DNA of 64,000 bases from Kappaphycus alvarezii (lineage: Eukaryota > Rhodophyta > Florideophyceae > Gigartinales > Solieriaceae), in the NCBI GenBank assembly GCA_002205965.3, contig NADL03000009.1:926883-990882 (forward strand), given 5' to 3'. A program made the translations under genes and the position numbers. Positions 1 through 64,000 of the stretch are shown one piece after another (positions within the stretch are counted from its first letter, which is position 1; each line of letters starts with the position of its first letter). The notes under the pieces were generated by a model. That model was not told the origin of the DNA and did no database searches. It was given only the letters and a program-made list of their open reading frames with translations.

Positions 1-1321
1 TTCAATCGAGTAATTCCCCAGATTGTTGTTCTCTGTTTGATAGCTGTCACTTTGAAGCAATTCAGCTTGTTGGATGCAAAAAGGAAATTACATGCGGCAT
101 TTTACTTTGAACGCGCTACCCCCGAAACTATAGTCGAGAGGAACTCAAATTTGAGTCAACGTCAGAGAGAGCGGGTGATGAATTCTCTCAAAATTCTAAA
201 TCGTGTATTGGTTGAACGTTATACGAAATGGCATCATACAATACTGTCAGAGCTGCAAAGCAAAAAATTGGACAGATCGTCTGTGAAAACCTTAATTTTT
301 ATTGGTAATGAGGGTCGTCACGGTCTAGGTGACCGCATTCGCGGACTGCTATTTGCTTACTTCGCTTCCGTGTTCTCCGGGCGTTTGTTCCTGATCAAAT
401 GGGAGGATCCATTTCCTTTGAGTGCATTATTTGTGAATAGTCCAGTATCCAATTTCACATACGATGAAGATCTGTTCCCAACTCCACTAAATTCAGACGG
501 ATCTCCCAGTGTGTCTGAATTAAGGAATGTGAAAAGTTTAGACCTAAATTTTTTTCTGAGCAATCATTCAAGGGTGCTGCTGTATGCTGAACCTCGTTCC
601 GCGTTTAAAGCAAGTTTCGAGGCCCGCACAAGCTTTCCCAAATCTCTCGACCTCAAGGGCTATCAAGCCTGTATTGAGTCATGGAACTAACCCTCGCGAA
701 CCTCAATTTTTTCCATTAGTGTTCAAGGCACTTTTGCGACCATCTCCAACCCTGCGTAAAATAATGACAGAAATCATAGACAAGCATAACCGGTATGCTC
801 CATCTCGTCTTTGGAAAAATAGGATGTTGAGAAGTATCGATCTGAGTGAACCGTATGTGTCGATTCACGCTAGACTGGGATACGGAATAGGAGAAGGAGG
901 AAAGAAACGATTTAGAAATTCATTCAGGGAGGAAGATATGGATTCCGTTGCAGATTGCATGGCTCGCAGGGCAATTGAACTAGCAACTAAAGAAAATATA
1001 AACAAATCCTCTCAGATTCTATCTAGCGACCGACTCTCAAAACTTTAGAGTAAAGCTAAAGAGAGCTATACTGAAGTTGGATGGAAAAGCCAGCGTGATG
1101 TATGGCACATGGGATATTAAACATATAAAGAACATGGGGCAAGGAAGCGAGCAGGACTTAAAGCTCCTGTTGTACACCATCATTGACTTATACATCTTGT
1201 CGAGGGAAAATCAATTCTGCATGGTTCTTCAGGGTTTTCAAATTTAGCAATATGGATGGGCGCCATATCCTCGAGAATGAACTTTAAAGTTAAGGAGGAA
1301 TGTGGCGATCATCAGCAATGA
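1..1321 (+). pseudogene. Glycosyltransferase (fucosyltransferase-like) gene, 5'-truncated by the window and frameshifted
   Basis: Reading is open from base 1, so the true start lies outside the window. The first residues are hydrophobic (VIPQIVVLCLIAVTL), like the signal anchor of a Golgi type II membrane protein. The segment GLGDRIRGLLFAYFAS followed by GRLFLIKWEDPFP resembles the G-D-R-x-R-G nucleotide-sugar-binding start of fucosyltransferase-like enzymes. Further on, YVSIHARLGYGIGE resembles their V-H-x-R-x-G block. Coding continuity moves from frame 1 (1-690) to frame 2 (about 690-1048), then frame 3 (1047-1240), then frame 2 again up to TGA at 1319-1321, where a FSNLAIWMG-like segment resembles the acceptor-side end of the family. 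Three frame changes make it a pseudogene unless they are sequencing indels. The substrate cannot be deduced. Confidence 0.5.
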
Positions 1322-2500
1322 TGCCCTATCTCTATGGATCTATTTCTAAGAAATACCAGCCTTGACCGAAAATGTAGCCAGTGTGAAGCAAATGATAAAG
1401 TTTGGAGCATTTCAAATTTGTGTGAATGGGGGGTTAATTTACTGTGGTGGATATGTGGGTTGGTATCCAGTAAATTTGTACCGAAGCGTAGATATCGTAT
1501 CAATGTCAAGCCAATTGCGAAACCGTACGATGCGTCGAAAGCTGTGGATGGCACTCCAATCTACCAGAAGGTGGAAGGGAGGCCAGCCAACAAACAAGCG
1601 GCATTGGAGGTTACTGTCAAAGCGGAGTGCCGCTGTAAAAGAATGGCTCTGACCTTCGAAAACCGTTCCATTGCGCGGGTGGCAACGGTTCTCGCGAGTT
1701 CCTTGACGACGGAGAACGCCGCCGGATGCCATCCTCCAAGCGTTGAGATGTCAAATTTTGCATGACGACAGTTTTGGTCGGCTGGAACTGTCAAAGCTTG
1801 ATCCAGGTTGTCTGACCTATTTTATTCAGGAAATTAACAGCAGATGCCGTTAGCGTTCAGTTTGCAATAGCACGGTGATCTCACAAAAGCCTTTTTAACT
1901 ATGATCTAAGGGTTGAGGCTTTTAACTCTTAGTTTTGGGGACGGATGGATCAAGCCGTGAGCCCCGTCTTGAGATTAGGTGGTTGGGGTGTGCACGCAAT
2001 TTCCGGCTGTTCAGCATGACCGCGATTTACTGCGGAACAAAAGCCGAGAAACACGTATCTTGAGATGCTTGAATTCAGAGAATTCAGTTGCTTCTCCCGA
2101 TGTCCGGCTGTAAAGTTGCTGAGGTTATGAAGGGCCTGAAGACCAGTGGGCCCGATCCGTGTGTGTTGATGGCGATGGGTAGAAGGCCAATACCCTCGGC
2201 ATGACACGGAAGTGCGTAGCAATGGCCTTCGCCTCCGTTCGGACGGTTGATGTCGACGCTTGAGAAACGCTTCAATTTGTGGGTTTTTTTCGAGGAAACA
2301 GCCGCAGAGGCTCAGCTATGAGTTCTTTGTTCCACAGGAATGATGGCATTCCTCATCCTCAACTGCTCGTTGAACTGTCCATAATCCAAAATTTGAGTTC
2401 GTGAAATTTACACAAACTACTGTTTCTGTCGTAACACTGACGCTACAACACTACCACCTGTGAGGAGTGATGTCGACACCGCGCTTGACCAGGCTAGCTC
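1322..2500. other. Intergenic, no recognised gene
   Basis: Several short overlapping open frames occur at 1312-1794 on both strands, but none shows a domain or a dominant coding frame. From 1800 to 2500 I see only short open frames and no structured repeat. Confidence 0.4.
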
Positions 2501-3960
2501 TTGCTGGGACAGTTCAGTCTTGCGTCACGAGTAGTGCGTTCCAACGGAAAAAGAATGCACCGTGCGTTACCAGGTAAAGAGAAGCGCCGGACTCATTCTC
2601 AGGACGTAAACTTGTATCGTGCGCCTTACGTACAAATTTCCTCCACGATGCCTTCTTCACCAGCTCGACGCAACGCGGCCCCACCGCGCACTAGTTATTC
2701 TTCGCTCCATCCCCCATCTCGTGCAGCTCCAGTATCCTTTGAGAATTTCTGTTGCCACCCTTTTTCTTACACTTCCTTCCGCCATGTCTCTTCTTCTCTA
2801 TCAGGCCCTTTCCACATTTCACTCTTGGCCTCTTCAGCACATCCCCATCTCATCACGCTCCCCTAGGGTCAAGAGCTCATTCAACAAACCGCAATTGCCG
2901 GAATATCGGTGGTCCATTTACAATCTGCCGCCATCTTATTCTTCTCCATGCCCTCCATGAGGGCATTCACTGAGCACGGCAAGCAACCTGTGGACTGCGC
3001 TACCGTACGAAGTCATAGCCAGTAATCAGGCTCTGGGGGGGATGGGACTCTGGCTAACCACCTCGACCCCGACTACCACCGACGCCCGATAACGTAAGTG
3101 AAAAGGGTAGTAGTAATAGGATGGTGGGGGTGAAGCGGAGCAGACCAATGCGAAGATAGGGAAACGCTCGGAAAGCCTTCCAATACCTCTATCCATGGAA
3201 GAAATGTCCATTCGTCCTCGATGGCACTAACTGCAGCGCAATTGCCGCCACCTACCGGACCGCTATGCTGCAACGGAACCGTGGGCTACGCAGTTCCGTT
3301 GCGGCATACGAACTACAGTTCTAGTCCCGGGCAGTTCTGGCCTCGGCCGTCCAAAATCGTCGCATCGCGGCTCAAATCGCCATTGCCTTCCTAATCATCC
3401 GCGTTGCCCGACGTACAGCCTGTGGCCATCCTCCTGTAGCCCCCGGTTACGCTTCCTCAGACTCTTCTCCCTCTACTGAGATCCACCACCCGCACCAAGG
3501 CACTCAACTTTTCGGATTTGCAGCAGACATTTCCCACCGTGAGAGCGTCCGTGACCTCGAGTGCACGCCGGCCCGTCGAGCCCTCAATCTCCTCGATAGT
3601 ACCTAACTTGCCCTTCCAGCCCATCGGCCTCTATTCCCCAGGCGCCCGTCGAATGCGATCACTCGTCGCTTTTGGGTGGATTCGAGCCATAGTTTGTGTA
3701 TTACAGTGATTGCGATTGCGTTTTCTCTAATGACACATAGATGAATCTATCCCATCTACTGCTCACCGTCTGTTCCTGGTTACGGTCGGCCGCCACAGGA
3801 TCTGTCAACGCCTTTGTTCCATCATCTGGTCCTCTATAGCGATGAGAATCCTGTCTCCGGCTCATCCTCACACCACTGACATTACACGTCTGGTTTCAAG
3901 GAAACCGAGTTGAAAGTTTGCGCATTAGCACCGACTAAAGTCAGTCCGGGCTCACACCCA
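2501..3960. other. Unassigned stretch with weak coding signals
   Basis: Plus-strand frames are rich in Ser/Pro/Arg. A possible 143-nt intron (GTAAGT donor at 3094, CTAAC branch-like sequence at 3227-3231, AG acceptor at 3235-3236) precedes an Ala/Arg-rich open segment at about 3300-3590. No family is recognised and the reading is broken by stops, so this may be the remnant of a gene or of a gag region. Confidence 0.2.
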
Positions 3961-3983
3961 ACACCCTTTGAATAGATACATAA

Positions 3984-6900
3984 TCAAACAATCAACCGAA
4001 ATTTGGTTACTTGCCCACCCCGTTGGCAGGTGACTACAGTATTTGACGCCTGTACGAATGTACAAGCCCAAATCCAATCCTCAAGCTTTCCAAGAAGCTT
4101 TTCGCGTGGGAACTCCATCCAAATCCCTCTCCCATGACCTTGTACCACTGGTCCAACACTGCTGTTGATATTCGCTCTGTCCTCATTACTAAGTTCCGAA
4201 TAATCTACAGGAGCAAGTCCTTTCTCGCCATTATTACGGAGCAAAACGTTGTCCGAAAGCGTTACACACAACACCAGATTCTCCTCTAAAAAGTGGATTC
4301 CTCTCACTGATCTCCCAATCTTGAAGCCTGGTCCGAGTTGACGAACATGCTCCGCATCCCACCACGAAACTACTCTTTCTCGTGAGCTGGCCACAATTCT
4401 TTCACCATCGTCTGATATTCTGACTCGTGTCACAGATTTTGCGTCGCCCCGAGCGCCCTTCCAACTTTATGCATATGCTCCTCATCCCATGCCCAAACTG
4501 CCATGTCATGCGCCGTGGACACAATCCGTTTCCCATCTGGCGATATCGACAAACATTCCACTGCTCTATCGTGAACTTTTGAGGCTTGCCCACACAACTC
4601 ATGCTCTTTACATTCCACTGCACAGCGTCCCATCGACTGACCCTGAAACCATCCATTTCCCGTCATCTGTTAACTCCACGCATGAAACGCTTCTGGAATG
4701 ACATAGGAGCCGTCCGCTCACATCATGCCTCCGGTCCACGTCCCATATGCGCAGTGAACCGTCGGGAAAACCGAGCACGATTTTTGCCCCGTCTTTAGAT
4801 ATCTTCAAGCATGAAACATCCCTGTAAAGATAGGGGATTCTGGTTTCCTCACATATCTGCTTCGGTGTGGCATCACCAGGGTTCTATCCTGTAGGCTTGG
4901 AGCAATCCCTGCTCCAGCTTCCACTAAAGCAACGCTTGAAACCTCAGCCGATCTACCTCTCGCCTGACCAGCCTGGTGAAATATTTGCCCGACGTCCCAC
5001 ACGCGCACCGTTTGATCCCCAGACCCAGATATAATCCACTTTCCATCTCGCGAAATTGCCACGCTTGACACCCATCTTGTGTGACCCTCAAGCGGTTCGC
5101 CAATTCGCACATCCGCTCCCTATCCCACACCCGCAACGTTCCATCAGATGATCCTGATACTAGTATTCTTTCATCATGTGAAACAGCGACACACAGGACG
5201 TCGCCGGTGTGCCCTTTTAGCGGGTTGCCAATTTGTCGCATACCCTCCATATCCCATATACGCAGCGTCCTGTCCATCGAACCGGACACAACGGCTTTTT
5301 TATGCCTCAAAAGGGCCAAGCATGTCACTTCATCAGTATGACCCTGGAGCGGGTCACCCTTTTGCCTCATATGCGCCGTGTCCCACACGCGCAGCGACAT
5401 GTCCGTTGACCCAGACACAATCCATTTCCCATCCTCCGTAAGGTCCACGCATGTGACCATGCCACGGTGACCCTCGAGTGGCTCGCTCATCTTGAGCCTT
5501 TTTTCGGCATCCCTCACAGCACAACTTTGTGCAGCACGCCCAATGCTATACGTTTACCATCGTGTGAAATCGCTGCGCATTTTATCCCTCCATCGGTTTC
5601 AAAGCGGCTTACCCACTTCCCGCAACCGCACGCCATCTGCTTCCCACAGTTGCGCACTGTAATTCCACCGCTTACAAACTCCACGCCGCCCATCACCACT
5701 GATTGCCAAGAACATCGTGCCATCCTACCTTGTCAAGGAGTTTGACGATTTGGCGAGAATGAAGATCGACAACGGATATACCACCTTTGAGACCCACGTA
5801 AGCGAAATGAGCTGATTTGTCTATGGCGATGGCATCAACCGGTGCCTCCATTGCGACAGTGAGGACGATTCGACTTTCGGGGCCAGGGAGGCACCGCTGC
5901 TCGAGTTTTAACCATGGTTTCGTTGCTAGCTCAGTTGCCGACTTTACAAAGTTGCACACATCAGGAAAGTCACAGAAACGGCTGCCTAGCCGACCAATTA
6001 TTTGAAAGGCGAGTTCCGAGGGATTTGCTTCTAACCTGCCCCATGCGAGACTGACCGCACGTTCCACCAGTTTCATACCGTGATTGAGTTTTCGCGACTT
6101 CCTCTCGTGTTTACTGTCCTTGTCTCGATTTTTGCGATCGATTCCTGAGAGGAATTCTGAAAAATCGTTCTGCCATGAAAGATAATTCCCACCCCGAATT
6201 CGATGCATGGTCCATCGCGCATTTACCAACAGCTCATGAAGCTCGTCTAGACGATCGCTACCAACCAAATGCCTGGCTAAGTTCTCACGAAGATAATTAT
6301 CACAATCCTTATCAATGCACCGCCACAAACTTTTCTCACCTTTAACTGCATCACGCAAAAATGCCTTCAAGAAGCTATCATGGTATGACTGCAATTTCCC
6401 ATTGCAAGCCGCCCTTGTAGTACACAAATCCATTAACAGATCGTGCAACTTATATTGGTTTCCTTCCCTCGATAGAAGGCTTAATGAGCTAAGTTTCTTG
6501 GCAATCACTCTGGCTTGCGTGGTGTTGTTTGTATCCCATAGCCTTGATAAAACGGCGACTGAAATACGGCTCTGCTTGCGGAGCACAGAAAAGCGCTCGT
6601 AAAGCTCACTTGGTGGCCTTACGTTGTGAGAGGAATTAATGAGCGGCTCTCTCTCAAACCAGCAATCCGCAACTGCCAAACTAACTTTCATCGTATGTCG
6701 AAGGCCCTCGTATTCACTCTGCTCACCTTGCTCAAGGTCAGTAGAACAAGTCTGAACAGCATCCTCCCAGGATACTCCATCCCTCTCCATGATCTCTCGG
6801 ATAGCGCATCCGGCAATTCCTAGAGCCAGTGGGAGTCCTGCGCAACGGCCCAGAATTTCTTTGAGATGAATACTTACATCGATGTCCCTGGAGCTCACAA

Positions 6901-8240
6901 GGTTCGCGTCAAGGCCGGCGTAGCGAAGTAACATGCGACGCGATTCATTTGACGAGGGATTGAAGGCGTCAAAGTACACAACAAGTCCGGCTGCTTGAGC
7001 TATGACCAAACTTCGTGTTGTGACGAGAATACGACCAGCAGGTGAAACTAATCTCCGAAGCTCGGGGAAAAATCCCAAGGCGCTGGATTTTGTTTCCCAA
7101 AGGTCGTCCAGGAGTAAAAGGATCTTCTTCCCTTCAAACCAAGGAGACGCTCTGTCAACACCACGTTCAAGATCAGTTGCCGCCCTGATATGGGAGGCTA
7201 GCTTACTACCCCCAGATTTCTCCACAACTCGTGAGATCCTTTGCACCATACACTCTTCATCGGCTTCAGCGCCAGCAGAAATGAAATAGATGCCATCGGA
7301 AAATGCATCTTGTACATCCCTCTCCCAAGCGATACCAAAAATAGCTGTCGATTTACCCACACCTCCATTCCAACAGCACTAAAGGCATGGGGCGTATTCC
7401 CATCGATAGCAGCGGTACTCACATCACCCGTTTGCGACATCGAGGACATAAGAATCGCTTTGAGCTTTCCCTCCGCGGTAGAGAATTCACCGCCTTCTTT
7501 TTCACGACTGTTGAAATCCAGAACGTGGCTCCGGAGGGCGACGGATCGGGATACTGACGCACAAAACGGTCTGAATATGAACCAGATTGATGTGAAGTAC
7601 TCGATAGGGTTGACTCAGTTGCGGGATGGGGGAATGCAGTTTTTCGCACGGTTGAAGCGATGCGCTGGATAAGACGGGAGCGAGCCATGGACATGTCATC
7701 ATTGTCGACGTTTGACGCGGCCTCTAAATTTTCTACACCAACAAACTTGCACAGCCTGGAAATTGCATCAGACACCTGCTTCCTTGAGGTTTCACCGGCT
7801 CCCATCGGTCATTAAAACCAAGCTCTTCAAAAATACTTTTATTATCTTTGCCCGTGGCCTTAAACAGATCTGTAGAGGTGCATTGATCAAAGGTCATCCT
7901 GTAGAAGACTGGAATCAAGAGAGGTGGCTTGACCATTTGGCGCTCAGCGGTGTCGACGCGGCGAAGAAAGCAGAGAAGCTCTCTCATGGGCCACCTCTTA
8001 GCGAGGAATTCGTGACTTAGAATGAAGATTCCAATGGGGGCCGTTTCCATTTGGCGAATTATTTCCTTTTTCATTTTCGCCGTATCGGAGGCTCCTCTGA
8101 TCGACAAATGCGGATATTGAGTGTTCCTTCAATGCGTCGTGCAACGGAAAGGCGATAGTGGCCTTGTCTTCGCCAGCGTGGCTAATGAAGACGTTGACCT
8201 TCGTACCCATGTCGGTTGAGGCGGAGAGGGCCAAACGCAA
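3984..8240 (-). pseudogene. TIR-NB-ARC-WD40 immune-receptor-like gene (interrupted)
   Basis: Reading leftwards from 8240: a TIR domain (VNVFISHAGEDKATIAF, then MKKEIIRQME and IGIFILSHEFL, to about 7880), a linker, an NB-ARC ATPase domain (7380-6450) and at least seven WD40 repeats to the stop at 3984. NB-ARC motifs visible are a P-loop ending VGKST, kinase-2 ILLLLDDLWET, RNBS-B GRILVTTRS, GRCAGLPLAL, and YKLHDLLMDLC in the MHD position. WD40 units include SGSMDRTLRIWDMEGM and LRVWDTAHM. In this receptor class the beta-propeller senses a ligand, NB-ARC is the nucleotide switch and TIR is the signalling or NADase output. The frame changes nine times (segments ending at about 8107, 7805, 7360, 5723, 5517, 5110, 4808, 4666 and 4433). 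The domain order is certain; whether the lesions are real is not. The adjacent piggyBac insertion lies 5' of the gene. Confidence 0.85.
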
Positions 8241-8889
8241 GTTTGCTGGGTGACAAGGTGCAACGATAGGAAGCGGACGGTTTAGAAGCGGAACGAGTTG
8301 AAACGAGCTGTAATATGGGCTCTTCGATTCTCGCTTAAGATAGCAGCGTCTCGTTGGCTGTTCTCATACTTCTATGTTGGTGCTCTACAGTACAGCACAG
8401 TACAGTACTGTATTTTGCGGTAGAAACTGTACAGTATTGTATTCTACAACTGTATAATACCGTATAGTCATCAAATAACAATGACAATCATACACGGCAA
8501 CACGTCATTGACAAACGATTCAAAAGTATTCTTGTTGGCACAAATCGCACGCAACCGATGTACCATGGTGTAGGGAAGGAGGGTTGAGACCTTGCATTTC
8601 ATAGGTTTGGGGAGGTTTTGCGGAGATCAAGCCATCGGCACCGTCTGCAGGTCAGGTGGTGGACTGTGTTTCAATTTCTTGTATCGTAACAGAGATGTTT
8701 GTGCCTCGGGTTTAGTGTGATTTTCCGATTTGTTTTTATTGTTTCTAGCCAATGGAGTGGGGAGGGGGGGAAATCTTTTAATGTGTTCAAAAACCTGAAC
8801 CGTACAGGTAGTGGTTACACTAGAGAAGACTAACAACATCTCCAGGTGACGGCTGAACCATCACCCACTCCAACAAGCACAAAGGGTGA
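8241..8889. other. Upstream region of the TIR gene
   Basis: No gene seen. A cluster of CAGTACAGTA/TACTGTA short inverted motifs lies at 8385-8465, where a promoter of the minus-strand TIR gene might sit. CTAGCCAATGGAGTGG at 8747-8762 is repeated exactly at 11714-11729, right of the piggyBac-type element. Confidence 0.35.
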
Positions 8890-8893
8890 CTAG
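8890..8893. repeat. Target-site duplication CTAG, left
   Basis: CTAG directly abuts the left inverted terminal repeat of the piggyBac-type element and matches 11714-11717. Confidence 0.65.
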
Positions 8894-11713
8894 TGTCCAA
8901 AGGACAAGCAAATGTACTCATATGAGTACAGTAATGTACTCATATGAGTACAAATGATTGTTCGAAATTACTAGATTTTTTAATTAAAATTATGCACTGG
9001 CACGCTGAATCCCTAAAAAAATAACTTCCCCTAACTATAAAAGAAGTAGTTTCATCCTCATTCACAACAACCGCTGTGGCCTAATGGGCTTCAAGTAAAG
9101 AATGAACAAAGAAATCGTGAGTCCGACTCGCTGCGCTCCACAGGAGGGCAAAAACTTCCTTCAGGAAGGTCGACATTTCTGCGACAGCTGCTACCTCAGT
9201 TTGCCTTAGCGCGCCCACTTGAACATGAGCAGAGGGGTTAATTCACTGATCACTCATAAAGGGGAATAACGCCACAGGTAAGTATGCTAATTCCGCAAGT
9301 CGAACGACGCGAATCAGAAATGTAGGCGGCTATAGTCAAGGACTCAATTTTTTTCATTTTTACTCATTCAACCTACATAAAATGTAAGCGTAGACAAGTA
9401 AACATCACTATAGAGTAGTATAAAGCATCTTCTAATTATGACAGAAGTGGACATCGCGTAAGTGATTTTGAAAGCAGTTACGTCCTGTCTCTGAATGGCA
9501 TATCCAAACCTCTTTGTTCAGTTTCAGGCACTCAGAGCAGAGAAATTTGGACTTCTTGTCAGATTTGCAAATTTTGCATCTGCTTTGAAACGCCGCTTTC
9601 GTTGGGGCCCCATTGGCTCCTTTGCGCCTTTTCACTGTGGGCACCAGGTGGATTCCAGTACCGCAGGCCAATGAGGGAACAGAATCCTCTGGAACGTCAA
9701 TGTCAGATCTGCGGAGGCCAATAGCATCAAATGAATTGTCAATGAGTTGCTCTGCAAGTTTTGCATAAAAATCTTTTTGAGACATGCAATTTCTTGCACC
9801 CATCAAACCCTTGTATAGAAGCCATGAGTCAACGATGCAAATTGCAAGCAAAGATGTATTAACCCTCAACGACCAATCATTGACTTCGAATTTCTTCTCC
9901 AATCCAAGATCATCTGTCTGCATCTGTTATGCCTGTCAATCTGGGAGCACGTTTGATAATATGTGCTGACAACCGCTGGAACTGGAATTTCCATTTCCAC
10001 AAGTAGCGTTTCATTACCAGCAGATCTCCAACGAGACCTTCTGATAGGCTCTGACGGAAGTGTTGTACCGGAGGTGCTGACAAAGTATCTTCTGTCTCTA
10101 TCCATCCACAGAACGGCCATCATAGAAGGGTGGCTTTCCGTCCTCGGACTTACCATACAGATATGATCTCCGCGCCTGAAAAGTTCCAGCCCTGACAAAA
10201 ATGACATAGGAAACTGCCTTGTCGCATTCTTGACGACACCTGTAAACCTCAGTCCATATTCAAAAAGCGCATTTGCTGTGGCCACGAAGCAAATGCAGAG
10301 TCTGCACAGACAAGTCGATTCGAATGAAACCAAGGCTCTGTAAGGCGAAGAACAATAGCAGTACCATGAGGGAAATTTGACTCGTAACGCCGATTACTGC
10401 TGTCAGATGCTGACAAAACAATCTCCAAATCAATACAATGCCACTGACACCAGCACGCAGTCTTGATCTCACATCCGTTTTCAGGCTTACGGTCCATGGC
10501 GACATAGTGCGGTAGTCCTTCTGACATCCAATCCCCCCCATTCCGTACCAGCGTGACATGCTTTCATCCACGCAAATTCTCTCCGATGGCGAAAAACTTG
10601 ACCTCCTATGCCGTTTTATGGCCTCCACGAATCCGCTGACCAAAGACCATCTTCTGTCAGTGCTTTCAGTTTCAGTGTAGCGGCTGAATGTAATACATGA
10701 AACCAGTGCTTCGAAACGGTTCCTCGAAATGATTTTTCCAAAAGCCGCCAATGGAATGTATTTGGATGTAGACTGTGTACTCCAAAGTGACCTTCTGCTT
10801 GTAAACTCGAATCTGCATAGCAATATGAGAATTCCAAAAAACTTTAGAATTTCACCAGCTGTGTACGCATGTGCCCACCATTAGCGAGTTTCCGGTTTGT
10901 AAGTTCGGTAATTGTGGAAAGGTGTTCGATAGGAAACATGCAAAGGAAAAAATCATACGGGTCTTCTCATACTCGGTATGACCTTGTATGTACGTGTTCC
11001 CTGCTGGAACCAATTACCTTCCATGGCCGATATGCCGTTGATCCATTCAACGGTAATACTACCTCCTGATTGGTCCAAATTTTTCCATGCACTTCTTTGC
11101 ATACCCCTCCTACTCCGGCCATCCCATTGGCTTCTTCTCGAGGTTCTTCAACAGAAGGTTGACGATTCGGTAGCTCGACCTCAGCAGCAGTTGTCTCTAT
11201 TTCATTGGACGTTGCGAGGCCACCTTCAGATGCTTCTCCTGGCTTGATGTTGACGAGTTTCAAGCTGACGCGCTTTGTTCTGTCCTGAATGGACCAGTCT
11301 GCGGTGACCGAAGTCTGACGTCTTCCGGTAGATGTGTCAACTTCGATGCCGACCACGGTTCCGTTGACGCGCTTACTTCTCCAAAGGGAACCGAATAGTC
11401 GCTTACACTCAGCCGCTGACGTGACAAGGGTTGCGCGAGTGTTGACAAGGTTTCCGGGCTGTTGACGGGGGTCATTTGGATTCGTCATTTTTGGTTAAAT
11501 TTTTCGATGTTGACAAACTTGTTGTGTGGTCGAATGAACAGTTGAGGAGTAAACTCCGAAGTTTTGCACGGTTGACTACCTAAGGGTGCGACTAGATATA
11601 GTGAAAAGCTAATGGTGTCATTATGTTAATTTTTTGTATAAAATCTAGTCGTTAGAAATATGGACTCATATGAGTACATTTGGACTCATATGAGTACAAT
11701 TGTCCTCTGGACA
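8894..11713 (-). mobile_element. piggyBac-type DNA transposon, complete, 2.82 kb
   Basis: The ends are inverted 14-mers: TGTCCAAAGGACAA at 8894-8907 and TTGTCCTCTGGACA at 11700-11713 (13/14 match). They are flanked by identical CTAG at 8890-8893 and 11714-11717, which fits a 4-bp target duplication. Immediately inside each end are two copies of the palindrome GTACTCATATGAGTAC: 8914-8929 and 8936-8951 on the left, 11662-11677 and 11682-11697 (one base changed) on the right. These are candidate transposase-binding sites. The only gene inside is the minus-strand transposase. Canonical piggyBac duplicates TTAA, so CTAG marks a divergent subgroup, or the ends are mis-set by a base or two because CTAG is itself palindromic. 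Confidence 0.8.
9432..11488 (-). pseudogene. piggyBac-like (PGBD) DDD transposase with C-terminal zinc module
   Basis: ATG at 11488 opens a 173-residue N-terminal part. The catalytic core follows across frame changes between 10840 and 9870. The three expected aspartates are visible in family context: RICVDESMSRWYGMGG (about 10555-10600), VCADSAFASW (about 10265-10310) and WMDRDRRYFVSTSG (about 10070-10110). The C-terminus holds a cysteine/histidine cluster (CKICKSDKKSKFLCSEC, then C and H-x-x-x-x-H-x-C-H), the zinc-binding domain typical of piggyBac transposases. The stop is at 9432. Catalytic residues are retained, but at least three frame changes occur. Position and orientation agree with the flanking inverted repeats. 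Confidence 0.8.
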
Positions 11714-11717
11714 CTAG
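11714..11717. repeat. Target-site duplication CTAG, right
   Basis: CTAG directly abuts the right inverted terminal repeat and matches 8890-8893. Confidence 0.65.
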
Positions 11718-12305
11718 CCAATGGAGTGGCTGGTTAATTTCATATGCATTGCTGTACCACCCACACCTCTCAAGTGGGTAGTCCTCCGGTACAACGATTC
11801 TACGCTACAAATGATTATCAGTTGCTCATGTTGAAAGACCCTCACCATGAGACGGCATGGGACAGAGGACGGGCAGTGGCTACACTGGCGCAGTTTGCAA
11901 ACTTAAACTTTACCCGTTTCAGCGGTTGCACCTTGACAACGAAGTAACGGCAGTCAGTGCGGAACGAGATGCCATCCTCGGAACAATCTCCTCACCGACA
12001 CCTTCTACAGCTATGGGACGCCATCGCTGTACTACTGTATATTGTACTGTACTGCACAGTATTCTCATCTCCAACGGCCAGTGCCGTAGACTCCGCCAAC
12101 CACGTGCATTACGGTACTGCACGTGTGCTGGACATCTGAGAGATTTCTTATATGTGAGAAATGCATTCAAGTAGCACAGTCAATTATAGGTTATGATAAA
12201 TCCCAACAGCCTGTCCATACTTGTCTTGTGTAGACGTTGATGGGAGTAGGGAGTGGAAGGAAGAGTGGTAGAGAAGACAATTCCTTTCTTTTCAAGAAGG
12301 GGGAG
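11718..12305. other. Intergenic between two DNA-transposon insertions
   Basis: Only short open frames are present and none is recognised. TACTGTA/TGTACTGTACTG motifs recur at 12028-12062. Confidence 0.35.
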
Positions 12306-12309
12306 CTAC

Positions 12310-12729
12310 TGTCTATCGGTCGTAGCACTGTTCTCATCTGAGGACAGTTTCCGTTACGTGGAAAGGTAAATTTTTTGAAAGCCCGAAATTTTTACTGCAA
12401 AAATGGTTTATTATTTCAAGTTACAATAACAGTAATTCTTACTGTACATGTGCCCTCGTTTCTGAAACCCCCCACGATAATACGAACTACAGTATATTTC
12501 CTTCCAAAATGAAGTCCTTTTCGAAACTTCTTGCGAGGAGCGGACGCTGTTGAGGGAAAATTGCTCTAGCCTGAACTGAGATCAACAATCTCGAAAAGTT
12601 TGTTTTGGTCGGCTATCTACACTCATGAACTAATGCGGAGAGGCAAGAAATGCGCTGAGGTAAAAACATTTTGTATTGAAAAAAAGTGCTAAAAGTGATC
12701 CTCATTTGAGGACAACGGTCCTATAGACA
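12310..12729. mobile_element. 420-bp non-autonomous DNA element (MITE)
   Basis: The left end TGTCTATCGGTC and the right end (reverse complement TGTCTATAGGAC) match at 10 of 12 bases. They are flanked by CTAC (12306-12309) and CTAG (12730-12733), a 3/4 match. Inside each end sits a near-palindrome of the form TCCTCATTTGAGGA (TTCTCATCTGAGGA on the left). This layout mirrors the piggyBac-type element at 8.9-11.7 kb (TGTCC ends, CTAG flank, TCATATGA palindromes). There is no coding capacity. I infer a miniature relative mobilised by a piggyBac-type transposase of the same clade. Confidence 0.55.
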
Positions 12730-12733
12730 CTAG

Positions 12734-13061
12734 GGAGGGGAAATCTTGGTTATTTTTGATGCATGGAAGATGTGGTCGATTATATCCACGCGGCTAATGC
12801 GTTATGCGGGAAAAGTCGTCGCTGATAGGTAACACTACAGTACATGACCTTCCTTACAGAGCCGCCTCAATGCCGGCGAGCAGCCACGCCGCGTTGCACA
12901 TAACGGCCGCAGCAGCGTGCTTTTGGGTAAACACAGCTCTAACCACCCCATAGGTCTCCATCGCTCGAACGGCACGTTCCGCGCTGCCTCCTTCCAACGG
13001 CCCAGGTGCTTACGGTGGTTAGCTATACACCCAACATCGGAGCGCCTGTGGCCAGAATCGC
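12734..13061. other. Intergenic, nothing recognised
   Basis: No coding frame or repeat of note was seen. Confidence 0.35.
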
Positions 13062-13100
13062 CAGTACAGTAGTGTACAGTGGTAGTACACTACTGTACTG
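13062..13100. repeat. Perfect 16-bp inverted repeat
   Basis: The left arm CAGTACAGTAGTGTAC (13062-13077) and right arm GTACACTACTGTACTG (13085-13100) are exact reverse complements around a 7-nt spacer. They could form a cruciform or hairpin. The CAGTACAGTA core recurs elsewhere in the window. Confidence 0.75.
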
Positions 13101-14050
13101 TACCATAAAAAAATTTAACTAGCAGCTAAAAGAATAAAGCACAGTAGGCTACCTTAAAAAATCGTCATACCTAGTACTATAAACTCAAAAGTCACCTTCC
13201 AGCAACTGCTACTAACACCACCTAGTCCTCAATCTGCAACCGGGTGCAGTATACAGTGAGCCCGATCAGCTCACCCAAAATTTTGCCAACCCCTGCAAGA
13301 ACCCCCCAACCGCAACACACTCATTTCTCTTTCTCGCCTGGCCTCTCACAGACACTCCTTGGACCAAAGCAACTAACTTCTAAGCCTCGCACATCACAAA
13401 AGAGCATATTTACTCGCGCGCGCCGTCTTCCCGTCGAATTTCGGTGTTGATTCAGGTCAGAGAAAGCATTCGGGACTTGTCATCCACTGAGCTTGTAAAT
13501 GCAAAGGAATAAGGTAATATCGTCATCCAAAAATCCCTCCGCGGTCTAGTAGGATGGTGAAAACCAAACTAGTTGCGGTTAGTGAAAAGCTAGAAATTAG
13601 GTCGAGGCGAAGACTTAGTTTGTGTAGAGCCGAGTTTGGGAACTTTGAACGCAGTTGAGGAGTTAGAGTGAATGGAGACCTGCGTTCTTTTTCTCAAGAA
13701 GTTACCAGTTAATCATCGGTTTTACAAAGAGGCGGAGAGAAGATCCAGGTAACACCGCTAGCACTCGGATAGAATGGCATAAAGGTCCGAGGGAGAATAC
13801 AAGGTCAGCAGATTAGGGTTTCCGCGGCTGAAAAGAGTCTCAGGTCGGAGTTTCCCGCAAGAAGAGGAAAACTAAGATTCCATGTGGATGCCTCCCACCC
13901 ATCAAAACAAGGAAGCACAGAGAAGCACTAAAAAAAGGCATGAAACAGTAAAAATAGTGGCGGAAGTTCAGGAGGCATAGGCCTTCAAGTGACTCGGGCG
14001 CAAGGCATAGAGAAATAATCTCCTCGCATGGATGGGGCGACAGGACTGAA
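13101..14050. other. No gene recognised left of the first gypsy fragment
   Basis: This may include the downstream flank or a decayed LTR of the minus-strand gypsy element, but I could find no paired terminal repeat. Open frames here are short. Confidence 0.3.
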
Positions 14051-14053
14051 GAC

Positions 14054-17000
14054 TCACATATGAGGTGAGCTAGCATCCGGAACGTGCAACTTTCCAAACG
14101 CGGGAAGGCCAGTAGTAGCGCCATTTAAGGGAAGGAGACTTAGCGGCTGATGGTTAAGCCTGCCCATGCGCCACCGGAATCCAACCCACCAAGTTAGAAA
14201 TACGAGGCTTTGTCGAGGTTGAATCAACAAATCTACGCATCTGTTCCTCTCCATGTTGACTTCGAAGGGCGGAGGAGATCGGAATTTCCAACTTGCGATG
14301 TATATCAGAAGCGTTGGCTATCAACGCGACGGGCTCAGAGGGACTCATGAGCGGAACTGCTCCGAACATCAGTTCGAATGGCAAAGCTCAAACGGAAAGG
14401 CGACGGCGGTGGTATCCGTACAAGAAAAGGGACAAAAATCTTCGCAATCTATCCCTTGGACGACTACTATCTTCTTATCGGCGTTTTTGATGGTTCGTAG
14501 CATCCTTTCGGCTCTACTACTAGACATGGGAGCACATTGGTCTTGGTAATTCCATGTTTTTTATGAAATCCGCTATGGCCGCAGCGGTGAAGCACCCAGA
14601 GTTGTCGGAGATATTAGTCTTCAGGGGACCAAAGGGGGCATAACTTCGCTTTTTATGAACTGGGCGACGGTTGTAGCCGATGAGTTTGAGGTGGCAACTG
14701 CGATTGGCCAACCTGTCAAATGCTCTTATGCGATAAGAAGATACTTTCTCCCTGCGTTTTATATCGGTAGAGGTCCCGCGAAGTCTACCGAATAAGTTTA
14801 GAAGGTATTCGTCATCGGGACATTCAAACTCGTGCGGTACGGCGGAAGAGGTCTCGTCTTCTGGCAACCCTTGCAACTTTTCACGTAGTTGTGAATGTCT
14901 CGGTAGATCTGCGGTCAACAATAACGGTCGAAGACAAATTTCTTTGTCGTCTCCTTTTCCGAGTGTCCACCATTGTCATGAAAGGTCTTCAATATAGCGA
15001 CCCTGTCCTTCATAAATGGTACGGCTTTAGCCCCTTCCTGGTGGATCCAAGAAGCTTTCCTTCCCTCATCATGAAGGTTTTAGCTGTTAGCTTCATCGAA
15101 CGACGCTTTTACTCACTATCAACTCAGATCTTTAAACCTTGCAAATGACGGGCAACGTCGAGAAGGAAAGGCTCAATTGTGGGATTCTCTTCGGCGGTGG
15201 CAGAATCCAGTGAGGCAACTAAGTCTCCTTCATCAGGTTCAGAAGGAAGGAGACGACCCGGCAGGTACTGCATGAGAGAGGTAGTCAGCTGTTCCGTTTC
15301 CTGCGCCTTGCCTGTACTCTACCTCGAATTCATACTCCGCAAGGAAGTCCATCCAGCGGGCCAGACTTCCATGAATATCGTTTTCTTGAAAGCATAAAGA
15401 AGGATTGATATGGTCGGTAATGAGCTTGAACGGTTCTGTCGATAACAGATACATCCAAAATTACCTTAAAGCGAAAATGACGGCGAGGGCCTCCCTATCG
15501 CAGGCGGAATAGTTACGTTCTGCTGAATTAATCGATTCATGCTTGCGTACCACAAGAGATGAAGCTTGCTATCCTCCTTCTTTTGGGCCATAACTTGCCC
15601 TATGCCGATATTAGAAGCGTCGTTTCCACGATGAAGGGCGAGTCGAAGTCCGGGAAGGCTATCACTGCCGGAGACGTAAGCTTCTCTTTCAGAGTTTCGA
15701 AGGCGGTAGTTATCTCTTCAGTCCCCTCGAATTTCTTGTTATTCGAAATTGTTGCGTGAAGGGCAGCGGATTTTCCGGCAAAATCTTTGATGAAACGACG
15801 TTAGTACCCGGAGAGGCCAAGAAAGCTACGCAACTACGTTGAGTTGGTAGGGGCGGGGGGCCTCTTGGTGGTATCGATATTCTCCTCGTCGACGCGGACT
15901 CTATGCTTGTCCACGAAGTGACCAAGTAGCTTTACGCTTGGCATAGCAAACGCGCATTTTGTAATCTTAAGTTGAAGTCCTGCGTCCCCGACTGCCTTGA
16001 AAACGACAGTTAGGTGATCAATATGCTCCTACATAAAGGTAAAAAGGATTAATTAATCATATAAATACACCCTGGCGAAGGTAGTGTCTTTCAATAAGTA
16101 ATATATCATGCGCTAAATGTAGAATGTGCGTTCATTAGACCAAATGGAATTTATCGAACTTAAAGGTACCAAAACGGCTGACGGACGTAGTCATTTCCTT
16201 ATATTCCTCTGCCATACGGGTTTGCCAGTATCCCTCAAACAAATCAAGGGTGGTAAAGATAGAGATACCCTTTAGATCGTCGAAGATCTCCTCTATCTTG
16301 GGCAGTGGCCAGCGATCCGTATTCATTTTTCGGGTCAGAGTGCGATAATCCACGAGAAGCGAGGCCTAACATCCTCCTTCGTTAATATAACGACCGGGAA
16401 CGACCACGCCGACGACGCTGGAGTGATGATACCAGCACCTAAAATGTTTTCGATTTCTCGACAGGCAATTCCGTTGTGTCGAGGCGACATTCGGCGAGCC
16501 CTGTGGTAGATCGGGGTAGGTACTTCATCTCAAAGGAATGCTTCGCCGGAACGGCTGCAGGACGTAGCTCTTCTATAGTCCAGGCGACGATTACTGTGTT
16601 GCGAAGCAATCAATACATATCTCCTTTCGTTTCTTCCTTCAAATGAGCGAGTCGGGCCCTCAGAGAATCAAGCATTTTCTCTTTCTTTTCTTCTTCTTCA
16701 ATGGTACTTTTTGCAATGGTTAGCATCCCCTTCCGATCCCGAAGATTTGTCCTCGCGGATGGCCAGGAACAGTTATTCTTCTGACTAGTCCCACGACTCC
16801 GGACCGGCGTTATAATCAGACGTAAAATCTTCACTGGAAGTCCCTGTCTATTCGCCCTCGACCAGTTCCTTCTCGGTAGACTTATTGTCAGGCTCGAGCA
16901 GCAGCATCACTTCTTGGGAACCAATGGTTAAGCGAACACTCTGCGACCAGAAATCCATGTTTGAAAGCTAAGCTGTGAGCGTGGAGAGACCTATTATGAT

Positions 17001-17345
17001 GTCTAGTCGGGACTTATCGACGACAAGGAGCTATAATTTGACGGCCTGGCCCCCGAACGCCGTCGGAACCTTGACTAGCGAGCACAAAGGAAGAGCTGGC
17101 ACCATTCGCAACAGTGATCCTACTAGAAGTATATTTCGGTGAGATATAGGCGTCGAGACAAATCAGCCAGTATGATGTCCGGCATGACGCCCGGTACGGC
17201 GCCAGAGTCCATTAGAGCCCAGACCTTGGCACAGTAAACTTTGAGTTGAACCAACCGTAATAAACGAGGACCGAAATTAGAAACGACTGCGACACGTGAA
17301 ATAGACTGTTTTCCAAACAACCGGCGCAAAACTTTGGTAGCTCCT
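14054..17345 (-). mobile_element. Ty3/gypsy retrotransposon fragment, family 1 (decayed)
   Basis: The minus strand reads in canonical Ty3 order. Protease: ALMDSGAVPGVMPDI (about 17200), with the D-S/T-G active-site triplet as DSG. Reverse transcriptase: MNTDRWPLPKIEEIFDDL, then FTTLDLFEGYWQ (16150-16350). RT tail: KCAFAMPSVKLLGHFVD and LRSFLGLSGY (15800-15960). RNase H: EYEFEVEYRQGAGN (about 15300). Integrase: SGCFTAAAIADFIKNM (about 14590), then an integrase C-terminal part to about 14060. Many stops and frameshifts make it inactive. No gag or LTR is visible. It is truncated at its 5' end where it abuts the plus-strand gypsy copy near 17345. Confidence 0.8.
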
Positions 17346-19856
17346 GTGAAAAGTTCGATCGAATTGGAGGTACGAGATTTTTTCTCCAAGTTTGATCTGA
17401 AAACGGGATTTCATCAGATAAGGGGAAACCAGAGGACGTCGAAAAGACTGCGTTCAATACAAAGTACGGGCAATTTGAATATATTGTTATGCCAATGGGA
17501 CTTTGCAAAGCTCTTGCTACGTTCCAAACTTTGATGATCCAGATATTCTATGATTGCATCGATGTATTCCTGGCTACCTATATGGATGATATTCATATAT
17601 TCTGTAAGAATGAGGAAGTACATTACGAACATCTGGAAATTGTATTAAAGAGACTTAAGGATCACAAGCTGTACATCTCTCCGAAGAAATGCTCTTTTTT
17701 GCAGACTGAGCTAAAGTTTTTGGGTTCAATAGTCGGGAAGGACGACATTCGTGTCAATCCTGAGAAGGTCGAAGTGTTACAAACTTGGCCGAAACATGAA
17801 TCTCTAACGGAGTTGAGAAGTTTGTGATGAAGCTTTCCAGAAGCTAAAGGAAGCGGACACTGGCTCTAATCTTAGTCGATCCTAATTGGAAAAAGCCATT
17901 TCGTGGTCATGTATATGCTTCACAGCTTGCTGTCGGTGGAACCCTAACACAGTTGGATGAGAATGGAAGGGATCGTGTAATTTCTTTTTATTCAAAGAAG
18001 CTTTCACCAACTGAGTCGGACTACAATGCAAATGACAGAGAGCTTCTGGCTTTGATTAATTTCTTGGGAAGATTCAGGTGCTGTCTTGAAGGTTATGAAT
18101 TTGAGATTTTCACAGACAACCAAGTGCTTAAGAGTCTCTTCACAAAACCGAAACGGAGTCGGAAAGAAGCACGTTGGTTGGAAACTCTCGGTAACTTCGG
18201 AATCTTTCCCATCCCACTGAAGATTGGAAGAATTCACGTCTTGGGAGACGCATTATCCCAAGCTCCGCACGTGACGAGCGGAGATCGTGACGTCTCAGTG
18301 AATGACGTCGAATTTCCATATCTTGATGTGAATCAGATCATTCTTCTGTATGATGACGACCAGTTCTTCGGTCCAGTGGTAAAAGTCATGGAAGGAGAGT
18401 GGCCCGAGAATATGATTCAGAAGCAGAAACTTGAAAGAATTCTGCCGACATTCCAAAAAGATGGTTCGAGGCTGTTTTACAATTGAAAGTTGTGCGTACC
18501 AAGAAGGTGAGTTTCGGATATTTTGCAAATTGCTCACGACTCGAAAGTTGGTGGACTTTTTAAATTTGCGAAACACTGTCCAGATTAGATAATTTCCGTT
18601 GGGAACATAAGAGCCGGGATGTTCGAAAGTATTGTGAAGGATGTCTCACGTGTCAGCAGTATAAGGACTCTAATCAGGAAAATTTGACTTATCCAATGTC
18701 ACTAGAATTGCCTTATCGCAGATGGGGATCATTAGCTACAGATTTCATTGTAAGGCTACCCCTCACGAGGAGTGGTTTTGATGCGATCACGACTTGGGCT
18801 GATCGACTTACTCGTCGAGTCCATTTTATGAAATCCAGAACATCAGATACTGCTGAGGACACGGCTCGAGACTTCTTCGCGAACATCTTCAAGAACCACG
18901 GGTGGCCGGATGATATGACCTCAGATAGGGAAAGCAAGTTCATTCCAAAGTTTTGGGAGACACTGATGAATCTTTGTGGGGTGAAATTGAGAATATCTAC
19001 AAGTAGACACCCACAAACAGATGTTGCTTCCGAGATTTTGAATAGGATGATCGAGAACTATCTCCGTTGCTATTGTTCGTATCATCAGGATGACTGGGAT
19101 GAATTGCTTCCTTCTGCATAATTTGCATACAACTCGGCTGTGAGCGATGATCTTGGTATATCACTATTTGAGCTGGACTTGGGATGGACACCTAAATCGC
19201 CATTGGACTCCTTGGCTTGCAGCAGCATACCTCTTCAGAGCTTGGACGACTTTCGTGCCAAGCTCAAGGTTTCTCTTGAGGATGCGCGATTTGCCAACAA
19301 AGTGGAAAAGGCTCCACAAGCTGCATATGCTTCAAGGCGATGCAAGTTTTCCGAATATAAAGTCAGTTCAAAGCTGTGGATCAATCGTTCGTTGTTTACG
19401 GATGTTTATTGTAGGTCCCAGGATTCTAAAAAGCTTTGTGCGCGCAGGTTTGGGCCATTTGTGGTTAAGGCGCTAATTGGTAAGAATGCTGTTCGACTGG
19501 ATCTCCCTGCTCACTTTAAAATCCACCTAGTCATTTATATCATTCACACAACACCACATTTGTAGCAGCCCGGCGACATTGCTTTACCCATTCCTCCTGC
19601 ACCTGCACCGCTTGAACTGGCTGGTGGACCAGAACAGGAAGTTGAGGTTATCTTGGATCAAAAAAAGGTTGGATGCGGTTACAAGTTCTTGGTTTTGATG
19701 CGCGGTGTGCCACGTCATGAGGCGGAGTGGCAACCAACGAAGGACTTTGTTGATGTTACGGAAGATGGGTCTGCTGTAGTAACGGATGCTTTCCAAGAGT
19801 ATATTCGGAAACATAATATACTCCCACAGTATCATTGACGAGGACGTCAATAGTCC

Positions 19857-19870
19857 GGGGGAGGGAATAG
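19857..19870 (+). promoter_or_regulatory. Polypurine tract of gypsy copy 1
   Basis: GGGGGAGGGAATAG lies directly before the LTR start TGTAACA. This is the expected plus-strand priming site and is conserved in copy 2. Confidence 0.7.
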
Positions 19871-20055
19871 TGTAACAATGTCTCTGTTACACGACTGTGT
19901 AATAGAGAATTGTTCGCTGTCGATATTCCAATTCTCTATTTCACAGTGGTATAACAGAGAAAGTGCACCACTCTTGATAGAATCTAGAAGCTGTATGTAA
20001 CCGGGTAGCGGTTTTATTGCTGAGTATTTATTTTTCTCTACAGTATTTATTTTCT
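19871..20055 (+). repeat. 3' LTR (partial) of gypsy copy 1
   Basis: It starts TGTAACAATGTCTCTGTTAC and matches the reverse complement of 34330-34522 through TTTTATTGCTGAGTATT and on to about 20055, where similarity fades. No 5' LTR remains. Confidence 0.7.
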
Positions 20056-20960
20056 ATTTTTGTCTTTTGGAAGCATTTTTTTGAAAAAAATCGTCTTATA
20101 GAAATCGGATCCTCCATTTTCCCAAAAAGCCATAATAAGCTGAGAACAATGATTTTAAAACACCAGCTACATACTTATAAATCACGAAAGCATAACCAAG
20201 TCGACTAATATTGATGTATGCAACAGATACAGGATTAAAGGCGTGACGTTTTTGGCCTGTTGTCATTATTTTTACTGTTCAGTCCAAGAAATTCATTTCT
20301 TTTGCCAGATTACTGTAACAAAATCTAACCATAGCCAAACTTACACACTAGCTAAGCTAATTGTATTGAATTATATTAAAATTTTGATCTTCTACCCTGT
20401 TAGTTCTTTAGATGGTCTTGGGAAGATCCGTTCCGAAATTCATTGTATCGATTGCCCATTTTTCGATATTAAAAATGGAGAGCCTGCATTAACCATCATA
20501 TGCTTTCAAATGGCTACGAACACCAATTTCAACTTCCAAAATTACTCACAGAGCCTCTCCGGAAGATTCTTCTGAAATCCCTCACCCAAGTTGGCTGCTC
20601 TATCCACATCTCGGTTATACTCGTAGCTCTCACAGAAAGAACTTATCTCGTTTACTTGTGATAACCTCGTACAAAAGGATTCAAAATTTTATTCGCGCAC
20701 TTCCCTCAATTATGCATTATATGTGAAGCATAGAAGTGGTGAATCTTTTATCGAAATTTCTGAAAGGTATCAAACTCATATTCTCTCATCGGGCGTTTTA
20801 TAAAATAACGAGAACACGGCTTTGAGGCTATTATTTAATTCATGGAATATTTATTCATACTGGCCGTACTGGTGAGCGGTATCATACACCAAGATACTTC
20901 AGATTCCTCGGAAAGACTAATTTTTAGGCTTTAGAGATAATTTGCGCAACACTTCACAAT
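20056..20960. other. AT-rich, no gene recognised
   Basis: Open frames are short and AT-driven. No terminal repeat of the neighbouring Harbinger remnant could be identified. Confidence 0.35.
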
Positions 20961-20968
20961 ACTTATCT

Positions 20969-22208
20969 CTAGTCGTTTCTTCTCGGTCGCATGTAAACAA
21001 GTTGGTTTAGTCTCTCAGCGATGCGGTCCCCTAAAGTTGAATTCTCTCGGCCGTGATGTATATTACTATCTGAATCTTGCTCCAAGTGCAAAAGATCCTG
21101 TAAATATACAACTAGTTGACCCCCTGCATTGTTTTCATAAGCCATTGGAGCAACATTAGGCGTTAATTCATGAGAACGAACGACTAGAAAGTTATGCAAC
21201 TTGCATGCGACTAGTATAATCAAAGTTTTTATTGGCAAGGTTGAACAGCAGCGGACCCCAGAATATACCAAACCGTGTTACAAGAATACCGAAGGACTGT
21301 TCTACATTGATGCCGCAAGACGTAAAAAAAATTAAAGGAGCTCTGTGTTGTTGACAGTTATCTCCCGTAGTACGGAGTCAAGACGTTTCCCCCGTTTTGA
21401 TTCGCTTCATCCGCTGCTATGCGACATCAAGCGGGCAAGGCGCCATATGCTACCACATCACCAAGTCGCGTGTCTTGAAAAGCCATTGAGTCATGGGTCG
21501 ACACCGCATAGCGGGCAGACACAAAATGAAACTTATATTAAGCATTGATGGCAGCCTGAACAGAGATTGCGAAAAAACCCTTGCGATTGTAGTATTTGGG
21601 GGGGTCAGGAGTGTCACTGAGCTTTGGATGATGAATCGCAATAGCGATTCCGTCCAATGCCGCAATGATTCCAGAAAGGGTGCTTCGACGGGCACTTCGA
21701 AACAAATCCGACTCACGTCTGCACTCTTCTTCAGTAATCGGGAAACGCAGGGGACGCAAACAGGAATTTAAAGCAGCCAATGTCTCATCGAAAAAAGAAA
21801 CGTTTTCGCTCGTGCTACGCCATATCCCAAACTCTCCATATAGCTCCCGCCGGCTAGAAGCCGTTACGTGATACATAGCATAACCTCTGGAGTAGCAGTT
21901 GCTCCCTGCGTTCCTGTACGAATAAACTTGCGCAGGAATGTCGGTTTGATGAGTTCAAGGATTGTTTTGAACTGCGAGGGTGTAACTCGGTAAAGACGGG
22001 GAAAATGTTGATGCCCAATTTCATCAATGTGCTCATGAAGATCGAAATGCCTTCGATGCCTCAGAGTCTGGTGTTGTAGACCATCGGCAATTTTTGTCTT
22101 GTGCAAAGTATTACAGAGAGGAGGCCCGAAAGGAGCGTGAGCAAGATGCCAGAGAACGAAAGACGAGTGCGCCGATCTCCGTTCCATGCTCGATAGACAG
22201 CTAAGCAT
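20969..22208 (-). pseudogene. PIF/Harbinger transposase (DDE_Tnp_4 type), degenerate
   Basis: The N-terminal part at 22208-21864 contains HFPRLYRVTPSQFKTILEL, typical of Harbinger transposases. The catalytic core shows ALDGIAIAIHHPKLSDTPD followed by YYNRKGFFAI (21600-21560), AADEANQNGG (about 21410) and NVEQSFGILVTRFG (about 21290). These supply the D, D and E positions. VACKLHNFLV (about 21190) is the conserved C-terminal element. At least four frame breaks or stops lie between 22036 and 21240. No terminal inverted repeats or 3-bp duplication were found, and the Myb-like partner ORF of active Harbinger elements is not evident. Confidence 0.8.
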
Positions 22209-23124
22209 CTAATGCGGCGCTTTACTGCCGGTCAAATGTTGATACGCTTGAAAGGGTCCATGCAATGGTCTAAGTTGCTTCGGCTGCCCATGAACAGGAT
22301 AGCCGTACAAAAAAGGCAAAATATCGTCAAATCCGACGACAGACAGCATAATGGTTGAGGGGTAGGCCTTCCAGAATGTAAAAACTAATAGTGTGGGCCA
22401 TTCATAAAAATTTCCGCTTCCATGGACGGGACTGTTGCATAGCGACAACGAAAACGTGAGATATACCGTTGTTGGTTCGGCGTTCCCCAGAAAAAATCTG
22501 ATCATTATAACAGCCCTCACTCAATTTCATGATGTAATTGAATGATTAAAAATAATTAGAGCTAAGTGAGAATCTAACTGGGACACATCCAATTTCGACT
22601 GTATGCGCACCGTGATCTGTATAGGTTGAAAATGTTGGGTGATTTATTGTTTGAAAGAAATGGTCGGATGTGGCCCGCAGTCTCGTAGACTATGACGGAT
22701 GTTTCCTCATTATTTTCCTTAACGAACGGCTCAAGATCTCTATAGAAATGTCGCAACTAGTTGTGAACTTTGTTACATATCATTTTTCGCATTAGGATTT
22801 AATCAACAAACAGACGAAACATATTGGGGAATTTACCAAATGGCACAACGTATATCGAAAATAAATACTTTATCTACATGTTGTCCTTAAGCAGCTATGA
22901 TTTTGTTATCATTCCGACCACAAACATTATTCTTAAGTTACATAATGTCACGAGAAAATCACGAGAATAACAAATTCGAATAGGGAGACTGATACCTGCA
23001 TGTTGAGAAGGCTGACCCGCTACAGACACTGCGCACGTTGACCTGATGGCATAGATGAGCCTCTGATGAAGCCGAGACTTCACTCTCTCATTAAGCATCT
23101 TTTACGAGTCATGACGGCGGCCAC
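22209..23124. other. No gene recognised
   Basis: Short frames on both strands with no family resemblance. This could include the 5' part of the Harbinger element. Confidence 0.3.
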
Positions 23125-23494
23125 CTATTCTTCGATGACTTTGGTCGTCGTGCAGAACGGTGATCGCAGAGAGGCGAAGGGTAGCGGCACTAAATTCCAA
23201 CCAAGTCTCGATTTTCCCAGCAGTGTCTCGCTTGGGACAGCCGCCACCTTGGCGGATAGGCCCATAATCTTTCGTTTTTCAGTTGCATTTGCAACGGCTC
23301 TCGCTTCTCGTGCTCCCATTGGCATCTGGTTCGGTCGAAATTGTGACGAAATTGCGCTTTCATATGCCGCCGCGAGAGGGTGCAGAGTATTCATGGCATC
23401 GGACCACCAGTGCACGAGAATATCCACAGGTCGCGCGTCCGGTCCAGGAAGTAAATTCTTTGCCTCGTATTGGACACCGACCCCTTCCGCTTGA
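23125..23494 (-). CDS. Hypothetical protein fragment
   Basis: A minus-strand frame reads without stop from at least 23494 to TAA/TGA near 23125. Its Ala/Arg-rich part includes MGAREARAVANATEKRK. It has no recognised domain. It lies between the Harbinger and hAT remnants and could be an accessory ORF of either, but I see no motif such as a Myb/SANT tryptophan triad to support that. Confidence 0.25.
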
Positions 23495-23679
23495 ACTAAA
23501 GATATTTAATTTACCAAAAACTATTGCAATGTAACATGAACTTACAAAAGGTTGTACTTTAACCGTAATTTACGAAATTATTAAATCAGGGGTTGTTGAT
23601 GGCTACAACATCAAGCACTGTTTCGTCCGACGAAACAATAACCAGATGAAATTACCCGTGAGTCATTAAATGAGGCTCA

Positions 23680-25910
23680 TTTGAAATCAAACTTAATCTG
23701 CTTGATTACCGTTACCGTCAAGAAGATGATCGAGCTTCTCTGGCATCATGGACCAATCCACATCATCGCCTCCTTCCCACGGCATTTCAAGCTCATCTTG
23801 AGGACATTCAAAACGTCCATCTACATCAACCCAGTTCAAAGTCTTATACTGAGTCTGATACTCGACAATCCCTGCAACATCATTTTCTCAACGGGTCTGT
23901 TACGAGCGGAAGCAATAGCAGCATTCTCAACACGATCTATCTGCCAGGAGTTGAATATTAAACTGCTTTGCATGTCTGCCTTATTTTCAGAAAGCTTGTC
24001 TCTATTTTTCCCGTGCACGCGACTCTTTACTTTAAAAATCCGTTCCGCACCAGCAGACGCACTCATTACACAAAATACTCTGGAGGCAACCTTTGCGAGA
24101 GATTCATCCCTGAGAAAACCAGTTTTATCCCACCAGAGGCGGGGGGATAACAAAAACCCGCGTATCAAAACGCCTCTCACTACCAACCCAGACTGCTAGA
24201 CGACGGAACATCTCAGATGTCTCAGCTTCGCTTAGTCCGATATACTGAAAGTCCTTCTGTAAGGCGCTTTCTGGTGCACACATAAGAGTAAAATCCACAA
24301 AAAGCCATTGGACAGCTTCCATAAGAGACTTACTTACAAGTGGGTCAAGAACTAACGCCAAAAAGTGTGCGTCACTTTCAATCCTATGGAAGCGGTCTCT
24401 CAATGCCTTTTCTATCACCGCACGGTCTTCCACAGAAAGAAATATTTGCGAAGCATCCAAAATGGCGCTAAATGCCAAAAGCACAATAGAAATTGGACAC
24501 GAGTCTAGCTCCAGGATAGTGACAACAGCAGAAACGAGATTATAAAAACGAACTGTGGCTTCAAGACTGCGCCAAAAATCTCCATTTGTAGCTGTAATAT
24601 GCACCATAACACCTTATCTGACGGATTGTGAACATTTAAAAGAGCTTCAGATGCCGCTTTCATCTTTCATCAGTCAAAAAATGACAATTGGGCGTTTATT
24701 CTCAAAGACAAAGGAAAACATAACCGAAACGCCGTCCCACCGAGTAGCGGAGAAAGACTTGACAGTTTTTGTGTGAGGTGTCTCAATGAGACGCCGTTTC
24801 GTCAACGCGTATTTGCCAAGTATGTGTGGCGGAAGAAATTTGCAACCATTGAAACATTCTTGAACAATGGACGGACGTTTGATAATGATAACGAGTCTCT
24901 CACAACTGAATAAATTGCATGGCAACAACAACCGTAAGCAGACATGACGTGTCCAAATTCCCTGCTAGCGCCTCACAATATAGTTGCCTAGTCCTCACCA
25001 TAACATTCGGAGAATCAGTCACAAGTCCGTAGGCATCAGAAAATTTTAGATCTCTAAAGCAAGATGTAAAATTCTCCGCCAGGATGCTGTCCAGGTTCCT
25101 TGCCGACTCATGATTCGATCCCAGTCTGAACGATGCGAAGTGAAATGGTATTGGACCACCGGCGAGATAGTTAAAATCCGATCTTGAATTGATATCTGAT
25201 AATACATATACAGTAACACAAATGGATGGTAACTCAATGAGATTTCTGATCTACGCTTCAAGAGCATCCTCCACAGCTGTGGACAGAAAACGCCCTGAAA
25301 TTGAATGCCAATTAGGAGGACGATATGAGTTGCCGAATATCGCAGTCCAAAAGGGTTCCCGGTTTGGACCTTGGCAGCTGCTAAAGCTCATGCCATCCTT
25401 TAAGATTCCAATCGCAAATGCAATATCAATTTCTTCCCGTTGGTTCCGGCTGAGTCTGTTGATGAATGCAAGAATAGATGATTACCAGTTAATCGGGGCT
25501 GTGTTCGATACTGATGCTTGTCCGGAAGAGGACGATTTGGGTAGCCTTTTTGACATCCAGGACTGCTGAATCTCCCAATATGCCTCCGGAAGGTTTCTGC
25601 GAAAAGGCAGACAGTCTACAACGTGATCTTTGAATCGAGTTGTGTTCAGCTTTCGAGTGATAAGGCAAAATTTGTGTTGGACCCTACACTGCTTTCCGCT
25701 GTCAAAACGCTTAATGAACGGGTCGATTTTGAAGCCCTTGGAGTTTCGTGTGCTTTGGCTTCCCTTATGCTCGGCGATTTTCGGATTGTTTGTTTGGTGG
25801 TCATGTGTGGGGCATTACGCTGAATAGTTTGCCATTGCGTGACGGACCCCATCTTCTGCTTGGCGGCTCTCATGAGTTTCGTTTGGGATTGAAGGACTAT
25901 GCATTGCAAC
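23680..25910 (-). pseudogene. hAT-family transposase, degenerate
   Basis: Reading leftwards: TAIFGNSYRPPNWHSISGR with SISGRFLSTAVEDALEA (25420-25270), the hAT segment where the protein selects R-P..P-S-R-x-x-I. Then TDSPNVMVRTRQLYCEA (about 25000), the D-S-x-x-N catalytic aspartate context. Then FSATRWDGVSVMFSFVF (about 24745), the T-R-W block. Then a helical middle part (24607-24190). Finally AGAERIFKVKSRVHGKNRD (24060-24000), the C-terminal dimerisation (Dimer_Tnp_hAT) motif S-A-x-E-R-x-F. Frame breaks separate all these parts. A possible N-terminal region extends to about 25910. Terminal repeats are not convincingly visible. Confidence 0.75.
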
Positions 25911-25919
25911 GAATGAGGT

Positions 25920-26784
25920 TTTAAAGTATCGATAACCTATTAGAGAGGAGTTGTGTCAGGGTGAGAATTGGAAGGGATTGAGAATAAACATGAATCTGAA
26001 TGTGGTCTTTGCGGTTGATGACAGAGAAGATCAAATGTATTGATAGTGGTGCCAGTATCAATACATCTGCTCGAATCTTGGTGTTTTGCAAACTATGTGT
26101 TGTGGACTCCGTAATAGGGACTGTCTTTGGTCTTTCATGCAGCCTTCAAGGCTGACTATTTATGTCATGTTACTGTCAATATGGAATAAACAGTGTCAAC
26201 CCTGGTTTTAGAACCGTTTCAAACTGTTTCCTATGTTAATTGGCAATTGATCCACGTTCTGGCAATGTGTTGTAAAACATTCAATGCTGTTTTGCATTGC
26301 ACGAAACAATTTCTTTTGTAACGTTGCATCACACACTCGTTACAGAACAGTTGGTCTCGCTTAAGTATCATTCAAATATGTATCTAAATTGCAGCTTATT
26401 AAGTCATGTCTAGCTCCTCGCCTAGCAGGATCGCTATGTCATAGTTTGCCCAGATTGCTATAGGAGAAACCGTCATAAAGCAACAATGGTAAACAATGAC
26501 CCCATTGTTTCGCTCTATTTTCTTTTGTTGACGTGGATTCAGCCATCGTGCCCCAGCGCCCTAGCCCACTGTCGGCTCCTTACTGGGAGTATTAAATAAA
26601 CGTTCAACCCATCGAAGTCAACTAATAGTTGACATGAATAAGACAGTTGAGTGAATGTTGATATGACATCAAAGTAGCTTCTTTTTAAGGACAGCTGTCT
26701 TTTAGGTTGTATGCGTAAATTACTAAAAATTTCCGTAAAAACACGTAATTTACCGTAAGTTACTGTAATTACAGGGGTTGTAAT
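25920..26784. other. No gene recognised; AT-rich
   Basis: It contains a short run of GTAAATTAC/GTAATTTAC motifs at 26710-26790, similar to one at 23555-23575. No coding frame is credible. Confidence 0.3.
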
Positions 26785-28846
26785 TTACACATAACATCTT
26801 TTGCTTGAACAGCCCTCCAACTCGTACTCGCACCACTGCAGTGTGCCTGTTGGTCCATCCAAGACCCGGTTACAAATGTCAGCAGCGTGGTCTCTTACAT
26901 GGTCCATGAGCGTGTTGCATTCCGCGCACCTCAGTGGTGCGATGTAGTCAAAGACACGGACGCCGAGGTGGCCCCAAAGCATCACCGTCCACATCTCGTC
27001 GGACGTCGGGCTGATCACTAACGGATGTGGGGAAAGGAAAACCGCAGCCGACATATCAAAGTATGAATGACGGCGGGTCTTACGAACTTCAGTTTCCGAG
27101 TGTTTGGATGAACTCGGAAGCCGCGTCCATTCATCGTCTTTTCCGAAGTATTTTGCTGCTGACTCGCAACAGGCGCAGCATAGGATGCTGTGTGTACTAT
27201 CGGGCTTAGATGCGATGGTTGCTGTAATTGTGTCCGGAAGACCATCGTATCCATCACCGGGGCTGTGATGGAGCCGTCGGATAAACTCGAGGTGTCCATC
27301 CGCCTCCGCATCTGTTTGTGCGCAACATTCAACACAACCCGCTCATCTTGAGATCTCGCACTTTCTGAGTGAATCATGCAGGCCGCAAATGCTGCCAAGT
27401 TCAGCTTTGCGGGAGGTGTGAAGCCGTGGCCACCGGAGCTCAAAGGTAGGACCACCTGCTGTCGGACCGCGTCAGTCATCGGCACGTTTTTTGATCGCGA
27501 GCAGAATTGCATCTGTTCGTCGTCAAATCTCTGTGCAAGGGCGCTTGTCACACCTGGCAGTTTTAGCGTCACGACATACTGTAGCTTGCATACCGAGACA
27601 CACACCCAGTGAGGGGTGAAACCGAATGCGAGCGTTCCCTATCGCTTCAATTAGCGAAAGCGTCTTGTTGGATACGTCTTTTCTCATTTAGAAAGTTCTC
27701 CACGAACTGGGGCGACCCAATCGGAGCTCCGGTGGGCAGTTTCTCTTGGGAAGCGATGCATTAGCGGTTTTATCCAGTCGAAAGGCTGCACGGCCAGAAT
27801 AGACGTGTTTTCCCTAGGCAAAAAAGAAGCCATGACGAGGTCCTGGAGCAGAGGACCTCAACTCCCTTCTCGAGCTCCGCATGTGTATCTATGAGCGTGC
27901 AGCCGTCTGCATACCATCGGAGTACCTAGCTGAGTCCGTTCCGCAGTCTATTTTGCTGATGTGTGAATTACAAGGGAAACATCAGCATCCTTGCAGGGTC
28001 GCCTGGTTGACCCCATCCTGGCTGGCAATGTCCAGTGGAGACACGACTATTAAGATCAACAATGGCATCCATAGTGCGCATATCATGTTCAGAAAGCGAC
28101 GTAGCGACGGTGCCCTAGTCGGCAGCAGGTCTAACAATTTCTGTCCAGAGAACCGTTGAGCACGTTTTACGCACCCAACTAGACAAGCGTGTATTCTTCG
28201 TCGTCACAGTTGCTGTCGACCTGCCCCGGACTTTGTGAACAATGGAATCGACTCCGCAGGGTTCATTGGCCACTTGCAGGGGGGAGGGGGAGGGGGGCGA
28301 GGTACTCCCTTGTGTCGTCCAGAGCATGGAGCAGGCGCACCTTCGTCACCGGTCGCCGCAAGGCCGTCCCGATTTCTATGGGCAGATTTCGTCAGGACGA
28401 TGTTGGATGGTCATCAACGTCGCAGAAGAGGTAAGCGGGATTGCCTCGTCTGAGAGGTCCCCTTTTGCTGCTTCGTGGTAACAGCCGTTAGCACTGAGAT
28501 GGCTGTCTGTCCTGCTCGGGTGTCACCCTTGTATGGCCCAGGAGGCACAGAAGCCGCGGAACATTCTATCCAGGCCAGGGGCGGCGTTTGGGTCCAGGCG
28601 ATGGACAGGGCGTAAAACCGTTTCCTCAGTGATGTCCATCCGGAGCGGGAGGTCTCCAGGTTGCATGGCTCTCACTAGGACTGCGATGCTACATAGGTAC
28701 AGGGCTAGCAGACGTGCCATAATTTCGGGGCGAGTACGTCGGCAACGCGTGACTGGTGCAGAGAAGGAATCGCTCGCACGTATTGCGGCTCTGCAGCAAA
28801 GTAGGCCGCCGCCGAACCTGGGGTCACTCTTGGGATCATTACGCAA
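26785..28846 (-). pseudogene. Non-LTR (LINE-type) reverse transcriptase, degenerate
   Basis: Minus-strand pieces in the right order: HRLDPNAAPGLDRM (about 28570), the N-terminal A-P-G-x-D/S-G-L-like block. RNLPIEIGTALRRP (about 28385), equivalent to R-P-I-A-I-G. A G-V-D-S-I-V-H segment (about 28245). WYADGCTLIDTHAELEKG (27840-27920), which sits where the catalytic box (x-x-D-D) should be and reads ADGC, so it is probably inactive. SGGHGFTPPAKLNLAAF (about 27430). CAECNTLMDHVRDHAADIC (about 26900), a C-terminal CCHC-like zinc motif. Many frame breaks. Endonuclease and 5' parts were not identified. Confidence 0.7.
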
Positions 28847-29535
28847 GGTGTAATGCTGGACGACTCGTTCTGTTCGGCTGGTGGGTTGGGTTGAGTTGGT
28901 TCATTCCATAAATCGCCGCATTCGGCAACCGTGGCGCGACGATGCGTTGACGGAGTTCTCGGCGTTGCCTTGGCTGAGATCGCTACTCCGGTTCCGCCCC
29001 CGCATTAGGCGTCGCAAGACCGCAGTGGGAAGGGAGGTTTTTCCAGAGGAATGCAGTGCGGACTGCTCCAGGATTGTGTGCGTTGACAGCGGCGCGGAAG
29101 GGGCGGGTGAGTGGTAAGGCGAAACTGAGTACACAATTGTTGGAGACACGATGAGATACTGTACTGTATGTCTGAAGGGCGCTGCGGGCTGCGCAGGACA
29201 TGGTGGACTGAGGGGAGGTGTGCAAGCGGCAAGGGAGTCTTTTGATTTCCGGTGGGCATTCCCGAGAGGAAAGGAATGGAGCGCAAGAGCTGAAGTCGAC
29301 CTATTGGCGAGGTGCCATATCATAGTCCCTTTTTGACCCGTCATGGGTATGGGTGAATGAGTGAATGACATTGTTGCACGACTTAAGCGAGGACCGAGCT
29401 CGGGGCGCCCTACCGCTGCCGACGTCGGTTGCCGTACTCACCACGGATCGCAAGCTCCCCTAGCAGAATGGTACACTCGAATGGAGGTATCGTGGGTTGC
29501 TCTTCAGATTGTCCTTACCCCTTTTTCAGGCAAGG
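28847..29535. other. No gene recognised
   Basis: Overlapping short frames on both strands, none with a domain. A TACTGTACTGTA motif lies at 29157-29168. It could be the 5' part of the LINE-type element. Confidence 0.3.
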
Positions 29536-29537
29536 TA

Positions 29538-31106
29538 CAGTGCGCCTAATATATAGAAACGTCCCCGATTCCTGAGTTCTGCCACATTTGCTACAGCCCC
29601 GCTTAAAAGAATACTCTAGAAAGGCTTCTCAGTCAGATAGAGAAATAATAGCAAGAAAGATTACAACAAAATGGTATCGGAGCGACGTAAATGCATTATT
29701 CCAGTTTGTAAACGGATAATAAATATAGAAACTATAAAAAACGATTTACAAAAAGTAGAATTAGGACATCGTAAAACCAATAAAAGTACTTTGCTATACA
29801 CTTTAAATGAACAATACCGACTGCAACTAGTATCTTCACGGCAGAGAACGACGACTACCCATCATTAAAATGCCTCGCGGTAAGTCACTCACGGAGCAAG
29901 AAAAAGGAGAAATTATGAGAATGAGGTGTGCCGGGGAGAGCATTGATTCTATCGCATCGAAAATCAATCGCTCTAAAAATGGTGTGGACAGTTATCCAAG
30001 CCCCGGAGAAGTATGGCAAAGGGAAACGAAGCGACGCCCGCCAAAAATATCTCCCGCCAAAAGAAGGATCTACTAAGAGAGGCACACAAGGGTGAGAAAT
30101 CGGCGGGACAGCTCTGTACCGCTTTGGATTTGCCAATAGCAAGAAGAGAGTGAAGCAGATATTACGTGCAACGAGTACTCTTACGTATAAGAAGATTAAA
30201 CAGGTTCCGCTGCTTACGCGGCCCACAAAAAAGCAAGACTTGACTGGGCTACAGAGATGGTTGGCAAAGGACTAAATAATTGGAAGAAAGTAATCTTTTA
30301 AGATGATAAAAAGTTTAATTTGGATGGGCCAGACGGTTTTAAGCATTACTGGCATGATTTGCGTAAGAATGAGAGGCTATTGGCCAAGCGCCAAAATGGC
30401 GGTGGTTCAGTTATGATTTGGCTTGCTTCTCTTATTTTGACAAGTGTCCAATTGTTTATTTGAATGGAAGGCAGGTGTCTGCAAGTTACTGTACGACATT
30501 GGAGAATAATTTATTAGATTTTTGCGGCCATCAACCATGGATTTGATTGGGTGTTTCAGCAGGATAATTCCCCTATCCATGTATCTCACCATACGAAGGC
30601 ATGGTTTTTGAGAAGGACGTTACTGTAATGGATTGGCCTGCACGGTCCCGGACCTAAACCCAATCGAAAACTTATGGGGTATCTTGGCGCGAGCTGTTTA
30701 CAGTAACGGAAGGCAGTTTGACTCAGTTTCTGCTTTAAAAGTGGCAATTGACCAAGGATGGGCCAAGATCGAGGAAACTGTGCTTCAGAAGCTCGTTAAG
30801 TCGATGCACAAAAGGTGCGTCGAAGTTCTTAAGGCTAATGGAGGCAAAATAAACTACTAGACTATATTTCTAGTTTTCTTCTTAGTTACTTTTTGTGTAT
30901 TTCTGTTTATAGTTTCTATATTTATTATCCACTACACATCTAAATTTTTCTTTCCTTTGGAAATAGGAGAGTAGATACTAGTTCTCTGGCCTCTATAGTA
31001 CAATCTCAGTCTCTGTAGGTAGTAAGGTTGTTTGCGTTCTATCCTCATTCCGTGTTGTCTAAATATGCCTTAGATTTTAAGGTTTCTATATTTATTAGGC
31101 GCACTG
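29538..31106 (+). mobile_element. Tc1/mariner element with IR/DR-type ends, 1.57 kb
   Basis: Outer inverted repeats are CAGTGCGCCTAATATATAG at 29538 and its complement ending GGCGCACTG at 31106. Both are bordered by TA (29536-29537 and 31107-31108), the Tc1/mariner target duplication. A second, inner inverted pair lies at 29714-29738 (GGATAATAAATATAGAAAC start) and 30906-30930. It shares the TAATAAATATAGAAAC core with the outer repeats. Outer and inner copies are about 176 bp apart on both sides, the IR/DR arrangement known from Sleeping Beauty-like elements. It encloses one transposase gene. Confidence 0.85.
29870..30860 (+). pseudogene. Tc1/mariner transposase, degenerate
   Basis: ATG at 29870 starts the paired helix-turn-helix DNA-binding domain (LTEQEKGEIMRMRCAG, then IDSIASKINRSKNGV, then a GRPPK-like K-R-R-P-P-K-I-S). 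The middle is broken by several stops and frameshifts. The C-terminus is well preserved: DLNPIENLWGILARAVY (30650-30700), the last catalytic box (D-x-N-P-I-E-N-x-W), to the stop at 30858-30860. The first catalytic aspartate region lies near 30300-30320 and is out of frame. Inactive as written. Confidence 0.85.
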
Positions 31107-31108
31107 TA

Positions 31109-31560
31109 GTTTACTCGTGGTACGTCATACAGTACAGTATACTATTTAGTCAGATGAGCATGGTATTCACCGTCAGTTCAAATGCACTTGGAACAAATGC
31201 AACGTAAGAATTTCCTCTCCTAACTGGTAAATAATTACAGGAAAGCTAAAAAGAAAGTAAATGGTTCTGCGAGATACTGCCTGTCTCGACAGACATAAAT
31301 TGTACAGCACATACTGTACAGTACTGCTCTGTTTACAGTACGGCACAGTAATGCGGGGCCCAGTGCGCCAGCGATGCCCAACATGCACAGAAAACCGGGC
31401 GACCAAAAAATCGCACCAACAAAGACCAGTCCGTCCCGCGTCTTCCCTCTCCCCCCAGCACAAGCCTCCACGCCCCCCGGCCTCCCGCTCCCCCCGCAGA
31501 CATTCCACTGACGGCCTCCCGGCCTCCGCTCCGCCCTGCCGCTCCGCCCGCCCCACAACG
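31109..31560. other. Intergenic; TACAGTA motif cluster and start of GC-rich island
   Basis: CATACAGTACAGTATAC at 31126-31142 and several TGTACAG/TACAGTAC motifs at 31300-31350. GC content rises sharply from about 31360. Confidence 0.4.
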
Positions 31561-31569
31561 CTGCCCGCA

Positions 31570-33019
31570 ATGAAACCGGCCCACCTGCCGTCCGTCTCCG
31601 ACATTGTCAGCATCTCGCGCATCCCACCACCGCCGCTCCGCCTCCGCCCCCCCCCTCGCGCGCTCTTCTCCCCCTGCTCACGCTCCTCCGCACCCCCGAC
31701 GTCCGCTCCTACCTCCTCTCCCCCAACCCCACCACGTCCCCACCCTCCTCTCGCCCACCCTTCCCGCCACCTCCCACCTCTTTCCACCGTCGCTACCCGC
31801 GCCTCACCCCTCATTCCTGCCCCGCTCACCTCGTTTGTCTCTCATTTCGATATACACTTTCTCTACGCCCCCGCGCTTTGTGTCTCCAATGTCGTCGTCG
31901 GTGCGGGTATCATGAACTCGCGGTCCATGCAATGCCCGCTCTCGTTGCCCACCTTGCCGAGCGTGTTTCTCAAGGACCTTGCCCCCGAGTTTTGCCTGTT
32001 TCGCTTCGCTGTCGACCCGGCTCAGAATCTCGTCCTCATGCTGTATGCGATCCCGTCGCGCGACGCCTTTCTTGTATTCTACTCGCAGGTCACCGACACC
32101 CGCACCTCGTCCTCCGTGTGCCTCATCTTCTCCCACTCCCACCTGCTCCCGTTTCTCAATCCAGACCCAGACTCCCCCTCACAGCCCAACATCTCGCCCT
32201 CGCCGTCCTGCACTACACGTTTCAGCAAGCGCGCCACCCATGCCAAGTCTGCTCTCGCACCGACGAGGATGGCCCCTGCGCGTGTGCCCTCACGTATGAC
32301 AAGCCCATGCACCCGCTAGACACCTTCCCGTTTGTCAGCCTCATGCGCCCGCACACCGGAAAGCTCGAGCTCACATGCCATGAGGCTAGCGTGCGGCATG
32401 GCCGCGTGCTTTCCATGGAGGTCTTGGGCGTGCGGGAGACGTTTGAGGGCTTTGTGGATGCAGATGTTAGAAAGTGTTTGGTTGATGGCGCTCTGAGAAA
32501 GTATTTTGAGGGCATTCTTGCCATCCCGGGCAAAGGGCTGTCCGCTACCCTGGCCACCGGTTTGTTGGAATCGGCGAGGATGGAGGGGCGCAGAGCAGTA
32601 CTACGCATGATGATAGCGGTCTCTGCGATTCGACGCCCTGCCCTTGCCAAGCACTGATGGTATACTTCAGGCCGTTGACGACGACAGCAGCACGCCAACG
32701 ACTGACGAGCTCCGCGCCCCGCCCATCACACCAGTGGAACTAGACGTCACCAAGCCCCCTGTCTCATCGCCAGTACAGCTGACCACCGCATCCATCAAAC
32801 CCACCACAGCGCCGGCTCCAGAATCCAGGGCGCACGTATGGGCCCCGCCGGAGAGAAAGAAACCGCCTCGCCGCCAAACGATCCAACCTCAAGCGCAAGA
32901 TGCAGCTCGAGTCGCTGCAAACGCAGCTCGACACTGAGCGCGACAAAATCACCAAGCTACGCGCCCGCGAGCTCGCACTCCGAAAAGAGAACCTAGGCTT
33001 GCGCGGCTTGTGTAAATAG
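31570..33019 (+). pseudogene. bZIP transcription-factor gene with frame changes, in a GC-rich island
   Basis: The best-supported part is the 3' end. In frame 2 from about 32845 to TAG at 33017-33019 it reads RERNRLAAKRSNLKRKM, a textbook bZIP basic region (N-R-x-A-A-x-R-S), followed by a heptad-spaced coiled coil of about 40 residues. Upstream, frame 1 (about 32614-32860) gives a disordered Thr/Pro/Ser linker. Frame 3 (about 32180-32657) gives a plausible folded segment with CQVCSRTDEDGPCAC and about 130 residues. Frame 1 around 31830-32110 is also coding-like (LPTLPSVFLKDLAPEF). Three frame changes could be indels or unrecognised introns. The 5' end is uncertain; a Pro-rich start near 31570 is only a guess. 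Confidence 0.6.
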
Positions 33020-34185
33020 GCTCCCTGCTACCCCAAGCTGCACCACCAACCAGTGCTTGCCTCTAGTTGCGAATGTGTCGCATGCCCTCGCCGCGCCCAC
33101 CGCCCCGCGCGTCCCGCGCAAATCCTGTCGGCGCCCCGATGCAACGAGCGCGTCGCCGATGGCGCTATCGCCATTCGGCAACGCGGGTGCAAGCAGAGTC
33201 GCACCGCTACCGTGGCGTTTCCCCAGCGGCGCACTTTGCCCTGTCACGCGCGCCTACGCCGCTTAGCAGCCCGATACGCTGTCACGCGCCGCGCGATGGT
33301 CGCCCCACACCAACGGCACATCCCCACCCCTCTCCCCCTCATGTCTGAATGGGGACACACTGCTCCTCGCGCCGTGCAGCACAACGGGCGCACAGCCGCT
33401 ATGCACAGGCCGACTGGCTAGCCGGCGCCGTCGGCACTGCACGCGGGAACGAGGGTCGCGACTCGGAGCGCAGACCTGCAGCCCCCTAGTTACCACGAGA
33501 GGCCCGTGGGTCCGTGAGGTGTGGGCCGAGAGTGGTGGGGCGGGGCGGCGTGCGTGCCAACTTCTGGGACGGGGGTCTGGCTAAGTTTGTTGAGGTTTGT
33601 GTACGTTGCGCGGGGGTTTCAGGCGGGTGGTGGCTGTTGGCAGACTTTGTCTGGAGGGGCACGGCAAGAGGGGGATTGCAGAGGAATTTGGTCGAACATG
33701 TTTATTGAGAACCATTTTTGTTGAAACCACAGTAACGAGCCATCGTGGGCTATGACACCGGAGGGCCGCAGGCGAGCAAAGGCATAGGATAATTACACTA
33801 CGTGGATGAGTATTGCACTGTAAAGGAGTCGCCGGTAAGGTGGGACCGGGCGATGCGTGCGGATCGATGACAACTAGAATCAGGGGTTGGGTCTTCGCCA
33901 TAAGAGCCGGTTCCTGCAGCACCACCCCCTGATGAATGCCATTTAGGCTATGTACAGTAGTTGTGCATCGGGGTGCGTGACATATGTAGAGATTGCCTCG
34001 AGGAGGAATGAGAAGGTCGAGGGTGGTGGTATCTCCAGGCTACTGAGTTGGATCAGTGAAACAGAGAGGGACACAGCCGGGGTGCTGCTAAAGGAACAGT
34101 AGAGACAATGGTAGTGGGTTTCAGAAAGTTGGGGCAAAGGGTGTATGGATTGTACCTGGATTCCCAATAGAATCCAGATGCCCCC
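33020..34185. other. GC-rich 3' flank of the bZIP gene, no gene recognised
   Basis: All frames are Arg/Pro/Ala-rich through base composition. From about 33700 the composition returns to normal. No domain was seen. Confidence 0.35.
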
Positions 34186-34187
34186 TG

Positions 34188-34522
34188 TTATAGACAGTAC
34201 GGCAGCTCTTCTAAGCAACTCTCAGAATTGTGCCAGCTCACTAGAAAACACTCGAAAGTAGGGTTGTAACTAGAAAGTAGAGCTGTAACTAAATAATAGT
34301 ACTATCTAGAACAAAACAAGACGATGACGTCGGGCTCCACGTCAAAAAAATACTGCATAGAAAATAATACTCAGCAATAAAACCGCTACCGGTTACATAC
34401 AGCTTCTAGATTCTATCAAGAGTGGTGCACTTTCTCTGTTACCACTGTGTAATAGAGAATTGGAATAGCGACAGCGAACAAGTCTCTATTACACAGTCGT
34501 GTAACAGAGACATTGTTACACT
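34188..34522 (-). repeat. 3' LTR of gypsy copy 2
   Basis: Read on the minus strand it starts TGTAACAATGTCTCTGTTAC at 34522, preceded by the purine tract at 34523-34536. It shares about 185 bp with the copy-1 LTR. An end at TATAACA near 34188 would give TG...CA ends and about 335 bp, but this boundary is a guess. Confidence 0.6.
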
Positions 34523-37500
34523 ATTCCCCCCCGGACTATTGACGTCCTCGTCAATGATACTGGGAGTATATTATGTTTCCGAATATACTCTTGGAAAGCA
34601 TCCGTTACTACAGCAGATCCATCTTCCGTAACATCAACAAAGTCCTTCGTTGGTTGCCACTCCGCCTCATGACGTGGCACACCGCATCAAAACCAAGAAC
34701 TTGTAACCGCGTCCAACCTTTTTTGATCCAAGATAACCTCAACTTCCTGTTCTGGTCCACCAGCAGTTCAAGCGGTGCAGGTGCAGGAGGAATGGGTAAA
34801 GCAATGTCATCGGGCTGCTCCAAATGTGGTGTGTGTGAATGATATGAATGACTGGATGGATTTTAAAATGAGCAGGGAGATCCAGTCGAACAGCATTCTT
34901 ACCAATTAGCTCCTTAACCACAAATGGCCCATATCTGCGCGCACCAAGCTTTTTAGAATCCTGGGACCTAGAATAAACATCCGTAAACAACGAACGATTG
35001 ATCCAAGCTTTGAACCGACTTTATATCTGGAACCTTGTATCGCCTTGAAGCATATGCAGCTTGGAGCTTTTGCCACTTTGTAGGCAAATTGCGCATCCTC
35101 AAGAGAAACCTTGAGCTTGGCACGAAAGTCGTCCAAACTCTGAAGAGGTATGCTGCTGCTAGCCAAGAAGTCCAATGGCGATTTAGGTGTCCATCCCAAG
35201 TCCAGCTCAAATGGTGACATACCCAGATCATCGCTCACAGCCGAGTTGTATGCAAATTCTGCAGAAGGAAGCAGTTCATCCCAGTCATCCTGATGATACG
35301 AGCAATAGCAACGGAGATAGTTCTCGATCATCCTATTCATAATCTCGGAAGCCATCTGTTTGTGGTGTCTACTTGTAGACATTCTTAATTTCACCCCACA
35401 AAGATTCATCAGTGTCTTCCAAAACTTTGAAATGAACTTGCTGTCCCTATCTGAGTCACATCATCCGGCAACCCGTGGTTCTTGAAGATGTTCGCGAAGA
35501 AGTCTCGAGCCGTGTCCTCAGCAGTATCTGATGTTTTAGATTTCAAAAATGGACTCGACGAGTAAGTCGATCAACCCAAGTCGTGATCGCATCATGACCG
35601 CTCCTCGTCAGGGGTAGCCTCACAATGAAATCTGTAGCTAATGATCCCCATCTGCGGTCAGGCAATTCAGTGACATTGGATCAGTCAATTTTTTGATTAG
35701 AGTCCTTATACTGCTGACACGTGAGACATCCTTCACAATACTTTCGAACATCCCGGCTCTTATGTTCCAATGGAAGTTATCTAATCTGGACAGTGTTTCG
35801 CAAATTTAAAATGTCCACCAACTTCGAGTCGTGAGCAATTTGCAAAATATCCGAAACTGACCTTCTTGGTACGCACAACTTTCCATTGTAAAACAGCCTC
35901 GAACCATCTTTTCGGACATCGGCAGAATTCTTTCAAGTTTCTGCTTCTGAATCATATCCTCTGGCCACTCTCCTTCCATGGCTTCAAGATAGCATCCGAA
36001 TCTTCCCAGAAAATTAATCAAAGCAAGAAGCTCTCTGTCATTTGCGGTGTAGTCCGACTCAGTTGGGGAAAGCTTCTTTGAATAGAAAAAAATTACACGA
36101 TTCCTCCCATTCTCATCCAACTGTGGTAGGATTCCACTGACAGCCAGCTGTGAAGCATCTACATGACCACGAAATGGCTTTTCCTAATTAGGAGCGACTA
36201 AGATTGAGCCAATGTCACTGCTTCCTTCAGCTTCTGGAAAGCTTCATCTCACGTTGATACCATTTCCCTATACCTCGACCTTTTTTGTCAGATCTGTGCG
36301 AGGTGCAGCAATTGCAGAGAACTTCGGAATGAACCTACGGAAACTGTATTAGAACTAAGAAACTTCTCAACTCCGTTAGAGATTCAGGCCAAGTTTTTAA
36401 GACTTAGAACTTCTCAGGATTGACACGAATGCCGTCCTTCCCGATTATTAAACCCAAAAACTTAGTTCAGTCTGAAAAAAGAGCATTTCTTCGGAGAGAT
36501 GTACAACTTGTGATCCTTAAGTCTCTTTGATACAATTTCCAGGAGTTCGTAATGTTCTTCCTCATTCTTACTGAATATAAGAAGATCATCCATATAGACA
36601 ACCAAGAAGAATCGATGCAATCATAGAAGATCTGGTTCATCAAAGTTTGGAACGTAGCAGGAGCGTTGCAAAGTCCCATTGGCATAACAAGATATTCAAA
36701 TTGCCCATACTTTGTATTGAACGCAGTCTTTTCGATGTCCTCGGTTTCACCCTTATCTGATGGAATCCCGTTTTCAGATCAAGCTTGGAGAAAATCTCGA
36801 TATCCAAGTCGATCGAACATTTCATCAGAAGAGGGAGTGAGCATTATTCTTTTTGGTGATGCGATTCAAAGCGCTATAATCGACAACACCTCTAAGTTTT
36901 CCATCCTTTCCTTTCACAAAGAAAAGTGGTGCTCCATATTGCGATTTACTGGACCTGATCTTCCCTTTCCTCAAAAGAGACTCGACGTACTCTTTTGATT
37001 CCCTAAGTTCGAGGGGACAACTGGAATAAAGGTCGATGAGGTGCCTTTGCTCCTCCTCTACTTTGATCTCATGATCAACTGATCGAATCGGAGGAAGCCT
37101 CTTGGCAATTCATCCTGAAAGACCTCTTTAAATTATCCAGTAATCTGCTCAGTCTTCCATCGAACTTTGAATCTGTTACTCCTCTCATACTGTGAACTTC
37201 AAGTAACTGAAATACTTCGAAGTCACCCCCATGCCTCAGCATTCGTCAAATTTCTTCACTCCCAAATTGGACACATCAACACGGTTTTCGTTATCTGGAT
37301 CAATCACTGGAAATGGAAGCATCTTTACAACCGTTTCCGATAGTCGACACGTGGATTGTGGGCGAATACCACGGATGTCAACAGAAGATCATACCTGGTT
37401 TGGGACACAGCCCAACTAGAAGTATAAGTATGTTCTCCTAACGTAATAGGTCCGTTGGAAATGATCTCAGATATTTCGTCAGTAACTCCCTTCTGTGAAT

Positions 37501-37650
37501 GGCAACCAATTACTCGTTCACGCCGAATCTCAAGAAGTTCCTATTTCGCTTCAGGAACTCGGCTGAAACCACGTTTGTATTGCATTCATCGTCTTTAGTA
37601 CTTTGACTGCTATTCCATTGAGTCTAATTTCAAGTGCTAGCAAAGGCTCC
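34188..37650 (-). mobile_element. Ty3/gypsy chromovirus, family 2, copy 2 (decayed)
   Basis: Same family as 17345-20055, inverted. From 37650 leftwards: a protease-like area, RT (SQYGAPLFFVKGKDGKLRG near 36930, then [13 protein letters not shown] at about 36790, [20 protein letters not shown] at about 36680), RNase H and integrase (LRMSTSRHHKQMASEI at about 35360), then a chromodomain-like part and LTR. The region between RNase H (CYLE, about 35985) and the following VMEGEWPE-like segment is deleted by about 270 bp compared with copy 1. Frame breaks are frequent. It extends further 5' than copy 1 but no 5' LTR or gag was recognised. Confidence 0.8.
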
Positions 37651-37666
37651 ACTGGTATAGGTCCAT

Positions 37667-38087
37667 AGCAGATAGAAGGTGAAATAGTATTTGAGGATTA
37701 GTGGAGTTGAGGTAGAGAAAAAACGAGGATACAAGAAACGAGAAAGCATGCGGTGGAGGTTTATGAGATGAGACGAAAGTGAAGACCGACCTGTCGGATC
37801 AGCTTCGTGAACAGAAAAGCCCATTTTTACTGAATTTTGCAACCAATCTGGGAACCATTGCACAAAGCCCCCCACGATCGCGCCTGTCAAATCCCACGCG
37901 GATCAGTAATACACAGTTTACGGCAAAGCAGAATCCTGCAACTACTCTGTGACTCCACATTTGGCGTGAATATTTGAGCGTTACGCACACTGGAGCGTGG
38001 AGTGTGCGCAAAGGGAAAATCACAGTTACAGTTAGGACACATGAGTATTAGCTGTGAGTATTACAGACCTGCACCTCCCTATAGATA
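37667..38087 (+). repeat. 420-bp direct repeat, copy A
   Basis: AGCAGATAGAAGGTGAAATA at its start aligns along its length with 38654-39071 with scattered substitutions and small indels. There is no coding capacity. It borders the gypsy copy 2. Confidence 0.75.
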
Positions 38088-38384
38088 TTCCGAGGCCAGG
38101 GGTAAGTCCGACATCAGAAAAAATAATCAAAAGAGCACATACAGAGGGGGAAAGTTTCATTGGCGCGCAGCAATATATGCCTGGATTCTACTGAATTTTA
38201 AACTTTTTTCGTTACTGTACAAATATTTTCCTGCAATTTGGGGGCAGGGATTTCCGTAAGCATTGCCCCGTCCAATAATATTTGTGGATCAATTTCGTGA
38301 AAAAATGTTATGATACACCTGCGTTTGCACGCGTTTGTACCGGGCCACACTTATGATCGGTCAAAAAATGTGGAGGCGTGGGGG

Positions 38385-38438
38385 GAATGCTGATTGGACG
38401 GGGCCGAAGCCGCGAGTTAAGGGGCGAATGCTGATTGG
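38385..38438. promoter_or_regulatory. Two direct GAATGCTGATTGG boxes (inverted CCAAT)
   Basis: GAATGCTGATTGG occurs at 38385-38397 and 38426-38438, 41 bp apart, in a GC-rich patch between the two 420-bp repeats. ATTGG is the complement of a CCAAT box. Promoter function is inference; no transcript start is identifiable. Confidence 0.3.
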
Positions 38439-38482
38439 AGGTGGGCAAGGGCACCCATTCGGGCATAATAATCGCCTTCATC

Positions 38483-38535
38483 AGGGGTAAGTCCAGGTAC
38501 ATCGGGGTAAGTCCAGGTACATCGGGGGTAAGTCC
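38483..38535 (+). repeat. Short tandem repeat, about 20-bp unit x 2.5
   Basis: The unit GGGGTAAGTCCAGGTACATC is repeated twice and then partly a third time. GGGGTAAGTCC also occurs at the end of the 420-bp copy A (38099). Confidence 0.75.
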
Positions 38536-38653
38536 TCAGTGACGTTGATAATGTGCGAACGTGCACAGCCTGTAAATTAGCCTATAACTTTGTGCATAAG
38601 TGCAATGCTTTTCCCACCATATCTGCGTGACAGGCTGTAGGATGTTGTAGAAT

Positions 38654-39071
38654 AGCAGATAGGAGGTGAAAAACTATTTGAGGATTAGTTGAGTTGAGGT
38701 AGAGAAAAAATGAGGATACAAGAAACGAGAAAGCATGCCGCGGTGGAGGTTTAAGAGATGAAACAAAGGTGCAGACCGAATATTCATCAGCTTCGTGAAC
38801 AGACAAACCAATTTTTTACTGAATTTTGCAACAAATCTGGGAAACATTGCAGAAAGCTCTCCAGGATCGCGCTTGTCGAATCCCACTCGGATCATCAATA
38901 GACAGTTTGCGGTAAAGAAGAATTCTGCAACTATTCTGCACCTCCATATTTGGCATAAAAATTTGAGTATTACCTACTCTGGAGTGTGCGCAAAGGGAAA
39001 ATCATTTTTACAGTTAGTAGACATGAGTATTAGCCGTGAGTATTGCAGAACTAAACCTCCCATTTATACTT
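38654..39071 (+). repeat. 420-bp direct repeat, copy B
   Basis: Second copy of 37667-38087, offset 987 bp, same strand. Its right end runs into a 22-bp hairpin. The pair could be LTRs of a gutted element or a segmental duplication. Confidence 0.75.
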
Positions 39072-39114
39072 TTCAAAGAAGCGCTTAAGTCCCTTCTTTG
39101 AAAAGTATAAATGG
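39060..39114. repeat. Hairpin with perfect 22-bp arms
   Basis: The left arm at 39060-39081 (starting CCATTTATACTTTTC) and right arm at 39093-39114 are exact complements around an 11-nt loop. The stem is AT-rich without a U-tract after it. It could be an element end, a cruciform or a transcript 3' hairpin. Confidence 0.8.
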
Positions 39115-39743
39115 ACCTGCTAAGCAGATGCGGGCCTTGAAAGGTTTAATCTATAACTGCTTTATTGTAAATGATCTATTTAACAAGTCTGGACTAGGAA
39201 ATAGTTTTGTATTTGATAGATGTTTCCATTCCAATGTTCTCAAATCATTCTTCTGGCTAGTTGATATAACTTAAAGTTTAGTAGTCGGAAATTTACAAAA
39301 CATTCTTATTCCAAGAATGGACTTCAGAAGAAAAGCATATGACTCTTTAAAATATGGAATGGTCTTTTCATGGCCAGGAAATAATTAATTGAACTGGAAA
39401 TATTTGAAGCTCAACTTTAATGTCGTTTTTGAGCTAAATAAGGAGGAAGTCGTAATAAAACAATAGCTGCGAATTTGGAGATGAAATCGAGGCGATTCCG
39501 GAGGATATTTCGTGAAAGTTTGGTATACTAGGACAGAAATTTATTACAGAACGTTACAGTGAATTTTGTTCAGAACCACACATGTGAATTTTTTTTCAGT
39601 AAAACATGGGGTCCACAGTTTTGGGTATATATACTGAAGCTGCCAACTTACCATCGTAGGAAAGCTTTAATTCTGAATAGAGTCTTCTGACGTTAATCCC
39701 TTCCTCCATCTCTTTCTCCTATCGGTCTTTTCCGAACATCACA
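39115..39743. other. Upstream region of the first ParB-like gene
   Basis: AT-rich, with no coding frame recognised. It presumably holds the promoter of the gene starting at 39744. A CACAATG context surrounds that ATG. Confidence 0.35.
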
Positions 39744-42700
39744 ATGAAATATTCCGCTCCACATTGGGAGAATACGTTGCAGAACGCAGTCACGCGAGAA
39801 TGAAGGATGTTCCAACGACCTGTGCGTGATGCGTGCGATTTCGGACGGAAAGAGCATCCAGAGGAGGTGGCGTCCTACAAGGATCGAGGTTTATATTTCG
39901 TGGTGTGCTCAGAGGATTGCTGGAAGAAGGAATTTTTTTGGCGGGAGAACAACGATCGGAAGTTTCTTGGAGGTCAGTTGCGCTTGTTGGAGCCTGGGAG
40001 TAGTGTGGGACGAGAGGCTGGAAAACAAGGGGTCCCTCGGGAAGGAGAGGGTTCCGTGGAGGAAGTGGAGGAATTGGAGGAAGGCGTGGCAGTGCGCGGG
40101 CTGTGGGAGCGGATGTGGGAGCTGTGGCGAGTACTGTTGGAGAGATTGAAGGGGACAAAGACGTTGAGATTGTTGCGGTTTCCAGGATCTCTGATGATGA
40201 TACCCCGTTCAAACCGTCATCGTTTATCACGAGCCAGTTCAAGGCTGATGTAGACAAGGTCTTGGAACCGCCCAACTGTGCGAGACCGGTTTCGGAGAGG
40301 CAAGTGGAAAACTTGCGAGGTATGGTGCGGAGGGGCCTTTGGACACCGGGTGTGAGTTCATTCGCTGTGGTTGAGAAGGATCCCCGGAAGATCATCCTGA
40401 AAAGGGGCCGGTGGTTGTTGTAGGAAAGCTAGACATGGAATTATGGTTGGTTGATGGTCGTCATCGTCGTCGCATGGGGATGGCTCCAACTTAGGACGAG
40501 ACGGGTGTGGACTGGCTTATCGTTCCAAAGAATGATTCTGTGACGCTATGGAGCAGAAGAGACGGGAATCCAATTTCGATGGGTGAGATAATCGCGATAT
40601 CGAACCACCTCAATGATGTGTCGTCGGAGGTGTTGCCTATGCCTTTCGGAGATCGAATGCACAGCGCGGTAAGTGCATGTCGTATTTTCGCGGAAAAAAG
40701 GGATTGATGATATTGGGGACGTGGACATTGTCGGGTTGGTGGCAGAAATGTGCAGCAATGGAGTGCTGGGTAGGGTGAAGAGGCGTCGAGTGGACAGATA
40801 CGCAAAAATAGCCTATCGGCTGGCGAGGTCCGAAATGTGCCACAAGGTGTTTCGGAGTGTTTTGAAAGAGGTTGAAGATTCGATTGGGATCACACACGTA
40901 TCTAATGGGGTGCTGTGGCAGGTTTTGGACGATGATGAGTTTTGCGTCAGCCTGAAAGCACTGAAGGTGAGGCTCCGTAATAAGGGTGTGGGTGACTTGG
41001 AGAAGTACCGGTCTGACTTCTATGATGCGGTGAAGGAGCTGTGCAGTGAGGTATAGAGGTTTGCTGAGTTTAAAGGGATGGAGTTTGCGGACGTTCTTGC
41101 GACGAATGTTGTTGGCCTGGAGGAGGACGAAGACGAGGAGGAGAGGGTGTCGATTGGGGATGTTGTGGCTAGCCAAATGGCTACTTACGGGAGCTTGAGG
41201 TCGCGAAACTCGGCGAGTGGGGGCGTTCGTATTCGTGCTATTCGTAGGGAGCTGAGGAAGTGTTGGAATGACGATATTTGTTTGGTAGATGCACCCAGAA
41301 GGACATCACAGCGTTCCAAAGCTCCCGTTTCCGGATCATGGGTTCGAGAGCTAAGCTCGCAGGCCATAGAGGCCGACGTATTGGAAAGGACGAGTCGGCG
41401 GCCAGTGAAAAGGATAATTGCAGAGGATGACGACGTGGAAATGATCGACACAGTGGAGCCAGCTCAGAATGTGCAGAAAAGGCAAAGGGATGAGATGAGT
41501 GATGAGGATGATGCCCTAATTATTCAGAGAAAGAATCGGAAGAAGCAGCGTAAAAATCGTGGCAGCTCATCCGGAATGCGCCAGATAGAACGACAGGCCA
41601 CGTCCAGGGAGGGAGATTCTGGTACTGGTATTGGAGAGGGGGGCGAAAATTTGGAGAAAGAAAAGGCGGAAGTGGAGAGGATGACAACTTGGATGTGCAC
41701 ATACTCGCCCGTACGAGATGATCTACCGAATGATCTACCGGTAGGGTTCCATGACCCGGAACCGTATGAGGGAGGTGGGTCATCCAAATGGGCGGTGGTA
41801 TACTCTACGCGGATTCCTAGCCGTTGGCCACGGGAAAATCCCATCAAGCACCATTGCCCTACTTAGAGTTTATTCACATCCCATGAGCATCGTGCTAACG
41901 TATGGTGGCGGATGTGGATATACTGCGACGTAACCACCACATAGTTTATTTGGTGCTGCGTTCAACTATTTTTGGCGTAACAAACATGACCTTGAAGGTG
42001 TCGAGGGCGACGGTGGGGCTGAGGCCTCTTTGAAAGATCGAGTATGGAATGCAGCTCTCAGGGAAGACATGATGGGTATGGTTTATCTGGAGGGGAAGCG
42101 AGAGGAACTTGCTGGACGAGGTTTCTGTGTGCTGGAGGCAGTATTGGATGACAGGCCGTATTCCTGAAAAAATTGGGGAGAAAGAGGTTCCAAGAATGCT
42201 GAATGATGGGAAGGACTGGTATGCACCTCTAATGGAATACACACAGAGGAACTTTTCTGAGTGGAGCGTAAGGGGCTGCAAGCCAAGGGACAAAAGAGTT
42301 GGTAAAGGTCTCTAACAGTGGTGGGCATGCAGATGAAGAGGCGGACGTGGAGAGGTTGAGGGAGAGGGCGGTATATTTCGACGAACTTCGCGATGACTGA
42401 GGAGGTGGAAAGAAGTGCAGAAGGTGTCACCATTGCGAGATCACGGGCATTGTTGGATGTGGGCTTTGCCAGTTGATTGCCGGAATGAAAGTGTGGCCGA
42501 ACCGCAAGGAGCATGACGGGAACAAATGTTCATCCCGAAGACAGGGGAAGATTTTTGGTGGTAACGAGGCATGGAAACAGACAATGCTACATACGATTTT
42601 GCGACGAGGGGGTTTGATGTGGAGACTGATGAAAAAACCCTGGATACTTTATGTTTTGTGTGGAAAATACGAGTTTCCTCTATGGGTAGTGGAAGGGTCG

Positions 42701-43180
42701 CACAAGTCGGTGAGGAGCGTGTCGTTTGACAGAATCAGGGCTCTAGGGCGTGGGAGCGTATGAGGATGGTATGGGTTCCCGCATTCTGTAATCGTTGGCC
42801 GCGGGGATTTGTTTCATGCTGGGTATGGTGGGCTGGATGGAGGTGGACGAGCGGTTCATGGTGCCAAATCCGTTCGGTATCACTTGTATTTGTAGGGGAA
42901 GAATACGCCCTACCTGATGGAATTCATTTAATGAAGGAGTTCAAGCCGAGGTTGCGGGGGAAGACGAGGGTGAAGATGACGGTGAAATGGTTGGCGAAGG
43001 GGAAGGGGACGATAACAGTGAGGAGAATGTATGGGAGGATGGAGGAGCGGTAGAAGACAGCGGCGGTGGCAATGAGAGGACATTTTTCGGAGAATCGAAG
43101 GAGTGAATACGGAAAATCTGAATAGAGAAAGGAGGCGGAGGGATATGAAAGATATTGATGAGTATTTTGATGACGAATAA
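39744..43180 (+). pseudogene. Zinc-finger + ParB-like domain protein, family A copy 1
   Basis: The start at 39744 (MKYSAPH) aligns with copy 2; an in-frame TGA at 39801 follows. Next come RPVRDACDFGRKEHPEEV and YFVVCSEDCW (a zinc-binding module with some cysteines lost) and an acidic linker. The ParB-like region follows: PNCARPVSERQVENLRGMV, LWTPGVSSFAVVEKD and LWLVDGRHRRRMGM (40260-40480). Its last motif matches the hydrophobic-D-G-x-H-R signature of ParB/sulfiredoxin folds. Then a helical region (IGITHVSNGVLW, KALKVRLRNKGVGDLEKY), an acidic/basic disordered part with a likely nuclear signal RKNRKKQRKNRG (about 41530), a conserved GSSKWAVVYSTRIPSRWP block, and an acidic tail ending EYFDDE at 43178-43180. 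Frame changes near 40430, 40700, 41060, 41860 and 43100. ParB homology is by motif only. Confidence 0.55.
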
Positions 43181-43533
43181 CTGACTTATATGGATTTGGG
43201 ATGCTCTCTACATTGAATGCAAAGTATAAAAAGCCATGTGTGGTGATATTCTAGATGTAGCATCGCAAAAGGCGACTGGTGCTGGGATTTTGGAGTGAGT
43301 GATGATACAGTGATAGCGGAGCTTTGGAAGTACAAAATGAGGGTATGGGTACTTTAGTTGTATTCTTGTTGTAGGTAATCTGCTGACTGACAGATGAGAA
43401 AGAAGTGAAAAGAATGAGGATCTTTTCAGTTTGAAGGAGCACAGACATAGCAACGTTACGATAGGAGATGAACCAGGAGATTACTTTCGGAGATATACGG
43501 TACAGTATTGGGTGGTCGCCGTCAAGGATGTCT

Positions 43534-43564
43534 GGGCAAGCATTTTGGCCAAAAATCCTTGCCC
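43534..43564. repeat. Palindrome, GGGCAAG...CTTGCCC type, left copy
   Basis: GGGCAAG arms surround ATTTTGGCCAAAAAT, centred on GGCC. There is one mismatch and one indel over 15-bp arms. It is related to 44249-44292. Confidence 0.6.
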
Positions 43565-44248
43565 AAATCCTCACCCAACAATGTTACCCAAATTATCTGA
43601 TGGAATTGCAAATTACAATGTAGCTTAAACAAGCTGTTTTGAACCCGAATATAGTGAACTTTGTTCAAAGTCACTAAAAGGCAGGCTAGAGGCCAGCTAG
43701 CAAGCAGGCCGCGTTAGATGTAGCAGTGATTGCAGCCTGCATTTGCATGAATATCCCACCAAACCTTCCCGTAACAGTCCTGGTCCTGACTGGAACGCTT
43801 CTTTTCACTTCGATTATGGCGGTACATGTGTCTTGATGCCAACGGGCGACAGGAAGTAGCAATGAAAGGCTGATAGTTTCTATGTTTCACGGCTTGTGTT
43901 GTTTGAAGGGAGCTCAACGGGTTGAATGTGTTGACTCTCCTATTCGATGGTGCGACAGGATTGAGTGTCACCATAGGCGTCCAACGTGTGAGTAGATTTG
44001 CTCTCAGAAGTTGTATGTCAGAGGAAACAGTAGGGCTTGGCAGTTGTATCGGACCACTAGGATAATGGGTGGGCTTGATGTGCGTTTGTAGTCCAGGACA
44101 TCGCAATAATTGGAGCCCTGATGCTCCATGGATACGCAGAGCACTTGTCTCCTGCAGTTTCTGGTGGTAATTGCCTGCTGCACTGCCTCAAGAGAAGCAC
44201 CCGACTGTGTCTTATGCTTTTGTGTTTAAAAATGTGGGTAGGGCTATG
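43565..44248. other. Segment between two related palindromes
   Basis: About 690 bp without a recognised gene. If the flanking palindromes are its ends, it would be a foldback-like or MITE-like insertion between the two family A genes. No target duplication was found. Confidence 0.3.
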
Positions 44249-44292
44249 ATTTTTGACCAACGATTTTGACCAAAAATCGTTGCCCAAAAATC
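44249..44292. repeat. Palindrome, GATTTTTG...CAAAAATC type, right copy
   Basis: The left half begins GATTTTTGACCAACGATTTT and the right half ends GTTGCCCAAAAATC. Arms are about 21 bp with two mismatches and one indel. It shares the GATTTTTGGGCAA core with 43534-43564. Confidence 0.6.
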
Positions 44293-44611
44293 CTGGTCGG
44301 TGAGTATTGTAACTATCATAGTACCTATTTTTGCAGTAAACACTGTAGTGCAGACTATACGTTTTCATCCCTGAGAATGAAACATTCCAATTTGTAATTT
44401 GAAATACTTTTATGAGTATATGTAGTGGGCCCATGCGAACAGATGCCAACGATTATTTTAGGACATATAGCCTTGCTGCAGTGGTGCAAAATTATTTGAG
44501 AGAAAGTATCTCTGACGAAGAACTCTTTCATTACCCGCTTGCTTCTACCAACACTGAAGGTTAATCAATATCCCTCTATTGACACAGCTATTAACCGAAG
44601 GGAAAGGTAGG

Positions 44612-47057
44612 ATGAAAAATTGCAGTGCTCCACACTGCCATGGTGCTGTACCCAATGAGGAACGTGGTGAATGCGCAATATGCAGTCGTCCCGTTCATTA
44701 TCAATGCGATGTGGGGCAGAAGTTTCACAGAGAAGAAATAGAACCATGGACACCGTCAAAAGAATATATAGTATGCTCAGAACAGTGCTGGGAGTGGGAG
44801 CGAAGATGAGGAGAGAGAGGGGTGGTTTCTTTTGCAAAAAACAACCAGAAATAAGGGAACTGGTAGTGACGGGAAAGTGGGAGATGGGTTGCAGAAGGAT
44901 GGCGGTTGTTATATGAAGGTAGATCTGAAGGAAATTCGGAAGAAGTACCTTTGTGTAGTGGTTCAATGATTGGTGCAAGCAGGAACAGTGGCGATCGTCA
45001 TGGAGAAAATGTGATGTGGGAGACTACAGGACTGTAGTCGTGATGGAGGAAACATGAATATTGAAGACGGGAAGTGTAGGGGAAGGGACGTTTTACCGCT
45101 GAGAGAGGATGGATCAGACGACAGAGGAGATGGAAACGATGACGACGTAGTATTCGTATCAGGCAGTAAGGAAATGGACGAGGAGCTGCCGCTGGAGATG
45201 TCGCTGTACGTTACGCGGCAGTATAAAGCTGATGTAGACAAGATTGAGCCGCCGAATTGTGCCAGGCCGGTGTCTCAAAGACAGGTGGAAAATCTGGGAC
45301 ATGGTAAGGAAGGGGCTTTGGACACCGGGGGTTAGTTCTTTTGCTGTTGTTGAGAAGGATCCTCCCGCTTACCGAATGGAGAAGGGGCTGGTCTTAATTG
45401 ACGGAAAACTGGCGGTTGTTGTGGTTGGTTGATAGACGGCATCGGCGTTGCATGGGAATGACTTCTGAGAAGAACCTGGAGTTAATTGGAAAATGGTGTG
45501 CAAAATGCACCAGTAACATTTGGAGCCGTAAGGATGGGAAGGCGGTATCTATGGGGAGATCATAGCTATATCCAATCATCTCAACGAGGTGTCATCGGAA
45601 GTTCTGCCCATGTCGTTTGGGGACCATGTGCATAGCGCAATAAGTGCAATGCGGATAACGCGGAAGATAGAGGTATGAAGGATATAGCAGGGGTGAACAT
45701 GCCGGAATAATAGCAGAAATGTGTAAGAAGGCAGTATTGGGGAGGGTAAAAAGGCGGCAAGTTGATAGGTTTATGAAATTTGCGTTAGGCTGGTGAATTC
45801 TGAGGATTGTTACGAGGTATTCAGCGAACTGTTAGCTGTGGTACCTGGCGAAATCGGAATAACTCATGTGTCGAACGGAATTTTTCTGCAAAGAATGGAC
45901 GACATTGACTTCTGTGTTGCTTTGAGAGGGTTGAAAGCAAGGCTGCGGAACAGAGGTGTAGGGGATTTTGAGAAGTATCGGACGCATTTTTTTGAGGCGA
46001 GTATGCAGATGTGCAGGAGGTGCGACGGTTCGCGGAATTCAAGGGGATACTAGGGAAGACGTTTCAAAGACCAATTGCGGGACAAGAGGAGGGTGGAGAA
46101 GAAGAGGATATTTTGAGGATAGTTGATGTCATTGCTAATCAGATGGGAAATTTTGGAAGTATAAAATCGCGGATTGGACGGAGTGCGGCCAAACGCATTC
46201 GGGTGATCCGGAAGGAATTTGAAAGGGTGTGGGGCGAGGATTTGGGAGTGGTGACAGAGAGGTCGGCAAATGGTAACGAGGGCAAATCGTGAAAGCATGA
46301 AACACGTGTTGAGTGAGATTGAGTATTTACCTGGAAAAAAGTGCACTAGTAGGCTGCCTGGAAATGAAAAGGGTATGCTGGGAAAACGAAGACGTGGGAC
46401 AACTGAAAATGGGGGAGTTAGCGAAGTACAAGAGGAGTTGGTGCAGCCTGGTAACAGGAGGAGGCGCGGCCTGAAGAAGAAGAAGAATGGATTAGAGAAG
46501 AAAGTGACGGGGGCATCTCCATGCAGAGTTCCGGAGAGTAACGGAGCATGTGAGGATAAAATGGGTGAAAATGAAGACGATATAGGTGGGTCCGGGATTA
46601 GGGGTCAAAGACGTGAGGATCTGGGAGGGAGGAAGATTTGGATGAAATTGTAGCCTCAGAGTTTATGGATGCGGTTCCGGAGCAGCTTCCACATGGATTT
46701 GAGGAGCTTGAGCTCTATGCATGGAATAATGACGCCAAGTGGGTCCCGCTATTTGAGACACGAATCCCTAGTCTGTGGCCGGAGAATCACAATCCGATTG
46801 AGCATGCTTCGCCGTTTCTGAAGTTTCTGCATTTCCCTTTAATCACCTTGCAAACACTTTACTGAATGACGTAGGACTTCTGGGACGCAATCATCACATC
46901 GTGTATTGGCAAGCTGCGTATGACTACTTTATGAAAAACCCGGAGGGGATTGACCTGAGCGGTACGGTATTTGAAAGGAAAAAATTCCACTCCACTGTTC
47001 TGGAGAACGATAAGGGTAGAACGGTAGCTCTTCAGCCTTATACGGCAGGAGATTGAT
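44612..47057 (+). pseudogene. Zinc-finger + ParB-like domain protein, family A copy 2
   Basis: The start MKNCSAPHCHGAV at 44612 is preceded by an in-frame TAG at 44608. The zinc module is complete here: CSAPHC, CAICSRPVHYQCD, H, YIVCSEQCW (44620-44800), a PHD/treble-clef-like Cys/His pattern. After an acidic linker, LYVTRQYKADVDK and PPNCARPVSQRQVENL (45200-45300) start the ParB-like domain. LVDRRHRRCMGM-like sequence (about 45430-45460) stands where copy 1 has VDGRHRRRMGM, with a frame break just before it. IGITHVSNGIFLQ, GLKARLRNRGVGDFEKY, a basic linker (RRRGLKKKKN) and NDAKWVPLFETRIPSLWP follow copy 1 closely. It ends near 47057 (QPYTAGD) without the acidic tail. At least six frame changes. 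Confidence 0.55.
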
Positions 47058-47144
47058 ATAGACATACGAATCACGCAAATAGCAGCCATATTACTGGAAC
47101 CAGCGTATACAGAGGCCTCGCGCTTGCTGGAGAGTACAAAGTTC

Positions 47145-47853
47145 TCATTGATGACAATCCTTGACTGGTTTTGGTTTCCTAGTAGCCCATTTTCTCCTTT
47201 CGTTATAAAAAGCTGTAAATTCGCTTTTCTCGTTGTCCATTAGATGTAGAACGTAGCTTTGTGGGTTATACTCCACTGGGTTACCCTTTTCGCACACTGC
47301 AAAACCCACGTATAAGAGAGTAAACCCGGAAACACCCGGGAACACTCTGACGTAATCTATGGTTGCCACTGTTTCCTGTTCTAGTATTCGCGTTAACCAA
47401 GTTTGCAATACACGAGGTTTGGATAGAGGCCACCACACTAAGAATAAGTTACTAAGGCTTCTGTCAGAGGATTCTGTATCGGCGGGCACACTGACCCTTT
47501 TCAGATTTTTCTTTCCTGTTACAATGTCCATGTATCTGGAAGTTGTATCGCATAATGTAACAATAGAGCACCAATCCACTCTTTAACAAGCAATCTCGAC
47601 GACATATTCTTCTGAATGCTTAAAGTTATAGGGTTCTTCATTTTAAACAAACCTTCTTCGTAAACTGGAACGTAAGCCAGAATCCCTTTCCTTTTCCGCT
47701 CTCCTCAATAGATTTGTTGATTTTGTCATGAGTAAATACCAGTTCATACACCTCACCACTTGTAGAATGGAATCTAACTGTATCATCAACCTTAGTCCTT
47801 ACACAGGTTCCATGTTTAATTTTTTTCCATTTCATTGCTTGAAAAAATGACAA
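47145..47853 (-). CDS. Hypothetical protein, one or two exons
   Basis: The minus strand has two open parts, 47853-47638 (71 residues, VYELVFTHDKINKS) and 47579-47145 (144 residues, VRVFPGVSGFTLLYVGFAV). They are adjacent in order but in different frames, separated by about 60 bp that could be an intron or a lesion. No family is recognised. It lies just beyond, and convergent to, the 3' end of the family A copy 2 gene. Confidence 0.3.
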
Positions 47854-49600
47854 GAGTCATTCTCTGGAGAATGTCTTTACTGAATGTGTTGTGCACATTG
47901 CGCCTCCACCGGAAAAGGGGATCTCGAACTCATTCCCCTCATTTGATGGATTATCATAGCAGAAAATCGCAGCAGCGTTCGTAGTACCCTCAATTCTAGC
48001 CTCGACAATCATTTCAAAAACAATGGAGATACCCTTGAGATGAACACGAGTGCTGAGACTAAAACGAAAATGGCAAAAGAAGTTTCGCGTTGTGTTAAAT
48101 GGGAGTAGAAGGTGATGTTCTTCTCGAAGTCTTCGGTGTTGGAATACCTTTGACTACTGGCAGATCCCAGGTGGACTTGTACTCGCACCGGTTATATACT
48201 GTTACAGTTAAGTAACACAGCAAAGGTCGATACCTAAAAAATTCAATTGATGTACGTTACTGACACAACTAAGGCAAAAAATGAGTTCATTTCTTGCCAT
48301 CAATTCACGAAAACGGTACGTACTCAGGAATCTGTATGAACCAAACGTCCTACTCTCCAGTCCGGGAAGCTTCAATTACTCCCGGGAGTTTGCCACGAAC
48401 GACACGTTTTCGTGAATCATGTAAATTTTACTGTGCAATAGACGCAGTATGTGCTACAGTTTATCGATGGAAGCGATGGAGTGAAAGAAAAGGTGTGAAA
48501 ATATGAAGATCCATCGGATTTAAATTCCTATCCAGGAGCCAAACAAGAATGAGTCGTGTTTTTCGTCCAGCCGGGAGCTTAGTGCCACACAGGTCACGTT
48601 CCATGAATAGCTAGCAGTGGGCTAAACGACAATCTGTATCTTTCATACCTCATAGGATCACCTAGATCATTAGATACGGCATGACACGTGTCCATTTCCC
48701 GACCGGGATTTACACACGTGTACAATCTGAACATGGTCTAGAGTTCCATTATAGACCGGTCCCGTGCAGCACCAATTTTCGGATCTTTGTCACGACACAA
48801 CTATTCACACACCTGCCCCAGTTGAAAACTTGCTATCATTTTGGCACAAATCTGTTCCTGAAGAAATTATAAATTCCTCTCCCGGCCCTTAAGAGACCGC
48901 GTTTTTCACACAGATAGCCGTACCCGACGACTGAATCTCTGCAGCTTCGCAGACTAAAATCCATTTATCACTCGGGCCTACTCTCAATATTCTGCCTCTG
49001 CATCCCATTAACTCTTGCAAATTATCAACCATTTGCCCTGATTTTTCCGGTTTTCTCTATTCTTCTGAGCCATCCAACCAATCTCGAAGTTGTATATAAG
49101 CGCTCACCTCTCCCTCTTTGTAAGTGGAACAACAGTCAACGCATCTAATTCTATTCGGTTTTATTTGGAACTCTCTCTACGTATAAGGACTCTACAAACT
49201 ATCATGTTCTGCTTTTATACAGACTCCGAAGGACAGTCGCGGCCCTGTTTCCTTGTATGTACAAGGACCCAATCCACCTCCAAGAGAAGAGGCGTCCCCC
49301 CTCAGTTCGTGCTCTAGACGAACTACGAAATTTAGGTCATGAGGTACAGGCTCTGGAGATGATGCTAGTTTCTCGGGAGTAAACAGATACAAGTTACACT
49401 TCGGTATCCTTCAGCACGAAGCAAGCCAATTCTTTTTTGACAAGGAAAATGGAGAGTATTGCTTAAGCTTCTCGGAATCATTCGTCCGCACAATAAGACC
49501 CTCATATCCCTCGATGAACAGATGCATATTAAAGTGCCCATCTATCGAGTGCCCCTGTTGTCCTCCACCGACATTACATTCGAAACAATTGGTGGGTACA
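47854..49600. other. No gene recognised
   Basis: AT-rich sequence with only short frames. A TATATAA-like sequence lies at 49093-49099. A minus-strand frame at 49411-49617 is open but unrecognised. Confidence 0.35.
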
Positions 49601-49987
49601 TAATTTGAGCGATGCATGGATTGGTGCTTTAGTTGTCTCGAGGGTGAAAGTTACTGTTTTCATGATTTGGAACATTTTGAACAATGCTCCATTCATCCAT
49701 AATCCCTTCACTTTGGAGTTTGAAGAAAACTTACACCGAGCAAGAGAGTCAGGTAATACCTCAGCAAACTTCCTTGTCTTCATTCCGACGGCCAAGCCCA
49801 AATCCCTCCAAGAGTTTCTCGACAAAGCCTCTGGGACTGGAGTAGATGATGAGAGGTAATGGAAATGCTGAGACCTCTCTCCCATTATTCGAGATACTGC
49901 AAAGTTCATATTGGTCAAATTCGGAAGGATAAGAAGAGCCCTTCCACCATGTAATGTTCGTTTGATGACTATGGGGGTACAGAAAGA

Positions 49988-52900
49988 ATGAGAAATGGAT
50001 GGGGCGTGTCGACTTTGGGCGTGAAGATGAAACGTTACAGGAAATTGGTGTTCCAAAGAAGCGGAGCGGGTATCTCTCTGGATATGCCCACTTTGATAAA
50101 TTCTGTTCATTGCGAGACATCTTCCGTTGGGCATGGAGACTGGGGATTTACAGGCTGTATTGAAAACACTGAAGTCTTTATGATTCCTCACTCCATAAAA
50201 AATGAAGATCTCTTCGAGCAAATAGGAGCAAGAATGTGCTGCAGATTCGTAATTCAGATCAAATCCCCGGACCCGGAAAGTTTACAAGGGGCTTATGATG
50301 TCTTCGGTTGACAACAAGTACAAGCTTGTAAATAACATTCCTAACTTCGACGATATTGTTCATGATCTCATGAGGGGTGAGGTTTCTGGAATGGAAGTAA
50401 AAAGGAAACGGGATAGGAATCCCACAAGGTGCGATGATGGGGCCAGCAACTACGTGACAGACCTTCAAAGAGGCCTCGTACTTCGCTTGTTGCAGCTGAG
50501 CAAGAGAACTCGGACGTCCAGGCATTGGTTCGCAAACCTCCACCGATTCCGCAGTTTCAACTTGATGAGCACAATATCACTGAGGGTATTCGAGAGGTCC
50601 AAATCACGAACCCTGTGGAAGTATCCATTTCGAACAACTCTGAGGCTGTAGAACGAGCCCAGAGAGGGTCCCCTCCGAACCAGGTCCAAGAAGAAGTACT
50701 CTCAATCCCAGTTTTAGCGTATACCCCACCGTTAAATGCGGATAAGCCCACAGCTCCCCCAGTAAATCAATTACTGCTTCAAAATGAAGCCAATGCTCAA
50801 GATGGAACTCGCTCTCTTCCCCATTCTCCACTATCTCCGAGAGCTATGCAATATCAAAACATTTCTAAGGTACCGGAAAATCAATCGCTGCCTCAAAATG
50901 AATCCAATGCTCAAACTGGAACTCGCTCCCTTACCCACTCTCCACTATCTCCAAGAGTTATGCAATATCAAAATATTTCTCAGCGGCCTCATCTTAGTCC
51001 AGCTCTAGAAATCCCGCCATCATTGAAGAATGACACGGATGCTCAAGCAAAAACCCAATCCGCTCGGGAAATGGAGTCTCTTCCCATTCTAGCTCGAGAA
51101 GGAAGAACACTGTCCGCGGCTGTCATGGAAAACCCGCCGCCATATAAGAATGATGTTGATTCTGGCTCAAATCAGAACCACGGGCAAGGTAATGATGTCG
51201 ATAAAAATGTAGAAGAAAATTCTGATGAGTCTGTATCGACGATACCCGGTGGCGATTTGAGCGTTACTGAAGTATCTGAAACACAGTTCAGAACAAATCT
51301 AGATTCTTTCACAAGGCAAGGATCCTGCAGAGGAAGCAGTTCACTCTCTGGAGAGCTTCTCAAGAAGAGCGATGAGCTGTATGCCAGCTCAAAACGAAGG
51401 ATAATGAGGTCAGATGAAATTCCTGCTAGAGTGGAGGGCATAGATATGCTAAGCATCTATGAAGATGTTGCCTTCCTCAGAGAATGGTGTCACCGAGATG
51501 AATTCCGGGAAAGCGCTCGCAACAGAGTTCAATGCTGGCTACGGGACAGGGTTGAACTAACTCGGAATTCAAGATTTGATGTTACCCCCGTGGCATTTAA
51601 TTCGTGGGTGGACTATCGCAGATATTGCATATTTATGGCAATATATCTGATCTATGTCGAGCTGTATGACATAAGCTCTCTAGAGAAGACTTGGGTCTTT
51701 GATACACAGAATGCGCCTATGTAAGTTTCTCCTAATTACCTGAGCTCGGCAATGTTGAAACATTTCTATACGGATCAAATGGATGCGATAACCTCATCAT
51801 TGAGAGGACTGGAAGAAGTCAGTCTTCTGGTCTCCACTGCCGACTTTACGATGTGGTCTGCGTGGATTTCTTAGTGCCACGAGGTTATACCGTAGAACGA
51901 AAGCGATCTGGCTTTGGATATGTATTTCAACAAAAGGTCACTCCCATAAAGCTGTATAAGGTGGAAGAGTTCTGCGAATCCAAATTGTGCTCATGGGATG
52001 GTCAAGAGGCTTGCCACAAGGACCACAGCAGCAAATCAACGGAGAATTTGTTTCTGTGCGAAAAGTTGGATATATAGGGTCCTCCATCAGAGCTTTCGAG
52101 GCAGCCCTACGAATGGAAAACTTACCTTCTGAAGTAAGAGGCCTCTTAATGGGACATGAAGTTATCAGAGACACGCGCAGGATTGGAGAACACGTTAAAA
52201 AGACTGGAGAGCGTAGACGCTTTGAGTACAACGTAGCTCTGCTTCGAAGCTTGTGGTTTCTGCGCGATGGACCCGCAGATTACATCTCAAGAATCACTGC
52301 CTTTCCAGACGAGCCATTATCTCTCGAGAACAATGAATTCGGCTGCCTCAATACCAGCCAAGGTGCAGCGATTGCCGAAGTTGTCTCCGTATTTCCGTTT
52401 AAAGAACGTAGTTCTATTTTTACCAGAACAACATGTGTCATTGGACCAGCTGGGACTGGTAAAACAAACACATTAGTCCATTGCATTTCTGCAATTGCAA
52501 ACCTACTGAAGATTCGCCATCGACTGCTCTACGGAGAGAATATCAGAAGGTCATTGCAGGGGAAAAAGGAGCAAGGACCGGTATTTTGAAAAGAGGCATT
52601 CCTTCCCCTGAAATATGAAGGGAATCCTTTGCATCTGTCCTCCGAACTCTGCTGTTGATGTTTTGAGGAAAAATTGCAGTCTGGAATCGCAATTTCAATG
52701 GAAGACGGTGGTTTGAAGCGCGTGTACCCCCTGTATGAGCGTGTTACCCATCCTTTTCTGACGAAGACAGGTTTATGAGTTCTAAGCGTTCGAAACATCT
52801 CCACGGGAATTTTTAAGCGACTCTTTTCTGGTCTCAGGTACGAGAACAAGTCCGGATGGATTACACTTACTACTTTCGGATCACTTCATCGCCTGTTTGA

Positions 52901-53744
52901 AAGGAAAAAGCACAACCCCAGTTTCTCGGCTGTATTTATCGACGAAGCATCCCAGGTGGGTCGTTTGGATCTCAACATGATGTTTGACACACTTCCCGGT
53001 CCGAATTACGATATTCCGCAAAATTTCATCCTGGATTTTTTCGGTGACCCGCTTCAGCAAGGAACCGTTGTGAAGGGAGATCGAACGCCTTTTTCCACTT
53101 TGTACACCGTTAGCCTTCTGGAGACAATGGTCCCGAGGATGGCCGGATGTTACATCGATGGTGAGGACCAAGTGTCAAATGTTATGCTCGGAGTCCAGTA
53201 CAGAATGAACCCCTGCATAAGCGACCTGTCAAATAGGTCGCAAGAAGGGAGGTGCAGTCCGCTCCATGCACAATTGACAGAGCGGTCATTCGTACCCGCA
53301 GCTATCAGACCTTATTCTATCCTAAGCTGACGGCCTCTGAAGATTCGCCGATTGACAGAAGCTTGTTGGCTCACCCAGTCGTGTTTTTTGATCCGTATCA
53401 ACAGCATGGTCTGTCTTTCAGGAGCATTACTCTCGTGAGACATCAAATAGAGAGGCAATTGTTGTTTCTCGGATAATCAAAACTCTCTCTGCGGAGCCGG
53501 GATTCAGAGATGAAGATGTCTTTGAACTGAGTGTGTATGGAAGGCAATTTGCCTGTTTGAAAAGGGTGGTAGGGAGCAGCTGCAGTATAGGGGTTATCTG
53601 TCTGTAAGCAACATGATCAAGTTCTCGACAATCGCTGGGGTGCAAGGGGGAGAGGCCAAGGTGGTGATATTTTCTGCCACAAGAAGCAGAAAGAATCTCC
53701 TAGGGATTAGGGGATATAGGGGATTTACTGGTTTTAGGGACTAG
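49988..53744 (+). pseudogene. Subtelomeric UPF1-like SF1 helicase with N-terminal cold-shock-like domain, 3'-truncated
   Basis: The N-terminal part (50110-50300) reads GFTGCIENTEVFMIPHSI and GARMCCRFVIQI, resembling a cold-shock fold (G-F-I...V-F-x-H-x-S...G..V.F). A disordered Ser/Pro-rich stretch with two similar units follows (TRSLPHSPLSPRAMQYQNIS type, about 50800-51000), then the helicase. Motifs: LNTSQGAAIAEV (Q-like), GPAGTGKT (Walker A, 52443-52466), ILCICPPNSAVDVL (Ia, about 52620), FIDEASQVG (II, 52938-52960), FFGDPLQQG (III, about 53040), LGVQYRMNP (IV, about 53190) and STIAGVQGGEAKVVIFSATR (V, 53625-53690). Motif VI is absent because telomere-like repeat begins at 53699. About eight frame changes. 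The order and motif identity place it in the UPF1-like SF1B group. Confidence 0.75.
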
Positions 53745-53800
53745 GGGTTTTAGGGGATTTAGGGGATTTAGGGGATTTAGGATAGGCGGTACCGGGGGGA
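53699..53800 (+). repeat. Interstitial telomere-like tract
   Basis: About 100 bp of degenerate TTTAGGGG-type units (GGGGATTTA repeated three times without change near 53755-53780) directly follows helicase motif V. It is in the same orientation as the terminal tract. Confidence 0.85.
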
Positions 53801-54275
53801 TGAGGGAAACCGGGGGTTTGGGGCTGCGAAACGTTGTTTTATACGCTGATCTGATAGGTGAAAATGTTTTTTTATTTTGGCCAATAGTTTTTGAGTTATT
53901 CGTACTTGAATTTTTGATATTTTTATGAAACATTTGAAGCTTTTTTTCCCATTTATTTATATAACAGGACAAAAGAAAGCTATTGGTAAGATTTTTTTTT
54001 AATTTTTTCAAATTGTTTTTATGCAAAATTTTTTTTTGCTGAGTCAAATGTTAATGTTGAGATGAGCGGTTTCAAACAGTTTGGATCTTTTTTACATGTA
54101 TATATAAGTACGTTGGCTGTCTTCTTATCTAGTTTTACTTCCAGAATCGGTACGGGTCGTTTTTGATTGTCAACTTGCATTCGCGGTCAAAAATTTTCGA
54201 AAAGATGGCAGTATTGGCCAAAAGTGGACACTCGTTTTTGAATTGTTCTGGGTTAACTAAGACGAGCTAGTGACT
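53801..54275. other. AT-rich spacer
   Basis: T-rich and A-rich runs with no gene. Confidence 0.4.
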
Positions 54276-54407
54276 CCTGGAGCACTAGTTTTTGGAAAAG
54301 CCGTTTACTTTTGAAGATAGGGCAAATTTGCGATTTTGAAAGTATGGCGAATATGGGGTCATTTGGGGGGTCGGAGTTGGGAGAAGTAGACGTGATACAA
54401 ACCTATA
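54276..54407 (+). repeat. Subtelomeric repeat A, copy 1
   Basis: 132 bp starting CCTGGAGCACTAG and ending ACAAACCTATA, matching 55136-55267 closely at identical length. Confidence 0.8.
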
Positions 54408-54486
54408 CAAAAGGATTAGATTCATTATTAGTAACGTATCACGTGTTTTAGACCTGTCTGTTGTCGGTAGACCTAATTGTTGCATG

Positions 54487-54610
54487 GGAACGTTGTAACC
54501 GAACCTGACCTCGGATCGTGGTGTATATGTGCTGAAATGGGGGTATTAGCGCACTTTTGGACATGAAAATCGAGATTTGGTTTTTTGATGTTTCGGGTCC
54601 CTTTTGGCAT
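54487..54610 (+). repeat. Subtelomeric repeat B, copy 1
   Basis: About 124 bp starting GGGAACGTTGTAAC, matching 55001-55125 with few differences. Confidence 0.8.
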
Positions 54611-54684
54611 GCTAAGGAAGTTAGTATTATCAATTTTTTGTTCGAGGTTTAATTTGAAGAGTCAGTATTAAAGTTTATTCGGGT

Positions 54685-54730
54685 TGATTAGGGGGGGTTG
54701 AGGGAGTTAGGGGTACTTAGGGAGTAGGGG
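54685..54730 (+). repeat. Second short interstitial telomere-like tract
   Basis: GATTAGGGGG, GAGGGAGTTAGGGG and TTAGGGAG units form a degenerate patch of about 45 bp between the two B copies. Confidence 0.55.
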
Positions 54731-55000
54731 TTCACTATTGGGTGCTCATTTCTGAGAAGATTTGTGGTTCTGGCGGCTGTAGAGGTGTAGTTGTGTGGCG
54801 GGGACTCATTTTTCTGTTCATAATATCGTTTTGTACTGACCTTTATTCGGTTACTGCGATTTTGCTATGTGGGATCAGTTTGGGGTTCAGGTTGGGGTAA
54901 ATTTACGGGTTGCAATAGTATACAAATTGTGCACATTATTTATTAATCGATTTGAACACTTTTTGGAACTAATTGTTGGGTTAGGAACTTATGGTTGACT

Positions 55001-55125
55001 GGGAACGTTGTTACTGAACCTGACCTCGGGATCGTGGGGTATATGTGCTGAAACGGGGTATTTACGCACTTTTGGACATGAAAATCGAGATTTGTTTTTT
55101 TGATGTTTCGGGTCCTTTTTGACAT
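55001..55125 (+). repeat. Subtelomeric repeat B, copy 2
   Basis: Direct repeat of 54487-54610. Here B precedes A, the reverse of the order on the left. Confidence 0.8.
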
Positions 55126-55135
55126 CCCTGAGCGT

Positions 55136-55267
55136 CCTGGAGCACTAGTTTTTAAAAAATCATTTAGTTTTGAAGATAGGGTAAATTTGCGATTTTGAAA
55201 ATATAGCCAATATGGGGTCATTTGGGGGGTCGGAGTTGGGAGAAGTAGACGTGATACAAACCTATAT
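55136..55267 (+). repeat. Subtelomeric repeat A, copy 2
   Basis: Direct repeat of 54276-54407. It is followed by two GATCTGCAGGGCCA copies at 55279-55292 and 55328-55341. Confidence 0.8.
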
Positions 55268-55344
55268 ATAATCCTCTTGATCTGCAGGGCCAAACCTGGA
55301 AATTTTATTGAATAAATATGGTAAATTGATCTGCAGGGCCAGTG

Positions 55345-56299
55345 TTTCTGGCCTGGAATCGACATGTATGTTTTTTGGATAAATTTTCGCTAACCGTGCA
55401 GGTCAGGTGTAGATTTTCTGATATTTTTTCGTGTCCGTGCAGATCACCTGTGTGTTCTAATTAGAAGTGAAGTACGAAGTGAGTGCAAATCCTCTACACA
55501 ACTGTTTCGATAACTGGTCACCATAAATTGGTAGTGGACCGGTAGTTAAGTGTAAAACAAAAATAGAGAAGACGGGTTGTTTGCCATTATTTTCCATGTT
55601 GGCAGGCTGGCGAGCTAACTGATCTTACTGTTCTTATCGACAGCAGGGTGTACGTAGACACGAACTGAACTGAATTAACTAGCCTGTTTTGTTAAACTTG
55701 ATAGCAGAGATTGTCAGCTCTACGGCATACTATAGCTTAATAAGCGCCGAAATCATTGCGTAGATATCCCCGGCGTTTGTGATATGGAAAAAGATGTGTT
55801 CCTGATTAAAGATGATTGTGATACTCATAGAAGAAGGAGTCCACTAGTCGAGGAACGAAGGCGTTCCTCAGAGCCTCAAAACTAAATGGCATGGCTGGTA
55901 CTACAGCAAAAGCATCCTTCGGCCGCGAAACGATACCTGTACTGGACTCCAAAAAAAAACGTTAGGCACAAGGAACCCGATAGTAGTTGAAAAGAAAATT
56001 TCTTGCCGATTAGTAACATAAATTTGCATGGCCGTGTAGGAATTCTTGGAATTCATGGTGTATACTATTCGGAGTAGAACGAACCGCACCATTGTAAATT
56101 CTTTTTTGTATTCGAATCTTGCTTAGAACCCACTTGACAGAAGATGGTAGTGCCTGTTCTGTGTAATGAGTCATGCTTGAAATATGTGTAAACGAACAGC
56201 AGGAGATTCTATCGTGAATTAAAAAATCTTGAACAGAAAAGCGAGTGAAGGTAACATTATTCATGCTTGAAATCTCCTAACTGAATGCTTACAAATCTC
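55345..56299. other. Spacer, no gene recognised
   Basis: CGTGCAGGTCA and CGTGCAGATCA occur at about 55398 and 55436. Otherwise only short frames were found. Confidence 0.35.
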
Positions 56300-56333
56300 G
56301 GTGCACTTTGTTCCGACCGGAACAATCTGCACC
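56300..56333. repeat. 34-bp palindrome, copy 1
   Basis: The family consensus is GGTGCAGATTGTTCCGG followed by its own reverse complement. This copy is the leftmost and has CACTTTG in place of CAGATTG on the left arm. It is not inside a recognised gene. Confidence 0.9.
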
Positions 56334-56612
56334 ACGGGCACTGAAAATAAAACAGGTGTTCGCAATATTTTCGAATTGACAAAACTCGGATGACAATGAA
56401 AATCGAAAGTGGGAATGAAAGTCAAAACTGAGAACGAACAAAGCGAATTTGTGAAATAAGGAGGTTCGAAGTGGAAATATAGTATATATACCTATAAATC
56501 GACAATTAGATCTTTGATCGGAACTTGATCGAATTCCACGATCTTTCGGTTGACCGAAACCAAACTTTGAATCATACAGGTATCTGCAAAAACAAGATTG
56601 GAATGACCAAAT

Positions 56613-57231
56613 TTGGCGGGAAAGCCGATACAGATGCAAATCCAAGATAGATTAAATGTTCAGTTTCTTGCCCGTCTGTCGATGCCTTTCAAAGAAGAAA
56701 TCATTAACGTACCTCAGATATTCGTTGCAGCCGCCTATCGACCTCAACACTTAGCCACGAGTGGAATTGTTTTCCTCGAAAGATCCGAACATTCGAGTCC
56801 AGTGTTCTCGCCGTTCCTTCGCAAACGGCATCTAATCGGAGAGTACGAGAGGTGGAGGACCCTATACCTCTCCCCTTGAACGCATAGGAGTTCTGCGCGT
56901 TCGAAGTGCTTGGTTGTCGAGGAAGCCCCCTGAATTTTCAGCACCATCTCTGCTTCCCCGCGGATTCCTCATTGGATGGGAGGAGTACTTCGAAGAGCAA
57001 TATCAAAAATCCAATTTAAGCAAATCTCAACTTCGTATCAGTAATCAATTGTCTCCAGATCAGGAATCCTTTCCAAGGCAGATCAATTCTGCACGGCTTT
57101 CAAAGACTTTGGTGCACTTTGTTCCGGCTGGAACGATCTGCACCGTAACTTCAGCACCAGCGGAGTACCAGATTCCTAATTTGGTGCACTTTGTTCCGGC
57201 TGGAACGATCTGCACCGAATTGGGGAAATAG
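56613..57231 (+). CDS. Hypothetical protein region containing two palindrome copies
   Basis: Open frames at 56613-56879 and 56914-57231 (different frames) read as ordinary protein, for example FLIGWEEYFEEQYQKSNLSK. The second frame runs through palindromes 2 and 3, which are translated as the repeated peptide VHFVPAGTICT, and stops 16 bp after copy 3. No domain is recognised. It may be a 5' part of the zinc-finger gene at 57287 or an independent remnant. Confidence 0.3.
57111..57144. repeat. 34-bp palindrome, copy 2
   Basis: Identical to copy 3. The two lie 72 bp apart, a multiple of three, so they are read in one frame. Confidence 0.9.
57183..57216. repeat. 34-bp palindrome, copy 3
   Basis: An exact duplicate of copy 2 with a different downstream flank. 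The left flank TTTGG/TTTGG is shared for at least four bases. Confidence 0.9.
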
Positions 57232-57286
57232 ATTTAGTTTCCTAACTCTCTGAACCGTCAGTCTTGTTGAGAAAGGGTTTCTTCAA

Positions 57287-58048
57287 ATGAATATCTCCAA
57301 GGCTGAAGAGCGACTTCGACTTTCACAAGTATTTGTTGTCCCTCACGCCAATATCATTGTCTGTGGGATATGCGAAGGTGGGATTGAATCAGACGAACAG
57401 AACTTCATTCGTCATATGCGTCGCGAACATCATCGGAACACGGCAGATGCCCGAGAATTGTTTCAATGTGCTATGGAGAAAATCACCGCTGTTGAAACGA
57501 ACCGTGAACTAGAAGAACTGTACAAGGAGAAGGACTCGACAAAGAGGAACTTTCGATTACTTCCAAAGCTTCCTGGACTTCCAGTGACGAAGGTTGTGAA
57601 GTGCATGCACTGCAATCACGTATGCAAAGGACACCGCACCCTGGCCCGTCATATTAGGGAGAGTCGAGACCATGATGAGATCGATGGCGAAGTGGACATT
57701 TCTGAGGTTCCCCTTATAAATGGACAGTCGCTTTGGCGTGGAACGAAAGCCAAGTTCTACTTTGCAATAGAAGATAAGCACCTCGAGCATGGAAACGAAG
57801 GTAATGGTAGCGGCTCTTCTCGTAGCAATCTTATTGCAGCGTTGGAACATGTCCGCGATTCTGCCAGTCGATTGAAGACTCACCAACCAAAAATGAAAGG
57901 TGTTGATGTCAGATACCTGCACAAGTTTGCAGCATTGACGCGACTTGATGTGTACCTAAATAATTTCGGAATTAGATGGGAACATGCAGTTCTGCTCACT
58001 GCTGGACCCGGACGGGGTAATGGGAAGTCGGTGATAGAGGGGAAGTAA
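57287..58048 (+). CDS. Two-zinc-finger protein (C2H2-like), possible OrsD-like protein
   Basis: 253 residues from ATG at 57287 to TAA at 58046-58048, one of the few uninterrupted long frames. Finger 1 is VCGICEGGI...FIRHMRREHH (residues about 25-52). Finger 2 is VVKCMHCNHVCKGHRTLARH with a following H (about 105-130). The C-terminal third holds RYLHKFAALTRLDVYLNNFG. Paired fingers of this spacing recall the fungal OrsD/DUF3505 family, often found in mobile or subtelomeric genes, but this is a resemblance only. It sits between palindromes 3 and 4. Confidence 0.5.
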   Translation: MNISKAEERLRLSQVFVVPHANIIVCGICEGGIESDEQNFIRHMRREHHRNTADARELFQCAMEKITAVETNRELEELYKEKDSTKRNFRLLPKLPGLPVTKVVKCMHCNHVCKGHRTLARHIRESRDHDEIDGEVDISEVPLINGQSLWRGTKAKFYFAIEDKHLEHGNEGNGSGSSRSNLIAALEHVRDSASRLKTHQPKMKGVDVRYLHKFAALTRLDVYLNNFGIRWEHAVLLTAGPGRGNGKSVIEGK

Positions 58049-58134
58049 CGAAAGTTGCGGAGGAAATTAAGCATTGTTTCCAAAATATTTGTCGTCTGTC
58101 CCGAATGCATGCATCTCAGCCGAACATGCGAAGA

Positions 58135-58168
58135 AATGCATTTTGTTCCAACCGGGACGATGTGCACC
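58135..58168. repeat. 34-bp palindrome, copy 4 (diverged)
   Basis: It starts AATGCATTTTGTTCC and ends GATGTGCACC. It is the most diverged full-length copy but keeps the 34-bp length. Confidence 0.75.
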
Positions 58169-58358
58169 ACGAAGGCACATCGGATACTGAGAGACTTTTG
58201 TAGAACGTAGAAAAAGAATAGAACACAACATGTACATTTCTACAAGTACCCGGCATTAAAATTGAACGGTTATGAAACGTATGCAGCACCGTTATATTGT
58301 TATACGACTTATATCCTTTAAAAACGAAAGTAAAGGAATTATTATCTTTATCACCATT

Positions 58359-58392
58359 GGTGCAGTTCGTTCGGGCAGGAACAATCTGCACT
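58359..58392. repeat. 34-bp palindrome, copy 5
   Basis: GGTGCAGTTCGTTCGGG left arm. Preceded by CACCATT, similar to the CATCATT before copy 6. Confidence 0.85.
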
Positions 58393-58402
58393 CTACGCTA
58401 CG

Positions 58403-58439
58403 GTCAGTTACGTAACAGGTAGAGTCAGTTACGTAACAG
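58403..58439. promoter_or_regulatory. Two direct GTCAGTTACGTAACAG boxes
   Basis: Exact 16-mers at 58403-58418 and 58424-58439, each containing the palindrome GTTACGTAAC. TTACGTAA is a known bZIP (PAR/C/EBP-like) recognition sequence. They stand beside palindrome 5. A regulatory role is inferred. Confidence 0.4.
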
Positions 58440-58538
58440 CTGGCCTCATATGGATGTTAAAAACCGTTATAGTAAGGGACCAGGTAAATCCAGTCAGCTG
58501 GGATGTGCAATAACGGAAACATAACTATGACCATCATT

Positions 58539-58572
58539 GGTGCAGATTGTTCCGGCAGGAACAATCTGCACC
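58539..58572. repeat. 34-bp palindrome, copy 6
   Basis: GGTGCAGATTGTTCCGGCAG left half, one central mismatch from a perfect palindrome. Confidence 0.9.
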
Positions 58573-59316
58573 CAACGTTACGTTACTGTAATTTGACACT
58601 GTAAGCATCAGTTAAGATTGGGCAATCTGGCACATGATCATTTCAAAATGTGCAATAAGCATATGCGCAAGGGAAGTATTGGGCGGCATAGCGGTCACCT
58701 CGACCTGCGGACTAACGCCTAAGATCAGTTGTCTCCTCGGAGGCATGGAATAGAAAGTAAATATCCCAAGAGACGGCTTCGGAAGCCGATGAAATGGGGC
58801 GTGGTCCAGCAATTCATGTACCGTTGGAGAATGTAACGACTGTGTTTACAGTGGGACTTTTTAATGGAGATTTCTTTAAACGGTTGAAAATAAGGAAACG
58901 TAGAAAACGCTACACCCCACAAATCTGCGGCAAGCGACAGTACAAATTCTGGGCGCTTTGTTCCGGAGTAGCATAGAAGAATATATATACGGAGTTTGTA
59001 CCACTGCTATCGATACGACAGCACGCTTCATCCACACCGACAATCTGCTCCCTGTTCTTTGCCCTCTTCGTTTCCTTTCTCACTGCCTTCATTTTTCGAC
59101 TCGTCTACACTACTTCATTTTATCTTAGCCAAACCCTTCTCTTTCGCCCCCTTCTCCCTTCGCCGCTTTCCAAATCTGTCCCCCATCTGTTCTTTTCGTC
59201 CCGGCCGTCCCTTCCAGAATTTCGAAATCGAAACCGACCTCACTGCCTGTCTTGTCCCGAATTGGATCAAGACTGGATCAAGTTGATCCGGAGCGACAAT
59301 TAGATCAACGCGACCC
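58573..59316. other. Upstream region of the family B gene
   Basis: No credible ORF. A half palindrome GCGCTTTGTTCCGGAGTAGCA lies near 58956. ATATATATAC at 58980-58989 may be a TATA-like element upstream of the gene at 59406. Confidence 0.35.
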
Positions 59317-59350
59317 GGTGCACATTGTTCCGGCCGGAACAGTCTGCACC
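59317..59350. repeat. 34-bp palindrome, copy 7
   Basis: GGTGCACATTGTTCCGG left arm and CCGGAACAGTCTGCACC right arm. It lies 56 bp upstream of the ATG of the family B gene, a possible operator position. Confidence 0.9.
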
Positions 59351-59405
59351 AACAAGTTTGAGCTGTGCTTATCGGACCTGTCAGCGCGAACTGTACAGAG
59401 CTGCA

Positions 59406-62400
59406 ATGGGAGTGGGTACTGCGTCTGAACGTGGAGGGAGGGGTTCTGGAAGGGGGGGGAAATTTAGGAAGTCTGGACGTGGTGTGAAGGGATTGGAAAT
59501 TGGGGACAGGAGATCCCGAAATGGTTCGAAGCGCACGAGTAATACAACAAAGCAGGCCGACCATTCCGCAGCGAGACATGAGGGAGAACCAGCCAGGATC
59601 GGAAATGTCGATGTGCAGAAATCGAGTTGTGCGGTTGTGGGATGTCCCGGGCGCCCGACGAGCGGCACATTTGGACACAAATGTACGACGTGCCTTCGTG
59701 AAGTCCATATGCTCTGTCTCCGCGAATTGCTTCACTTTCAACCCCATGATCCGGACGATCCTCTTCTCTGTGGAGCAACGATATGTTCGAGAGGTAGCCC
59801 TGGCGAAGGAAGTCATGAGAAAAAGCCTACCAGTGATTGTGACAATGAAGGCGGGGTTACGTGGAGGACGTGTCACCTACGATGGTGCAGATTGTTCCGG
59901 CCGGAACGAACTGCACCAAGGTTCCTAGCCGAGATACAAATGAGAAGGAAGTTCGTGAGGTTGGAATATCGGATGGCAGAAGGGTACATACTGAGCGAGC
60001 TGAACCTGACAATTGTCCGCCTGGTGATGCAAACTCTCCAGGTATGGAGCGCTTCGATGTTGATATCAGCGAAGGGGAGGTCCATCGGAGAATGCGTAGC
60101 TGGTCGATGGTGCTGGATCGTGATGCGTACATAAGTCAGGAGGTCACTTTCAAGCAAGTTGTGGGTCTGAGCTCAAATCCACGTGAGGGAGATGAATCAT
60201 CATTCCCAGTAGCGTCCCCCATGGCCAACATTCGGACAATATCTTCTTCAAATGTGGAAACACTACGGAAATCGTTTGGGAGGGGCGGTGATGCATGGAA
60301 ACCAAGTCTTGGTGTTGCAGTTTTCTTGGTCAGGGATGAGGACATTGGCATTCAGACGCCAGATGAGGACGTCAGCTTCATCGACTTGGACTCGGAAAGC
60401 GGGGAAGACCCCGACCAAGTAGAAGTGGGTGCGGGGGAGAGGTCTGTTGTATGTGCTCAAAGGCTGTACTTCTACAAGAAAGGGAAGCAACCTTGTTTAC
60501 CTTCTTCTTGGGTCAGTAATGGGCAAATACCTGAAGTGCCCGCTACCACTCCTCTCTATATCCTTGATGGTATGGGCCGTATGTCGTTTGCTGCGGAGGC
60601 TCAAGAGAGATTGGTCATCCATTTCCGGGTATATGTTATACCAAAGCAGCAGTTCTTCGGAATGGATAAGAAGACCAACTGGAAAGACTTCATTCGTATG
60701 TTCGTCAGTCTATGTGCGAAGGACATCAACCTCGGCACAAATGCTATTTGCCAAAGCGCACTGGTGCAAAGGGCTGAGACCTGTGCCAGGGAGAGGCAGG
60801 CTAGGGCTTCGGCCTATCCAGGTCGTGTGAAGTGCGAAGGCGAACATGCAGACCTCGTACGAATCACTGAAGAACATGAAGAGGAGGTCAGCCAACCGGG
60901 ATATGTTGGTTCTGAGTGTGGTGCAGATCGTTCCGGTGGGAACAATGTGCACCAAGGCTTAGATTTGTGTGTACCAGAGACGCAATTTGATTCGTTCGAC
61001 GAGGCGTTCGGGAATGAACCGCAGCTTGATGAAGTACCTGTCAGCCAACGTCCCAAGGCGAGGTGTCCTTACAGGCATGGAGATCCCATACCTCGCGTTT
61101 CTCCTCTTGATGTCCTCGACTCGTACCTTCTTCCCGGTCATGTTCGCGGATTTTGTCGATATGTCAATCTCAACTCGGAGTCTGATGATATTGGAGATAA
61201 CCTCGGCATCAAGTCTGTTGATCTCCTCATTCTATGTGGTTCTATATCGATCATTCGCAATGTGATGGTTCACGCTTGCATTGGGTGTATGACTGACACT
61301 GAGCTGGTGGGCACTGACAGGGCGTCAACTTGGGCAGCGGAGGTCCTGGCAATGAGGGAGGATGGTGCTGGGAATGAGTATATGAAACCGTGCTTCAGTC
61401 TAAGGGAAAATGCGAAGGACTTGAAGTCGGCGAAGGGAAGTATTTGGATGGAGTGTCTCCAAGAAGTATTTGGTACCACGTTGGGGGTGAAGTCCAGATT
61501 CTTTGCTCATCCGTATCGCATTGGAATGGAGGAGAGAGTAGTGAAATCCGTGGTGGAAGGGGAGCTACAGCTGATTCAAGCAGATATGGTTGGGTTCACG
61601 ATGATTGCAATGACTGGTCGTTTGGATGGTTACATGAGGCATCGAGAGATAACCTCGCCTGAGAGCACAAACACACACCCGCTCTGTGGATGGAGCAAAT
61701 GCTCTCCTTCTGAAGTTGGATCCATTTCTGCAAGCAAGTTAAAACTGGACGGCAGGAGTGGGAATATCGCTAAACGTATCGCAGCGAGTGGGCACAAGAG
61801 GGATCTAATGAAGATGGCAGCTGTTGTTGGACGAAGAGCCGCTGCTGCGTCATTTCGTGTATGTTGCTGCCTACTTGGTTTGAGAGGCATTGCTTGTGTT
61901 CTAGGAGAGGGAGCTTGCAAATCCAAACTGCCTCCAGCCGATGGTGTGGCAATGAAGATGTGGTTTGCGAGGAATGTTTGGCATCGCCGACCCACTGGGG
62001 ATCAATTGGAGAATCGTGGAAAATGGACTGACGGAGGACAGAATAGCATGATCCGCTTGATTGGTCTGGATCAGCTCAGATGGGAATGGCTCAATTGGAT
62101 TGGGAGGTTTGTCAGATTGTGGCCGATGCTCTCGTCGATCAGGGAAGTGCTCCTCAAAGTTATGTATAATGCAAACCTGCCCGCAGATATTGACTTTGAT
62201 TTGTGGGCCTCGCTGAAGGATTCTGGTATGAGAACAGATCGAATGCACCGTGGACGCCTCGGGGGGAGTGGGTTTGACTACATGATATACAGGTGCCTGT
62301 ATAAGGCGTGCAGGCAGGGGGCCCGACACGTGGCAGAGGCTGAAGATGTTCACTAGAATCGATCGCTGTTTACAGGCTATTGGCAGAAAGCCGGACAACA

Positions 62401-63043
62401 AGCCAGGTGATATTCTAGCATATCCAATCATTCTTCAATTGTCGGATGCCGAAGGGCTTACAGGGGAATATGTCTCTGAATTCATGGATGGGAGGAACCG
62501 AATTGGAATGCGGAATTGGTGAAGAAGTTGAAGGTGAAAAGGTCTCTGATTCCTCTTCCAAATGAGGGAGAGAGTGCCAAACCGAAACCCAAGAAGAAGA
62601 CGAAAAGCGGAGAGGACGGAAGAGGTGGGGAGTCGTCTGGAAAACCGAAATCCACCCTGGATATCTTCGAAATGAATATGGATACCAAAATGAACGTAGG
62701 CGCCGCCGTCATGGGTGCTATATCGAGCTCACTAAACGTGAAGAAGGGGAATGGGAAAAGGAAAAGAGGAGGTAAGGGTAAAGGTGGAAAGAGCGAAGTG
62801 GAACGTAGGGAAGAGGCCGAGATAGCTATGAAGAGTGTCCTACATGCGTACGCTGTGAGGTTGGGGAAGGAAGGATTCTCCTACGATATGACTCACGGCG
62901 AAAGAATGGAGCTCGTTGATAAGATCTGGAAGGATGGTGTGGCCCTGGATCCTTTTAGAAAGGAAGAAGGTGCTGAGTCTGAGGAAGACGTTGTGGAGGT
63001 TGTTTCTCAGGCAATCATGAGAAAACGCAAAAGGGGTGTTTAG
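59406..63043 (+). CDS. Zinc-finger + ParB-like domain protein, family B (three frame segments)
   Basis: Segment 1 from ATG 59406: a Gly/Arg-rich start, then a zinc module SCAVVGCPG, HKCTTCLREVHMLC, H, LLCGATIC (59620-59790). Segment 2 (59861-62356): acidic linker, then ANIRTISSSNVETLRKSF, GVAVFLV and PLYILDGMGRMSFAAEA (60220-60600). This has the N-terminal ParB layout: N-I-R, helix, beta strands, then hydrophobic-D-G-x-x-R-x-x-x-A. A long helical region with GWSKCSPSEVGSISASKLKL and LDQLRWEWLNWIG follows. The frame then passes through RCLQAIGRKPDNKPGDILAY (62355-62510) into segment 3, a Lys-rich tail (KPKPKKKTKSG, GNGKRKRGGKGKGGK) to TAG at 63041-63043. Palindromes 8 and 9 lie inside the coding region. 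It is the last gene before the telomere. ParB kinship rests on motif order and needs profile searching. Confidence 0.55.
59884..59917. repeat. 34-bp palindrome, copy 8 (inside the family B gene)
   Basis: GGTGCAGATTGTTCCGGCCG left half. Arms differ at two positions. Translated in segment 2 as VQIVPAGTNCT. The switch from segment-1 to segment-2 frame happens in this neighbourhood. Confidence 0.9.
60920..60953. repeat. 34-bp palindrome, copy 9 (inside the family B gene)
   Basis: GGTGCAGATCGTTCCGG left arm. It is read in the same ORF as copy 8 but in another phase of the palindrome (GADRSGGNNVH), within an acidic linker. Confidence 0.9.
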
Positions 63044-64000
63044 GGATTTAGGGGATTAGGGATTAGGATTTACGGGATTAGGGATTTAGGGGATTAGGGG
63101 ATTTAGGGGATTTAGGGGTTTTTAGGGGATTAGGGATTAGGGGATTAGGGATTTAGGGTTTTAGGGGGTTTTTAGGGGATTTTAGGGGATTTTAGGGGTT
63201 TTAGGGATTAGGGGTTTTAGGGATTAGGGATTTAGGGGGTTTTAGGGATTAGGGATTATAGGGATTAGGGATTTAGGGGATTTAGGGATTAGGGGATTTA
63301 GGGGATTTAGGGGATTTAGGGTTTTAGGATTAGGGGATTTAGGGATTTAGGGGATTTAGGGGATTTAGGGGATTAGGGATTTAGGGGATTAGGGGATTAG
63401 GGGATTAGGGGATTTAGGGGTTTTAGGGGTTTTTTTAGGGGTTTTTTTAGATTAGGGGTTTTTAGGGGATTTAGGGGTTTAGGGGATTAGGGGTTTTTAG
63501 GGGTTTTTTAGGGGTTTTAGGGATTTTAGGGGTTTTTTAGGGGGATTAGGGAGTTAGGGATTTAGGGATTTAGGGGATTTAGGGGATTTAGGGTTTAGGT
63601 ATTAGGATTTTAGGGATTTAGGGGTTTTTAGGGGATTTAGGGGTTTTTAGGGGGATTAGGGGATTTAGGGATTAGGGGATTTAGGGGATTAGGGTTTTAG
63701 GGGTTTAGGGGATTTAGGGGATTTAGGGGGTTTTTATGGATTTAGGAGTTTTTTTTTAGGGGTTTTGGGATTAGGGGATTAGGGGTTTTTAGGGTTTAGG
63801 GGATTTAGGGGTTTTTTTAGGGGTTTAGGGGTTTTAGGGTTTTTAGGGGTTTTAGGATTTAGGGTTTTAGGGGATTTAGGGTGATTAGGGGATTAGGGGA
63901 TTTTTAGGGGTTAGGGTTTTAGGGTTTTTAGGGGATTTAGGGGTTTTAGGGGTTTAGGGGATTTAGGGGTTTTTTAGGGGTTTTTAGGGTTTTAGGGGTT
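63041..64000 (+). repeat. Terminal telomere-like repeat tract, about 960 bp
   Basis: Continuous, heterogeneous units of the form (A)T2-5AG3-5, such as GGGGATTTA, GGGATTA and GGGGTTTTTA, run to the end of the window. The G-rich strand is 5'->3' toward the right edge, as at a right-hand chromosome end. It starts immediately at the stop codon of the family B gene. Confidence 0.9.

What the first reader, a model, noticed from the sequence alone, without database searches (positions are those of the whole stretch)
59317..63043. Possible eukaryotic ParB/parS-like pair: ParB-like gene with palindromic sites in its promoter and body
The family B gene has motifs in the order of a ParB N-terminal domain (ANIRT..., VETLRKSF, YILDGMGRM). 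A palindrome sits 56 bp before its start codon, two lie inside it, and six lie upstream. Bacterial parS sites are palindromes clustered around parB and bound by ParB dimers. A telomere-proximal ParB-like protein loading on clustered palindromes could act in segregation, tethering or silencing of the chromosome end, or in self-regulation. The analogy is inference.
Basis: inference. Interest (0 to 1): 0.9.

Follow-up and report, generated by a model that had tools for sequence, protein, structure and literature searches.

The report
Chromosome-end mobile element with palindromic sites
The repeated 34-bp palindromes belong to a roughly 16-kb repeat that sits near many contig ends of a large eukaryotic genome and carries a RecQ-type helicase gene plus an orphan gene; they look like docking sites for a paired DNA-binding protein, while the proposed link to the bacterial ParB segregation protein finds no support.

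Summary
Nine copies of a 34-bp palindrome (GGTGCA-N4-GTTCC-N4-GGAAC-N4-TGCACC) lie at 56300-60953: six upstream of the gene, one 55 bp before its ATG, two inside it; 100 shuffles gave none. The gene is real: a database copy is one uninterrupted 1219-aa frame. The ParB reading is not supported: no family, PDB or profile match, profile scores no better than shuffles; the fold stays untested. What is there is larger: a ~16-kb repeat, 17 copies on 14 contigs of this 336-Mb genome, each within about 25 kb of a contig end and pointing to it, with one 5' terminus against different flanks in the five copies read, and in places cut off by telomere repeats. A fuller copy encodes a 1645-aa OrsD/BED zinc-finger protein with a RecQ helicase and a recombinase-like motif; the window keeps its 5' stub. 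The closest known kind is the fungal telomere-linked RecQ helicase. The palindrome's variable columns show no compensatory pairing, so it is best read as a bipartite site for a dimeric element-encoded protein, not a hairpin. Two of five telomere truncations fall inside a palindrome (post hoc p = 0.014), a hint of breakage there.

The parts
53707..53781 (+). interstitial telomere-like tract upstream of the element
   Evidence: tandem GGGATTTAG-type repeat
55261..58138 (+). left part of the element; its 5' terminus (CC|TATATATAATCC) is shared by the five copies read (one of the four on C94), with different left flanks
56300..56333 (.). palindrome 1
57111..57144 (.). palindrome 2, upstream of the OrsD/BED gene
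57183..57216 (.). palindrome 3, 70 bp before the ATG at 57287
57287..58048 (+). 5' stub (253-aa open frame) of the OrsD/BED zinc-finger RecQ-helicase gene, which is 1645 residues in contig C89
   Evidence: OrsD E 7e-11 and BED E 7e-6 in the stub; in the 1645-aa protein OrsD E 3e-8, BED 0.0018 (below its cut-off)
58135..58168 (.). palindrome 4, left edge lost at the junction of a ~6.5-kb deletion relative to contig C89
58359..58392 (.). palindrome 5
58539..58572 (.). palindrome 6
59317..59350 (.). palindrome 7, 55 bp before the ATG of gene B
59406..63043 (+). gene B, 1219-aa protein in P0001; N-terminal cysteine/histidine-rich stretch (by eye), ParB-like words in the middle, basic C-terminal part (by eye)
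59884..59917 (.). palindrome 8, inside gene B
60920..60953 (.). palindrome 9, inside gene B, in another reading frame
63039..64000 (+). telomere-like array, joined five codons short of the stop that P0001 and contig C595 have; the contig ends here

Best explanation
The palindromes are recognition sites of a chromosome-end-associated mobile or selfish element about 16 kb long. Shown: the element recurs on 14 contigs, is oriented toward the contig end, has a sharp 5' terminus where read, and encodes a zinc-finger protein fused to a RecQ helicase plus gene B. Shown: the site keeps two symmetric half-sites (GGTGCA and GTTCC, 4 bp apart) and its variable columns do not pair. Inferred: a dimer of an element-encoded protein, most likely the OrsD/BED-RecQ protein with its tyrosine-recombinase-like segment, less likely the gene-B protein, binds these sites to mark, regulate and mobilise or maintain the element at chromosome ends. 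Inferred: breakage or processing at the sites may explain some truncations that end in telomere repeats.
For: 201 sites vs 3 control; one site type found at 34 places (two per copy, 17 copies) on 14 contigs, control 0, all within about 25 kb of a contig end and pointing to it. Same 5' terminus with different flanks in 5 of 5 copies read. OrsD 3e-8, DEAD 1e-11, Helicase_C 8e-11, PDB best matches BLM and RECQ5. 19 distinct sites: half-site columns 1.12-2.0 bits, variable columns 0.43-1.51 bits and not symmetric beyond chance (0.535 observed, 0.583 expected; 96% of permutations as high). In the relic on C24 (75.8% identical overall) half-site columns kept 80 of 88 bases, variable columns 32 of 48 (Fisher p = 0.0007). 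Two of five truncations by telomere repeats lie in a palindrome.
Against: No binding shown. The 19 sites were found by the pattern itself, so their column conservation is partly built in. The recombinase reading rests on a motif chosen after looking (R665, R788-R791, H843, Y852; 102 of 5000 shuffles also match); Pfam, PHROGs and PDB do not see it, and one relic has N for H. Of three copies compared over the whole 1645-aa frame only C89 is whole, though assembly error may share the blame. Five contigs (C89, C487, C686, C750, C783) end inside the element, so end proximity is partly an assembly effect; a decayed gene-B relative lies well inside C719. No insertion with both ends and an empty site was seen. 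The 5-truncation test is post hoc.
Confidence: 0.5

Rival explanations
1. Gene B is a true ParB/Srx-fold CTPase clamp and the palindromes are its parS sites, used to tether or segregate the element or chromosome end.
For: Palindromes flank and enter gene B; the words NIR, SFGRGGD and DGMGRMSF are kept in a 52%-identical relic on C719, so that stretch mattered.
Against: No sequence or profile support; no ParA-like domain in the proteins scanned, which were only part of the window's frames plus the C89 protein; sites also persist in copies cut off before gene B (C94, C492, C493).
Confidence: 0.1
2. The palindromes are operators: the gene-B protein or the OrsD/BED protein represses or activates both element genes by binding sites just upstream of their ATGs.
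For: Sites 70 bp before the OrsD gene ATG and 55 bp before the gene-B ATG; symmetric bipartite site.
Against: Many sites are far from these starts, several lie inside both reading frames, and the middle array varies in number between copies.
Confidence: 0.2
3. The palindromes are tiny mobile palindromic repeats that inserted many times and have no function.
For: Found in unrelated contexts and in two reading frames within gene B.
Against: Half-site columns better kept than variable columns and than background in a diverged relic. No spread outside the element is evident among the places listed, but only about 50 of the 201 were listed.
Confidence: 0.12
4. They act as hairpins or cruciforms, in DNA or RNA.
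For: 34-bp near-perfect dyad.
Against: No compensatory pairing at the variable columns.
Confidence: 0.05

Closest known systems
Telomere-linked RecQ helicase (TLH) genes and subtelomeric repeats of fungi, e.g. Ustilago maydis UTASa/UTASb, Agaricus bisporus subtelomeric RecQ (PMC10532341, PMC7473861, passages seen)
   Same: Multi-copy RecQ-like helicase next to telomere repeats; truncated copies; an OrsD domain is reported in UTASb.
   Different: Here OrsD/BED and RecQ lie in one 1645-aa frame with a recombinase-like motif between them, with a second 1219-aa gene, about 18 palindromes and a sharp 5' terminus. The Agaricus paper says no domain other than the helicase core was found in the subtelomeric RecQ proteins.
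Bacterial ParB-parS
   Same: Clustered palindromes around a gene; a few ParB-like words.
   Different: No detectable homology, no partner ATPase seen in the proteins scanned, site arranged as two bipartite half-sites over 34 bp (parS is 16 bp: PMC8494293, start of abstract in the listing).
Tyrosine-recombinase elements such as Cryptons, with lox/FRT-like sites (recalled)
   Same: R...RxxR...GH...Y motif order; 34-bp site that could be read as 13-8-13 (lox and FRT lengths recalled).
   Different: Only a motif, no family match; RecQ fusion and telomere association.
Yeast Y' elements and fungal MoTeR/FoTeR telomeric elements (recalled; FoTeR seen in the listing only)
   Same: Repeated units separated by short telomere tracts, as in the C94 array.
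   Different: No reverse transcriptase domain in the two element proteins scanned; different genes.

Membership tests
ParB/parS | ParB N-terminal (ParB/Srx) domain by sequence or profile | tested here: not met
ParB/parS | ParB/Srx fold | tested here: inconclusive
   single-sequence model pLDDT 32
ParB/parS | CTP binding and clamp loading | not testable with these tools
   needs a bench assay
ParB/parS | palindromic sites clustered at the gene | tested here: met
Telomere-linked RecQ helicase repeats | RecQ-family helicase encoded next to telomere repeats in several copies | tested here: met
Telomere-linked RecQ helicase repeats | common descent with fungal TLH proteins | tested here: inconclusive
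   search with residues 330-900 found no relative among the 7991 candidates scored; fungal sequences were not compared directly
Tyrosine-recombinase element | catalytic R, RxxR, GH and Y in the usual order | tested here: inconclusive
   present in the C89 protein, but motif only and 102 of 5000 shuffles match; H replaced by N in the C494 relic
Tyrosine-recombinase element | family-level match to integrases or solved recombinases | tested here: not met
Mobile element | constant terminus against different flanks | tested here: met
   5' end in 5 of 5 copies read, of 17; a 3' boundary TTACAGTCA shared by 2 copies, both followed by telomere-like repeats
Mobile element | empty site or target duplication | not tested
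   no second strain or full insertion with both flanks was read

The most novel reading that the evidence does not exclude
A telomere-seeking mobile element whose zinc-finger/recombinase/RecQ protein cuts or recombines at its own 34-bp palindromes, so that element ends are trimmed at those sites and capped by telomere repeats; gene B is a clamp-like partner loaded at the same sites.
Probability: 0.15. Interest if true: 0.88.

Novelty: new variant of a known kind. Interest (0 to 1): 0.6.

Why it matters
Telomere-linked RecQ helicases have been known since at least 1998 (reference list seen), and the Agaricus paper still finds their role unclear. An element that pairs such a helicase with a sharp end, a recombinase-like motif, an orphan partner gene and a dense set of well-defined sites would give a concrete substrate on which to test how these repeats move to, or live at, chromosome ends.

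Tried and rejected
ParB homology by Pfam, NCBIfam, PHROGs, PDB and by profile against 50 bacterial ParBs (of 80 loci fetched; the other 30 did not pass my motif filter): rejected for lack of signal (the first hhalign run seemed to run in global mode and was set aside). A weak phage tblastn hit (E 7) was looked at and set aside. Intron hypothesis for the frame shift near 59850: rejected because P0001 reads straight through. Hairpin hypothesis: no compensatory changes. Relatives in viral contigs, plasmids, phages: none useful. Paper searches: searches found no paper; one, not opened; some searches gave lists from which four papers were opened for passages (PMC9812998, PMC10532341, PMC7473861, PMC8381367); none of the listed titles describes this combination. 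Organism: I recall that a red-alga assembly (Kappaphycus alvarezii) is about 336 Mb; one search did not confirm it.

Full report
Observation. The window holds nine copies of a 34-bp palindrome between 56300 and 60953; elsewhere in its 64 kb a scan with up to 4 mismatches in the core shows one chance-level match, at 2530. Six are upstream of the gene, one ends 55 bp before the ATG at 59406, two are inside it. None appear in 100 shuffles. In the 336-Mb genome (884 contigs; the window is the right end of contig C9) the core pattern has 201 places with up to 2 mismatches against 3 for the reversed control (only about 50 of the 201 were listed).

The gene. P0001, from a source labelled lgn (contig of 5126 bases), is 1219 residues in one frame and matches the window except at the frame breaks and the last five residues; it was the only relative in the protein database by two searches. 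The ParB-like stretch has no family or structure match. Within the genome there are further copies on C651 and C595, partial ones on C89, C487 and C750, a decayed 52%-identical relative inside C719 and weaker ones on C675 and C645.

ParB test. A profile of 50 bacterial ParBs was compared with residues 250-470: score 14.9, reached by 54 of 200 shuffles, and residues 1-250 of the same protein scored higher, 16.3. With the C719 relic added the score was 12.4, reached by 129 of 200. The AlphaFold model without relatives had pLDDT 32. So ParB homology is unsupported; the fold is not excluded.

The element. Contig C89 has the same sequence as the window on both sides of a further ~6.5 kb that the window lacks at 58137-58138. 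There the OrsD stub of the window continues into a 1645-residue frame with an OrsD domain, a weak BED match and a RecQ-family helicase. Between them lie R665, R788DYR791, GH843 and Y852 in the order of a tyrosine recombinase (102 of 5000 shuffles match too); Pfam, PHROGs and PDB give no support; the relic on C494 keeps RxxR and Y, not H. Over the whole frame only C89 is unbroken among three copies compared; C487 and C492 are broken.

Ends and distribution. One site type maps 34 times, two per copy, giving 17 copies on 14 contigs, control 0. From the contig lengths each copy lies within about 25 kb of a contig end and points to it. Five contigs (C89, C487, C686, C750, C783) end inside the element, so assembly breaks contribute; telomere-like arrays at the contig end were read on C9, C94, C492, C493, C595 and, after other DNA, C652. 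C595 and C651 share a 3' boundary TTACAGTCA followed by telomere-like repeats, long and terminal on C595, about 45 bp and then other DNA on C651; I take it as the likely natural end. Summed coordinates give about 15.9 kb with about 18 sites. C94 carries four units of ~6.9 kb, each with a ~70-bp telomere tract and about 2 kb of other sequence. The C536 copy is cut short and followed by a Gypsy-like retroelement (read by eye from the frames), not a telomere. Diverged relatives of the helicase gene are on C24, C494 and C782.

The site. In 19 distinct sites the half-site columns carry 1.12-2.0 bits and the 12 variable columns 0.43-1.51 bits; the sites were found by the pattern, so part of this is built in. 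The variable columns show no excess symmetry (0.535 against 0.583; 96% of permutations as high). That argues for recognition by a symmetric protein, not for a hairpin. In the C24 relic, 75.8% identical to C89 over 4180 columns, the half-site columns kept 80 of 88 bases and variable columns 32 of 48 at the four aligned sites (one alignment gap counted as a difference).

Breakage hint. Five truncations of the element by telomere repeats were read: C9 at the end of gene B, C492, C493 in the helicase, and C94 and C24 inside the same palindrome but at different bases. Left out: the shared C595/C651 boundary, the C94 terminal array (joined to other DNA) and tracts outside the element. Two of five against an expected 3.9% gives p = 0.014; with the C595/C651 boundary counted, two of six, p = 0.020. 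Both were computed after the fact. The window's ~6.5-kb deletion ends at a palindrome edge on its right side only; a second, ~125-bp gap near 58320 relative to C89 does not touch a palindrome.

Judgement. The element is closest to fungal telomere-linked RecQ helicase repeats (PMC10532341 and PMC7473861, passages seen; PMC8381367, one passage) but differs in domain make-up and in the palindromes. The most likely role of the palindromes is to bind an element-encoded dimer; which protein binds, and whether it cuts, is inference.

Noticed in passing
window 51987-53700: Fragments resembling a superfamily-1 helicase (AAA_11 E 0.0009, AAA_12 E 0.002, both below Pfam's cut-offs) run up to the interstitial telomere-like tract at 53707, as if this gene too was cut and capped.
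   Followed up: partly
window 18383-20052 and 34344-35984: Inverted pair of ~1.6-kb repeats, 94% identical.
   Followed up: no
C94 301164-328082: Tandem array of four truncated elements with short telomere tracts between them, then a terminal telomere array.
   Followed up: partly
C89 365312-366142 and equivalents: The number of palindromes in this stretch differs between copies (C89 three, C487 five, C492 and C536 seven), like an expanding array.
   Followed up: partly
L100 (C595), reverse complement 6659-7327, minus strand: An open frame of about 170 residues from its first ATG on the opposite strand near the 3' end of the element.
   Followed up: no
window 58319-58322: About 125 bp present in C89 are missing here, and the C536 copy leaves the element close to the same place.
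   Followed up: no
window 50764-50980: A 114-bp unit repeated about twice inside a 399-aa open frame.
   Followed up: no
window 5693-7378: NB-ARC (STAND) protein frame on the minus strand.
   Followed up: no
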